From Akanthomyces muscarius (Eukaryota; Ascomycota; Sordariomycetes; Hypocreales; Cordycipitaceae): a DNA stretch of 64,000 bases. The position numbers and the translations under genes were made by a program. Under the pieces are notes generated by a model. The model had not been told where the DNA came from. It was given only the letters and a program-made list of their open reading frames with translations, and did not search any database. The stretch spans positions 186,001 to 250,000 of the forward strand of contig NC_079243.1 of NCBI RefSeq assembly GCF_028009165.1. The letters are read 5' to 3'. Below, one piece after another: positions 1 through 64,000 of the stretch (within the stretch, counting starts at the first letter, position 1; each line of letters starts with the position of its first letter).

Positions 1-2030
1 GAGGAGGACTTCCACTACAAGGTTCGGCTGGATTCCGATAATCGGCTTACAGCAATATTCTTTGCCCATCCGGATTCAATCGCATTTCTCTAATGCAACC
101 CCGATGTTCTGCTCCTTGACTGTACCTACAAGACAAACAAACACAGCATGCCACTTCTCGATATGGTTGGCGTTGACGCTTGCGAGCGCTCCTTTTGTAT
201 TGCCTTTGCGTTCCTCTTTGGTGAGACCGAAGAAGACTACTCATGGGCTTTGCAACATCTTCGGTCGCTCTATCGGCGTGACCTTCCCTCCATTGTCTTA
301 AAAGACCGGTGCTTGGCTGCGATGAATGCGGCTGCAACCTGGTTCCCTTCATCCGGAGGTCTCCTCTGCACTTGGCATGTAAACAAGGCGGTGTTGCAAT
401 ATTGCCGGCCTGCCTTTCTCGCTGAAGGCAGCCAAGGAGAAAGGAGATGGGATGAGTTCTACAAGGCCTGGCATGCAATCGTAGCCTCTCCGACTCAAAT
501 GACGTATCAAGAGCGCCTGGCTGATTTCGAGCGGAATTATGCCGAGAGATTTACAGACGTAGTCGGCTATGTTAGGACAATCTGGCTTGACCCGTGTAAA
601 GAAAAAATTGTCCGAGCATGGGTCGACAGGTATTTGCACTTTGGCAATGTGGCTATCTCCAGGCAGGTGGCTCGTAGTTTGGTTGAAGACGGAGGGACTA
701 ATCTATCTTCTAGAGCCGAGGGAATCCACTTATTGTTAAAGGACACATTAAGATATCTACACTCGATCTGTTCGATGTCTGGCAAGCTATGAGACCTGCG
801 GTCACTAACCAGCTGAAGGAGTTGAATTAGGTGCGTGCTTCTCAGCAGGTATCAATGCCTCTGGACGTCTCTGGTGTGGTGTTTAAGGCGGTGCGGGGTT
901 GGGTCTCTCATCGAGCCCTACGTAAAGTGCAGGAACAACGGCAACTGCTTTCCAAGCCACTCAAAAACCCCTGCACCATGACCTTTACATCCTCCTTTGG
1001 GCTGCCGTGTGTCCATACTTTGAACAGGCTCGAAGACGAAGGCGGAGCCTTGTTACTCGAGCATTTCCATCCCCATTAGCACTTGAAACGAGATATGTCA
1101 AGACCACATCCAATATTAGAGCCTAGAAAAGCCCTGAGCCAGCTTAACTAGAGACGCAAGCAGCCAGCAACTAGCACAAGGAGAGAGCCTAGCGCGTTCG
1201 AGTTAGTTGAGGCAGCAACACGTCCAAAGGCCCTGCCTAAATGTAGCATGTGTCATAAAATAGGTCACACAATGACTTCGAAGTCATGCCCATTGCGATA
1301 CACAGAGCTCTTTCAGCCACCAGCCTCAGTCACCGAAACAACAGCACACACAACGAGTATCATGGCATCGGAAGCAGTGGCGACGACATCCGCTCGGGCG
1401 ACGATAGCTCATGCGACGATAGGTCAGAAAGACGATCTCATGGTAGCGGGGCAAGCACCAACGGGCCACCTCAGAGGCGACCAGGTATTAGAAGTTCAGG
1501 CTCTGGCAGATCGTGAGTTTGGTAGCCATACCTCTACAGTTGAGACAGTGGCAGATTGCATCATCAACTCGACAGTCGTACAACAGGCAGCGGTAGCCAG
1601 GTCAGCAGTGGTGGAAAAGGCAACTGCGCTAAAGCTGAGATATAACGACCCGCAAGCAATCTACCAGAGATATATTGAGTCGAGACAGGCTTGGTACGAC
1701 GCGCAGCCGCGTGGCAGTATCAAGACTAACTAGCAGTATCGAAAGGCAATGAGTTTACCCCAGCGGTATAACAGGGCGGAGCTTGCTTGGTGCCTTGATT
1801 GGAAGCAGATGGGTAGACAATGTAAAGAGCAAGGAAGGCCTAGAGACTGGACGAAGGAAGAACTGATGTCGTATCTGGATTGGGACAAGGCAGAAGAAGA
1901 TCGGGTTGAAGCAATGGTAGCAGCCGAGATGGAAGCGAATCCTTTTTCTGGCAGACGAGGCATGGGTGACATCTGGAAGGCTGCGGCAGTGGACTGTGCG
2001 GCACAAGACGCCCTGTATTTAGGGGAGTAG
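1..2030 (+). pseudogene. Decayed MULE-family transposase
   Basis: Several open segments in shifting frames together read as a fungal Mutator-like transposase. Homology is already open at base 1, so the element starts outside the window. At about 90-790 is the MULE DDE domain, with PLLDMVGVDACERSF, a VLKDRC segment and LLCTWHVNKAVLQYCRP. At 960-1079 is a SWIM-type zinc finger (Cys, then LPCVHTLNRL). At 1248-1320 is a zinc-knuckle-like CSMCHKIGH stretch, followed by charged C-terminal coding to 2030. The frame breaks near base 92, stops at 828-830, and stops again after LLLEHFHPH, where the family normally has Trp (TGG to TAG). The element is therefore dead. No terminal repeats could be identified. 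Confidence 0.75.
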
Positions 2031-3657
2031 GCCACTAAAGTTTAATTACTGACCACTTCGAAGGGGGGTGCGGGAAAACTAGTCAGCAGGGCGCGGCATT
2101 CTAAATCCGCGCCCGGGCGCGAATGTAGGGGCCGCCCACAATCTTCGTCCACAACACGGTTTCGGCCACCGGTGGACATCAGGAAACGAGGCGCAAAAAG
2201 ACATCGGCGGATCATGGGCAAAACGGGACAAGTGGACAAATGCACAATTGCCAGGCGGAGAACGACTACGCCCGCCAAAAAATGGGACGCCGAGCGACAA
2301 CAAGCAAAAAGTCACGAATGGACAAGGAGAAAGTTGCTCACCCGCTAGGTCCGGGAGAGCCAGAAAGTCATTAGCCAGCAACCAGCTGGTCAAGAATTTG
2401 CTGGACAAAAACGTGCAGTTGGTTGCGGCCAAGAAAAACAGCAACGAACAAATGAACAGCTGCTAGCTCGCCGCCAGCAATAGCAGAACTGCAAAGTCAC
2501 TAGCCATGAACCAGCTGGTCAAGAAGCTGTTGGGCGGAAAGACAACAAACGGTTGGGGAGGTAAAAGAAAAAGTGAATAAGGAAAAAGCCCCGGATGTGA
2601 ATTGCTCCTTCCAAATGCAAGGCAGAAATCTCAGGCATTTTATCCCGAACACACTCGCAGATCTGCTTGAAGGATGGCGTCATATGACGTACGCCTGGCC
2701 TCGAGATCACGCTCAATTTGGCGTCAGATATAGCATGGCAAGCCACCTTCAGTAATCCAGACCCAAGGACACCTGTGGCTCTTGATAGGCTGAATGCATA
2801 CACTAATTCATGCTATCATTGTATCTGGCCGCCTCTACCTACCTCGAGGTTTCAGAGACTTCCTGAGAATTCCATGGCGGCTCTATCTTACTTCATATTG
2901 GCGCCACACAGCAGGTATAATACGGACTCTGACTACGTCTTCGCACTGCCAGCAAAGTCAAGGTCGTATATCCTTGCTCTCCCAAACCATTGGTCCGTCG
3001 CTCATGCGCAGTGTTCCCCGGAAGAGCTCAAGGTATAGTTTGCGTCGGACTCCCGTGCACCTCCCGTTTCTTTCCTAGACACACATTTAATGTACCTGGC
3101 GGTTTGTGATCTCGCTGGCGGCGACCGTTCCGCCACCCTCCGCAAGTCGCGCTCCGTCCATCAACATACAGCCTAACTGTCAATAACACTTCGTCAAAGC
3201 CAAATCTAAACAGCTTGCGAAGGCGAATTCCACTGTCGATCGGAGGCATAGCCAATCGGCTAGTCACCATGAGCTTGATATGCGGCTTGGAATTTGGTGC
3301 ATAACTGTAGAAGTGTTTCGTTATAGTCGTAGAAGTGTTTGATTTACTCGCCTAGTCCATCAATTACACAAAACACATCGGGTGAGCTTATTGCTGGTAC
3401 ACTGACCGCGCCAGGAATTTGTCAAAGCTAGTTGCCAATATAGATCGCTAGGTTTAAAATTTATTTGCCGACGTTGGTACCTATTAACACAGCTACCGAA
3501 TTCTCGCGCTACTGTGTCTATTTTTGCCGGATCGGACCACTTGGCTGTACACCAGCGGCTCCTCAGCTCGTGGGCGTACTTCCAACCCCCTGCCATGACA
3601 TTATATATAATAGTCTATTGCCATGTGTAAACCCCCCGCAGCATATTCGTACCACTA
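2031..3657. other. Non-coding stretch right of the MULE
   Basis: No convincing gene is visible. At 2365-2395 and 2498-2530 a related segment occurs twice (KSLASNQLVK-like and KSLAMNQLVKKL-like when translated on the plus strand), suggesting remnants of a repeated coding element. The rest shows only short overlapping frames with no family resemblance. Confidence 0.4.
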
Positions 3658-6600
3658 TTAGGCGCCAATATGCATAAATCCAGCCCAAAAGATTGGCTCC
3701 TTTAAGCAGTCATGACTGATCATAATGGACATGGCAGCATAGTGCACACAAAATGCTATAAGATCGCTCGTTAGGGGCCTGCCTTGTTTGGGCCCGTACT
3801 GCACGAGGTAGCGGTAGAAGAATGCCGCGAAATCAGGGCAGATGAATTCATAGGCAGGCCATAGACAGCCGACAATATGGGGAAATCCTGCCAGCTGGAA
3901 CGCGTAGCCTATGGAGAGACTCTCGTCCAGCAGCAGCGCCACCTTGTTCTCTGCCGTGGAACAGGCCGATAAGAACGCCAAGATGCCCTGGTGGGCTCTC
4001 ACATCTGCAATCTGCTGCACCGTGAGGCGCGAGCCTTGAACCGCGCAAACAGCGTCGTCCTCGTCCGTGCCAAGGCGAAGGAAGCTCGCTGCTGGATCGC
4101 TGTTGTCCGAGACGCCGTGGCTTGCCACATGGAGCCAGGAGCATGTACTCGCACTGCTGAGCGCTTCGGAGTGGGTAGGTCGTCGAAGGACCTCCCAGTC
4201 AATCATGGTGCTGGCCTCTGCGGTGACCTCTTCGACCTCGACACCGGCGTTGGACAGGTACAGAGCCTTGTCGGACCCTCCCTCCGGCGGTTCCATGCTG
4301 ATGATTAATCCCTTGCCACCCAGCCGGCTCGGCAAGTCGGTGCTGATGCTGTGAGCAAACGCCAGCTGTCGGAAGCTGGCGATGTACGTCGACAGCACAC
4401 CTCGCCCGAAAAACAATGTGTCCTTTCCGTTCCCACCGTGCAGGCCCGCTGCGTGAATGGGGAACCGAGAGTACTGCCCCGTCGGCAGCCACAGAATTCG
4501 ACGTCCCATCATGAGCTCTGACTCGAAGCCTCGCACTTGTCCAAACCCCAGCTCCCTGGTGACGGGCTCAGCAATGTGATGCCAAAGAATGGCCAGTAGA
4601 CCGAGCAGCGAATTGTTGTTGGGAACCCAGTCGCTCCAGTCGTCATCCGATTTGTGATGGACAATGCGCTCCATGACCCTCACACCTACATGGAGAGCGC
4701 CCGCAAAATTCGGTATGTAGGGGGGATCTGGCAACGGAACGGACCAGATCCGTTCTTTGTTCAAGATGATGGCATGGGTTCCGAACTTGCTAGTGTTCAG
4801 GGCCACCACACACTTGGTCCCACACAGCTCCTGCATTTCGCCTGACAAGATGGGCTCCAGGAATCGGTGCAGCCCCGAAATGGAGCGGATCTCTTTTAGA
4901 ATCTCCTCCATTTCCCTATTGAGCGTATCTACCCTGGATGGTAGCTGGGATACTCGTTTGACTGCGTGGTCATCTGGGTACATTCGAAGCTCTTCCGCGC
5001 CGCCCTCCACCCCGTTTGGGACCCCGAGCAGCTGGTCTCGGGCCCGGCAGTATCGTCTAAAGAGGTCCGGACTCCTTTCCTGGAGATTGTCGATGTTGTG
5101 CAGAGCTTTGTGTGCAGCCGCGACGAGGATGCCGCGCCCTCTCTCCAGGTCTTCTACGGCTTCCCGCACTCTCCCGCACGCAATTGCGACCGAGCAAGCC
5201 TCTGCCGCCAGCCCGAAAAAAGACTTCACGATAGTCCTCTGATCTTCCGAACTCATGTGGATAGGCACAAGCGTGGGGATCCAGTCCACGGCGCTGTGAA
5301 GCAGCTCGTAGGCCTCCTCCCAGCGGCACTGGCGCCCAAGTAATTCTGCCGCGCGACGTGCTGCTTCGATACGTTTTAGAACGAGGTTCGATGGGTGCTT
5401 AGCTGACTGTGTAAAGTAATCCACGGCCTTGACGAGACATGCCTCTGCCTCCGAGCCATCCGCAGCGCTCTTTTCACTTGCCTCGTACTTCAGCCTGTAG
5501 GCTTCAGCAGCAGTCGACAGCAGTCCACCTCGGCCAAGTTGGATGTCTTCCGATGCCGTGAACGCTAATTCGATATGATGGAGAGCCAGATCCAGATCCT
5601 TCTGCACCCCATCCCTTTTATAAAGCACAATAAATCTGCAAGCCATGTTGTTCTGCGCAATGGCGGAGTTAGGCATGAACTCTAGGCTCTTTTGTGCCTT
5701 TGACAAAGATTGAGTCAGATGCTCTCGCTTGTTGGTACAAAAGAACATATTTTCGTATAGGATAGAGATCTGACCAAAGTGCTTTCCAAGCTTAAACGAT
5801 CCAGGAACTTGAAATTGTATGCTCATCTCACCATATCGGAGACCCTCCAAAGCATCGTCTAGCTTTCTCAATCGTTCGTACTTCTTCGTGTACAGAATCA
5901 GCATCTCGAGAGCCACGGAGGCTTTGTAAGCACCGTAAGGAAAGTTCTCAAAGAGAGTTACAGCTTTCTTCCCGGCTAAAATGGCGGCCTCCAGATCCTG
6001 TAGCTGATTTGTAATCCCATACCTTGCCTGAAGGGCGCGGGCCCAATGGTCGTACATGGATGCTCGCTCTCTACTGCTGGTCTTCGGCGAGACCAGGACT
6101 ATCAGCTTGTCCATAATAGATACGGCATTTTTTATGTCGTTGATATCGTTCTTAAGTCTACCTCTTGTAGTCAACGAGGATACCAGGCTGATACATTGAG
6201 CTGCATCGTCTCCGTTTGGACCTCCCCCAAGAGACTTGTGGCCGAACTCAATCGCTTCGTCGAGATGACGAGGATCTCCGGATACGTCAAAGAGTAGATG
6301 CAGGGCATTTGCCAAGTTCTGATATAGTGCCAGACACATTGGAGAGCGGCCGCTGGCTTCCTCGCGCGGAAGAGCTTCCAAGCTTAATCTCGTAGCCCTC
6401 ACCGACGCCTTCAGGTCATCATGTCCTCCAAAGCAACTGTATTTTTCTCGAAGTGTAGTGCCAAGGATACGCATAATTCTGCAGCGATCTGCATGATCCT
6501 CAACGTCGACCCTAGCTGCATCCTCAGCCTCGTCTACTGCCAGCATTAGCTTAGCTGTCTCGTGGCCTATTTGGTACAAGCGGAGCAGTAGCTCGGCCAT

Positions 6601-6987
6601 GCGAGCCTTTATCAGCGCACAAAGAGCAGGTTGCTGACTGGCAGCATGTTCAAGCGACAGCCTAGAGAATAGCAGTGCGCTTTCCAAATCCGAGTAGCTT
6701 GCAGACTCGAGATTCTCAATTTTTGTGACTGTCAAGTTGAGCCACTTTACCATCCAGCTCGTCCCTTTCTTTTCTGTTGGTGCCAGCTCAGTAAGTTCGA
6801 GACAATGACCTTTTAGGGCGTCCAGATCAGCTGCTTTCCCAGACGTCTCCCATTGCCGGGTGAGTGCTCTTTGGAACGTCTCCCAAGCGGCTACCCAATC
6901 ATCCGTACCAGCTGCGGCTTCTGTGTATCTCTTTCTAGCTGCATCGAAGCTCTCGGTGTGAACTTGACTCATTCTATTCGGGCACAT
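3658..6987 (-). CDS. TPR-CHAT domain (caspase-like) protease
   Basis: A single uninterrupted 1109-aa frame. Residues from about 1 to 620 are helical repeats of TPR type (sets such as LAVDEAEDAARV, LALYQNLANALHLLF and LDEAIEFGHKSL). The C-terminal third, about 730-1105, is a CHAT domain, the clan CD cysteine peptidase fold related to caspases. The putative dyad is present: His957 in LHVASHG and Cys1009 in AFLSACSTAE, 52 residues apart as expected, followed by ESLSIGYAFQLAGFPHIVGCLW. There is no NB-ARC or NACHT module, so this is a plain TPR-CHAT protein like those paired with effectors in prokaryotic immunity. An alternative start is Met6. The gene diverges from the gasdermin-like gene at 7594. 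I infer that it activates that pore protein by cleavage; the substrate is not shown by sequence. Confidence 0.88.
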   Translation of the reverse strand: MCPNRMSQVHTESFDAARKRYTEAAAGTDDWVAAWETFQRALTRQWETSGKAADLDALKGHCLELTELAPTEKKGTSWMVKWLNLTVTKIENLESASYSDLESALLFSRLSLEHAASQQPALCALIKARMAELLLRLYQIGHETAKLMLAVDEAEDAARVDVEDHADRCRIMRILGTTLREKYSCFGGHDDLKASVRATRLSLEALPREEASGRSPMCLALYQNLANALHLLFDVSGDPRHLDEAIEFGHKSLGGGPNGDDAAQCISLVSSLTTRGRLKNDINDIKNAVSIMDKLIVLVSPKTSSRERASMYDHWARALQARYGITNQLQDLEAAILAGKKAVTLFENFPYGAYKASVALEMLILYTKKYERLRKLDDALEGLRYGEMSIQFQVPGSFKLGKHFGQISILYENMFFCTNKREHLTQSLSKAQKSLEFMPNSAIAQNNMACRFIVLYKRDGVQKDLDLALHHIELAFTASEDIQLGRGGLLSTAAEAYRLKYEASEKSAADGSEAEACLVKAVDYFTQSAKHPSNLVLKRIEAARRAAELLGRQCRWEEAYELLHSAVDWIPTLVPIHMSSEDQRTIVKSFFGLAAEACSVAIACGRVREAVEDLERGRGILVAAAHKALHNIDNLQERSPDLFRRYCRARDQLLGVPNGVEGGAEELRMYPDDHAVKRVSQLPSRVDTLNREMEEILKEIRSISGLHRFLEPILSGEMQELCGTKCVVALNTSKFGTHAIILNKERIWSVPLPDPPYIPNFAGALHVGVRVMERIVHHKSDDDWSDWVPNNNSLLGLLAILWHHIAEPVTRELGFGQVRGFESELMMGRRILWLPTGQYSRFPIHAAGLHGGNGKDTLFFGRGVLSTYIASFRQLAFAHSISTDLPSRLGGKGLIISMEPPEGGSDKALYLSNAGVEVEEVTAEASTMIDWEVLRRPTHSEALSSASTCSWLHVASHGVSDNSDPAASFLRLGTDEDDAVCAVQGSRLTVQQIADVRAHQGILAFLSACSTAENKVALLLDESLSIGYAFQLAGFPHIVGCLWPAYEFICPDFAAFFYRYLVQYGPKQGRPLTSDLIAFCVHYAAMSIMISHDCLKEPIFWAGFMHIGA

Positions 6988-7593
6988 GGCCAGAGGAAGT
7001 TTTCGGTAGAGGTATTCTCGCGTGCTCTCTGTAATTGAGGGAGTACCTGCAAAATGGATGCTGAGTTCCGTGAGAATAGATATGGAGTTATGAAGGCAAT
7101 GGGGAGTTCAAATCGGGTCTCTAAGCCATGCTCCTCCAAACCTGACAAACTATCTTATGCAGAATTCGGCTCGAAAGTGTGCATAGTAAGACTCAACGCT
7201 CCAGAGCCAAACTGATCAGGGCAGTGCCTTTGTGGCGCTGTTTTATCAGAATGTTGTTCCGAGAGCATGTGAGGGGAGAGACAATCACGTGTATAACGCA
7301 GAGCCAATGGGCTACAAGGTGGCGCTCGATGCCGTGAAAGTCTCCAGCTGATAAGGCGCCCAAGCTGAAAGCTAGCGTGAAAGCTAGCCTGCCAGCGAAA
7401 CATCTCAGCCGTAATATATTGGCGGACAGCACAAGCTGATCCTTTGCCAATATATCCAAGCCACAGAATGCGTTGGCCGCCTAAAAAGGCTGTAAAGCCG
7501 CCCCGCATGGATATTTTGGCATCGTACAGGCACCACTGCTAGTCAAGTTTGTAAATCGTCACCTCCAGGCACATAATCCTTAAGCAAGTGACT
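6988..7593. promoter_or_regulatory. Shared divergent promoter region of the CHAT and gasdermin-like genes
   Basis: This 606-bp gap separates the two divergent start codons and must hold both promoters. I see no clear TATA box, operator or conserved dyad in it. The short reading frames here are chance frames. Confidence 0.5.
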
Positions 7594-8424
7594 ATGGGGA
7601 AGACGGCCGTTTTTGTTTCGAGGATCCCGCTCCCTCTGACGTCAATCTCACTGGGAAGACTTATCACTGTCCTGAAGAACCCTCCCCAAAATTTCTTTGA
7701 CCCCCACGAGAAACTTGCGGCCAAGCCCAGGCCTGACAGTGATCATTCTGACGTTCTCAACCCCTCCGAATTCATCGAGCGGTCATATGGTACCAAGCTG
7801 GAGCTGGTGCTGGCCAGTTTTGCCTCGGCCTTTTTCAAGGTCGAATCGACACATGCTCGGCGACTGGCTGCCTGCCGTATGACGCGCTACTTCATTCTCA
7901 ATGCCGACGACTGGTTCGATAGCGTCTGTGGGGAGAAAGAGACGCAACTCTGGCTCGAACGACAGACGATGCGCAAGAAAGACATCTACCTAGTCACCGA
8001 GTATTGCACACTTGTTCAGCATACCTCCAGCACCGACACTACGCTGGCTGCCTCGGCGGGCGAGTCGGTCACAGCGCCTCTTGCTGCTGCGGCTGGCATA
8101 TCTCTGCCGACACCATGGGATCCTTCAGCAGCTGCCCGTGTGGAGAGTTCCCATACCAGTCGAGTGTCGTACGAAATTCCCGGGGAGAAAGTGTTCTGGG
8201 TAGGGTACCAACAGGTCAAGCTCTCTAAGAACAAGGAAGGGCAACTCCAATACTCGCTGTCTGATAAGAGGAGATGGCAGGAACTGAGCAGTAGAAGAGA
8301 CGATAGTGTGGACAAGCGGGTAGTCGTCATTGCTGATTTATGCAATGTAAGCATTCCGGATGATTGTGAAACCCTGGAAACAGAGCATACAGTCTACTTG
8401 TTCGAGAGAACCGTTGAGCAGTGA
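7594..8424 (+). CDS. Fungal gasdermin-like pore-forming cell-death protein
   Basis: A 276-aa intronless frame starting at the first ATG; an in-frame GTG lies six bases upstream. The size fits fungal gasdermins of the RCD-1/HET-Q1 type. Segments matching my recollection of that family are KNPPQNFF at 28-35, RYFILNADDWF at 98-108, an IYLVTEYCTL strand at 131-140, an Ala/Gly-rich hairpin segment AAAAGISLP at 164-172, and IPGEKVFWVGYQQVKL at 195-210. After a charged linker (about 226-242, rich in Arg and Asp) comes a tail of about 35 residues that could be the autoinhibitory C-terminus removed on activation, as reported for HET-Q1. Known family role: oligomerising in the plasma membrane and killing the cell after incompatible fusion. 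The divergent CHAT protease gene supports the call, because fungal gasdermin genes often sit beside protease genes. Recognition is by motif memory, not by alignment. Confidence 0.78.
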   Translation: MGKTAVFVSRIPLPLTSISLGRLITVLKNPPQNFFDPHEKLAAKPRPDSDHSDVLNPSEFIERSYGTKLELVLASFASAFFKVESTHARRLAACRMTRYFILNADDWFDSVCGEKETQLWLERQTMRKKDIYLVTEYCTLVQHTSSTDTTLAASAGESVTAPLAAAAGISLPTPWDPSAAARVESSHTSRVSYEIPGEKVFWVGYQQVKLSKNKEGQLQYSLSDKRRWQELSSRRDDSVDKRVVVIADLCNVSIPDDCETLETEHTVYLFERTVEQ

Positions 8425-8852
8425 GATGCCAACAGGGATGCTTATCAACCCACCAGATCTACACGTTGATCAATATATTGGCATCACCTACTTTGGGCTA
8501 ATCTGCTCGTTTGTTTTCGTTGCCTTGCACACCGCACCTGTAGCAACAGGTCGTGATGAAACTGTAGAATGAATGCTCGCTAGTTTATTGCTTTATCTCC
8601 ACTACAACTTGTTAACGTACCTTATAGAATAAATATATATATACCCCTACCCCTATAGGAACTACTTTTAATTTATAGTAAATAAGCAAACTAGAATAAA
8701 AGTTACCATCGGTCATGGTCCTTGTTAAGCCAGCTTTTAGCCGACGGAAGCTTCTGTGGAACTTTGCGCTAAGGCCGCTAGCCAGGCCCGCCGAGTTGCA
8801 TTATTAAGTCGATTTAGGCACATGCGCTCTCCTACGTAGCACGCCACCTCCA
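8425..8852. other. AT-rich intergenic stretch
   Basis: 3' flank of the gasdermin-like gene and of the white-collar pseudogene. It includes an AT-rich run near 8625-8700. No gene or repeat is recognised. Confidence 0.5.
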
Positions 8853-10872
8853 TCATTCAACAACGGCACGTTCTTGCCTTGGATCAATTCTTATAACCTT
8901 TTCCATTTGACGGAGCTCAAATTGCCAGCTGGAGCACTTTGTTGTCCTCAGTTCGTCAAATATATTATCATCGGACGCAAGCGCTTCGTCTTGGTTACCC
9001 AAGGTCAAGCCGCCGCCTGCCGGTTGGAAGATCTGTCCATGTACCGATCTGCTGGTGGTAGAGCCGGCTGTTGAAGTGGCCGGCGCCAGAGCCCTTGAGG
9101 ATGCTTTCAAGAGGTTTGTCTGTGCCAGCAAGAAAGACGGCTTCTGTCCTTCAGCTGCATCTCCAGGATAGAGCGTGGTTTGGGCTTGCAGTCCTTGGCC
9201 GCTCCGGTTTAGAACCTCGTGCTTGCAGCTAACAATTTTACCACGTCGTGCCTTTTCCAAAGTGCGGCCAAATCCAGCCCTAGAATCCTTACGCGTCAAC
9301 TCTTGTATATTTGTAGCGACAAGCGATTCTGGTTGCAGGTCGAGAAACGAACGTACATTATATGAGACGTAGAGGAAAGTGCCCGAGGTTGAAAGCTTGG
9401 TCCACATTTCGCTGTCGCCAATGCCGCCGTGAGACTCGATGTTTCGACGGCCAATGGAGAATACGGGGCGTTTTCTGCCGACGAGAATGATACACTTCCG
9501 GCCTTTGCCCTGCTCAACGTAGAGAGATCCGTGGCTTTCGAACCATGTGTATCCACTCTGCTTTCTTCGTATGCTGAAAACAATATTGACTTGATCTCCA
9601 GCAGTCGCGTCTTTGAGTTCTCGGGTGATAGGCACAGTGCCTGGAAGATGGCAAATAGATGACAACGAGTTGCCAACTAATTCTGCGGCGTCAAACTCAA
9701 GCATGCATTTGCAGGCTGGGGAGAGATAGAGAAAAGACCTTTGAGAGAAAGTACGTGGATTACATCGTCGCAGTTCTCAAGAAGCATCTTATCCCAAGAC
9801 TGACGGTGCCAATCTGATTCAATGCCCTTTGCATTGAACTGCTGCAATATGGTTGAGACGTCGTCCACTCCCAGTGTCTGCCCGTTGTCGGCCTCCCAGA
9901 AAGCAGAGGACGGCGGAGTCCAAATGTATTGGCCAATATCGCTGTGCTTGTAATTGACGGCAACGCCACCAAACTCAGACCCCGCAATGGCGTCGGGACA
10001 CTCGACCAAATCAACCTGGAAGCCGATGAAATAACGGATTTCATCTGTATCCCAGGGTATTGGAATCATGTTGAAAGATTGAGAAATGGCTTGCCCCCTT
10101 CCCGGTAATTTATGAGACTTTGCTGAACTTCTCGTCTCTCCTGTACCATTTTCTTCAGGTTGAAGACGGCACCGTTGTCAACAAACTCACGCTTGGTCCC
10201 GGCTTCTACCTTTCCGTCGGGTGCTTGTAGAAAACGGCAATTTGGCTGCTGTAGCCAGTGAGGTTATGGAAATTATCGGAGACATATATGATGGCGCAGT
10301 CGTTCATGGTGACATCGCAGACAACAAATGCGCAGGACATCGAACATCAGCAGGTTCGATACTTGCAGTTGCAGTGCCAGGGCGGTTAGTACCTGGGCAA
10401 TGGCAGATAGTGATGACATGTACACATATATTTGAAGACAAACCAGAAGAGAGTCCAGCAACTCCAATTACAATAACAAGGTACCATTTGACGCGTTGAG
10501 AGCACACATGGAATGATATCTCCAGTGGAGCGAGAGACGCAGCATCTTCTGTCTTTGTCGCGTCTTCTTCCTGAGCCACTCTATTGGGAGCCTCATTTCT
10601 CGCTCCTCGTCCGAGCGCCATTTGCAGCGGCACTGAATTGATGGCAGGTTCAATTGATCATTTTCGTCCGCCCATCCATATGATGATGAAGGGCTGATTG
10701 ACTGTTGCTGCAATTGGGAAAGTTTTGTGTAGTCCTGCCTGTCATTTTGTTCAGGCCACTCTCGGTCGTACACAGGGTCCGGAAGAAAAGCAAACGCAGT
10801 ATGACCAGCAGTAACGAACATCCCGCGGGTTATTTCACGCCATCCTTCAACCGAGGTAAGTCTTAACGGCAC
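8853..10872 (-). pseudogene. White collar-1-like LOV/PAS photoreceptor pseudogene
   Basis: Minus-strand segments in changing frames follow the order of WC-1. Near 10340-10260 is the start of the LOV domain (CAFVVCDVTMNDC, then YVSDNFHNLTGYS). The flavin-binding Cys motif NCRFLQAPDGKVEAGTKREF follows after a loss of several codons and a frame change. EIRYFIGFQVDLVECPDAI, KHSDIGQYIWTPP and QSWDKMLLENCDDVIHVLSLKG lie at 10069-9720. A one-base deletion in the codons for GLFLYLSP shifts the frame near 9720, after which the second PAS domain runs on (ELVGNSLSSICH, WFESHGSLYVEQGKGRKCI). It ends at FDELRTTKCSSWQFELRQMEKV, with no GATA zinc finger. The segment 10468-10872 probably carries N-terminal coding; that part is weak. 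The gene is non-functional as read. Confidence 0.8.
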
Positions 10873-11207
10873 GACTAGACGTCACGCCGTTGTGGCTATC
10901 CATGATTTTGCCTGGGTGGTAGTTCTAAATGTTGTTTGATTCTGCCAGATATCAATGGCCAACTGCCATGTCGGCGTTTGTCAACTCTGAGGCAACCAAG
11001 TGCAGAGCGTTGCTGACTTAGACAGTGGAAGATGTAATTATTTATTACTACACTGTTTAGAAGCAGAAGAAATTCCCCAAGTCAGCGCACACACGAAAGG
11101 TATTGCTGACAGGTGACGTGCAGAATTTGGGACGTAGTTGTGGTGATTCAAAACTATCTGATACGCAACAGGTCAGGACGTGATCCGCCGAGCACCCATG
11201 TTTGTTG
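10873..11207. other. Intergenic, nothing recognised
   Basis: Short spacer between the white-collar pseudogene and the 3' end of the PAP2 gene. No supported coding or structural feature was seen. Confidence 0.5.
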
Positions 11208-12377
11208 TCATACAGTACTATCTTGATGATTGATTCCACCGTTATGAAAATTGTCTTGCATGTCGTGCACAGATGCTACACTTGTTCTGCGCTGGTGGTA
11301 TACCTTCTTGGGTGCTGAGAACCCTCCATTGCCAATGCCAGTCCAAAATGCCTTGTCCTTGTTGCGCGGTCCCCACGCCCAGCCGGCGCCTCGTCTCACG
11401 GGAAGGTGATATTGCCGGAAGCCTAGAATAGATGATATGGTGCCAATTAAGAAACCAAAGATGATGTCGAAGCCGTGATGTTGAAAGTCGGACCATCTCG
11501 AAGAGGAGATGAATACTGCCGTGCCAAGAGGGATAAGCACGATGAATAAGGCATAGAGTGGAGCAGCAGCAGCTTGGCGCCGAATGGAAAAGCCAGAATT
11601 GCCACTTGTTTTCTGTCTAGCTGCGACATTGGCCTCGTCGTTCGTCTCGGTGGCAGGAGAACTGGATTGGACATCTATGCCAGAACTGAATCGTGACGGA
11701 AACGCCGTTTGAGATGCGTCATCATTGCTGTCCGTACTTAGAGACAGGCTGAAGGTACAGGAGCGTAGCTTAGCGGCCAGTATTAAGCAAAGGTAGACTA
11801 ATCCCGCAGCAGAGACTGAGGAGTGGCCCGATGGAAAACTGCGGAAGCCTTCATCGACGACACTCTTATCCGAGTTGGTGCAAATACCGGGATACACCAG
11901 CTGGCCATTATTTGGCGCATCTGCCATCTTGCCGACAATGTACTGAGCTGCATGGGCATAGTCTGGCTGGCAGCGTTCGAGAAAATTGGGCCGCGGCTTG
12001 CCAAACAGGTTTTTCATGCCGCTGGTAAAGAACCAGGCTATGACGAGAGACAGTGCCAGACCGAGCCATCCAACGTGCCACTCCCACAGCCTGCGTCTCC
12101 ATATGTGCGCTCGAGGGATTCCGGCTGTTGCAGTCAGTCCTGGTACAACCAGCATGGAAATGATGAAGATGATGACGGCCGGGGCGATAAGGGAGACAAC
12201 AAAGAGCACGGCTAGTGAAATGGTATCATGGCCGAGGTAGGGGAGGCCGATATTTGGTTCTTGGAGATTGATTGGGCGTCGGTTTGGGGTGATGTTGCCC
12301 ACCGCGTAACCTACGCCTGCGAAGATGATTAGGATGGCCCAGTCGACAACGTACGAAGCAATGAGCATTATCGACAT
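11208..12377 (-). CDS. PAP2-family lipid phosphate phosphatase
   Basis: 389 aa with about six membrane segments. The three phosphatase signatures of the PAP2/LPP family are present: KPRPN in LFGKPRPNFLERC, PSGHSS in FRSFPSGHSSVSAAG, and SRWSDFQHHGFDI. These carry the conserved Arg and His residues that act through a phosphohistidine intermediate. Known relatives dephosphorylate phosphatidic acid or diacylglycerol pyrophosphate. A Ser/Asn-rich hydrophilic insert lies between the second and third signatures, and a long polar tail ends the protein. No intron is needed. A second gene of the same layout sits at 40035-41201 on the other strand. Confidence 0.9.
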   Translation of the reverse strand: MSIMLIASYVVDWAILIIFAGVGYAVGNITPNRRPINLQEPNIGLPYLGHDTISLAVLFVVSLIAPAVIIFIISMLVVPGLTATAGIPRAHIWRRRLWEWHVGWLGLALSLVIAWFFTSGMKNLFGKPRPNFLERCQPDYAHAAQYIVGKMADAPNNGQLVYPGICTNSDKSVVDEGFRSFPSGHSSVSAAGLVYLCLILAAKLRSCTFSLSLSTDSNDDASQTAFPSRFSSGIDVQSSSPATETNDEANVAARQKTSGNSGFSIRRQAAAAPLYALFIVLIPLGTAVFISSSRWSDFQHHGFDIIFGFLIGTISSILGFRQYHLPVRRGAGWAWGPRNKDKAFWTGIGNGGFSAPKKVYHQRRTSVASVHDMQDNFHNGGINHQDSTV

Positions 12378-12623
12378 CGTGGTATCTGCTCTAGTGCATC
12401 GTCCGAGCTGCTCAAGCTACTCTGGTTTACCAATAAACCGGAAATAGGTGTCGCGCCTTCAACTACTGATTCCATGTTTCGTAAGGTTTGTCAGATTTGT
12501 TCTAGCACAATGCTATGTATGCAAGGGTAGGTGACATTTCAATGGCTCAGCTTAAAATGGAGTTTCTGTAACGAGTGGATTGAAGGATTATTCCAGAGTC
12601 GATTAACGCGGTCGCCACTTGCT
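12378..12623. other. Spacer between PAP2 and TLC genes
   Basis: Holds the upstream region of the PAP2 gene and the 3' flank of the TLC gene, which is also on the minus strand. No further feature is seen. Confidence 0.4.
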
Positions 12624-13575
12624 TCACACGCTTGTCTGGCTTTCCCTTGAAGACGGATAGTTTTCCTGACCCTTCTTGTATTTTGTCTGTTCGGCTTTTG
12701 CCATCTTGTAGAAGATCCACGCACCCCAGAGCTGGGCTACAGAGAACAGCATGTGAAGAAAGGGAGTGGCAATCTTGAGAGACATAGACCACTTCTCCCA
12801 CAGCGAGCCAAAGAGGAACATGACGATCGCGGTCTCGACAGTTGTGCCAACAACCTCCAAAAGTGCCGTGGCGTAGAATACTCGAGCCAGAAGCTGATGG
12901 TCACTGACGTGAACTCGATAGTAAATCATGGCCAAATGGGGCCGAAGCTCCGCGACCACGTCGAACGCACCTGCAAAATTGTTACCATAAGGGCTTCTGT
13001 CCTCTGGCAGACCCAACTGGCTCCCACTCACCCCAGATAAAGCACAATATGAACTCGTAAACAGCATCTTTCTCGTGGTTGAAGTTGATGCTCATCGCGA
13101 TTGCAGACTGAGCAATTACGATGGCGCCGATATGGTGAGCGTAGCTGATGATGGAGACCTTGTCGCGATAAAATAACTCGAAGATGTACATGCCGGTAAA
13201 TAGTTGCGACGAGACAATCATCATGTCTCCGAGGGTGACAATCGAGTCTGGTGCGTATGGAGTATGTGGTGTTTTGCCGGCACCGGTGATCGCCAGGAGC
13301 GGATAACCGCAGAGGACGATGAGAAGGATTTTGGTGCCGGCTGCGACATGGTGGTTTGTGAGGCTGCGTATTTGGGTGCCTGTCAAGCCGCGGAGGGTGT
13401 TACGAGAGTACAGTTTCGGGATGAGGAAGTCGAGAATGTAAATGCAGATCGCGGCAATGATGCAGCAAGTGACGGTCAAAATCAAACCCAAAAATGGTGC
13501 AATGGAAGAAATAGCCTCGTTGATGAGTTCACCCAAATGCAGCTTGCTGCCGCCATGATGTGGTTTCACGACCAT
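12624..13575 (-). CDS. TLC-domain membrane protein (two exons)
   Basis: Predicted exons are 13575-13032 and 12970-12624, joined across a 61-nt intron (GTGAGT ... TTTTGCAG), giving 296 aa. The start is the ATG in ACCATGG; the frame is open further upstream but has no ATG. At least six hydrophobic segments are seen. The central FTGMYIFELFYRDKV followed by AHHIGAIVIAQSAI matches the TRAM/LAG1/CLN8 pattern of E-L-x-x-R and a conserved His pair. After splicing, exon 2 reads GAFDVVAELRPHLAMIYYRV, typical of the C-terminal half. The family includes lipid-sensing and ceramide-related proteins, but the substrate here is unknown. A broken near-identical copy lies at 53780-54458. Confidence 0.8.
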
Positions 13576-13817
13576 GGTTGCATGCCGAGAGATATTTCCA
13601 GACTCAACAAGTGAACAGGGCGTAGAAGTAGAATCAAGAAACAAATGAGTACGAGGTGACGTGAGTTTTGGCTGAAAGTGGCGGCTCTAGAGCGTCGAGT
13701 TCTGCTAACAGAAGGCGTTCCTGGCAAGCCACGATCAAGGCCCAGGATGGGCAAGGGACAGGCCAAGCGGCGAAAGAGTGTGTGAAGTTGAAGACGATAT
13801 ATAAATTAGAAAAGACA

Positions 13818-14474
13818 TTATAGTGCTTCTCGAAGTACATACAAAGCAACACAACCGCCCGAGAGCCATTTCATGCAACGTATGAGCGAAGTATATTGTC
13901 CAGTAGCAGCACCAGACTTGGTCGGCGAGGCCTGGCCCGGCAACGACGACGAGCTCGTCGTCGGTGCACCACCACCGTTGCCAGAAACTGTGGCGGTGGT
14001 GCTGCCGGCACCGACTTTGCTAGCGCACCAATTCGTCCCGTCCGCCGAGACGGCAGACCAGAAGCTAGAGCCCACAGACGCGGCACCTAGCGCGTAGCAA
14101 GCCGCCTCGGCACTGTCCCATCGCGCCACGTTGGGGTTGCCGTTGCCGTCGTAACAGAGACACTGGGCCTTGGTGTCGCCGTTGCCGTTGACAAAGGCCG
14201 CTGATGACGCCGATGCGCAGCTCTGCAGAATGGAGGTCAATGTCGCGCAGGGCACGGGAAGCTGCACCGCGGAGGTGACGGAGTCTCCGCCGCCGCTGCC
14301 GCCGCCCTTCTGAAGGGCGCTAAAGCACGCGTTGGGGTCCTGGGCCGTGCAGCAGTGGGAGATTTGCGCTGGAAAGGGGACAAAGGCAGATGGGCCAGAC
14401 TGCTGGCAGCCACCCCAGCTGTAAGGGACCCCCGTGCAGAATCTAGCAACACAATCTGCCGACATCATCAGCAT
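13818..14474 (-). CDS. Cys-rich, Ser/Thr-tailed surface-type protein
   Basis: A 218-aa frame. The N-terminal half has many Cys (FCTGVPYSWGGCQQ, SHCCTAQDPNACF, SCASASSAAF, AQCLCYDGNG), followed by WDSAEAACYALG and DGTNWCASKV. The C-terminal part is a Ser/Thr/Gly-rich linker and a moderately hydrophobic end. This looks like a secreted or GPI-type wall protein, with the Cys spacing of small fungal surface proteins but not a clear CFEM domain. The annotated N-terminus (MLMMSADC) is not a good signal peptide. The sequence TTGCTAG just before ATTCTGCACG could be a 3' splice site, so a signal exon may lie upstream; I could not find it. A 5'-truncated copy is at 51145-51552. Confidence 0.55.
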   Translation of the reverse strand: MLMMSADCVARFCTGVPYSWGGCQQSGPSAFVPFPAQISHCCTAQDPNACFSALQKGGGSGGGDSVTSAVQLPVPCATLTSILQSCASASSAAFVNGNGDTKAQCLCYDGNGNPNVARWDSAEAACYALGAASVGSSFWSAVSADGTNWCASKVGAGSTTATVSGNGGGAPTTSSSSLPGQASPTKSGAATGQYTSLIRCMKWLSGGCVALYVLREAL

Positions 14475-15049
14475 TCTCGTATCATGAGACCCTATTCTGG
14501 GTAGTCGGGAGACAGGCGGGCCTACCTAGCTGTGTGTTGGCAAAGTTGCATGTTTTTAGTAAACTATTGCAATAGTTTTCCTTCTGAAGAGCGTTGAAGC
14601 TCATACTGTTTCTTGAGCTTTGAGAAGCTGCGGCGACCTGTAGTTGTAGATGGTAAAGTTTTTTTAGCCTCGCCAATTGACCATGAGCAGCTTATTTTAA
14701 ACATTCAGGATGCGCAAACTTTTCTTTTGTTATTCAGCTGTGCTCACTCTAGTCATGCGTCGTCGACGCAGGAGGCTGAGGATGTATTTTCAGCGTGGCG
14801 TTCAACTATCGGTCAGTAGTGCAGCGCCAAAGAATCGCCCGCAAAAGGCCCCACAAAGTATCGTGTAAAGCATAGTTTTAAAATTAAAAAGTGGCAGGGC
14901 TGGTGCCGTTTAGCCGATTCTGACACAGTACGGCTGCTCATGTACGACAATCCTGCGATGGCTACTCAGTACATTTTGTCAATATTTCTATACTTCTAAT
15001 CAAGCATAACACAGCTATCATTACGAGGGACTGTCTGATGATGGTTTGG
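14475..15049. other. Intergenic, nothing recognised
   Basis: No gene could be supported. If the Cys-rich gene has a signal-peptide exon it should lie in the right-hand part of this stretch, but no ATG with a hydrophobic run and a donor site was found. Confidence 0.4.
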
Positions 15050-15650
15050 TTCTAAGCATAAGATATCTCCAGCAGTCTGAACAGGCAGACATGGAACATC
15101 AAGACTGGGTCAAGGAGGCGAATAATTGGCCCTTGTCGCTCCAACAGCTGTTGTGAGCATTATTTTAGAAGATCGTCAGACGCGTGTAAGCGAGCTGCTC
15201 CCTTGTTTGCGATATTCCAAGAGCGTCATTGACTACTTCTTGGCGCATCTCGTCTTTGCGAAAAAGATGAAAGAATTTTCACAGAAGCAATCAACTTCTG
15301 AGTGCTGCCAATGTCCGTGAATCAGCTGTGCAACATCACGTCACGCGAGTTTGCGGCCAATCTGTGGGAGGCTTCCGTACTCCTCAATTGGTACCCTGAG
15401 CCTCAGCCAAGGCGGCGGCTGGGACCCGAGACGTGAATGCGTAGGGATCACTACGCGCCCTGTGTACACCGCAAGCAGCCAATTCCGGCATAATGCTCAC
15501 CCACGCCTTGACCACGGCTGCTTCGTGAACGAACGCACCAACGCAGTGATAGAATCAGGCTTTGACGAGTTAGTAAGGAAAAATGTATGGATTGGGGAAA
15601 AACTTGTATTCTTCAAGAATATCTACTGTCGTTTCTGAAAAACGTATGTG
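15050..15650 (+). pseudogene. Possible pogo/Fot-type transposase remnant
   Basis: Short plus-strand pieces resemble parts of fungal pogo-family transposases. At 15090-15150 is a segment reading QDWVKEANNWPLSLQQL. At 15435-15510 is VGITTRPVYTASSQFRHN, like the region before the first catalytic Asp. Stops and frame changes occur between them. The assignment is weak. Confidence 0.3.
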
Positions 15651-16073
15651 CGGCTGTGGCAATGGCATAAACGCGAATGAATTCCAGTAGGGAGACCTCC
15701 CAACCATTTAATGCCGATGCAAATGAGGCTCCCGCCTGAAACAGGGAAATAGATTGCCTCACGCACTGACAAGTTACGACCGGCATTGTCTCTTCTCCGC
15801 TCTCGTAGGTTGCGTTTCCGCCTCTCGAGCAACGGTGGCCCGGTAGGACGCTGTTTTAGTGCCATATAGTTGTCGGATAACTCTGCCTCTGTTGAAAAAG
15901 CAAGCAGACTTGACGTAATTGCTGGATGTCATAAGCTCATGGATATCAGAGGTTGGAAGGCTGGCCAGCCTCCCTGACTTCGTCAGGTGGCTGGGACGCC
16001 TTCTTCAAACTAAGATAAATGACGTGAACCCGTCTAGCAGATCAGGAGGACAAGCTTTTCAACAACAAGAGAA
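15651..16073. other. Intergenic, nothing recognised
   Basis: Spacer between transposon remnants. No terminal inverted repeat was confirmed for either neighbour. Confidence 0.4.
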
Positions 16074-16640
16074 TCAATGACAGCTAACTGCCTCACATAA
16101 CGTGACAATAGTTGGCCAAGCACAGCTCGTAAGTATGGGGAGAACTACCATAGCGCGTCGTGAGCTCAAGCGATGATTTCGCTTGGCAGCAGGAGCTGGA
16201 AGGTAGATTTTCTCCGCCTGATATCCCTGGTGCGGCAAGCGCATCGCTGTTCCAAAGAGAGGGTGTACAAGGAACACCCCGTGGCAAGATTTCCCTGTCC
16301 CGCGGTAGCATCTTGGTTCTTCACAACACAATGGTCGCGATATGGAGCAGGGCAGTATATAGGAGTTGCCCACGCGGAGTCTATCTCCATTAGTCCTTTC
16401 CCCAGAACATCCACGGGCGCTTCTCCTGGCCAGCAAAGCTGCCCTAAAGCATCCATCCACGCTTCCTTTGGTACCTCTCAAAAACACACGTTCGATCGTA
16501 TTCCTCGCCGGCTCCTCTGGCCACCAGGACCTGCCTGTAGGTGCCGCCAGCCACCCACTTCTCGTCAGTCCATAGGATATCACTCCATTGGTCAATAGAC
16601 CAGTCCTTATGTGCCTCAGCGAAGGCCTTCCTCTTCAACC
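16074..16640 (-). pseudogene. Tc1/mariner-type transposase remnant
   Basis: Read on the minus strand from 16640: FAEAHKDWSIDQWSDILWTD, EKWVAGG and EEYDRTCVFERYQRKRGWML, the segment around the first catalytic Asp of fungal Tc1-type DDE transposases. Frame changes follow within 200 bp and no N-terminal DNA-binding region is readable. The LINE array at 16997 inserted close to the 5' end of this remnant. Confidence 0.65.
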
Positions 16641-16981
16641 TATTAGCTTCTGAGATAGAAGGCTTCCGGCGGGCTATCTATGATCGCTAGACACAATGGC
16701 TCCCATTCTAGGTGGGCATGCCGGGCGTGCCCTGAGGCTCGTTCACGTTCTCACCCGAGGCTTCCAAAACGGCCCTCCAAAGTCTCCTCCTATAGTAGCA
16801 GTTGCGCGCCAAGCAAGACAGACCTGTCCCTGCTTACTTGGCAAATTGTGCTAATAGCAGCTTCCGTCGGCGGAGAGCTACTTGTGCTGCGGTGCAGCTT
16901 CCTTGTGTTTCCTAAACCCATGCTGGCTGTCGCAGCTGGTCCGCTCACGGACCTACCCTGCATCGGCAGTCACGTGCCCAC

Positions 16982-16996
16982 GCGTTGGACTCTGCG
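16982..16996. repeat. Left copy of 15-bp direct repeat flanking the LINE array
   Basis: GCGTTGGACTCTGCG, repeated exactly at 27851-27865. It fits a target-site duplication made by the first non-LTR insertion, with all three LINE copies lying between the two repeats. Confidence 0.8.
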
Positions 16997-18030
16997 CAAC
17001 CTTCCTCTTACATCTACACTGGTACCCACCTTTGTAGACAAACTTTTCGCAACCTTCCTCCTACATCTACACTGGTACCCACCTTTGTAGAGTAAAATTC
17101 AGTTGCGAAGCATGGCGCGACGCTACCTACAGACGACCATCTGCCATCTGTCTCGTACAGGAAAAGACAGATGAAGAAGCAGATAACAATCGATCACCAA
17201 GCCTGGTGGGCATCGGTTGAGAGAACGGAGTATCAGAAGTTCGGACTTAGTGCCGAGCTGAAGAAACTTCCAGAACTCAAACTCCCCCGCCGCGTGCTTG
17301 GCTATCTCCTGACAGCACGATCACAACACGGCGACTTCGCGGAATACCACGAGAGATTCCATCCTGGACAAGCGACGCTGGAATGCCCTTGTGGGCGCCA
17401 GAAGTCACCCACCCACCTTTTCTACTGCAGGAAAATCCCGGGCCATCTCCGGGTTCGGCTCGCACCCGACCCAGAGACGGCGATAGGGAAATTCCTCGGT
17501 AGATCCTACAAAGCGTACGTGCGCATTGCTGACTTCTACTATTCGAAGATCAACAAGCGCACGTAGCACCGAGTAGGGCGTACAAGCCTGGCGCACTCTG
17601 TACAGTATCCAGCCCGAGTAGTTCACGCTACTCGTTAAACAACTTCTTTATTTCCTTTGTATTCGGCGACATACGCCACTGACAGCAGGGCTCCCGCTGG
17701 TCCCCGTATAAAGACCAGGAGACAACAGTTGTGGGTGCAACACGCCCGCGGTTGCAGCCACGGGCGCAGAACGCCAGCATCATCGTGATCCCGCTGACGG
17801 GTATCGATTCAGACAGATATATGCCATTGGGCGCGAAACTGCTACAGTTGGAGGATGATGACAAAAAAGTACTGCAGGGGCAACTAGGGAGAACATGGGC
17901 GCGGCGCGCGTTCTGTTGGTGGCCCACTTAGCGGGTGCGACTGTACATTTATCCGGAGAAGGCTCAATAGCACGTCCCAAAGCCTACTCTAGGGCGCCGA
18001 CAGACGTAAATAATCAAATCAAATCAAAGA
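16997..18030 (+). mobile_element. Truncated or internally deleted LINE copy (array unit 1)
   Basis: The frame at 17171-17566 is nearly identical to the last 130 residues of the full-length ORF2 (ELKKLPELKLPRR, CPCGRQKSPTHLFYCRKIPG). The 3' UTR also matches and ends in a repeated CAAAT tail at about 18010-18030. Homology to the full-length copy starts near 17103. Bases 16995-17100 instead hold almost two copies of a 53-bp unit that contains GACAAACTTTTCG, the same 13 bases that open the full-length copy. This could be a 5'-end remnant, making the copy internally deleted rather than merely 5'-truncated. Confidence 0.8.
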
Positions 18031-18112
18031 CAAACTTTTCGGCCACGCAGACGTACGACCAGTAGAAAATAGCACCCAGCGGACCGTCAGCGCTCTCGCG
18101 CAGCCGCAGGCC

Positions 18113-20326
18113 ATGGCGATTGTCCAATCGTCCAAGCCCGCGACCGGCGTGAGGGGCCGCCGACAGTTCCCGGAAGGCTTCCATCATGATGCTCAGACAG
18201 AGCTCATGAGAGGCGCCGCTCCAGTTACAACCCGCCCCTTTTTGCCCAGCAGCAGGCCAGTGCGTCGCCCGACAAGCGCCGCCAGAACTGGCCGCCAACG
18301 CCGACACCTCGGAAAAGACACCAACCCCAACGCCAATTACTACGGGATTCTCGCCGATGAAGAAGCCGACGAAGATGAAATTGTCGACACGCTCGATGCC
18401 TTAGACCTGGAATCCGAAACACGCAAAATCATTGCCAGAGAGAAGGAACGCATGGCAACCCGGGCCGATGTGCTGCGCACCTTTGCGGAATCCATCGCCG
18501 CCTGCGCAAGAAAATTCGACCATGGGTACGCCCATGCCGTCGCCAACGACTTCACCAGGTCCCTGCTGCACCACTGGAACCAGTTCCTCCACTCCGGAGA
18601 CACGGCAGGGTACAGCAAGGATCCCCCACTGATGAATTTACCAGTCAGACAGAAGCAAACTGCGGCCAGGCCGCCAACTGACAACCAGCTACCCCGCCCA
18701 AAAACAGTGAGTTTCGCAGAAGTCGCTACAGCAGGAGCACGTCAAACCCCGGGCGATGTGCGCATCGCTCCAGCTCGTAGACAGCCCATTGCCGCCAGTA
18801 ACTACACAGACCGCCGAATTTTGCTTCGCCTCAAAGCGGGTTCCAGCTTCTTCGAAAAGGACCCCTTTCAAATCCGAACCGCCATCTATGAGAAGCTTAC
18901 GCTCGGTGCCAATGACGTCCAGAAAATCACCAAGACAAATACAGGTTGGGCGGTCGCAGTGCGCAATGAAGAGATCCAGAAGAAATTATTGGAGTCACAA
19001 GAGCAATGGGGACCAAATGTGGACCTTACCATAGCAGAGAAGCAGGTGACATGGTTCACATACCTGATCAAAGATTTTCCAAGTGAATTACGCTCATATG
19101 ATGAGACCATCCTTGACTTCAACGCAATCATCAGCGAAGAAATCGTAGCCCAGACAGGCCAGACTCCTGTGCGATGGCGCCGCTCAGTCAAGCCTAGCAG
19201 TGACCCCACGAAGACAACTCTGATTATATCGTTCGAAAAGCCCGTACGGGGCACCTTTAGACTCCTCGGCCTAGGAGCGTATTCATTCCTCATGACAAAG
19301 CCCGAACGACTCGTGCAATGCCAGAACTGCTGGCAATTCCACCCACCTGTGCAGTGTACGGCGACGAAAACATGCCGAACCTGCGGTGTTCGTCACACCG
19401 AGCACGACACGGAAAGTTGCCAAACAACACCAAGATGTGCCAACTGCGATGGCCCCCACCACGCAGACTCCAGGCTGTGCTATGCACGGCCCAAGAAAGT
19501 TGGGGACACTTACCACAAACTCTCGAAGTCGCAGAGAATCCACGCTAGGAAACTCGGAGCAGATGACTACAGACGACAGAACATGGAAATGATGGCGGAG
19601 TCACTAGACAACCCGCAGGCGCCCAATGGGGACACGACAAACATCACCATGAACGAAGTTGACACAGAGATGGCGGACACAGCCGAGAGGAACGCCACCA
19701 CGACACCAGAGGAGGACTGCCTCCCTGCTCTTGGAGAAGATGAAAACATGGGAGACACGGAACAAGAACAACTACAGAACAATGAAGGGGTTCTGGAAGA
19801 AGATGTCGAATCAGGAAGGGCCGTAGAGGTACCGGATAGTCGAGAACAGCTAGAAGGAGGAGGAAACGAAGCCGAAAACACTGCTGAACAGGAAGCAACT
19901 GAGGAGGGACGAGAGGACGAGGGCAACAACAGCGAGGATGAGAACGATGAAGACGATAACGGAGACGACGACGAGGCTGCTCCTATGCAGCAGAGCCGCC
20001 AACAGGAGCAGCCAACAGCCTACCGGAGAAATATTTCGCGCACCACAATCATACATAGAATGGGAGTCTCAGAGATAAAAGCGCCCAGGGTACAGCTTTC
20101 CTCAAGGCCCACGTACCTGAAAAAGAAGTACATCAACGCAGATCTGGCTCGGCAAATCATCCCTTCCGAGACCACAAACCCTTCCAGTGATGCTCCGGTA
20201 GAACAGGAGATCCTCGTTCGAACATTACCCCGGCACTCTCCCCCGAGCAGCCCACCGCGGGAAGCTCGACGACGAGAAGAATCGCCACCGAAACGACGAA
20301 TGAGAACCCGGTCTACAGATGAGTAA
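18113..20326 (+). CDS. LINE ORF1 (gag-like RNA-binding protein)
   Basis: 737 aa. After a basic N-terminus and a central RNA-binding-like region (RRILLRLKAGSSFFEKDPF ... VRGTFRLLGLGAYSF) come zinc-knuckle clusters at about 400-465: CQNCWQFHPPVQC, CRTCGVRHTEHDTESC and CANCDGPHHADSRLC. The C-terminal third is strongly acidic, then basic. Its stop codon lies inside ATGAGTAA, so the ORF2 start overlaps it by 8 bp. This arrangement is typical of translation by termination and re-initiation. Confidence 0.9.
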   Translation: MAIVQSSKPATGVRGRRQFPEGFHHDAQTELMRGAAPVTTRPFLPSSRPVRRPTSAARTGRQRRHLGKDTNPNANYYGILADEEADEDEIVDTLDALDLESETRKIIAREKERMATRADVLRTFAESIAACARKFDHGYAHAVANDFTRSLLHHWNQFLHSGDTAGYSKDPPLMNLPVRQKQTAARPPTDNQLPRPKTVSFAEVATAGARQTPGDVRIAPARRQPIAASNYTDRRILLRLKAGSSFFEKDPFQIRTAIYEKLTLGANDVQKITKTNTGWAVAVRNEEIQKKLLESQEQWGPNVDLTIAEKQVTWFTYLIKDFPSELRSYDETILDFNAIISEEIVAQTGQTPVRWRRSVKPSSDPTKTTLIISFEKPVRGTFRLLGLGAYSFLMTKPERLVQCQNCWQFHPPVQCTATKTCRTCGVRHTEHDTESCQTTPRCANCDGPHHADSRLCYARPKKVGDTYHKLSKSQRIHARKLGADDYRRQNMEMMAESLDNPQAPNGDTTNITMNEVDTEMADTAERNATTTPEEDCLPALGEDENMGDTEQEQLQNNEGVLEEDVESGRAVEVPDSREQLEGGGNEAENTAEQEATEEGREDEGNNSEDENDEDDNGDDDEAAPMQQSRQQEQPTAYRRNISRTTIIHRMGVSEIKAPRVQLSSRPTYLKKKYINADLARQIIPSETTNPSSDAPVEQEILVRTLPRHSPPSSPPREARRREESPPKRRMRTRSTDE

Positions 20327-23300
20327 CAAAAAACGACACAATCCCCAACCAGTGACAATTAAAATCTTTCAGGCAAACGTGGACAAGGGAAAAGAAGCAC
20401 ACGGCGCCGCCCTCCAGCTCGCGTTTCTGGAGGGCTACAACGTCGTGATCCTACAAGAACCAAACACGTCCTACAACAAGAAGAAAGAGCTCTGCCGAAC
20501 TCAATATCACCCAGGCTTTCTTTGCTTCAGCCCGGTGGATTTTTGGCACGACAACGACACACGCCCACGCGTGATGACATACGTCAAGATAGATCGCAAG
20601 ATCCAAGCCGAACAGATCACCCCAGCAAAACATCGAGACCTTCTGTGGGTTAGAGTAAACGGGATCACTATCCTCAATCTCTACAACAGACCGGAAGTGG
20701 ACAGCACACTGCAAGTCCTCGAAGAATGGACTCCACCAGAGAACTGCATCGTCGCCGGCGACATGAACGCCTTCCACACTTCCTGGCAGGCAGACAGACC
20801 AGCCTCGCAAGACGGAAACCGCATTCATGCATGGACAGAAAGACACGACCTCGGTCTACTGAACGAGCCCGACGAGGCAACAACCATGGCGAAACGCTAT
20901 ACAAGAAGCAGCACAATTGACCTCGTCTTCTCAAACATACCAGAAGCGTCTGCCACGGTGGAAGTGCACCTCACGACAGGATCCCTCCACTACACCATCG
21001 GTATCGAGATTCCGGATCGGGAACCAGCCCAAGTTACACGGGGAAAAGTTCGAGTCACCACGCCGGATGAGATCAAGGCCTTTGGAGACCACGTAGGCAA
21101 GGCGGTGAAGTCACTACCTAGCGACGTAGACTCGCAAGCCCAGATCGAGGACATGGCCAGACAACTCCAAGAGATACTCCAGAATTCTGCCAAGGCATGC
21201 GGTAGGGTAAGCCGCGGTCGCTGTGCCCGAAGCTCTCCATGGTGGAACCAGGAGTGCAAAGACGCACACGACGATCTCCGTATTACACGACGCATTTACG
21301 AGAACCAAAGAGGAGAGGAAGTGCAACGGTCCAGGGTCAGATTTTACCGCGTCCTGCGACGCACAAGGCAGAAATTCTGGCGTAATACAATCAACGAAGT
21401 GACTAGCGCAGAAGGCGTATACAAACTCACCAGATGGATGAAACCGAAACAACGACTCCAACCCCCGCCGATCCAGGTGGGCGACATGACGTACTCTACC
21501 GACGTAGAGAAGGCCATGGCGCTACGGAAAGAGAAACTGGAACGCCGCGACGCGTCAGACGACATCGCCGACGGATGGCAACCACCAGTTAATCCTGCCA
21601 AGGAGATCCCATTCGCGAGAACCATCTCGACCAAAGAGGTTGAGAAGGCTGTCTTACACACCGGAAACACAACGCCTGGCTCGGACGGAATTACGACCAG
21701 GATGCTGCAGGCAGCCTGGCCACATATTGCCCAACTAGTCACGAAACTATACAATGCCTGTCTGAGACTTGGACATCATCCCAGCGTCTTCAAGGCTGCT
21801 GAGGTTGTCATGATTCCGAAGCTCAACAAGCGGGACCTCAGTAAAGTGTCTACATGGCGCCCGATATCGCTCCTCTCCTGCCTCAGCAAAGGCTTAGAAC
21901 GAGTGATCGCAAGAAGAATGGCATATGCCGCCATCAAATACGGCATCCTCCATCCAAATCAAGCCGGTGCGCTCCCAAAACGCTCCGCCGTAGACATTGT
22001 GGTGTCCCTGATCTACGATATCGAGAAAGCACTCGCGGCCGGCCAAGTGGCAACGCTAGTCACGGAAGACGTTATGGGTGCATTCGACGCCATCCTTCGC
22101 AACCGCATGATCCTTTGCTTACGGCGACAGGGATGGCCTGACTTCTTAATTCGGTGGATAGCCAGCTTCCTGCTAGACAGACTAGCCAGCGTCCGTTTTC
22201 AAGACGCGACTACACCAAGCGCGCGACTACGATGCGGCCTGCCTCAGGGCTCCCCCATCTCCCCGATACTCTATATCCTGATCACAGCGGCAATCTATTT
22301 CCTCTCGGGCGCGGCCCAGAGATACGGATACGCGGATGACACAGCGATGCTCTTTATTGGAGACTCGCTGGAGGACACAGCGAGGCAAGCGAACGAAGCC
22401 ATCGCAGCCATGGAATCGTGGGGAAGAGGCGAAGCAATCCACTTTGACCCAGAAAAGACAGAAGTCATGCATTTTTCTAGACGCAAGACAGATCACGACC
22501 AATCTCCCAGCATTCACCACGGCGACAAAGAGATATGGGCAGCGCCATCTATGCGGTGGCTTGGCATCTGGCTAGACAAGAAACTCACCTTCAACCACCA
22601 TATTGATGAGTGGACGCAGAAAGCTCGCAGAGTGATCAACCACCTCCGAGGCATGAACAATACCGTGCGAGGCATGGCAGCAACGGCGGCCCGCCGAGCA
22701 GCATGGGCCGTAGGCATGCCAACCCTGTTCCATGGGCTCGATGCCTGGTTGCCTGGGTTGGATCTTGGCAATTCGCGCCTCAAAAGAAACCACATCTCGA
22801 AGACGAACCTCGGCAAGATACAACGCGTGCTGAATCTCGCATGTAAGATGATCCTACCTATGTGGAAGACGACACCGTTAGAATTTCTCTGGAAAGAAGC
22901 GGGCATCCCACCCGCCAGCGTCCTGCTTCGACATATCCAGGAACGCATAGCAGTTCGCTACGCGACTCTGGACAAAGCCCACCCAATCAGCAAGCGGCTA
23001 CGGCAGTCGCAGAGAGAAATCGAGCTGAATGAGAAACCACTCATCGCGGAACGAATGGCTTTGCGGCACTCGAGGCTCCTCCGGACCTCGTACCGTACCA
23101 CCAAGATCGAGCGACCCAGACTCATCCCACAGAGGTTCTCTGACAACATACAAGTAGAAGGACCTAGTGAGAGGCTCACCAAAGAGAAGGCTGTACCAGA
23201 TTTCGAGCAGTGGCTTGCCTGTCGACCCGCGGGCTATGTAGTCTTCAGCGACGGCTCCAAAACAGACACGGACACGGCGGGATACGGCTTCGCCGTCTTT

Positions 23301-24068
23301 CACCATGGACAACTTCTGGATTGGGGTTCCGGACAGCTAGGACGCCGAGAAGTATTCGACGCCGAAATACGCGGCGCGCTTGTAGGATTAAAAGCAGCCA
23401 TGCAACAGAACAGCCGCCTCGAGCCAATCACAGTCTGCATGGACAACACGTCCGTGATCGACTGTATCGGAGCGACGGCGGCAGATTCTTCGCAGGCATG
23501 CTTCCGAGAATTCCAGAAAATTGGTGACAGACACCCGTACCTGATCTCAGTCAAATGGTCGCCTGGCCACACTGGCATTTTCGGCAACGAGCTGGCCGAC
23601 CAACTTGCGAAGCATGGCGCTACGCTCTCCACAGACGAACACTTGCCATCTGTCTCGTATAGGAAGAGACAGATGAAGAAGCAAATAACAGTTGATCACC
23701 GAGCCTGGTGGGCATCGGTTGAAAGAACGGAGTACCTCATGCTCGGACTTGGTGCTGAGCTGAAGAAACTCCCGGAACTCAGCCTTCCCCGCCGCCTGCT
23801 CGGCTATCTTCTGACTGCACGATCAAAACACGGCGACTTTGCGGAATACCACGAGAGATTCCATCCAGGACAGGCGACACTGGAGTGCCCTTGCGGGCGC
23901 CAAAAGTCGCCCACCCATCTTTTCTACTGCAGGAAAATCCCTGGCCATCTCCGGGTTCGGCTTGCACCCGATCCAGAGACGACAATAGGGAAGTTCCTCG
24001 GTAGATCCTACAAAGTGTACGTGCGCATTGCCGACTTCTACTATTCGAAGATCAACAAGCGCATGTAA
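20319..24068 (+). CDS. LINE ORF2 (endonuclease, reverse transcriptase, RNase H)
   Basis: 1249 aa. Residues about 10-235 are an APE-type endonuclease (FQANVDKG, VILQEPNTS, VAGDMNAFHTSW); the usual terminal SDH motif reads SLH. Residues about 440-760 are a reverse transcriptase, with GSDGITTRML, GLPQGSPISPILY and the catalytic YADD at 671-674. RNase H follows at about 970-1100 (FSDGSKTDTDTAGYGF, an AEIRGAL Glu, MDNTSVIDC, SPGHTGIFGNELADQ). A C-terminal CCHC-like cluster, CPCGRQKSPTHLFYC, closes the protein. It copies the element by target-primed reverse transcription. Confidence 0.93.
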   Translation: MSNKKRHNPQPVTIKIFQANVDKGKEAHGAALQLAFLEGYNVVILQEPNTSYNKKKELCRTQYHPGFLCFSPVDFWHDNDTRPRVMTYVKIDRKIQAEQITPAKHRDLLWVRVNGITILNLYNRPEVDSTLQVLEEWTPPENCIVAGDMNAFHTSWQADRPASQDGNRIHAWTERHDLGLLNEPDEATTMAKRYTRSSTIDLVFSNIPEASATVEVHLTTGSLHYTIGIEIPDREPAQVTRGKVRVTTPDEIKAFGDHVGKAVKSLPSDVDSQAQIEDMARQLQEILQNSAKACGRVSRGRCARSSPWWNQECKDAHDDLRITRRIYENQRGEEVQRSRVRFYRVLRRTRQKFWRNTINEVTSAEGVYKLTRWMKPKQRLQPPPIQVGDMTYSTDVEKAMALRKEKLERRDASDDIADGWQPPVNPAKEIPFARTISTKEVEKAVLHTGNTTPGSDGITTRMLQAAWPHIAQLVTKLYNACLRLGHHPSVFKAAEVVMIPKLNKRDLSKVSTWRPISLLSCLSKGLERVIARRMAYAAIKYGILHPNQAGALPKRSAVDIVVSLIYDIEKALAAGQVATLVTEDVMGAFDAILRNRMILCLRRQGWPDFLIRWIASFLLDRLASVRFQDATTPSARLRCGLPQGSPISPILYILITAAIYFLSGAAQRYGYADDTAMLFIGDSLEDTARQANEAIAAMESWGRGEAIHFDPEKTEVMHFSRRKTDHDQSPSIHHGDKEIWAAPSMRWLGIWLDKKLTFNHHIDEWTQKARRVINHLRGMNNTVRGMAATAARRAAWAVGMPTLFHGLDAWLPGLDLGNSRLKRNHISKTNLGKIQRVLNLACKMILPMWKTTPLEFLWKEAGIPPASVLLRHIQERIAVRYATLDKAHPISKRLRQSQREIELNEKPLIAERMALRHSRLLRTSYRTTKIERPRLIPQRFSDNIQVEGPSERLTKEKAVPDFEQWLACRPAGYVVFSDGSKTDTDTAGYGFAVFHHGQLLDWGSGQLGRREVFDAEIRGALVGLKAAMQQNSRLEPITVCMDNTSVIDCIGATAADSSQACFREFQKIGDRHPYLISVKWSPGHTGIFGNELADQLAKHGATLSTDEHLPSVSYRKRQMKKQITVDHRAWWASVERTEYLMLGLGAELKKLPELSLPRRLLGYLLTARSKHGDFAEYHERFHPGQATLECPCGRQKSPTHLFYCRKIPGHLRVRLAPDPETTIGKFLGRSYKVYVRIADFYYSKINKRM

Positions 24069-24527
24069 CCCTTTGTAGCTGTACAAGCCTGGCGCACTCT
24101 GTACAGTATCCAGCCCGAGTAGTTTGCGCTACTCGTTAAATTGTTCTCCATTTCCTTTGTTTTCGGCGACATACGCCACTGACAGCAGGGCTCCCGCTGG
24201 TCCCCGTACAAAGACCAGGAGACAAAAGTTGTTGGCGAAACGCGCTCGCGGTTGCACCCGCGGGCGCATAACGCCAGCATCATCGTGATCCCGCTGACGG
24301 GTATCGATTCAGACAGATATATGCCATTGGGCGCGAAACTGCTACAGTTGGAGGATGACAACAGGAAAAGTATTCCAGGGGCAACCAGTGAGAACATGGG
24401 CGCGGCACGCGTTCTGTTGGGGGCCCACTTAGCGGGTACAACTGTACATTAATCCGTAGAAGGCTCGATAGCACGTCCAAAAGCCTACCCTAGGGCGCCA
24501 ACGGACGTAATAGTCAAATCAAATCCC

Positions 24528-27500
24528 GCACCTGCGGCCATCGACAAAGTAACCACAAGGCTGGCAAGAATCCCTGGTGGAACGAAGAGTGTGCGAATTC
24601 ACTACTAGACTTCCGAGTGCTCTGGCGCACGACTGAGAACCCTACGGGCGAGGAGACGCAGCGCGCGCGCGTTTGCTTCAAGAGAACGGTTCGCCGTGTC
24701 CAGCGGGACTTCTGGCGTGGAATTATAGCAAACATTACAGCGCCGGGTGACGTCTACAAAATCACACGCTGGCTGAAGCCTCGGCAGCGGATATCCCCGC
24801 CTCCTATTCAGGTCGACGGGCAGATCTTCTCAACCAACAAGGATAAAGCTCGAGCCCTAGGCCAGGCGAAACTGGCACGTCGTACAGCTAACGATGATAT
24901 TGCAGACCCTTGGTCTCACCCTGTCACACCAAAAACCTCAATCCCATTCGACCGCAAGATCTCCTACGAGGAAGCCCGTTTTGGGCTCCTCAGCACCGGT
25001 AACACCTCGCCTGGCGCTGACGGCATCACAGTGAACATGCTCCAGACACTCTGGCCAACAATAGGACATCTCGTCACAAACATCTACAATGCGTGCTTAC
25101 AGCAAGGCTACTGCCCGAGCGCATGGCGCACAGCTGAGGTGGTGATGATACCAAAACCGAATAAACGGGACCTCACGGACCCATCGGCATGGCGACCGAT
25201 CTCTCTACTCTCCTGCTTAGGCAAGGGCATGGAACGCATTATTGCTAAACGAATGTCTTATCTAGCCATCAAGCACAAGATACTACACCCGAACCAAGCG
25301 GGCGCTCTGCCCCAACGGAGTGCTACTGACATTGCTGCTGCGCTAACACATGACGTGGAGCAAGCACGACGGAGAAGGAAGCAGAAGAAAGTCGCCACGC
25401 TAGTGACAATGGATGTAGAAGGGGCTTTTGACGCCATACTGCGAAATAGGCTCATACTACAGCTACGCAAGCAAGGTTGGCCGGATTTCCTCATCCGCTG
25501 GCTTGCGATGTTCCTCGCACACAGGCTAGCAAGCGTCCGCTTTGAGGACGCCACCGCGGAAGCACTGGAGCTCCTTTGTGGCATCCCGCAAGGCTCCCCT
25601 CTCTCGCCGATCCTATATCTGCTAGCGACAGCGGCACTCTACATGCTCCCTGGCGCTACGCAACGATATGGCTATGCCGATGACACCGCCATGCTCTTCG
25701 TTGGAGACACGCTGGACGAAACTACCACCCAAGCGAATGCCGCAATTGCCGCGATGGAGGAATGGGGTAGGAGAGAAGGCTTCGCCTTCGACGTTAAGAA
25801 GACAGAAGTGATTCACTTTGCGAACGAAAAGCGAAGCAACCTACCGCCCATCCAGCATCAAGATCGGACGGTCCTACCAAAACCAGCATTGCGATGGCTC
25901 GGCATCTGGTTCGACGCGCGCCTGAACTTCACGGTTCACATTACGAAGTGGGCACAGAAAGCTAAGAGCATCATCTACCACCTTCGAAGCATGAGCAACA
26001 CCATCCGTGGCATCTCAGCCGCTGCAGCGAGAAAAGCCGTGTTAGCAGTGGTTATGCCAACTCTTTTCTACGGAGTGGACGTCTGGTATCCAGGTTCGGA
26101 GCGAGTGTTAAAGGGCCATCTTGGGATAATCCAGAAAACACTAACAGCGGCCTGCCGGATGATCCTACCCTCGTGGAAGACAACGCCGAAGACTACACTT
26201 TGGAAGGAAGCTGGCATCCCGCCAGCAGAAGTACTCCTTGAGCAGCTTGCGATGCGAAGTGCGAACCGCTGGGCACGTCTTGACGTCAACCATCCGCTTG
26301 TCCACCGTATCGTGCAGCAAGAGCATGAGATCCAGCATGCCACACATCCCGATGCGGCTACGACACGGCGAACAGCGATGAAAAGCATCAGGCTCTTCCG
26401 CAACGCCGCTCTGGCACCAGCGGCAGAGCGGCCGCGCCTAACTCCCAAGCGTTTCTCCAGCGCCATCTGGACAGAAGACAGGGAACGTCGCCCAACAAAG
26501 GAACGCCAAGCGGAACGAATTCGGGAATGGAGCCAGACCCAGACGGGCATGGTTGTCTATAGTGATGGCTCCAAAACTGAACAAGATACAGCAGGCTTTG
26601 GATATGCTGTCTACCGGCGGCAGCAGCTCATTGCACAAGGAAGTGGCCAGATTGGCAAGGGCGAAGTGTTTGATGCAGAGATCAAAGGCGCCGTGGAAGG
26701 CCTCCGCGCTGCTCTTGCGCGTCAGCGCCCGGTGGAAGGGATCACAGTTTGCATCGACAACACCTCTGTGATCGACTGCATAGGCGCGACGGCGCCGCCA
26801 TCGTCACAATTGGCGTTCCGCCAGTTCCAGAAGACAGGTGATGCCCATCCGGGCATGATTCGTGTACGATGGTGCCCAGGGCACACCGGAATCGAAGGCA
26901 ATGAGCTGGCCGACCAGCTCGCTAAGGAAGGGGCAAAAATGCCGGTAGGAGACAATCTCCCGACAGTCTCCCACTGCAAGCGCCAAATGCGAAGATTACT
27001 CCCCATTGCTTTTCAGCGCTGGTGGGACACAGTTGACCGCGAGAGTTATCACGGACTCCAACTGAAAGCGGAACTGAAGAAGCTCCCCGAGCTGACACTT
27101 CAACGACGGCAGCTAGGATATCTCCTAGCCGCGAGGACACACCACGGAGACTTCGCCGACTACCACGAGCGCTTCAATCACGAAGACGCCGTGATCAACT
27201 GCCCATGTGGGCGCCGGAAGTCTCCAACTCATCTTTTCTACTGCAGGAAGATCCCCCACAGCCTCAGGCCTCGGCTGACCCCCGAGCCTGCAGCTGCGAT
27301 ACGGAGATACCTAGGTAGATCCTTCCAAACCTACGTAAAGCTTGCTGACTTCTATTATTCGAAGATCAACAAGCGATACTAGGGTACGGAAGGCGCTCTT
27401 AGCTGGCGACTAAGAGACGAACGAATCGCCCAAGCAGCGACAACTGCTTGTAAAACCATCTGTAATATTTCCTTTGTTACGTGGAAACACGCGCCAAACA

Positions 27501-27850
27501 AGCCTAACAGCACAACAACGCTATAACACAGCACAGGTAGCTCTCCGCTGACGGAAGCCGCCTACAGCAAAAACTGCCAATTGAGAAGAAGCAGTTCTGT
27601 CTCGATTGGCGCGCAGCTGCTGCTATAGGAGGAGAATCGCGTCATAGAACTGTTGTGATAAGCCCCTGGTGAGAACGTGGGCGCGCCTCCGGGCGCGTCC
27701 CGTCACGCTAATCGGAACGGTGGCACGATCATCCGTAGAGCATAGCTAGCACGTCTCTTTGCTTACCCTAGAGCTACACCCTCATAGACGTTAAATAATC
27801 AAATCAAAAAAAAAAAATCAAAAAAGTCAAATCAAATCAAATCAAATCAA
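24528..27850 (+). mobile_element. Diverged 5'-truncated LINE, array unit 3
   Basis: Coding homology begins just after the tail of unit 2 with KNPWWNEECANSLLDF, equivalent to the linker after the endonuclease, and runs without a stop to 27382. It carries reverse transcriptase (GIPQGSPLSPILYL, YGYADDTAMLF), RNase H (YSDGSKTEQDTAGFGYAVY, CPGHTGIEGNELADQ) and the terminal CPCGRRKSPTHLFYC. There is no initiator ATG for the full segment. The protein is clearly diverged from unit 2, so it belongs to a related subfamily. The 3' end is poly(A)-interrupted CAAAT repeats at 27797-27850, directly abutting the right 15-bp repeat. Confidence 0.9.
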
Positions 27851-27865
27851 GCGTTGGACTCTGCG
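27851..27865. repeat. Right copy of 15-bp direct repeat flanking the LINE array
   Basis: Exact match of GCGTTGGACTCTGCG at 16982-16996. It directly follows the tail of LINE unit 3. Confidence 0.8.
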
Positions 27866-28670
27866 TGTAGCTGAGTCCTACGTGGATTTCTGATTGTAGC
27901 TCTTCGAGCTACGTCTTGTACGTAGAGCCTGCCCTACCTGAGGAGTGCCTATCCGTAGCAATAGACTGATTCAAGCCGCCTGTGTGCTCCCCATCCTACC
28001 TGCAGCTGACCGTCCCCTTGACACTAGCCAGGTATTCTCAAAGGAGAGGGGAAAAACATGTGCTAGCCATAAGGCCCAGAGCCCGGGAAACCCTTCAACA
28101 GCCAGACATGGTGTGAAGGAAATGTGAAATGTTCCTCTGGTCCTTGTAGAAGGACCTAAAGGGTTATTTTGTGGCGAGACTCGCGGCTTAAGAGGAATAT
28201 GAACTCTCTAAAGTTCTCCTTTTTGTGGCTGCTAGGTTTTGCTAGCGCATAGCTATCAAAACCGCGGGTCAGACGCCGCCACTAACAGCTGCAAAAGTGG
28301 AAGAATTTTTACAGAGGAGAGTTGTGATTTCGGTTGGTCCTACACACCACCCCCATCAAAGTACAGGGTACGTACACGATATCGGTCATCTTTAGTAAGT
28401 GTTTTGTACGCTTTCCTTGCGTACGAGGCATCGTAAGGGTGTTCTTGTTGACTGACTGGTTGACTAGCTGCTATGACAGGAATTTTGAAGAAAAAAAAGG
28501 AGTCATATATACAAATTAGTACGTAGGGAGACTGAAGCCTAAAAAAAGCCTAGCGTCAAAAAAAGGTACATGACAGGGGTTTAAAAGTTTTGCCTTAAAC
28601 CCCAGTACGCCTGATCAATACCAAACTATACCAGGTATACCAGGCAAAATGCATCAAAAAAACAAAAACG
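27866..28670. other. Intergenic, probably continuation of the pre-insertion DNA
   Basis: Sequence to the right of the LINE array that before insertion was joined to the DNA left of 16982. No gene seen. There is an AT-rich stretch around 28480-28620. Confidence 0.4.
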
Positions 28671-28674
28671 CCCG

Positions 28675-28948
28675 ACATAGTACCTAGAGGACCCAATTGC
28701 TTCCCCCCCCCATGCCCCATCCCCATGTGCGCATGTTGTCTTGTGGCCGCTGCCCCACTGGCCCCTCGTCAGTGACTGGCTTTGCCTGCGTCTTTAGCGG
28801 CCGCTACGGTAGTGGCCTGGCTAACTTAGTGGGAGCGGCCATTGATGTGCTACGTGTGTGCCTACCAGACCAAACCACTGCAAAGTCTGGGACTCTGGGG
28901 CCTTTTACAGCGCAGTTTCACCCACCCCCAGCCAAAATAGTCTTATCC
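28675..28948 (+). repeat. Dispersed repeat, copy 1 (interrupted by piggyBac)
   Basis: Resembles 55180-55428 over about 250 bp, with small gaps; shared blocks include GTGACTGGCTTTGCC and AAAGTCTGGGACT. It ends in CCAAAATAG just before the piggyBac terminal repeat. The similarity appears to resume briefly right of the element at 31029-31045. Confidence 0.65.
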
Positions 28949-31028
28949 CCTTAGCAGTGCGAAGGCAACACCAAGGTCACTACGGAGTAGACCCACTTTA
29001 GACACGGTACTTGCGAGTTACGTATCTGCCAACCATAACAAAACGCCTTTTACAGTGTTTATCATATAAAAGAATTAATAAAAATTATAATGGACGGTAG
29101 CGAAAGTCAATTTCTACTTTATTCTGGCGATACGGAGCTTTTTATCCGGTTAGATGAAGCACAGGAAGAGCAACCGGCCGATAGCACATACCGACCAGAC
29201 CAACCACCAGTCCAGGCGACCGGCGCGTCTTTTGAGCCACTTCGCGTGCCCGATCGCGAGCCCCAGATTCCCCATCAAGCCCTGACGCCTTTGTCACTTT
29301 TCAAGGAATTTATGAGTGATTCGCTAATAGATTCATGGGTCAAGTACACGAATTCTGGGCCTAGACGGGGGCCAGCTGGGCCGATGAAAGAGAACGCGCG
29401 CATCAACCAGTGGCATCCGACTACGCGATCTGAAGTCTTCCTGTGGCTAGCATGTATGATTTATATATCAATCCACGCAGAAAGTGTACTTGAAGACTAT
29501 TGGAAAGCTTATTCTGGCGTAACGAATCGTCCAATACATCCAATTACTCAGTATATCAGATATGATCGCTTCCACCTCCTCCATCGTCAACTTCGAATTT
29601 GCGACGCCGAAGAATCGACTCTTCCTCGCCCGTTCTGTATCGCTAGTGAGTGGTCAGACCAGCTTAAAGAAGCCTCTCTTCGCCCCTATAAACCAGGCAC
29701 ACATATAGCTGTTGATGAGTGTATTATACGCTTCACGGGGCGCTCGAAACAGAAGGTTACAATACCTAATAAGCCGACTCCTACAGGCTTCAAGATCTGG
29801 GTTATCGCTGAAGCTGGGTATTTCCTAGGCTGGCTATGGCATATTCCGAAGGACTCTTTTGACTATCTTGAAGGTCAGGAGCCAGCAGCCTCAAGTGAGC
29901 GCAGGAGCCTCGCCGCAGAGGCAATACGAATTAACCCGACACAAGCTGTCGTCGTCTCCCTAGTTAAAACACTGCCAATTTCGACATATCATGTCTTCCT
30001 AGATAACCTCTTCTCTTCTCCGAGCCTCTTCCTTGCTCTCCGGCAGCAGAATGTCGGTGCCACAGGCACTGCGCGCGTCAATTGTGGCATCTATCAAGGC
30101 TTTGTTACAGCGAAGAAGGACGATACCAAAGGCCACAACCTTTGGCCACATAATAAGATTGAAGCTGTGCCAACACCAGATAACCAGGTAAATACAAAGC
30201 AAATTTATTAGGAAATTACTAGCTAAGTTGTTTTAGGTCAACCAGATTGCCTGGAAAGATAACGCGCTTGTATTAATGTTAACTACTGTCTTTACCGGCG
30301 ATGAGTTCGAACAACGCGTACGGCGCCGCCCGACAACTAAGCAGCCACGAGCACGGCCGATACAGCGAATATTTGGTGACGAGGCAGTAAAAACACTCTC
30401 TGTGCCGTCTTTTGCAGCCGCTTATAATGACTTTATGGGCGCTGTTGATATTGGCGATCAGCTTAAAGCTTCGTCTAGTCAAGACCACCGTGTTCGCTAT
30501 GGTAATTGGCACGCAATTGCGTGGACCTTCCTTCTTGAGACTGTTCTTGTCAACAGCTTCTTGATACAGAAGAAGGCGACGAATTTTGCACCTTCCAAGA
30601 GTCAAAAAGAGTGGCGCCAGCGCCTTGTTGACGCCCTCATCGAGCAGTATAGTCGCCACGGAGCATCACGTCAAAGATATCGGTCTGGCGACAAGATTAC
30701 GCCTGTTGCACAGCATAATCGTGTCCGTCATAAGTATCCTTCGGCGTGCCTCGCTTGTAAAGGCGTTACCTATCGTCAAGTACGTACTCAAAGCAGTCAA
30801 AAGCGTCAAAATCGGCCTGCGCTGGCACCAATAAGCGGCAACAAGAAGATCACGAAGAGTCGCTACAGGTGCCTGGAATGTAATGTAGCTCTTTGTAACT
30901 CGGATAAATGCTGGTACTTCTATCATAGTACGCCTGCCTAATAAAAACAAGTACCTTTTTTAGCGCGTGTTCTGATTGGTTACAAACCCTGCAAGTGACC
31001 TTGGTGTTGCCTTCGCACTGCTAAGGGG
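28949..31028 (+). mobile_element. Apparently intact piggyBac-type DNA transposon
   Basis: A 2.08-kb element bounded by perfect 35-bp inverted repeats at 28949-28983 and 30994-31028, starting CCCCTTAGCAGTGCGAAGGC. It encloses one spliced transposase gene. The dinucleotide AT lies on both sides, not the TTAA expected for piggyBac. The element interrupts a dispersed repeat whose uninterrupted relative is at 55180-55445, which serves as an empty-site comparison. Confidence 0.88.
29090..30941 (+). CDS. piggyBac-family transposase (two exons)
   Basis: Exons 29090-30187 and 30237-30941 flank a 49-nt intron (GTAAAT ... TTTTAG). Splicing joins PTPDNQ to VNQIAWKDNALVLMLTTVF and gives 600 aa. The DDE_Tnp_1_7 fold is recognisable, with three catalytic Asp: IAVDECIIRFTGR, YHVFLDNLFSSP and FMGAVDIGDQ. 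The C-terminus has a Cys-rich domain, CLACKG, then CLECNVALCNSDKCWYFYH, which in this superfamily binds the transposon ends. No stop or frameshift is seen, so the gene may be active. Confidence 0.9.
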
Positions 31029-31256
31029 ATCAGTCGCGGGTCTTGATCGCCCTTCCCCAGCTAACTTTTGCTGCGCTTCTGGGCTTTACCACCAGCCCAC
31101 CACTGTACCGCACTCTCGCGCACTGCCAACCGTTGCCTTTTTATTCTTCCCTGTCCCATTCGCTTCTCCTCCTTTTCCTCAATTTTGCTTCCGTAGACCA
31201 TGCCATCTGTGTGAGGACTCAGATGCAGAACAGGAAGCTGGAATGCTGTCATTGCC

Positions 31257-32450
31257 ATGGACGAAATCACACCGGTCCCGGGCCCGGCCTCGAGCCATGA
31301 GCAGCTCTCTGACCATAGAAGAAATTTCGATGCTGTCGCTGCGCCAGCTTCGTTTGAAGACATTTCTCGTGATGTTCGATCCGAAGATGCTGTCCCCGAC
31401 AGCCCCTTTGCTTTCTCAACAACACAGCTGCACAAGCTTCTGACATACGGCAACCTTACTGCCCTCGAGGTATTTGGCGGCCTTCGCGGCCTTGCCACTG
31501 GCCTCCGCGCAAACACATCCGCTGGACTCAGCGCCGACGAATTCCGTTTGACGGGCACACTCTCCTTTGACGAGGCTGTTATGTCTGCTCGAGACAATCG
31601 TGAACCCCATATTCAAGAGTCATTGCCGCACAGGTCCATCGGCCAGGGCCTCTCGCTTCGAATCGGAGAAGATCACGACAACAGCTTCATCGATCGCCGC
31701 CGCATCTATGGAGCCAACCGCTTACCCCGACGACCGCAAAAATCGTTCCTCAGGCTCATGTGGATTGCCTTCAATGACAAGCTCCTCATCCTGCTTACAA
31801 TCTCGGCCTGTATTTCTCTTGCCATTGGCATCTACCGGTCCGTCGACAACATAACCAAAGACTCAAACATCGAGTGGGTAGACGGTGTCACCGTTGTTGT
31901 TGCCATTCTTGTCATTGTCTTTGCGAGCGCTGCCACTGACTGGCAAAAAAACCACAAATTCGAGAAACTCAATCAACGCAAATTGCAAAGAGATGTTGCT
32001 GTCATGCGCCAGGGCAGGATACAGCATGTCTCCGTTTACGATGTCATGGTCGGCGACGTTCTGCACGTCGAAGCGGGCGAGGTCCTTGCCGCCGACGGAG
32101 TCCTCATCCAAGGTTCTGGCCTGCATGTGGACGAATCATCCGTCTCTGGTGAAACTGAACTTGTCCACAAAACCCTTGCCAACGACCACGACCCTATCCA
32201 CGCCACCCATGCCGACCCTTTCCTCTTCAGCGGCACCACCATCTGCCGTGGCGTCAGCCAATACCTCGTCACTTCGGTTGGCGCCAACTCTACATACGGA
32301 CGAACGCTTGTCTCGCTGCGAGAGGATATTGAGGAAACCCCTCTGCAAGCCAGACTTGGCCGACTTGGCAAACAGCTTATTATCTTTGGTGCTGCCGCTG
32401 GCTCCGTCTTCTTCCTCATCCTCTTCATTCGTTTCATGGCCAACCTTATC
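31257..32450 (+). pseudogene. N-terminal fragment of a PMCA-type Ca2+-ATPase
   Basis: The frame reads as a fungal plasma-membrane-type calcium pump: an N-terminal polar region; RRIYGANRLPRRPQKSFLRLMW; the first transmembrane pair (LLILLTISACISLAIGIYR and GVTVVVAILVIVFASAATDW); and the actuator domain VMVGDVLHVEAGEVLAADGV with VDESSVSGETE. It reaches the third membrane segment (LIIFGAAAGSVFFLILFIRF) and is then replaced by T-rich low-complexity sequence, stopping at 32645. The phosphorylation site DKTGT, the nucleotide-binding domain and the remaining membrane helices are absent, so it cannot be a working pump. Confidence 0.85.
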
Positions 32451-33608
32451 TTTTTATTTTCTTTTGTTTTAGCTTTTTTTCTCGTCATCTGGCTGCATCT
32501 CTTTGTTGTTTTGTCTTTTTGGCTTTCTATGGACTTTCTCTTAATGACGTCTGACAACTGTGGTAGGTATATAGAGATTCTTTCTTCACTATTTTTATTT
32601 ATTACTGTACAAATCACGCACATGGGCGATCTAGTCTATTTGTGAAAATTTCTGAAGCAAAAAGTTTGCAATAAATCTGCTGTAAGTGTCCCGCCGGATG
32701 CGGTAGACAGCACTCGTCCGATGATTTGTCGACCATGAATTGCATCTCCTACAGGTAGACAGCTTTCGACACTGGATCCCCGATTTAAGGGCCGTATTAG
32801 GTTTGCCGACATATTCTGCCTTTATCACAACATTGGAATGCAATGGCGTCGCCGGTGTAGACGGTGTTGGGGAGCTAGAAGCAAGACTAGACGAGATTTC
32901 TGATGCAATGTCGAGGGTAAGCATTTGTAGCTAATTTTAGGATGTGAGCTTTGGGGAAAAAAAATCTTCGCTCAACATATTGCCAAGATATGCCAAGGCG
33001 CCGAGATGGTTACATATTATTATAACCATATTTTCGAGATGATTATGGTTATAATCAATAACCATGGTTATAACAAGTTATTGTGCCCAGGTATGAGGAC
33101 AGCCAAACACCAATGCAGCACAGAGGGTGCGAAATCGGCCGCGTGAGCGGCGAAGGCGCGCTAGCCAGTATTGCTAGAATATGGAGCCCAAACAGGAGGT
33201 TATTGGCATGTAATTGAGTGGCGCCTTTCGGAGTGATTATTGACTCAAAGCCCCGAAAATGACGATACTCTCTTGTGCGGTGGTCTAGGGCTGCTAACCG
33301 AGCGAGTACGTTGTGATAGCATACTCAGTAGCCCCATTGGTAAAGAGAAGGACATGCCCAAGGCGTCATTTCGGATCGGACGGCAAAGCAGGATAGCTTT
33401 GTTGCCAGCATCACCCTTTCGGTGGCGCCAGCTGCCCTGTTTGTCTAAGACAATAATAACCCTAGAGCTGTCAACAACGCCTTCATGCTGGTCCCCCCGT
33501 TTTGTTCGCTATATAACAATGACTGGACTAGGGCGTTTGCTTCCGGCACGTCACGGTAGCGAAACAACGGTATCGTCTATGCCGTAGCAGTTTGCGCGAT
33601 AATACGCT
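32451..33608. other. Low-complexity and unassigned stretch
   Basis: Begins with T-rich DNA. A plus-strand frame at 32740-32934 (64 aa, ending GVGELEARLDEISDAMSRV) has an ordinary protein-like composition, but I cannot place it. At 33008-33075 there are repeated inverted GGTTATAA/TTATAACC words. No complete gene is seen. Confidence 0.4.
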
Positions 33609-34190
33609 ATGGCTACGCGAAGCTCAAAGAGTCGGGGTGTTATACCTAGTGGGCTGCTCCTTGATACGCCGCGGCCGCGAAAGTTCATCATGACCAAGCC
33701 AAAGGCTGCGGGGAAACAAAATGCTCGCGACAGAACATCAACTGAAGAGCCGAAAATTAGCTCGAGCGAAGTACTGAGGCCAGCACACAGTCCGAAACTT
33801 GCGCGCCAGCCCACTCGCAAAACTGCACACAAACTAATTGAGAGGAGACGGAGGGCTAAGTTGAATGAAGAATTTGACGTCTTAAAAGCTAAACTGCCGG
33901 TTTCTTTACATGGCGCATTCAAGTTGGAGATTATACAAGTTAGTACATTCAAGAATAAACCGTTGCTAAATTCTAATAATACTGTCGAGGCCTCTATTGC
34001 GTATATCGACGACCTCCAAAACTACGTTGCCAAACTTGAAGGGCGATGCAACGTAGAGCGGTTACCTCCTATACAACACTTGCTAAAAAAGAGTGGCGCG
34101 AGCCTCGGACAGATGTCACAGTCTGCCAAGCGGGCATGGGGGGATGCTAACTATGAACCAAACGATATGCGTACGCTTAACGCAGATTGA
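33609..34190 (+). CDS. bHLH transcription factor (two exons)
   Basis: A 51-nt intron at 33939-33989 (GTTAGT ... CTAAT ... GTCGAG) is a multiple of three and has no stop, so the unspliced frame is also open. Splicing joins LEIIQ to ASIAYIDDLQNYVAKLEGRC and restores a normal helix-loop-helix, giving 176 aa. The basic region and first helix are RKTAHKLIERRRRAKLNEEF, with the Glu and Arg residues expected for E-box binding. Helix 2 and a short coil follow. Target genes are unknown. The short length (family members are often 200-500 aa) leaves open that it is a reduced copy. Confidence 0.75.
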   Translation: MATRSSKSRGVIPSGLLLDTPRPRKFIMTKPKAAGKQNARDRTSTEEPKISSSEVLRPAHSPKLARQPTRKTAHKLIERRRRAKLNEEFDVLKAKLPVSLHGAFKLEIIQVSTFKNKPLLNSNNTVEASIAYIDDLQNYVAKLEGRCNVERLPPIQHLLKKSGASLGQMSQSAKRAWGDANYEPNDMRTLNAD

Positions 34191-35016
34191 AGGCTAAAGC
34201 GTTCGGGGAAACTAAAGAAGTGGGGTAGTTATTCGACAAAACCATCAATACCACCAGGGAGGAAGTCTTCATGCTAGGAAACATCTCAATCGATTATTAA
34301 AAACCTAAAAATCAAGCGCCTTTTTAGACCTCAGAACCCTGTCATGTTAATACGTACCAGTAACTGTATTTATCTATCATTCAGCCGCAGCGCGCGGGCT
34401 GTGTGGGGCGACACCACGGCAAGGAGCCAACCAGAGACTACACAATATAAGCTAACTTGACGTCCCAAAACATCAGCCCGCCGGGGCACCCCGAAAGATG
34501 TTGAAGTGCCGAACCGAGCTGGGAAATGGCTCGGGAATCGCAAGCCCTGCGGAATTTTGTTTGAACAACGCTCGTCCGTCTCAAAAGCCGTTTGGGTCGA
34601 TCACCAGTTTCGGAGCAAAACTAAGAAGCTGCAGCTTGGGTTCTCTAATGTCGTATTTTTCTATCCTTGTTACATGTGGAGCTTCTGTGCTTATTTTCCC
34701 ACTTCGGCGGTGCGTCAGCGTCCAGCAGTCGTCAATAAGACGTAGCCAGCCCCATGCCCAGGCTGCCGTTGCATTGCTTTTGTCAGCTCACTCAGCATAT
34801 CCAACTCGAGCACTGCAACTCGAGCACTCAATCAAAAGCAAGTACGGTTTGGCGCAACTCTACATTCTTGAACACTTGCGACGTTGCCAAACATCGGCCG
34901 CTCACAACTTATAATCCACTGTTATTTTGGCGACGTAATGATACGGCGTCGATTTGCAGTATGACTGAAGCTCTTTCTACCGTGGCCATTTTATTCGATA
35001 TTCAGTCGCCACTCCA
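34191..35016. other. Intergenic, nothing recognised
   Basis: Upstream region of the gene at 35017. Several short frames are present, but none shows family resemblance. Confidence 0.4.
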
Positions 35017-35929
35017 ATGTCGCACCGATCAACAGAATCAGTCTTCGAGCAGCAAGCTGCCACACACCATGCGGCTCCTCTGTTGCCCACATCACTACCT
35101 ACTATGACGTACCAATACAAGGAATCATCGACAGCGTATACTCAACGCCCAGAGTTGACATCCTCATCATCACTAAAGAGGGCGCATTGCAAAACCTCCA
35201 GATTATTGCACCATGACACGGCTTTCCTAGTCGTGGCTGGCGCCTCTGAGACTACCACAAACTCATATAGAGCCAACGCCTTGCATCAGTCCACTTTATC
35301 CATCGAAGACGGTTCTGACATCTCTAACAACCGAAGAACCAGCAGAAGACGGAGAGGCCCTCTTTCACAGCAGGCTAGGTCGCGAGCTGCATTGATCAGA
35401 CAACTCGGTGCCTGTTCCGGCTGTCGCCGCCGGAGAGTAGCTGTAAGTAATCCTCCCTGGAGCTTACATATAACTGTTTGAATTTTGTCTCTTTTTCTGT
35501 CACCCGCTCCATCTCATAGTTAGAGCTTTACTATAAAGTTTGCTAATCTATATCAAGTGTCATCCAAGTCATCACCACATGACATGGGAGGACCTCTTCG
35601 CCAAATTTCACAGACCCAAAGGTCCAAAGGTGCAAGACATTGCTCAGTCTTCGATCCCGGGTCGTGTATCGACGAGCCCAGTGGCTACCATGCGAGTGCC
35701 TCAAGCCGTCTCTATCCAGAATGTGCAGGACATGGATATTCACCCGGGCTCGATCACTTCCATGAATCAAACACAACTGTCTTCGAGTGATTTAATAATT
35801 TGCAACCGTTTTACACCCGTTCAGAGACTGGAAAAGCCTCCGTCCTTGCCTGGTATTGAAATTCTTCTGCGGCGCATTCAGGAATACGACAGCCAATGCG
35901 CTCTCCACTGCACACCGACGGCGATATAG
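35017..35929 (+). CDS. Hypothetical protein with a short Cys/His cluster (two exons)
   Basis: Exons 35017-35442 and 35558-35929 are joined across a 115-nt intron (GTAAGT ... GCTAATC ... ATATCAAG), giving 265 aa. Splicing reconstitutes LGACSGCRRRRVA followed by CHPSHHHMTWEDLF, a C-x2-C-x6-C-x3-H-H arrangement after a basic stretch RRTSRRRRGPLSQQARSRAA. I recall short fungal proteins with this kind of Cys/His cluster but not their function. The rest is Ser/Thr/Gln-rich and probably disordered. It could be a regulatory or DNA-binding protein; that is inference. Confidence 0.5.
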
Positions 35930-37565
35930 TGTTAATCCGGTAAGAGCACGACGATGCTGCTCAGGTTCGTACTGCTGCTCAAAAACTCGCCGTTGTTCTC
36001 CGAGTTTAGTATCTTGCTGCTTCGGGGCACAAGTGATACGCTCGTCTGAACCAGGCCTGGCCAAAGTTACGTGGAATTGGCTCTCCGAACCCTGGACAGA
36101 TTTGCAGGGCAAGATGATCCCCGTGAGGTGTTGAATATTGTCCACAATCAGGTCGCTAGTTTCTTAATAGCAATATAGATAGGAATCTTGTAAGGTATGT
36201 CCTTTCTGAAGGCTTTTTGGGATGGGGGGTTAGTGAAGCAGATACTGACTAGTCAACGGCTCCAAAGATGTTGATGAGCTGAAATGAAGCACGTTACAGA
36301 AGCCTCTTGGACAGGCATCTTCTGGCATTGTTGTAATAACGGATAAACCGGGGTTTCCATGTTCAAAAATATTATTTCCGCACATACCTACTCTTTTCCT
36401 TCTCCCGCTGTTATATTTATTGTGCAGCCCCTTCTACGACAGCTTCCCTAGAGTGGATACGAATACGATTCTGCCGCTCTGTGTATTATGTGAAACGGGA
36501 TTTCTGGAACACATACGAACTTTCCCGCCATAAGACTCAACGGAGAGTTTGGGGTTGCTAGCAACTACATGGTAGTTAACTGGCCGAGCGATACACGGCA
36601 ATACAGATTCTAGACATGACTAAGTTCAGAGATGGTGTACTGTAGCTTGCGCGCAATACCCTTTGCAGCAGGTTCGCCATAAAATTGCGAGACCTATTTT
36701 GTGTCAGCTCCCGTCGCGTCAGCTCCCGTCGCAAGTGGAGACATGGCGCCCTTAGTCAACACTCGGATATTAACTGCGACCTTTATCCTACTAGTGGCGT
36801 GCCAAGGCGGAAAAAACGGCAAGGAAATTTGCAAAAGCCCATCATCATAGAGCCTTATGGTGTAGCTGCCCACCTGCCGCTCCCAAAACGTACTAAAACA
36901 AGCATAGCGCGCGCAGATGACGCGTCCCCATGTAAGAGACGGCAAACTGCCGTGACATGCGACCACCCGCCTTGGCGCTAACTTTGACTACCTGGCGCAG
37001 GTAATCATCATGTCACATGAGTTTAGGCAGCGAGGGAGCACGCGTTGCTGAACCTTGATGGTGTCAGAATGTCTCTATTCGACTGTTTGCGGCCAGCCCC
37101 GTGGACTCTCCAGCCAAATGCAGATCAGGCGGAAATAGTTTAGGTGCCAGGGCAGACAGCCGCATACCACAAAGCACAACATTACAAACGCAAATTAACC
37201 AGGGTATCAATACGGAGTAGAGGAAGCTTCTTTATACTGCATTTATGCAGTAAATCCATTGGGTGATGACATTTACATATCCCCCACCCGGGCATTGAAA
37301 ACAGGCCGTGATCTGGCAGTGACGACAATATGGCCGAAATCTGGTTTCGAAAGATATCCAGCTTCAAATCTCCGTCCACAATGGTCCTGAAGGAGCCAGT
37401 CTAGGCTTTTGCCTCCCTGTGGCTTTTTATGCCAACCTAAGGGCTCTCAGCCTCCGGTAGGGTATTGCCAGCAGGCTACATCTCAACGCCAGCCCAATGA
37501 GATAAAGCATCCCTTTTGCGCTTACCCACGACTGTACCACAACTATCCAAATATATGTCTATGCT
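35930..37565. other. Intergenic, nothing recognised
   Basis: About 1.6 kb with only short overlapping frames. The region 36685-36981 has an open frame on each strand, neither with recognisable composition. Confidence 0.4.
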
Positions 37566-37886
37566 CTATGAACGAAGCTCTTCAATGGTGCCAGAGAAGC
37601 TTCTCCAATCGTGTTCGAAAATGGCCGTAGCGCATTTACAATCCAATACAAGGGCCTCCAAGTCACCGTGGCATTTGGCAGCAGCACCATACCCTGCAAT
37701 AGACGTGTATGGGTTGTTGGAGTTGAGAAATTGCTGGCAGAAATGGTAGATACGGTCTTGGGAGCCCAGAAAAAAAGCCTCAACGCCAGGGTAGCACTTG
37801 CCCAGGATGCAGCTTTGTGGCGGTCGGCCATTAGCCATGCCAGCCAGCAAGGGCAAAATGTTGATGATAATGCTGCTGTGTCTCAT
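37566..37886 (-). CDS. Small secreted cysteine-rich protein
   Basis: 106 aa, starting with a plausible signal peptide (MRHSSIIINILPLLAGMANG). The predicted mature part has about 86 residues and six Cys: QSC, GKC, HFC, AKC, LDC and KC. Size and even Cys count fit a secreted effector-like or defence-type fungal protein; no family is recognised. No intron is needed. The frames on the opposite strand here lack such features. Confidence 0.5.
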   Translation of the reverse strand: MRHSSIIINILPLLAGMANGRPPQSCILGKCYPGVEAFFLGSQDRIYHFCQQFLNSNNPYTSIAGYGAAAKCHGDLEALVLDCKCATAIFEHDWRSFSGTIEELRS

Positions 37887-39183
37887 GGCGTTATGTCTTG
37901 AGGCGCCTCAACGCGATGCCGAGCATATCCTTCTGCTGGTGGTTGAGTAAACGAGGATGGTGGTTTGGTAAGCAAGGATAGGCGAACTGGCGAGCTTAGA
38001 TATGTTCGGCTACACAAAAGGGTGATTGCATAAAGAGCAAGAATTCCGTAAACCTTCCTGGGCTGGACGCAGTACTTATGGGCTAGTCAAGCTGATTTGG
38101 GACTTGCGTAGGCTGGCAAGCTCTGGTTTGGGTCACATAGAGCGCTAAGAGACAAACAAGGAAGGTACTGTATTCCCGAGGCGATCACACTCTGATAGAA
38201 GTATCGGCATTCTTACTAGTGCCAATACCACATCGCATTCATTATCGCAGCTAAACGCATTTTAATCGTGATAGCTAGCTAGATCGCGTACTTCACAAAT
38301 ATCCTGCCTAACGTGGGGCGGGTGACTTATAGTGGCCTGTAATCTGCCGAAACAGCCTTTTACCAGGTATAGGTAGTTTTTTTATAGATCATCACGCTCA
38401 TCTAGGCCACTAACTACGCCACCTGTCTCTAGTATTACGACGTGCCACCAGTTGTGCAGTATCAACTGAGACCGGCACCTCAAGGGAGAGCTACGAAGGT
38501 GGTGTGGGGCAATCTCGTCTACTAACAGAGACTGAAGGGTGCACAGAATCGCTAGCTACCAGTAACTAGCCAACCTTTTCCAATTTTTCTAACTCAGCAC
38601 TCTGAGACAGAAGTGTCAAAGTTGGCGCCAAGACGGATAGCCGGCTTGTTACGGCACTTTGCCGTTCATGTTCTTACATGACACGGCAGGACGCGTCATC
38701 TGTGCTACGCTTAAATGATGGGCTACACTGGTAGCAGATTTCCTTGCCGCTTTTCCGCCTTGGCTGGAACGCCACTAATGAGAGAAAAGGTCGCAGTCGA
38801 TACCCGAGTGTGACCAGGGCGCCATGTCTCCGCTCGCGACTCGCTGTAAAGGATATGATGCGCAAGCCACACCATCTCCAAACTTGGTCATGTCCAGAAT
38901 CTGTATTGCCGTTCATCGCTCAGCCAGTCAAGTACCATGTAGTTGTCAGCAGCCCCATATTGTCCGCGCGTCTTTCGCTATATCTCATTGGTAAGTTACC
39001 CTTTGATATTTACCTCCGCAGTCGCATATTCCACTTGGAGTGAGCCACTTCCAAGCGATCCCGAATAACCCCAAGTCTTTTGATTTAATTCAAGCGACTG
39101 AACGCATCGAATAAGCCGCCATACGCCAATAGGACAACAGAGGAGTCCAGGCTGTTCCACATTTGGCCCTAAAACTGCAGGCT
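37887..39183. other. Intergenic, nothing recognised
   Basis: Includes the putative promoter of the small secreted protein near 37887-38050. No other gene or repeat is supported. Confidence 0.4.
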
Positions 39184-39407
39184 ATGGATGGAAAGGTCGA
39201 AAAGCCAGTCTTCGGTCAGCCGCAGCCACCGCCTGAAGACAAGGAGCAAGAGGAATCTAATTTAGCAGCAGTCGCCTTTGTCGGCCTAATCTTCATGTAC
39301 GCTTCCCGCTGTTACAGTTCCTAGTATGCCTAAAAGCTGACATATATAGTGGCTCTTACATTATACTCTACGCATACATTTCTACCTATTACAGCCGCAT
39401 GCATTGA
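39184..39407 (+). CDS. 56-aa single-pass membrane microprotein (two exons)
   Basis: Exon 1 is 39184-39296, intron 39297-39349 (53 nt, GTACGC ... CTGAC ... ATATATAG), exon 2 39350-39407. The junction splits one codon (AT + T). The product starts with a Pro/Glu-rich cytosolic-type head (MDGKVEKPVFGQPQPPPEDK), followed by a hydrophobic run that splicing makes continuous (LAAVAFVGLIF joined to IGSYIILYAYIS) and a short tail, TYYSRMH. Canonical donor, branch and acceptor, together with exact restoration of a transmembrane helix, argue that it is real. Function unknown. Confidence 0.5.
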
Positions 39408-40034
39408 TAATCTGGCCAAGGAAAGGGAGCTATCATGAGAGGAGCGAGGATTTAACATTAATCTGACTATAGTATTGTCTATTTTACTATTTGTACCTTC
39501 CACATCACTTTCCAGAGGCTCGCCACACATATTTTCGTTCATTATCTTTGCCGCTTTCCATGTAGCAGGGAAACGACCTGCGATTTAAAGAAGATACAGG
39601 ATGTGTGCCATTTGTCAGTGCCTGTGTTTATGTTCGATGGTGCACGAGGCATAAACCTGAGGTACCAGCTGAGTTTGGCAAAATATTTCCAAAAAAAATC
39701 GCATTAGAAAGAAGAGCAAGCGTACAAATGACGTAGCGCTGGCGCATAGCGCGATCGACACAGGCCTCGCTGAATGCTAACTAATTACTCCGTACTACTC
39801 CGTAGAAGGTGCCACATTCGCACCTACCCTTGTTCATGGCCTTCTGAGGCTGAAACTTTTTTAATATCCTGTAAAATTAGAGTGTGATAGGGCACGTCAT
39901 AAATCGGCCGAACACCCACATGTCCGCAGACTTCCTTTTTTCTTGACTTTCTTTATGTAAATACCGCGACCACTTCTCAATATCTTTCATTTCTCTCCGA
40001 CGCAATCAGTCGACCATCTTCAAACGGAGCCAGC
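39408..40034. other. Intergenic; upstream region of PAP2 paralogue
   Basis: Contains two neighbouring TACTCCGTA-type words at 39786-39806. The last 100 bp are pyrimidine-rich leader sequence ahead of the ATG at 40035. No gene seen. Confidence 0.4.
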
Positions 40035-41201
40035 ATGGCGCTGATACTTACCGCTTCATACGCGCTTGATTGGGCCGTGCTTATCGTTTTCGGTGTTTTG
40101 GGCTATGTTGTGGGCAAGCTCTCGCCAAATAAACGGCCATTTTACGTGGACGACCTAGACATCGACTTTCCGTACAAGAACTATGACACTATATCGGTTC
40201 CTGTGCTCTTCGTCGTATCCATCATCGTCCCCGCGGCCATCATTTTCTTTCTCGCTATGGCTTTCGTTCCTGGCCCGACGGCTGGCAAGGTCACCCCAAA
40301 GTCTGTGCTATGGAAACACAAGCTATGGGAGTGGCATGCGGGCTGGCTAGGCCTCGCACTCTCTCTTGTGACCGCCTGGTTCTTTACCAGTGGGATAAAA
40401 AATCTCATGGGAAAACCGCGCCCGAACCTCCTCAGTCGATGCCAGCCTGATCTTGCCAACATTGCAAAATACCACGTGGGCGCCACCGCCAATACGGCGA
40501 GAGATAGCCGACTGGTGTCGGCAGAAATTTGCCAGAACCCTGCAAAAACCGTTGTTGATGAGGGCTTCCGCAGCTTTCCATCGGGACATTCCTCAGCCGC
40601 CGCTTCTGGGCTCGTGTACCTTTCTCTTGTACTTGCCGTAAAGCTTAACACTGGGGTTCCGCTCCTCCCACACAGTCTAAGCCAGGGCCATGGACAGTAC
40701 TTTAACGCTTTTACATCTCGTTCTAGGGCACCAAGCAGCTCTCAGCCTGTGGTAGACGAGAGATGCTCAAATGTTGCATCATTTGCACACCGGCGAGACT
40801 ACCGAGAAATTTCCGAAGACAATAGGCTGGTATCACCAGCCAGAGATCAAGCTTCCGCCCCGCCGGTATATCTATACGTTATTACGTTCGTCCCGTTTGC
40901 GGCTGCTGTCTTCATTGCGTGTTCGAGGTGGTATGACTTTCAACATCATGGGTTTGACATTATTTCTGGTTTTTTCATCGGCACATTCACAGCACTTCTT
41001 GCATTTCGATATTACTACCTGCCGCTTGGTCAAGGCGCAGGTTGGGCACGGGGTCCTCGAAGCGCAAATTGGGCATTTTGGGCTGGTGTTGGTAATACCG
41101 ATAGTCGTCGCGATGATGTTGAAGCTCAACATGTAAATAGGGGTGGAGACAACACCGCTAATGCTGACTCCCGCGATTCTTATCAATTACACGTAATTTA
41201 G
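40035..41201 (+). CDS. PAP2-family lipid phosphate phosphatase (paralogue)
   Basis: 388 aa, collinear with the minus-strand PAP2 gene at 11208-12377. The signatures are KPRPN in LMGKPRPNLLSRC, PSGHSS in FRSFPSGHSSAAASG, and SRWYDFQHHGFDI, so the active site looks complete. There are about six transmembrane segments, with the same variable hydrophilic insert between the second and third signatures and a polar C-terminus. The start follows a typical pyrimidine-rich leader. By family it hydrolyses phosphatidate-like lipid phosphates at an internal or plasma membrane. The two copies are diverged, so the duplication is old. Confidence 0.9.
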   Translation: MALILTASYALDWAVLIVFGVLGYVVGKLSPNKRPFYVDDLDIDFPYKNYDTISVPVLFVVSIIVPAAIIFFLAMAFVPGPTAGKVTPKSVLWKHKLWEWHAGWLGLALSLVTAWFFTSGIKNLMGKPRPNLLSRCQPDLANIAKYHVGATANTARDSRLVSAEICQNPAKTVVDEGFRSFPSGHSSAAASGLVYLSLVLAVKLNTGVPLLPHSLSQGHGQYFNAFTSRSRAPSSSQPVVDERCSNVASFAHRRDYREISEDNRLVSPARDQASAPPVYLYVITFVPFAAAVFIACSRWYDFQHHGFDIISGFFIGTFTALLAFRYYYLPLGQGAGWARGPRSANWAFWAGVGNTDSRRDDVEAQHVNRGGDNTANADSRDSYQLHVI

Positions 41202-41552
41202 AAATCATATGCGGAGAATGGAGTGCCGCCGGTGTCTTTCACTACAACAATAGCAATCATTGGTGTTACAGCTTCTGGTCGATTTGTCTGCGAACACGCA
41301 TGTCAATAAGGTTGACTTCTTCGTTAGCTAGAACATGGCCAGGTGACAAAACCTGTGGTTTTCCATCTTACTCAGCAGTATCTAATATTTATTGGGCGGC
41401 ATGTAAATCACTTGAACATGGCCATATATCCATTTCCGAGGGTGACGCAATTCTATAGCAGTCTATAGCTAATTTTAAGTTGATGAAATATACAGTTCAT
41501 CAAAGTCAATGTAATTATTCTCAGCGCAATTGCCAGGTGACCAGGCTCTTGC
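41202..41552. other. Intergenic between convergent genes
   Basis: Holds the 3' ends of the PAP2 paralogue and the MFS gene. No further feature seen. Confidence 0.4.
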
Positions 41553-43244
41553 TTACTTCTGCTGTCTCTGCATCCTCCACTTCTCGCACAACTTCCATTG
41601 AACCCACACGAGCGGCGAAAACAAGACTGCAACACCTGCCAGGATCAAGAAGGCGTTCCTGATCTTCACCGCGTCGATCAGGGGTTGTATCACGCTGACA
41701 CCAACGGCACCCAGAAGGCATCGACACAAATTATTAGTCGCTGTTGCGCCGGCCGCACCATCAGGGAAGTTGTCTATGAGCATGGTGGAGTTGATGTTGA
41801 AGACGGCAGTCGCAGTGAATGCAAGGATGAACTGCGAACCCAACGAAGCGATGAGGTTTGGCGCAAACTCGCTCCTCAGGTCGTTAAACTCGTAACTTGG
41901 ACCGTATAGAGCCAAAGATACGATAAAAACAAAGCTAAAGTATGGCATGAGCGGGAGGCGAGCGCGTTCAAATGGAAAGTCCTTAGATTTCTTGCCGTCG
42001 ATGGAGTGTAAGCCGTGCTGCTTCTGGTATTCCACCTCTACGCGCTTGAAAGTCTTATCCAAGAGCCACCCAGTGGAAAGAGAGCCGAGGACACATCCGA
42101 TCCCGTTGGGTAGAAAACAGAGACCAATTTGCCACTGGGTTAGCCTGGGAAACGTTTGTAGCAGGACCGTTGTGGTTGACGAGGTCACCATGCTCCATAG
42201 ACTGTATACCACTGCACCCCATGAGAGAAGGATCAATATATCCTTCTTAAACACGTGTGCTAAGGGTTGAACCACCTTCTTAAACTTGAAAGGGCGCAGG
42301 TTTGGAGAAGATGTGGCAGCAGGACCTGTCACATTGGGCGGTCTGGCCAGGAAGATGCAGGGCCGGTGGAGACCGGACAATGATTTGCTGCCATTGCCTG
42401 CGATTTCACGCTGCGTCTCTGGCAGTAGAACTACCAGAAGGGCGAGAGCCAGGATACTTAGGCAGAATAAGAACCAGAAGATGCTGCGGAAACCCCAGGC
42501 GCTGTTGAGAAGACCGCCAATGACAGGTCCAATCGCTTGACCAACCATCCTAGAGTACTGTTAGTGACCGCCTCCTCAACACGGGCCTATTTCTCCTTAC
42601 CTCATCCCGGCATTAGTTCCTATAAATCCTCCCCGTTCAGATGCCGAGGCTATGTCAGAAATGACGCCCACGCTGATGCTAATGGTTGCAGAGGATCCGG
42701 CTGCCTGTACTCCCCGGAGAACCAGCAGCATCGGGAAGCTCGAGGTAAAGGCCAGACCCAAGTTTGCTCCAGTGTATATTACCAGAGCTGTCACAAGCGT
42801 GACGCGACGCCCTACAGAGTCCGATATCGCCCCAAATAAGGACGGTGATATGCCCTGCACAATCATATACACTGTAATTGTGAGGGCGATGTCGGCCTCG
42901 CTCACACCGAGGTCTGATGAAATCGAACTTATCGCAGGGAAGTATATATTTGACGAGAGTGGGGAGAAGGTGCCTGCCATAGAGACTAGACACACTATAA
43001 TCCATTTTTGACGCTTCGTGAAAATGTGGTATGGCGGCGTGTCGTCCTGAGTCTCGCCAATCTCAGCATTCGAAGGATCAGCCGGCGAGTCCTTCTTTGT
43101 GCCGTTACTAGAAGACCCCCCATGATCATCTGCTTCCGTAGGTGTTGTCATACCACTGGCAGATGTTTCAAGAGATGGCGACATCCAAACACCAGAGGTG
43201 TCTCGGATCATCATTGGTAAGTTGATAATGGCAGGCGTCGCCAT
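41553..43244 (-). CDS. MFS drug:H+ antiporter, DHA1/QDR-like (two exons)
   Basis: Exons 43244-42601 and 42549-41553 flank a 51-nt intron (GTAAGG ... CACTAAC ... CTCTAG), giving 546 aa. A polar N-terminus of about 80 residues is followed by TFSPLSSNIYFPAISSIS, the start of TM1 in QDR-type transporters, then SEADIALTITVYMIVQGISPSLFGAISDSVGRR with the MFS loop 2-3 motif. The exon junction lies at GGFIGTNAGMR/MVGQAIGPVIGGLL, the antiporter motif C region. TM7-12 follow a central hydrophilic loop. Known relatives export quinidine, polyamines or toxic acids; the substrate here is unknown. Confidence 0.88.
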
Positions 43245-46200
43245 GGCTGCGCATTAGTCCGGGCCGTCTGGGATGGAATTCTGCAGAGTAGAGGCAAAAG
43301 AGGAGCTGAGACGACTGGGTTGAGGAACCAGGACGAGAGGGTATAGCCTGTAGTATAAGTGTTATTTGAAAACGTCTGGCTCGTGTTTATGGACAAACCG
43401 ATTTGTAGCACGTTTGAAAACCTCCTTTAGCATCGACTCGTTTACGTGGGCCTAGGAACGCGTCAGTTGAAACAAGAACTATTTCATGCCGTCTATTTTC
43501 AGTTTGAGTTAGCCAATCAACAGGCAAATCTTCGTCTGTGCGCTCGGCACTTGGCTGTACCCGAGTGGGACTCTGCGCCAGTAAATGTCGCCCCCCTTGA
43601 TCCGCCCTCGTAATGCGCATTCCGAACCTAAAGCAGCTCCAGTGTTTTGTCTTATTTTTAGTCGAAGGCTTGGCAGGAGCATACGTACGAGATTATTTTA
43701 AGCACCCACCGCGGTAAATTCAGTACGATGCGTGCTCTGTAATCTGGGTACAAAACTTGGGCCTCTAGAAGGTCTACTACACTTAGCAAAATATTAACAA
43801 TATGGTGAGAAGTGTAATGTACGGTACACAGCGCAGCATCGATGAATTCTCTCGCTATGGCTGCTTGGTAGCCACATAACGATTAAAAGTTAATTTAGTT
43901 TTATCGCCAAGCCTCAAGGGGCCGATCCCGATTGGCGATCGTTTTTAGTAGGTGTCGATATGCCAGTGTAGTATGTTACAGCGAGGCGCAGCTGGGTGCT
44001 TGTGGCGCCACGTAATCAATTGACTATGCACATCCGATGCACTCCATCACAGCAGCCGTTATCGTTACCGGCGACTCTCTGGGCCGTGGCTGGAGGGACT
44101 CGACGTTCTCATTAATGATCTCCGCTCTCAAGCCTACCTATTATTCGTAAGCTCGAGGATCTTTGTACCATAGCGAATCAATAGAGAACAAGCCGAAGGT
44201 TTGCTAATGAACACGGCAATGGCTGAGCCAGAGGCCGGTGATTAGTCGACGGAAACTGCTGTTGCACGTACTAGGAATAAGGTGGACGACTAGGAGGCGG
44301 GCATGAAACGTGGTAGCCAGAAGGGCAAAAAATAGAACCAAAATAACACCAAATAATAATAAGTGGGCGAAATGATGGATAAGCGGGAGCTGAGTGCAGG
44401 GGGAATTGGCTCTTGAACCACTGATTGGAATTTGCCGCGTGAGAAGTTGCTAGCGGCCGCAGGCGAAAGGGAAAAAAAGGAATATGAGTATAAATGAACA
44501 AGTGTAAAGCGGTTTATGCTTGCTGGTAAAGCTGCGGAGAACGGCAGCAAGAACGCGCGCCGCCACCTGGTAAAGATTTCCGCCTCGCGACTCATACTCT
44601 TGTCTGGCAGGCGAGCAGCAGCCACTACAAGGCACGCAGGTCAGCGCCATCTCGCTCTCAGGAGTCGGCATTTTCAGCCACGGGCGCATTTCATCCTTTT
44701 CCATCTCTTAGTATACAGAACTCGAAACGTAAAATTCACAAGGCCTGACTTTAATCTCCGCATCAGAAAAAGTACACTATACCCAGTTGTAGCGATACGA
44801 ATTGGGTTGAATGCATCGCCATTCGCAACTCTCGGTTGTCAGCCTTAGGAGCATAGTGGGTACTGACGCGACAGCTTACTCGCTTTATATAGGTGAGACG
44901 CCTACAGCTGGGTTTGCACAGGCAGCCAGAACCCTGCGCGATAAAACCAGGTCGAAGTAAAATGGCGGAAATAAAGGTGAAACACCAATAGACATTATCG
45001 ACCTTGCTGTCTACGCATCTCCTTTGTTCAGCTATTCGCTCGGGAAACGGGCCAACGACATTTGCTTATTGTTCAATGTACCAACTTGTTTGTTCTTTGT
45101 AACTTCGTCCAAGTAAGGCTGTATAGAGAGATATCATGAGAGGCCTTATGCGGTATATTGTGTCGTGGTTATTCGCACATCTGAGTCCTCGTCGTCGAGC
45201 CGCGCCGCCACCGCCGCCAGCATCTCATCAGGCAGCGCTGACCCTCCCGCGGCGTGCACCTTGGCAGAATCCCGTGAAACCACCTGTAAAAGGTTAGACG
45301 GTTGCTGACAAAGCTTAGTCTCGTAGAATGATGTGATCGGAACCTTCCGCTTCCGACGTCCGTTCGGGGCTATGAGAGAGTCGAACGTATCCGTAAGGTT
45401 GCTGAGCTGGACCCCATGATTCTACAGAGACAGGAGCAGTGTCGTGTCTGATCCCAAGGAAACCGGTCAGAGCGGGCAGCAGGTGGAAGATCGCGAAAAT
45501 GACGCACGGGAAGGTACGTGCGACAACGACTGGAAGACCGACAGCGAGCCGTTAAGACATCTGTGCAGGCGTGGATGGGCTGTTAATATCACAAAAGTCC
45601 CTCCGATGAGGGAGGTATGTATAAGTCCTAACGACATGATCGAGTTCGATAATGAAGACAGATTACATAATTGAAATACAGCAGCGCGAACAGCAGCGAG
45701 AGGACGAAGGATTGGAAGATTAATACCATCAACGCCAAGTGGAATCGTATAATATCAGATAGATTATGCGAATAACGGAGGCCGTGCATAATAGATAGGC
45801 AGTGAGCCCGCGTTGGAGGGCTGATAAGGCTGGCAGGGTTAAACTTCAAGGTTGTTATGACGTGGCGGCGTGGCGCGTGTCGCGTGGCTCAATCACAAGG
45901 CTAGGTTCATGACGCGCCGCCATCACGATCCTTGGTAGGCGACCCAAACGTTAGCCATGCTTCCATCGTGACGCGACCTCCCCCAGCGTGCTTCCGCGCT
46001 CGACCTTATAGCCTTCGGCAGCATGAAATACAATAAAATTATCCTCGATGTATGTGTGGAAGAGCGCAAAAAATATGGCCAGGACCATCACTGATCAAAG
46101 ACGACTAAGAGGTGTGCCAAAAGATAGGAATGCAGAGAACGGCCTCGGATGTTGACTCTCGGACCGTCAGAAATTTATTGTAAAGCTTGAACTTGTGCAC

Positions 46201-46388
46201 TACTTGCACGCTCGCGTTTTAGGCTGCTAATAGCGGAACTGGCTGTCAATCATCCGTTCCTTGCGGAAGCGGACGGGCACGCGAGTCATCTTATACGTCT
46301 CGACAAAAAAAGAGCAATGTTGAGTACAACGTTTACGCGTTAATATTTGTCAATAATCTCGTAAGTACTGGTAGACAATCGAGCAAGC
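43245..46388. other. 3.1-kb stretch without recognisable genes
   Basis: No family could be assigned to any frame. A plus-strand frame at 45444-45674 (76 aa, acidic) begins after a segment readable as VRKVAELDPMILQRQEQ in another frame, so a decayed coding region may lie at about 45360-45670. No terminal repeats or RNA genes were found. Confidence 0.4.
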
Positions 46389-47504
46389 CTAGACTGAGTG
46401 TATCACGGTGAACTCCAAGATAATAAACCCAACGTAGCTACCGAGCATAGCACCACCAATCCAGCGGGCATAGCTGCCGCCAAACCAGACAGTAGCTGTA
46501 AATGCGACCGTTGACAGCCATAAAACCGACAGCTCTGTAATCGTCATGGTTCCCTTATCCAAGTCGCCTCGCGTGCCGACCATGATGATACCACAACAGA
46601 GCGACAACAGGAATATATTACTACCGGCGCAGTTTGCGACAAGTATACCCGGATGCCCTCGGAAGCCACTCATGACGGCAATAAATTTCTCAGGCAGAGT
46701 GGTGGCGATGGCAAGGATTACAACGCTGAAGAGAACATCAGACATGCCTAGCGCATCCGTGATGTTCGTTGCGGCTTGAGATAGGACATAACCTGCGAGA
46801 CAGATTGCGAGGAATCCGAATAAGAGGTAGAGCGCGTGGTAGCCGAGACCATGTCGGCGTTGACTTTGGCGTGTGGTGGTATCATCGTTCAGCAACGCAG
46901 TCCTACTTGACACCGAATTGGCTTCATTATCGTCGTCGTCGCTATCACTATCAGAATCTTCTGGGGCTGTGAGGACTCCTCGACCAATGGCAACTGCTAT
47001 GAGTAGGAAGTAGACCGCAAATGTAGCGATAAGAAGAATGCCTCCCGTGAGCCAGGTAATAGCTGTCGAGTGATAGATGATTGGCGTTACTGAGGTTGTC
47101 AGGACAAGGACCAAGAGCGAGTAGATTCGCGAGCTTCTGTCAAACTCGACGACCTCTCCTTGGCCATAGAACAAAAGCCCAAGAGAAAAGGCGCCTAGGA
47201 TATTGGATATAGATGCCCCAACGACATTACCCAGCGCTAAGGACGATCGGCCTTGCGCAAGAGACCCGACCACAACCGCCAGCTAGTCAGCTTAGCAGCG
47301 TTATAGCCGCAAGGTAAAAGCTGTAACACGTACCTCTTCCCATTCTGCACCAGCGGTGACGAGTCCAATGACAACCTCTGAGATTTTAGTACGCGCCGCG
47401 ACAATAGAGGTGTGCGCGATAAACTTGTCGGCTCCGAATTCGAGTAAGAATAGCGTGGAGACGAATGCCCCAATGTTGAAGGCAACCACCCCTGCTTGTG
47501 CCAT
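46389..47504 (-). CDS. Cation/Ca2+ exchanger, CaCA superfamily (two exons)
   Basis: Exons 47504-47334 and 47282-46389 flank a 51-nt intron (GTACGT ... GCTGACTAG), giving 354 aa. Splicing restores the first alpha repeat: VIGLVTAGAEWEE joined to LAVVVGSLAQGRSSLALGNVVGASISNILGAF across the junction. The second repeat is LAIATTLPEKFIAVMSGFRGHPGILVANCAGSNIF. Both carry the acidic residue and the G-N/A-x-x-G-A/S core of Na+/Ca2+-type exchangers, with about ten membrane segments and an acidic loop (DSDSDSDDDDNE) between the halves. It probably moves Ca2+ or a similar ion against Na+, K+ or H+; which one is unclear. Confidence 0.85.
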
Positions 47505-48909
47505 TAGCTGAATTCAAAGGTGTAATCTATCTTTTGACTGCTTTCGAAATGGCGTTGAAAGAAAAGCCCAGAAACTACATAATTAGTTTCAGCATTTTAT
47601 TAGCCACGCTGCAGATCACATGTTAACCTGAGGCATCAACATCCTTAGTGTTGTCGCCGCGTTTCAGGATTTGCCCCCTTGGCGTGACCAAACCGTGTGT
47701 ACGGGCTCCCCTCTGGATTTATTTTCAGATTTCAGAGTACTCGAGCTATAGAGCGCTCTAAAGGTATTTGTAGATTTTCAGAGCACTCGAGATCTGGAGT
47801 GCTCTGGGCGTATTTTTAGACTCTCGAGCACTCGAGATTTAGAGTGCTCTGAAAGTAAGCCAGGTTCACGGAAACCCGGCTAAAGTGCGAAAGCTCTCTT
47901 ACGAAGGCTTTCGTATAAAAATGCGCACACCACAAGACTCTAATTAGTTGGATTTATTATAAACCTCCAGCCGACTCGAGCGACAACGCTCTTACGCAGG
48001 CTCTCGCACGAGAAAGCTGCGCACATAAACTGCTTGGCTGAATTCAGGGGAAACACCATCGGACCATCCAGGGTCGAGTACTAAACTCTCATGCAGGCTC
48101 TTATACCAACTCTAGTGAGTGTCTTATCTATCGTCGAATTATTACTAGCATAGAGCATAAGCTACTCTACAGCAACCTAAGGCCTAGCTTTTCACTCTAT
48201 AAATCTTTCTTTTCTTTACTAAAGCCTTCCTAAAGCATTATACTATAACTATACCTTATATATATATCGTAGGACTCAGGGAGACCTCGCGCTAGGGTCT
48301 GTCAAGCATGATTAATGGTCTTGTGTAGGACTATTTTGCTGAGCTCATTGCATTGCTTGTCCAGCGTCTGACCCGAGCCGTCGTCACCCTCCATTTCTTG
48401 TGCAACTTTCTGGGCAAGGATCCCCAAGGACCTGATCTAGCCGTCCATGGTAGTGATAATGCTTGCAAAGCATAAGCAGGCACTGATGGGGGCGTTCTAA
48501 AATAAAATGGAATTAGCTGGGGTGGTGACGGGAAGTGGGTGGTTGACGTTAGGTACTCCGTGGTCGTGAGGCTGACCAAGCCCGACTAGCGAATATGGCT
48601 CGGAAGCCAGCTGGGCCATCTTGAACCCCCACAGCTACAGCCGCAGCTGCGGTCAGCCGCTCGCAATTTCCACTCTGGAGGATGATTTTTGCCATGAACA
48701 GAGACTCGTTGCAGTTACAATTGTGACTGAATGCATCCGCATATATTTCGAGCACTCGCTGGAACTCCTCGACTGCCCCAGACCGATACGGTCGCAACGG
48801 TGCTGCAACTCAGTCTACTCTCGCTGTGGGCAACCCCTAGCCGCTTCAAACCAGCAGCCCAGGGCTTAGGGCTCGGGAATCGGCCGTCTAAATCGAAGCG
48901 AAAGAAAAG
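47505..48909. other. Repeat-rich intergenic region
   Basis: Besides the hairpin repeats listed separately, two looser related segments lie at 47890-47930 and 47985-48030 (GGCTTTCGTA..AAATGCGCACAC and GGCTCTCGCACGAGAAAGCTGCGCACA). Minus-strand frames at 48331-48800 have no recognisable domain. The final 100 bp lead into the modin-like gene. Confidence 0.45.
47733..47851. repeat. Three direct repeats, each a 28-bp dyad
   Basis: Units start at 47733, 47779 and 47824, a period of 45-46 bp. Each holds an inverted repeat around CTCGAG, of the form CAGAGCACTC ... GAGTGCTCTG. The middle unit (47779-47806) has near-perfect arms. Confidence 0.75.
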
Positions 48910-51081
48910 ATGGCGATCCAAGGATTGATCGTGGCCGCTGCGGCCCTCTTCGTCTCTATGGTCGCGCTGACGGCAACGTTTATGCAGGTCCTCCAGCAAT
49001 ACTACGCCTCTGCCGCCGGCTATTCGCGGTGCAACGAAAGGTTCATGGGCGGCTGGGCGAGGACCAAGACCAGGTGCTTCTCTTGGAGAGAGCTGAGATA
49101 CGAAGTTCAGTATGATGCGCCCGTCATCTTCGTCTCTCCCCCGAACAACGACCGCGGCCCGGTCCCCGACGCCCCGATATACTTACTTGACGGCACGCCG
49201 CAGAGCTTGGAAGATACCTGGACCACGTCGGACCTGGATCCGCGCAAGGGATATCGAGAAATGTCGGCCAAGGAGCGTGTCCACACTGACAGTGAGCGGG
49301 CGTCGTGGTTCGTACTCCTGCATGCCATTCAGCGTATGGAAGCCAAGTCGAGCGAATGGCAGAGGTTACAGTACCCCCCTCCCGGTGAGCGAGAGCCCAC
49401 GTACGGACTGCCGAGAACGCCCCCGTCGCTCCGCGAGCACCATACTCTGACCGTGGCGCTGCAGCGCAAGAGGAAAAGCTGGGATACCATGCCGCCGTCC
49501 ATGACAAAACCCTATGCGATAACGACCATGTGTCACTTGATCGAGATGCTTGCGGCGCTCGGAATTTACTGGAAAGAATTTGACCGACGTCTTGATCGCT
49601 ACTGGGCGGAAGGAAACGGCTTTCTGGTTCTTGGCGAACGAAACGACCTGGGAATCGTGTTTTCGCTGCAGGTTCACGGCCAGTGCACATTTGAGCGAAA
49701 TCGAGTGATTCCTGTCGACTACATCAAGGAGCTCACCTTTGGCTACGTGCCCACGATATACCGCGACACCATTGATCACAGCCGAGTCAAAGTACCGAGT
49801 GACATGCCGGAGAATCTGAGTTCATTACAAATGAGCAGTGAGCGAGAGCTGGCAGAGAGCCTGACAGTTATTGGATGCAATACAAATGCAGTAAACTACT
49901 TTCTGGAAGATGGCAATCGCACCTCGCACATATTCCCCCTCGCATTTGAAATCTTGGGCATGCTCAGCCAGAACCTTCACATCAACAACAGCAGCTTTAC
50001 GTACATCCCCAATCCAACGCCATACGTCTTCGACAAGCGCTCATTCTCGCTGCGCAAGCTTTTGGAAGCGTTCAAGTCACACTTTGACGGAGAAGCCAAC
50101 ACCACGCGCAACCAAATTATTGTCGACACTATTTGCCACCATGTCAACGATGTTTTGAAGTTCTACTGGGAAAAGAACGGTGCTCAGCGGCTGCTTTGTC
50201 TCAAGGTTCTGCATGGGGCCATTGATGATATGGATGAGATCCTGACTGCAAAGAAAAAGGCCCCAGTGGAAACGTGCGCCGAGGCATCAGACGCCAAAGA
50301 CGCTACCGTGCCCGTGGTTGTATGCTCCGAAGACCAAGGCGAAACGGCAGTCCAGAGCATACGCCGCGAAGCGGTGCAAGATGTCCTGCGCTCTCACATT
50401 CAAGAGATTCTGCGACTGCTCAACGAGCGTGACGAACGCGCCGAGACACAGTCACCGGAGGTTCATCTAACTGAGCAATCCCCGACCTCGCCAAAACAGT
50501 TACGACTCAACGAACGACTCGGCCCGCGTACCACGCCACCGCCTCGCTTCGAGGACTTCGACGACGCCAGCCCCGACGAGCGCCAGAATCTGCTCATGGA
50601 CGTGTATTTTGAAGTCGTGCGCCCGCGCGTCGTGCCCCGGGCCGCCTTTTCGGCAGACCGTAGAGCGAGTCTGGGCGGAGGGCAGCGCCAGCAGAGCCTG
50701 CCGAACATGCGCGGCGGCGAGCGCAGCATCTCGCGCGGCCCCAGCCTGGCGCCGCCGCCAGGCTCCAGCCGCCACAGCTTGTCCACCGGGCCCGTCACCG
50801 ACGAAGACGAGAGCGATGTCGACGTGGCCGTAACCAGCGATGCAGGCGACGACGAGGAAGTGCAAGGCGAGAACGGCGTGGCTGTGAACGCTGCGGCGAT
50901 GGAACGCCGCGGGAGGAGCCAGATGCCGCTCTCGGCGCAGCCGCCTTCGCATGATGACATTTGGTGCACGTTGGTGTTTAGGATGATTTGCTGGCTCATG
51001 CTCCATGACTTTAACAAGTTGGACAAGCAGCTACCCAAGAGTGAACTCTTGGGCAGTCGCGTGCCCGTCTACATTGCATAA
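48910..51081 (+). CDS. Modin-like large fungal protein
   Basis: 723 aa, no intron needed. An N-terminal hydrophobic helix (about residues 4-27, LIVAAAALFVSMVALTATF) anchors or targets the protein. Residues 40-500 are well-structured, with SWRELRYEVQYDAPVIFVSP, HTLTVALQRKRKSWDTMPPS and FLVLGERNDLGIVFSLQVHG. This pattern recalls a conserved ascomycete family often labelled 'modin', whose biochemical role I do not know. Residues about 560-690 are Ser/Pro/acidic and probably disordered, and the end (WCTLVFRMICWLMLHDFNKLD) is conserved-looking again. A duplicated gene fragment starts only about 60 bp after the stop codon. Confidence 0.6.
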   Translation: MAIQGLIVAAAALFVSMVALTATFMQVLQQYYASAAGYSRCNERFMGGWARTKTRCFSWRELRYEVQYDAPVIFVSPPNNDRGPVPDAPIYLLDGTPQSLEDTWTTSDLDPRKGYREMSAKERVHTDSERASWFVLLHAIQRMEAKSSEWQRLQYPPPGEREPTYGLPRTPPSLREHHTLTVALQRKRKSWDTMPPSMTKPYAITTMCHLIEMLAALGIYWKEFDRRLDRYWAEGNGFLVLGERNDLGIVFSLQVHGQCTFERNRVIPVDYIKELTFGYVPTIYRDTIDHSRVKVPSDMPENLSSLQMSSERELAESLTVIGCNTNAVNYFLEDGNRTSHIFPLAFEILGMLSQNLHINNSSFTYIPNPTPYVFDKRSFSLRKLLEAFKSHFDGEANTTRNQIIVDTICHHVNDVLKFYWEKNGAQRLLCLKVLHGAIDDMDEILTAKKKAPVETCAEASDAKDATVPVVVCSEDQGETAVQSIRREAVQDVLRSHIQEILRLLNERDERAETQSPEVHLTEQSPTSPKQLRLNERLGPRTTPPPRFEDFDDASPDERQNLLMDVYFEVVRPRVVPRAAFSADRRASLGGGQRQQSLPNMRGGERSISRGPSLAPPPGSSRHSLSTGPVTDEDESDVDVAVTSDAGDDEEVQGENGVAVNAAAMERRGRSQMPLSAQPPSHDDIWCTLVFRMICWLMLHDFNKLDKQLPKSELLGSRVPVYIA

Positions 51082-51144
51082 GACAGCGAGCGATTTTTTG
51101 ACAAACTAGCGTAGCGAGCTCATTTTTCATATTGGTATATTCTG

Positions 51145-51552
51145 CAGAGCTGCGCATCGGCGTCATCAGCGGCCTTTGTCAACGGCAACGGCGACACCAA
51201 GGCCCAGTGTCTCTGTTACGACGGCAACGGCAACCCCAACGTGGCGCGATGGGACAGTGCCGAGGCGGCTTGCTACGCGCTAGGTGCCGCGTCTGTGGGC
51301 TCTAGCTTCTGGTCTGCCGTCTCGGCGGACGGGACGAATTGGTGCGCGAGCAAGGTCGGTGGCGGCAGCACCACCGCCGCAGTTTCTGGCAGCGGTGGTG
51401 GTGCACCAACGACGAGCTCGTCGTCGTTGCCGGGCCAGGCCTCGCCGACTAAGTCTGGTGCTGCTGCTGGACAATATACTTCGCTCATGCATTGCATGAA
51501 ATGGCTCTCGGGCGGTTGGGTTGCTTTGTATGTACTTAAAGAAGCACTGTAA
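51145..51552 (+). pseudogene. 5'-truncated copy of the Cys-rich surface-type gene
   Basis: Near-identical to bases 13818-14215 but in the opposite orientation. Homology begins abruptly at ATTCTGCAGAGCTGCGCATC and ends near the stop codon. It keeps CASASSAAFVNGNGDTKAQC, WDSAEAACYALG, NWCASKV and the Ser/Thr tail, but lacks the N-terminal half and any start in that frame. Differences include Gly for Ala and Met/His for Ile/Arg in the tail. Confidence 0.85.
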
Positions 51553-51781
51553 ATGGCTATGCCCGCACCGGCAGATTCTTTAGTGGTAACGTAACCACTG
51601 TTCTTGAACGTTCTTACCTTAAAAAAAGGTCCAGCGGAGTGAGGCTCTTCCCTTGCACTAAGATACATTCGAAGATTGTGCTCTAACAGCGTATTCCAGA
51701 CTGTTTCTTTAGGGTAATTCTATTGTGTGATGTGTAACGATGGCTTGTTTACTAAGTCACAGTAGCTCTGTTTCTTAGAGT

Positions 51782-53780
51782 TTGATTTTGATTTGATTTG
51801 ACTATTACGTCCGTTTTTTTTTTTTTTTTTTTTTTTAATTCATAGACTGTCCCAGCCGCCCTAAGGCAGCTATGCAGCGTTCGACTATCTCTAGATTACA
51901 CCACTCATCACGTCCAGATACTAAGCTATCCCTGCCACGGATCGCTTTCCCTTCTGCTTCCGAGCAGCTACACCTAACAGATAGCCTCAGTGGCTGTTCT
52001 GTATCTCTGACTTGTTAGGCCTTTCCTGGCCCTCCTCAGCTTCTGTATACACGAAAACACTCGTCTACGCTATGTATTGAAGTACTGTGGATGGTACTGC
52101 CTGGAATTGTCCAAGGAGTCCAGTCCGGATTATCATCTTGGCTGCTTGCACGGCAGTTGACGAGCTACAGAGTATGCGTTTGAGGTCAGCGCATGGTTGC
52201 TTGCCTGCCCACATCTTGTGTCGTTCTTCCACCCAGTTCCTGCATTCGAGCAGGATATGGCGTACGGTTTGCCGACCCTGGCCACACTGGCACTTGTCAG
52301 TGTCAGCCTTTTTAATGGCATATAGATATGCGCGTAAGCCGATCTTCCCTGTCCGCATTTGGGTGATTACCGAGCTGATGGCCCTGTGTGCGTCTGCATG
52401 TGTGTTGAGGACGTCCTTGCCTGGACGTACCCCGAGGTTGAAGAGTTCTCTGCCGTGTTTAGCTGTTTGCCAGGCCGTATCCCATTCGTATTTCATTGTC
52501 TTGCGAACAGTGGACTTCGTGGTTGCGATGAGGATGCGCAGAGAGTCCGGCTCTTGCGATGGTGGCTCGTGCCTCTTGGTGGTCGCGTTGAAGCCAGCAG
52601 CTTCCTTGGCTGCTCGATCCGCGGCTTCATTCCCCGTGATACCGATATGTGCCGGGACCCATCGGAATTGCACATCCCAACCGCGACTCCTGAGCTTGTC
52701 GAGTGCTCGTACGGCCTCGACCAATATATATTGTCCGGACGGAATCTTAGGGTTGTATAACGCCTGGATTGCGGCTTGGTTATCAGTAAAAACTGCGCAG
52801 TTACAACATATGCTTGCTGCCATGTCCACATCTGCCAGCATCTCAAGGGCGAGAACCAGTCCTCGAAGCTCGGCGGCGTATACTGTCGAGGTAGTCGCTG
52901 CGCCCATGTATGCTGTCCGTTTTGCGAGAACGCCACTGGCCTGGAGTGCGGGTGCAATCGCTGCGGCGCCAACATGGCCGTTGATACCGCTTCCATCGGT
53001 GTAGATGCATATTGTCCCTGGTTCTGTGACATCATGTTCCTTGATTGCTCCCTCGGCGGACGCATTGATGTATACGTTTGGTGGAACCCACCATGGGGGG
53101 ACCACATGTGCCTGGCGTTTTTCTAGGCGATTTAAACGTATATCGTGTTTTTGCTCCAGTATACCCAAAAGGCAATCGAGGGGACTCTGCGCACTGCGTG
53201 CTAGATGTTCCGTTGACACCATGTCATTATACAGTGGAGTTGTCTTGATGCGTAGTGCACTTCCCAGCGTCGTCTGCTCAAGTTGTTGCTGTACTGGTAA
53301 AAGGTGCGCCTCAACGTCCACCGCGGCAGCCGCCACTGTTCGGAATGCCCCGGTGATGATTTGGGCCGCCCGTTTCTGAATTCTCTGTATGGTCACCATC
53401 ATGTCGCTACCTCTGCTTCTACGTCCCTTCCCTGGGACATGCCATGCAGAGCATCCGTAGAGCATCTGGGGAATGATCATAGCCCTGTATACCTGTCGGA
53501 GATTGAGTAATCCGGTGCCCCAAGTTGACGATGCTAGTGCTGACAGGGCCGAGAGCCGCTTTGTGGCTTTTGCCTCCATCTGTTCTCGGTGGTAGTCCCA
53601 CCGAAGCCTCGTATCCATATGAACGCCCAGATATTTGCACGATTCAGACGCTGTAATGGTGGCATGAGGTAGACGAAGAGCATGCGTGCAATTCTTCGTG
53701 GGATCCCTGGTAAAATGTACCAACTCATACTTTGCTGGCGCGAATTGAGAACCATGTTTTCTTGCCCACTCTTCGGCTGA
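51782..53780 (-). mobile_element. 5'-truncated LINE inside the TLC duplicate
   Basis: Minus-strand coding from 53780 to 52065: the reverse transcriptase thumb ([20 protein letters not shown] in the frame entering the element), then a connector and RNase H ([69 protein letters not shown]) and a [17 protein letters not shown] zinc cluster. The 3' end is a 24-nt A run plus CGGACGTAATAGTCAAATC repeats, the same terminal words as the array at 16997-27850. Its 5' end joins TLC exon 2 at about 53780. The protein differs strongly from array units 2 and 3. Confidence 0.88.
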
Positions 53781-54458
53781 TGGTCACTGACGTGAACTCG
53801 ATAGTAAATCATGGCCAAATGGGGGCAAAGCTCCGCGACCACGTCGAATGCACCTGCAAAATTGTTACCATAAGGGCTTCTGTCCTATGGTGGACCCAAC
53901 TGCCTCCCACTCACCCCAGATAAAGCACAATATGAACTCGTAAACAGCATCTTTCTCGTGGTTGAACTTGATGCTCATCGCGATTGCAGACTGAGCAATT
54001 ACGATGGCGCCGATGTGGTGAGCGCAGCTGATGATGGAGACCTTGTCGCGATAAAACAACTCGAAGATGTACATGCCGGTAAATAATTGCGACGAGACAA
54101 TCATCATATCCCCGAGGGTGACGGTCGAGTCTGGTGCGTATGGAGTATGTGGTGTTTTGCCAGCACCTGTGATAGCCAGGAGCGGATAACCGCAGAGGAC
54201 GATGAGAAGGATTTTGGTGCCGGCTGCGACATGGTGGTTTGTGAGGCTGCGTATTTGGGTGCCTGTCAAGCCGCGGAGGGTGTTACGAGAGTACAGTTTC
54301 GGGATGAGGAGGTCGAGAATGTAAATGCGGATCGCGGCAATGATGCAGCAAGTGACGGTCAAAATCAAACCCGAAAATGGTGCAATGGAAGAAATGGCCT
54401 CGTTGATGAGTTCACCTAAATGCAGCTTGCTGCTGCCATGATGTGGTTTCACGACCAT
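53780..54458 (-). pseudogene. Truncated duplicate of the TLC-domain gene
   Basis: Exon 1 (54458-53915, 544 nt, same length as the intact gene) and the 61-nt intron are kept almost unchanged. Exon 2 stops after [10 protein letters not shown], where LINE sequence begins. The C-terminal third is missing from the window, including on the far side of the LINE. Homology extends upstream to about 54700, matching 13576-13808. Confidence 0.88.
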
Positions 54459-55179
54459 AGTTGCATGCCAAGGGAATGTTCCAGATCCAACAAGTAGATA
54501 AATCGCAGAAGTAGAATCAAGAAACAAATGAGTACGAGGTGACGTGAGTTTTAGCTGAAAGTGGCAGCTCTAGAGCGTCGAGTGCTGCTGACAGAAGGCG
54601 TTCCCAGTAAACCACGATCAAGCCCCAGGATAGGCAAGGGAGAGGGCAAGCGGCGAAGGAGTATGTGAAATTGAAGAACATGCACAAATTAGAAAAGAAA
54701 GTATATCAATAGAGTCAACCGGGAAAAGAAAAGATGTTGGTCGCCAAGATTTTCGACTACAGCGCTGGGAGGAGAATGGCTTGCTGCTTTTTGCTCGTTA
54801 CGGCGCAGTGGACGCCAGTAAACTTTTCCATTGGCGATGGGTTTACGGACTCATCACGTGATCTGTCGCGATCTGTGTCCACTTCTTGTTGAGTTTGTCC
54901 CGGTTCGCCGATGCTTGCAATGACATGATAATGGACCTCGGGGCCAGGGCAGGAAAATGGAAAGGTTTCCTAATAACTAGTCTTAGCATGTGACCAGTTA
55001 TCATATATGTCTAGCTGGTGTAGTTAGCCTGATGGGCTTTCACAATAACTAGTGTGCTAGTCCAATATTGCTGGCAAATTTGATCTTGACGTATTCCCAG
55101 GGTCAATGGAGGTCATGAAGACGATGTTTAATCAGCTCCCGGTGCTATGCATTGTCTTGCTGGAAGACAGACGCTGTAG
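54459..55179. other. Duplicated TLC upstream region and spacer
   Basis: Bases to about 54700 match the upstream region of the intact TLC gene. The rest shows no gene. Confidence 0.45.
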
Positions 55180-55445
55180 ACATAACGCAACCTGGACCTG
55201 GAGGGCTCAATCGCTACTTCCCCCCATCCCTCATCCCCATTTGCGCGCCTTGTCGCCTGCGGCCGCTGCCTCACTGGCACCTCGTTAGTGACTGGCTTTG
55301 CCCGCTGGTTAGCGGGGAGACCATTGCTGTGCCTACCGCGACTTGCAGGGGGGCAAACCACTGTAAAGTCTGGGACTTTAGGGCTTGTTACAGCGCATTC
55401 TCACCCACTCCCAGCCAAAATAGACTGGTCAGAGGCGAGTCTTGC
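55180..55445 (+). repeat. Dispersed repeat, copy 2 (uninterrupted)
   Basis: Related to 28675-28948 and apparently continuing across the point where piggyBac sits in copy 1 (CCAAAATAGACTGGTCAGAGGCGAGTC region versus the 31029-31045 flank). It has no coding potential of its own. Confidence 0.65.
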
Positions 55446-55677
55446 CTTCGAAGGTCTAGACTTTCCGATGCCATTTGGGTATAACTAGTCTGCCTTAAAA
55501 ATCAAGGGCGGCAAGGACTCTGAGTCAGAAGTACACTATCCCTCGGATCAAGCCCGTGGATTAGAAGATCCTGGCATTCACGTGGTCACCGTGTCGAGCA
55601 AATACTAATCCCCATCCGTTCTATTCATCCCCGTTTCTATTTCGCCGCCTTTCTCTTTCCGTAGACCGGATCAGCGC

Positions 55678-56504
55678 TTTTAATAGTGTAACCGGTTCGA
55701 GAAAATCCATCGAACCGCCTTAACGGTCCCACAAATTGGATCAAACCGAACCGCCGGTTCACTTGCTCCCAACGAACCGCACGATCAGTTTCTGGCGAAT
55801 GGTCAAACCGAACCGAACCGCAAACCGCGGCTACACTAATAGTCTCAACCACTAAAAACGTTGAAACCCTTTCATGTATGCGCCGTTCTTTACTTGCCCC
55901 TTCCTAGCCTTTGGCTTGCTTCTTCTCAAAGCAAGGCTGGCACTGCGACCCGCGAGCTATTGGAACCCACCCATGCCCCGGAGACTGTCTTACCATCTGC
56001 TAGCCGACAATGCAGCCGAATGGGGAAGATCTTTTGTCGGAGAGCGCTCAGGACCGTACCGGCCGATGTTGCAGAACAGGGAGTAGCTGCCTGCGGGTCA
56101 TGCTCGTCCAAGTAGCCTGAAGTGCTACCAGTGCTAGTGGGCTCTGCCATTACGGATGTCGAAGACATTGCGTGACATGAGCAGGAAATTTTCAGGTGAA
56201 ATATCGCTTCCTCTTGTCTTATCTGCTTTCTCGGACGAAAATGAGATGCTCTCCGCAAAGCAATTTAGTTGCTCTTTTGGCGGCCGGTTGTGCTTTCTAC
56301 GCGTCATTGTCGCGCGTGCGTCGCGCGACCTTAGCAGCACGACATTTAGTGAGCTCAGCGTACCGAACCGTCGGTCAGTCTGGCGAAGACGAACCAGACC
56401 GCCGGTCTACCGTAGAAAACCCAAACCGGACTATTAGTGTGCGCACTAATAGTGCAAACCGCGGTTCGCACTAATAGTCTGCTAAACCGTCTGCACTATT
56501 AAAA
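55678..56504. mobile_element. Non-autonomous hAT-like element
   Basis: 827 bp bounded by TTTTAATAGTG on the left and its inverse CACTATTAAAA on the right; the TAGTG end is hAT-like. Both subterminal zones are crowded with GAACCG/CGGTTC words (55688-55840 and 56350-56510) and with CACTAATAGT. The interior has short frames but no transposase. An 8-bp target duplication could not be confirmed. Confidence 0.5.
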
Positions 56505-56912
56505 CCGCTGGACTGGATAGCAGGTGTTGAGAAATATGAAACACATGGGTCGACCAGGGCGAAAGACGCCTCGGAAGTTCTCCGAAGACATGACTTTTTT
56601 TCATATCAAGAGAAAACTAAGAAGGCTTTTGATTGACGCCCGAGCTGACGTAGTCCCTCGATTCTATACGCCATGGCTGAAACGTGGAATGTGGCTTCGG
56701 CGCCTCTGTCAGCTAGGGACAGATTCGTCCATGTGTTGTTTGTAGCTATTTCACATTGCAAGGCAGACTATACATACTTACGGGGCTCATAATTAATTAC
56801 TTTTTGTCTAGAAGAAGCTAAAGGCGCTAAAAAGCTTACCTGTGCCACCCTGGGAAGCAAACTACATGTCCCATCGTCGTTCTAGATGCAAATCGCACTA
56901 CAATAGGAAACG
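56505..56912. other. Intergenic, nothing recognised
   Basis: Left flank of the truncated b561 gene. A short frame at 56524-56745 has no recognisable features. Confidence 0.4.
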
Positions 56913-56929
56913 GTGGCGCCGCGTTGCCG

Positions 56930-57868
56930 ATTGGGCCTCCAATTGAGACTTGCAACAACGTGGTTAACGACGGGGTCCGGAGTAGCAAACGGCAAGATGA
57001 CTGCCAGCATCAACTGTGGTGCTTGCGCTGGTGTCGACCTCACGGGCTCGGATTCGTGGATAGGCGCCTGGAAGACAGGCGGAGCCCTTGGCGCTGCGGA
57101 TGTTAGGGCCAACATTGGTATGCACGACGGTACGGACCAGTTCTCTATCGACCTTGCAAAAGCTACGATTGATTCAGGAAACAACACTCTCGGCACGAAT
57201 TCTAGTGCTACACCAGCGTCTGGTTCAGGCGACAGTGCAGTGTATGGTGGTGGCAGAAGTAAAAACATTCTCGTCTACTCGCACGCCATCCTCATGTTGA
57301 TGGTATTCATCATCGGGTATCCACTTGGAGGGCTCTTGATGCCTTTGATGGGCAGATGGATACTTCATGCAGGCTGGCAAGTCACCATGTTCTTAGCCAT
57401 GTGCGCTGGATTCGCCGTGGGCAAGATTGCCAGTGATCGGTTTGGGATGGTAAGGCATCCCATTCGTCAACTTTACTCAACAGCTGATTAACATGACTCT
57501 TATAGTGGTTCAATGAGCCCCATGTCCAGCTTGGAACAATTGTCTGTGCAATGATGCTCGTCCAAGTGGCACTAGGCTGGATGCACCACCGAAACTATGT
57601 CAAGTACCAGCGGCGGAGCTGGGTCAGCTACTGTCACATTTGGTACGGCCGAGCGCTGATCATTGTTGGTATTATCAACGGCGGCATTGGATTTAGAGTC
57701 AGTCGTGCACCAATGGCACAGATAGTTGCGTATTCGGTTGTTGCTGCCGTCGTGTTTGCTCTATACGGCGCAGTAGCGACTTACAGACTCGTCAAGCCGC
57801 GCGAAAACCAGATGGTGCTCAGTTCCAGCTCCTCCGTCTGTCTGAATGAAAGGCCGACGTGGAATTAA
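56930..57868 (+). pseudogene. 5'-truncated DOMON-cytochrome b561 protein gene
   Basis: Exons end at 57449 and resume at 57506 across a 56-nt intron (GTAAGG ... TTATAG), joining RFGM to WFNEPHVQLGTIV. The first part is the end of a DOMON/CDH-type cytochrome domain (GSGVANGKMTASINCGAC, DSWIGAWKTG). Next come a Gly/Ser linker and a b561 core with likely haem His in VYSHAILM, WILHAGWQ, EPHVQLG and CHIWYGR. The start of the DOMON domain and the signal peptide are missing. Two frames compete upstream of 57000, one reading GAALPIGPPIETCNNVV, which suggests a frameshift. Intact relatives carry electrons across the membrane. The 3' exon recurs inverted at 63719-64000. Confidence 0.7.
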
Positions 57869-58211
57869 ACATTTAAAATGTATTTAGTATTTCGCCTATA
57901 ATAACAGGCTTCTCATATAGAACTCAAACCAGAGTGGTGTACAGTGCAAATTCGCTAGAACAGAACCGCACGCGGGCTAAGCGACGAGCCAATACATTGC
58001 ACTCATAGACGAAAAGCGCATTGAGGTTATTTTACAGACCACAAATACTTACAATACCTGCGAAAAAATCCAAGCAGCAACGTATGGCCCTTCGGTGGTA
58101 ATTTGCTCGCAATTACCTGTGCCCAAACTGCACACTGCAGGGCTGTGGTACTGTTATATTCTCCTAGTCATTCAAGCACATTTCTTTTTAGATACAATTG
58201 CTTCTCTATTT
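57869..58211. other. Intergenic, nothing recognised
   Basis: The first 20-25 bases still match the inverted copy at 63700; after that nothing is recognised. Confidence 0.4.
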
Positions 58212-59214
58212 CTAATTACATGAAATAGCATTTACGCCTCCTTGAAATCGTCTAATATAATCCCATAGGTTATCCAGTCGACTAAACCGCCTACCGCAAA
58301 TGTTGCACAAGATGGACGGGTTATGACTCAGCTCATGCCTGAGACTATCCTTTTTGGAGGCGAAACCCGCTTCCCCGTCTCTGCCCCTGACCCCTTCGCC
58401 GCTACCACCCTCAGACATAGGGCAGACTTCGGTTCAGCAGTAGAAGCGACGGAAATGCTGCTGGTAGTGCTTTCGCAAGTCACAGCTTCGAATAAAGAGC
58501 CCTTTGGACGGGCAAGTCGGGAAGCTGCACTTGGATAACTTTTGCGGCTGGCTGACGCTGATCCCTTGGTGCTGGGGCGTTGCGTTCTCCGCTGCTGGAA
58601 GCGACCGTTTCCCCGACGTCGCGGACAAGTGCTCGACTGTCGTTGCTAGGGTGCACGAGTCTGTAGATCTGGAGATGTAGCCGGCATGAGAGGGTCGCTG
58701 GCTAGAGGCGCCAGAGTAGCACTAATATCCTCTGGGGACATGAATGAACTAGGCGGGTTTCTTCAGCGGAGCTCTCAGAGGAATAGACCATCATCATACT
58801 GTCGTCACCATCGTCGTGGCCAGGATTCCAAAGCACCAAGGATGGCCCTTGTGATACAGCTGCTGCGGCGGACGACGTCTGTTCCGCAGATGTGGCCGCG
58901 GGCGCCATGCCGCCCTGGATAGTCGCGTCAAATCTATCCTGGGCCGCGCTCTGTACGTCGCTCTGGCCATGCAGATGCATCGAGTCATTCAATATTTGAG
59001 ATGTTGGACTGTAACCTTCCACACCGTCGACGGATAAGAATTCAGACGGCGTACACGGTCGCTGCGCTGCGCCACCACTATCCATCCGTAAATTCATCGC
59101 CCTTGCCGCACTGTGTTTGGGGATTGAACATGCTTGTTGAGATGGACAGCCCTGAAAAGTTGGAGGTGATGGCATAGTTTCATGAAGGAGAGAAGGATGT
59201 GACTGGAAGAACAA
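58212..59214 (-). pseudogene. Inactivated C2H2 zinc-finger transcription factor
   Basis: Read leftwards: a Ser/Ala/acidic N-terminal region (59214-58702); a frame change; then finger 1 (CSFPTCPSKGLFIRSCDLRKHYQQH); an FYC-stop-TEVCP segment where TGA at about 58434 replaces what would be CGA (Arg); finger 2 ending ASKKDSLRHELSH; and finger 3 CNICGRRFSRLDNLWDYIRRF. Finger 3 has lost both zinc His (HIRR..H is expected). Stops and shifts between 58628 and 58702 confirm decay. Confidence 0.7.
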
Positions 59215-59299
59215 GCGTTCTGGTCCAATATGGCTTGTTCTAAGACAGAGAGTATGACCTCAAGCTGGTTTTGAGCATAACAATATATCGATAAGCGGA

Positions 59300-60845
59300 G
59301 GCTTCCATACCGAGCGCAGGAGAGAGGTTTTGGAAACGGGCGATCAACATGTGGATTGACATTCATACGCTACCCGAGACAAACCCCCTGCGCAGAATAA
59401 CATCTCGCGTACAGAAACATTATTTCGGGGGTTATCGATCGCCTTTCCATCAGGTGGCATACAGGCTGAAGAATGTACCGTTGCAGGAGGTTGAAACTAT
59501 TCTGCCATTCACTCTAGCACCATGGGAGAAGCGTATTCAAAGCATCACACATGAGAAGGCAAACAAGACAACCAAATTGTGTTGGGACATGTGTATAGCT
59601 GCGAGCAGCTCAGCACGAAATGACGTGGTTGGAGGGGGCAGAGTTGTCCAGGCCGTGGCCAATGGCGATGGTGAGGTACAATGCGGCACGTTTTCGTTCA
59701 CATTGGGGTGGAGCACCGAACAAAACCCGTATTCAGGAGAGTTGGCAGCATTGGCACACGTCTTAGCCGGCCTACCTGACGTCTGTCACCGCCGTGTGGC
59801 ACTTCTAACGACTAACCAGGCAGTCGCCCTTACTCTCTGCAACCCTCGGCAACACTCCGGCCAGGAACATGTCCGCTCCATCTATAATAGCATCAAACGG
59901 CTTTGGAAGAACGAAAATGACATATTTGTAGTTTGGAGTCCTAGTTCCGGCCGAGACAAGACCCTACTGTCGGCCAAACAGGAAGCAAGGCAGGCGACTA
60001 AGCAGGGCTCCATCCCCAGGCGCCAGGTCCCTGTTATGAAATCTACCACTCTCAACCTTGAGAGGAAGAAAATCGAGGCCGAGAGGAGTTTGCCGGATCG
60101 GGTAGGCAAGCACACCAAGAGGGTGGATGCAGCCCTCCCAGGCGTGCACACTCGACGGCTATACGACAACCGACCATGGACGGAACGCAGTGCACTATCC
60201 CAGCTGAGGACGGACATGATAAGACTGAACAACTCGCTGTACAGAATCAAGGCAGCTCCATCGATGCAGTGTGAATGTGGCCGTGAACGAGAAACGGTGG
60301 CGCATTTTCTCTTCCGATGCCCAAGATGGGAGACTCACAGAAGAAAGATGTATCAATGTACTGAAACTCAGAGAGGAAACATTTCATTCTTTTTAGGAGG
60401 AAAGTGACCGTCAGATGGACCAGATTGGAAACCGAATATGAAGGCAGTGCAAGCGGCGATCCGTTTTGCACTGGCGACGCGACGTCTCGAGAACAGGCAC
60501 CACGCACAGATTGCAACGCTAACCAACCACTAATCTACTACTAACCTACCGCCCACCTATTAACAACTCGTGCCTGAAGTAGCGGACACCGCTTTAGCTG
60601 CCGAAAATAGGATACTAAACACTTGGGGAAAAAGACCTCAGGCAAGTTCGCTCCGGAAACTATCATTCACGAGAAACGCGACAATAAAGGAATAGCTATG
60701 AGGAGCAGAAATTTGATGTTCGTGACTTATGGGCTTTTTGAGTGACAGCTTAGCGTCAGATTGGATACGTTAGCATAGGCTTATAGTTGCCCTTTTGGAG
60801 CTTTCCACCGGGCGTAATAAACTGAATGAATGAATGAATGAATAT
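59300..60845 (+). mobile_element. LINE 3'-end remnant with GAAT tail
   Basis: A 352-aa frame (59349-60407) matches the C-terminal part of a fungal non-LTR polyprotein. It has WIDIHTLPETNPLRR and LPFTLAPWEKR, then a degenerate RNase H (NPYSGELAALAHVLAGL keeps the Glu, but TTNQAVAL replaces the usual D-N-Q with Thr-Asn-Gln), and a terminal zinc cluster CECGRERETVAHFLFRCPRW. About 400 bp of 3' UTR ends in a (GAAT)n run at 60825-60842. It is a different LINE family from the CAAAT-tailed ones. Upstream domains are absent. Confidence 0.7.
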
Positions 60846-61365
60846 ATCGATAATTAAGGGTGTCGCGACTTACCCGCCGCCGCATGGTATTCACAGCGTC
60901 CACGGCTGCCTAGCGCAGAGGCTGGCTGGTGACCTAGCTAGCCTAACAGCAACAAGCGATCGAAACGCCGCCTCGAGAGCTACTTTTAGGCACAGGCCGC
61001 AGAAAATGGATGGGTCGACCGACTCGGGTCGGGCATGAACTAGCAGTCGCGAAGCCAGCCAAGTGAAGCTGCTGTAGCTTTTCAATGCATAAACGGCTAC
61101 TACGGGCAAGAGTGTTGTTAACATGCTTCTGTAAACTTCTTGACCAGTGAGCTAGAACGAGACCTTTTCCTTTTCGATTGTTTTTTTCTTTTTTATTGTG
61201 CAAGGCGTTGGTGGCCATAACCTTTCTCGTCATCAATTTCGCACTACACGCTGTCTTCGAGTGCCTCTCCTTGACCACTTTCGACAGTGACAATAGCGAC
61301 TATTCGCTGGCTTCGTCGCCCAAATTGGCGCTGGGAGCAAGGATCTTATATTCTACTACATAAAT
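60846..61365. other. Intergenic, nothing recognised
   Basis: Right flank of the LINE remnant and 3' flank of the b561 gene. No gene seen. Confidence 0.4.
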
Positions 61366-62164
61366 TCAGAGAATCGGCAGACTGCAAAACAAAGCTAGCC
61401 CCCATACCGCGAATAAGATTGCACAGAGAACGCTGTACACAATGATAGGAATACTACTCTCCCTTGCCAATTGAAAGCCTAAACCACCGTTTATAACGCC
61501 GAGGACGAGGAGAAGACGGCCTAGCCAGCGATGCGCATGGCCGATGGGTGTGGTGCGCGTTGTATATGTAGACCTGGTAGTGGTATTGCTAGATTCATGT
61601 TCCACATTACCGGGGGAGCAAGTGCTGCTTGTGCGCTTTTTGTACAGTGAATGGTGAATGGCTCCCCCGATAGGTTGAATTAGTAGGAGTGCGATGATAA
61701 TTGTTCCTATGACTGGGTGGCCGTTGAAAGATTTCCACTGTGCTTTGGTTAGGTCAACAAAATCCACCTAGAGCAAAGAGGAAAAAAACGCATGTAAACG
61801 TACGAGAGACACATTCAATCGACTATGATGAACCATGTAGATTCCGAGTCCGAATCCAACAAGTGCGATGAGCAGAGTTACGATCTGCCACACTCCATGG
61901 AACCAAACAACAGACTGGCGCTTTAAAACGTGGATGAGCGTGGCGCCGAGGGGAAAGAGGATGACGAAGCAGAAGGCCATTAGGGCACCGTGGACTGCGA
62001 CAAGGGTCTTAAAGGTTTTAGTTTCATTGTCGAGGCCGCCGTAGGCTTTTGATGCTATTGTAGGGGAGACTGGTGGATGGTTAGGCAAGGAGTGAAGAAT
62101 ACTTTGGTTGGGTGGACTCACTGAAGAGCGCGAGCGGCGTGAGGATGACGGTTGGAGACTTCAT
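61366..62164 (-). CDS. Cytochrome b561-type membrane protein (three exons)
   Basis: Predicted exons are 62164-62122, 62054-61813 and 61767-61366, with introns of 67 nt (GTGAGT ... CAATAG) and 45 nt (GTGTCT ... CTCTAG), giving 228 aa. Exon 1 adds a signal peptide, MKSPTVILTPLALFTSKAYG, which the exon 2 frame alone would miss. Haem-ligand candidates are VAVHGALM, WFHGVWQ, NGHPVIG and GHAHRWLGR, in five or six membrane segments. There is no DOMON domain, so this is a stand-alone b561 related to the truncated gene at 57 kb (compare VLGVINGGLGF and IVGIINGGIGF). By family it transfers electrons across a membrane; donor and acceptor are unknown. The donor of intron 2 is weak. Confidence 0.78.
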
Positions 62165-63718
62165 GTTTTAGTTCTCCGTGGATGGCGAGTTTTGATGCTT
62201 TAAAGAGGGATTTGGACTGTGATGAGGATTTATAGGGAGATGCCCGAAAGCGTGGTGTGATAAAATGAACTATGGTATTGGCGTCGCGGAGCATTTATAT
62301 GGACACGTCACGTCCTAACGGATCTCATAAATGACATCGAACCGCATGGTATATTTCGAAGCATTGGACACCTTTAGCTTATGTGATGACAATTGTCTTA
62401 CCGCTGATTGGGTAATAATCTTTCGGTGCCAGCGGCTAGAACATGGAACGGCGTCATTGAGATGAACGGGCCATTTCCCTAGCAGTATGGATCTCTAGCA
62501 GTATAGACCGAGGTTAGGACAGAGCTAGAGCTAGCGTTAATGGATAAAATCGCCTTCATTTTTTTCCCTGGAAGTTCCTGACGGTAGCTCTACAATAATC
62601 TTAGAATGGGGCCGGATGGATTGTCCGACCGTCCATAGTGCGTTGTATTTCTGCGATCCGCTCAGCAGCGAGCAGCCGCCACAAGCCGCCACACCACCGC
62701 TATCTAGTGGCACCACTACTGACTCCAACCCCGCTCCAGAGCCTGCGCATCCGTCAACTGGCTGCTTTTAAAAATAAGCAACACCACGCGTCGACGGGAC
62801 TAGTTGTATCTCTAGCCTCTTCATACTAGTATTCTCGCAATACAGTGGCACTGTCTTGTGAGTTTATCTCATTTTTAGCTCTGTGACAGTGAGATGGATA
62901 TTGATCCCGATAAGGAGGCTTAGGACAAACCACACAGCGAGCATATATATACAGCATATCTATCTATTGTCTACCCACCACGCTACGAGTCTATGATGCC
63001 CAAATATGCACAGCATCATGGTTGTATGACGAATTTGAGCATTGCCCCCGCTGCTGTCCGCATAACGTGAACTGATCTGACGGTTGCAATCAGTATTTAG
63101 CTGTGAATCGATTGATCTAGTTGTCATGACCCACCACGCGCCGGCTGGCAGCGCCGTGCCGAAACCATCCAGGTCTTCGAGGCTAGAAAGAGATGAACCC
63201 CATTTTTCGACAATTTGGGCTGAGAACTTCATGCGCAAAACCCATCATGCCAATATCTGTTGCAGGTCGTACGAAGCTTCTAGTGTTTTGATGATCAGGC
63301 AAGACGGGCTGTGAAGATTTGACTACTGTATAGAAAGTCTTGGGGCTAGACAGTTCTACAACTAGCACGCTGTATACTACTCAGGTATTGTGTCTGGAAA
63401 CGCAGCCTATTCCGACTTCTCGCCTGTCCATCAATCTATGGAAAGTATTATCAAGCATTATAGGCAAAAAGTTAGAATTAAAGAGCCAAGGGGAGAGATA
63501 CCCTAGATCGCTCTTGTAACATCCTTTCTATGCACTGACTACAGTGACGGTTGTGTAGACCACCGTTGGACATTGGTATCGTGACCACGGTCGCGATCCT
63601 CTACATCATGACCACACGAGGAGATCTTCAGGCTGAGTCTCCTTGAGGTTACAAACCTTGACAGCATTCATACAAACGGATGAAAAGTCTCTTGAATTTC
63701 TAAATATATTTTAAATGT
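62165..63718. other. 1.5-kb stretch without recognisable genes
   Basis: The first 150 bp are the b561 promoter side. Frames beyond that are short and unassigned. The last 20 bases belong to the duplicated b561 3' flank. Confidence 0.4.
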
Positions 63719-64000
63719 TTAATTCCACGTCGGCCTTTCATTCAGACAGACGGAGGAGCTGGAACTGAGCACCATCTGGTTTTCGCGCGGCTTGACGAGT
63801 CTGTAAGTCGCTACTGCGCCGTATAGAGCAAACACGACGGCAGCAACAACCGAATACGCAACTATCTGTGCCATTGGTGCACGACTGACTCTAAATCCAA
63901 TGCCGCCGTTGATAATACCAACAATGATCAGCGCTCGGCCGTACCAAATGTGACAGTAGCTGACCCAGCTCCGCCGCTGGTACTTGACATAGTTTCGGTG
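63719..64000 (-). CDS. C-terminal exon of a second DOMON-b561 gene (runs off window)
   Basis: Open from the window edge to the stop at 63719, reading HRNYVKYQRRSW, CHIWYGRALIIVGIINGG and GAVATYRLVKPRENQ. It is near-identical at the DNA level to 57587-57868 but on the other strand, and similarity continues about 20 bp past the stop. Only 94 residues lie inside the window, so it cannot be said whether this copy is complete. Confidence 0.85.
   Translation of the reverse strand, partial: HRNYVKYQRRSWVSYCHIWYGRALIIVGIINGGIGFRVSRAPMAQIVAYSVVAAVVFALYGAVATYRLVKPRENQMVLSSSSSVCLNERPTWN

Follow-up and report, generated by a model that had tools for sequence, protein, structure and literature searches.

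Do two divergently transcribed genes of Akanthomyces muscarius, lying in a stretch of 64,000 nucleotides referred to here as the window (contig C3, bases 186,001-250,000), form a protease–gasdermin module for cell death? An initial annotation had read them as a two-gene allorecognition or defence system, composed of a TPR-CHAT protease and a gasdermin-like partner. Both open reading frames were found where it had placed them, uninterrupted and on opposite strands (Table 1); Met6 is an alternative, and maybe the true, start of the protease gene, as the relative P0018 begins there. The 5.5-kb locus occurs a single time in the 36.2-Mb genome (12 contigs), in which a DNA search found no second copy. 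Within the window, the 10-mer ATATATTGGC has three copies versus 0.10 expected—a statistic that is post hoc, the repeat having first been spotted by eye. All three adjoin the gasdermin gene: two form an inverted repeat whose ATATATTGGC/GCCAATATAT pattern has one site in a whole-genome pattern search, and the third lies at 8473-8482. Between the two genes, a scan for bacterial promoters and terminators, a tool ill-suited to a fungus, stayed at about chance level.

Table 1. Features of the window pair and of two further gasdermin-like loci in the same genome (positions are those of the window unless a locus or contig is named).
Feature	Position	Strand	Remark
TPR-like/CHAT protease gene	3658..6987	-	1109 codons, single uninterrupted ORF
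CHAT caspase-like protease domain, residues 800-1109	3661..4590	-	Pfam PF12770
Cys1009 codon, predicted catalytic	3961..3963	-	invariant 5/5 in alignment A4
His957 codon, predicted catalytic	4117..4119	-	invariant 5/5 in alignment A4
Degenerate TPR-like helical repeats, ~residues 30-620, presumed sensor	5128..6900	-	profile self-comparison
Shared upstream region of the divergent pair	6988..7593	.	606 bp between start codons
Inverted repeat ATATATTGGC-N22-GCCAATATAT	7414..7455	.	within shared upstream region
Gasdermin-fold protein gene	7594..8424	+	276 codons, single uninterrupted ORF
Predicted pore-forming gasdermin N-domain, ~residues 8-232	7615..8289	+	
Predicted short inhibitory C-terminal tail, ~residues 233-276	8290..8421	+	poorly modelled, least conserved
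L011, second pair	C2:4724000-4733500 (~4.726 Mb)		gasdermin-like ORF head to head with CHAT gene
L011 gasdermin-like ORF	L011 1714-2520	-	268 aa
L011 ORF	L011 3321-4352	+	no Pfam match; CHAT-like His segment by eye
L011 CHAT-NACHT ORF	L011 4474-7206	+	second half of CHAT (31.6 bits, cut-off 24), then NACHT
L011 NB-ARC/TPR frame	L011 7540-9165	+	downstream
L008 ORF, third gasdermin-like gene	L008 4442-5290 (C1:271447-272223)	+	

The surroundings of the pair are rich in transposons, with frames at 148-792, 20319-27382, 29090-30211 and 52065-53723 (a MULE transposase, two reverse transcriptase/RNase H frames, a DDE_Tnp_1_7 transposase and an RNase H). The window also holds a 930-bp duplication at 93% (12893-13822 and 53776-54705), an inverted duplication of 414 bp at 97% (13818-14231 and 51139-51552) and a 307-bp inverted repeat of 99% identity that reaches the window end (57587-57893 and 63694-64000). 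PAP2 phosphatase genes lie at 11208-12377 and 40035-41201, and soon after transposase frames comes a 462-aa frame (31257-32645) whose Cation_ATPase_N and E1-E2_ATPase domains correspond to the N-terminal portion of a P-type cation ATPase.

The 1109-aa protein carries a CHAT domain, as had been proposed. The HMM search suggested by the initial annotation matched residues 800-1109 to PF12770 (E 8e-24; 85 bits, cut-off 24), at the same position in a genome-wide scan, and both residues named there are retained in every sequence of alignment A4 (the window protease and four relatives, aligned along their full length). By analogy, His957 and Cys1009 are predicted to be the catalytic pair. Identity of relatives to residues 700-1109 was 73% for P0018, 58% for P0019, 39% for P0020 and 37% for P0021. 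Against P0019, the CHAT domain is more conserved than the repeats that precede it (63 versus 50%), and against P0018 the two are similar (72 and 69%), with the sequence of P0018 departing from the other members of A4 after about residue 1060.

The 276-aa partner is predicted to adopt a gasdermin N-domain fold. When its structure model—of modest, partial confidence—was compared with known folds, the top 25 rows were all gasdermins, the closest solved structure being RCD-1 of Neurospora crassa (PDB 8jyx, 8jyy, 8jyz); the non-gasdermin fold that the initial annotation had allowed for, in suggesting this check, was not seen. Another model, built from four sequences, was discarded for its poor quality. 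Profile searches of the PDB returned RCD-1-1 at borderline E values (0.9-1.1 with profile A1, 0.019-0.023 with A6), aligned to about residues 93-165 in both, but RCD-1 was not listed with profile A3, which returned unrelated chains only. In a shuffle control with profiles A1 and A2, an 81-residue stretch of RCD-1-1 scored above all 5,000 shuffled versions of itself; with A3, the stretch was absent from the best eight rows, all of them shuffles. Taken alone, the 276-aa protein gave no significant phmmer match in the PDB (one chance hit) and nothing in Pfam, PADLOC or NCBIfam; nor did the L008 paralogue, P0004 or the L011 protein, each searched singly, find a gasdermin in the PDB. The gasdermin-like reading of the initial annotation is, in short, supported by fold comparison and not by single-sequence search. 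Were the protein another pore-former or something unrelated, with an incidental pairing, the empty Pfam and single-sequence searches, the modest model confidence and the silence of A3 would fit; we nevertheless regard this as very unlikely, in view of the fold rows, the segment aligned to RCD-1-1 in two profile searches and the improbability of a chance neighbourhood with CHAT genes.

Relatives of the gasdermin-like protein include P0002 (76% identity, 285 aa) and P0003 (64%, 276 aa). In P0003, identity falls from 73% over residues 1-142 to 42% in the tail, its least conserved part, and these ~44 C-terminal residues are also poorly modelled. Fungal gasdermins are usually inactive until cut by a protease, often one encoded by a neighbouring gene, and HET-Q1, similar in size (278 aa) and likewise ending in a short C-terminal tail, has 40 residues removed from its C terminus (PMC10989679, in excerpt). 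By analogy with HET-Q1, the tail is expected to be inhibitory and to be cut off by the protease. A decaying relic, as might be imagined from the transposon sequences on both flanks and from the divergence of P0018 from the window protease near its end, is extremely unlikely given that both frames are open, the predicted catalytic residues are kept and P0002, P0003 and P0019 (1141 aa) are of comparable full size.

What precedes the CHAT domain is repetitive; the initial annotation had described it as TPR repeats. Aligned to itself, the family profile gave off-diagonal matches over about residues 30-620 (best E 6.6e-14), with internal repeat shifts near 45, 90 and 137 residues, and against the PDB it weakly matched chains including designed TPR and LGN TPR proteins (E 0.013-0.5). 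Pfam TPR models, however, gave zero matches to the window protease even at E <= 10, and four such models each matched one of the five family members weakly (best E 0.14). Because internal repeats are clear and yet the Pfam TPR models fail, "TPR-like solenoid" is a safe description and "canonical TPR" is not. The second part of the claim, that the protease lacks NB-ARC and NACHT, stood: at E <= 10, CHAT was the sole Pfam domain found. By eye, precomputed domains likewise included no PF00931 or PF05729 among the best 120 of 335 protease relatives, a sample biased by protein size and by the CHAT-region query. The third part, that such an architecture is unusual and prokaryote-like, is not borne out by those relatives or by two reviews (PMC12881547 and PMC10197012, here and below in excerpt), and we rejected it on these grounds. 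In these accounts, many gasdermin-controlling proteases bear WD40, ANK or TPR repeats beside the protease domain, frequently joined directly to it (PMC12881547), and just a small fraction of them are NLRs.

Does the pairing exceed what chance would give? Genome-wide six-frame searches found at least three gasdermin-like ORFs and at least five CHAT places; two of the three ORFs have a CHAT place no more than 10 kb away, for which random placement gives a probability of ~2e-5. A fairer test leaves out the window pair, since it was the starting point, and one of the two other ORFs then lies near one of the four other CHAT places (probability 0.0044). Gasdermin and CHAT genes are paired beyond chance in this genome. 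The other pair, L011, is an NLR-type analogue of the window pair: again a gasdermin-like ORF and a CHAT gene stand head to head, but here CHAT is followed by NACHT in one frame and an NB-ARC/TPR frame lies downstream. P0004 alone matched its gasdermin-like ORF weakly (E 0.0019); profile A1, built on the window family, scored this ORF at E 1.1e-9 when it was searched together with 3,000 shuffled versions. The third gene, at L008, was dropped as another paired gasdermin, no CHAT (five places) or S8 (30 places) lying within 10 kb of it among the matches listed. With family members in Fusarium, Trichoderma, Xylaria, Ilyonectria and Diaporthe, it is a candidate conserved, unpaired fungal gasdermin.

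Co-occurrence in relatives, the absence of which would have weighed against the initial annotation, is probable in one case: P0003 and P0019 each lie on a jgi contig of 21,471 bp and, because the sizes are equal, probably share it. The closest relatives, P0002 and P0018, sit on contigs of separate origin (1,542 and 5,544 bp) that are uninformative on linkage. About 80% of fungal gasdermin genes cluster with protease genes, ~63% with S8 and 19% with CHAT (PMC10197012), or CHAT makes up ~17% of partner proteases (PMC10989679); with a CHAT gene 606 bp away, the gasdermin gene of the window is clustered in this sense.

We consider it highly probable that the two genes are a fungal pyroptosis-like module, running from a TPR-like sensor through a CHAT protease and gasdermin cleavage to pores and death. 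Two open genes, a CHAT domain with a conserved predicted catalytic pair, a repeat solenoid, a gasdermin-like predicted fold and a pairing above chance are observed here; that the gasdermin is cut and where, that it forms pores, what sets the module off and what purpose it serves are inferred. Specifically, the TPR-like domain would act as a sensor that keeps the CHAT protease inactive until it meets a trigger, either non-self encountered when hyphae fuse or an invader inside the cell. The CHAT domain, via His957 and Cys1009, would then cleave the 276-aa gasdermin within the loop that follows the last strand of its core (~residues 230-245), with loss of a tail of ~35-45 residues, and the freed N-domain would oligomerise into plasma-membrane pores that kill the cell compartment. 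Of the initial annotation, the two-gene module is supported—by the retained CHAT residues, the partner with a predicted gasdermin fold, the probable pair in a relative and the L011 analogue—and its unusual, prokaryotic character is not. In the single genome examined, the role may be allorecognition or another defence.

A gasdermin that is real but RCD-1-like, in which two divergent alleles interact with no proteolysis and the CHAT protein has another substrate or is uninvolved, is an unlikely alternative to this cleavage module. RCD-1, the nearest solved structure, is activated without cleavage, by the encounter of two allelic variants (PMC12881547), and the L008 paralogue has no listed CHAT or S8 match nearby; against this, the window pair is head to head, apparently kept in a relative and paralleled in L011, and cleavage is the usual control of fungal gasdermins (PMC12881547, PMC10197012).

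Within the cleavage module, the repeats might sense a ligand directly and, without any nucleotide switch, free the protease by an allosteric change, as in Craspase. We offer this one-step receptor-caspase acting on a gasdermin tentatively, as a possibility we lean away from; if true, it would coexist in one genome with a nucleotide-switch (CHAT-NACHT) version of the circuit. The protein resembles Csx29 (type III-E CRISPR, Craspase) in having helical repeats and then CHAT, with a weak match (model NF041237: E 7e-7, 28.5 bits) far below the cut-off of 300. Csx29/Craspase is bacterial and RNA-guided, unlike the window pair.

Close to the window pair by description is a two-gene cluster of Podospora anserina in which a TPR-bearing CHAT protease activates the neighbouring gasdermin (Clave et al. 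2022, as cited in PMC12881547). HET-Q1/HET-Q2 differs in its protease, the 388-aa HET-Q2 being of the S8 subtilisin-like type, and in that the het-Q genes are idiomorphs (PMC10989679); a CHAT protein is also encoded by the incompatibility gene hetB of A. fumigatus (PMC11138114, in excerpt). The window pair is a further case of an already described fungal gasdermin/protease two-gene module and leaves the known picture unchanged. What it contributes is a gasdermin/CHAT pair that appears intact, with a gasdermin so diverged that Pfam misses it. The stimuli of repeat-only sensors are described as a major open question (PMC12881547). This genome holds both NLR-type and NOD-less forms of the same circuit and is therefore a natural system for asking what repeat-only sensors detect.
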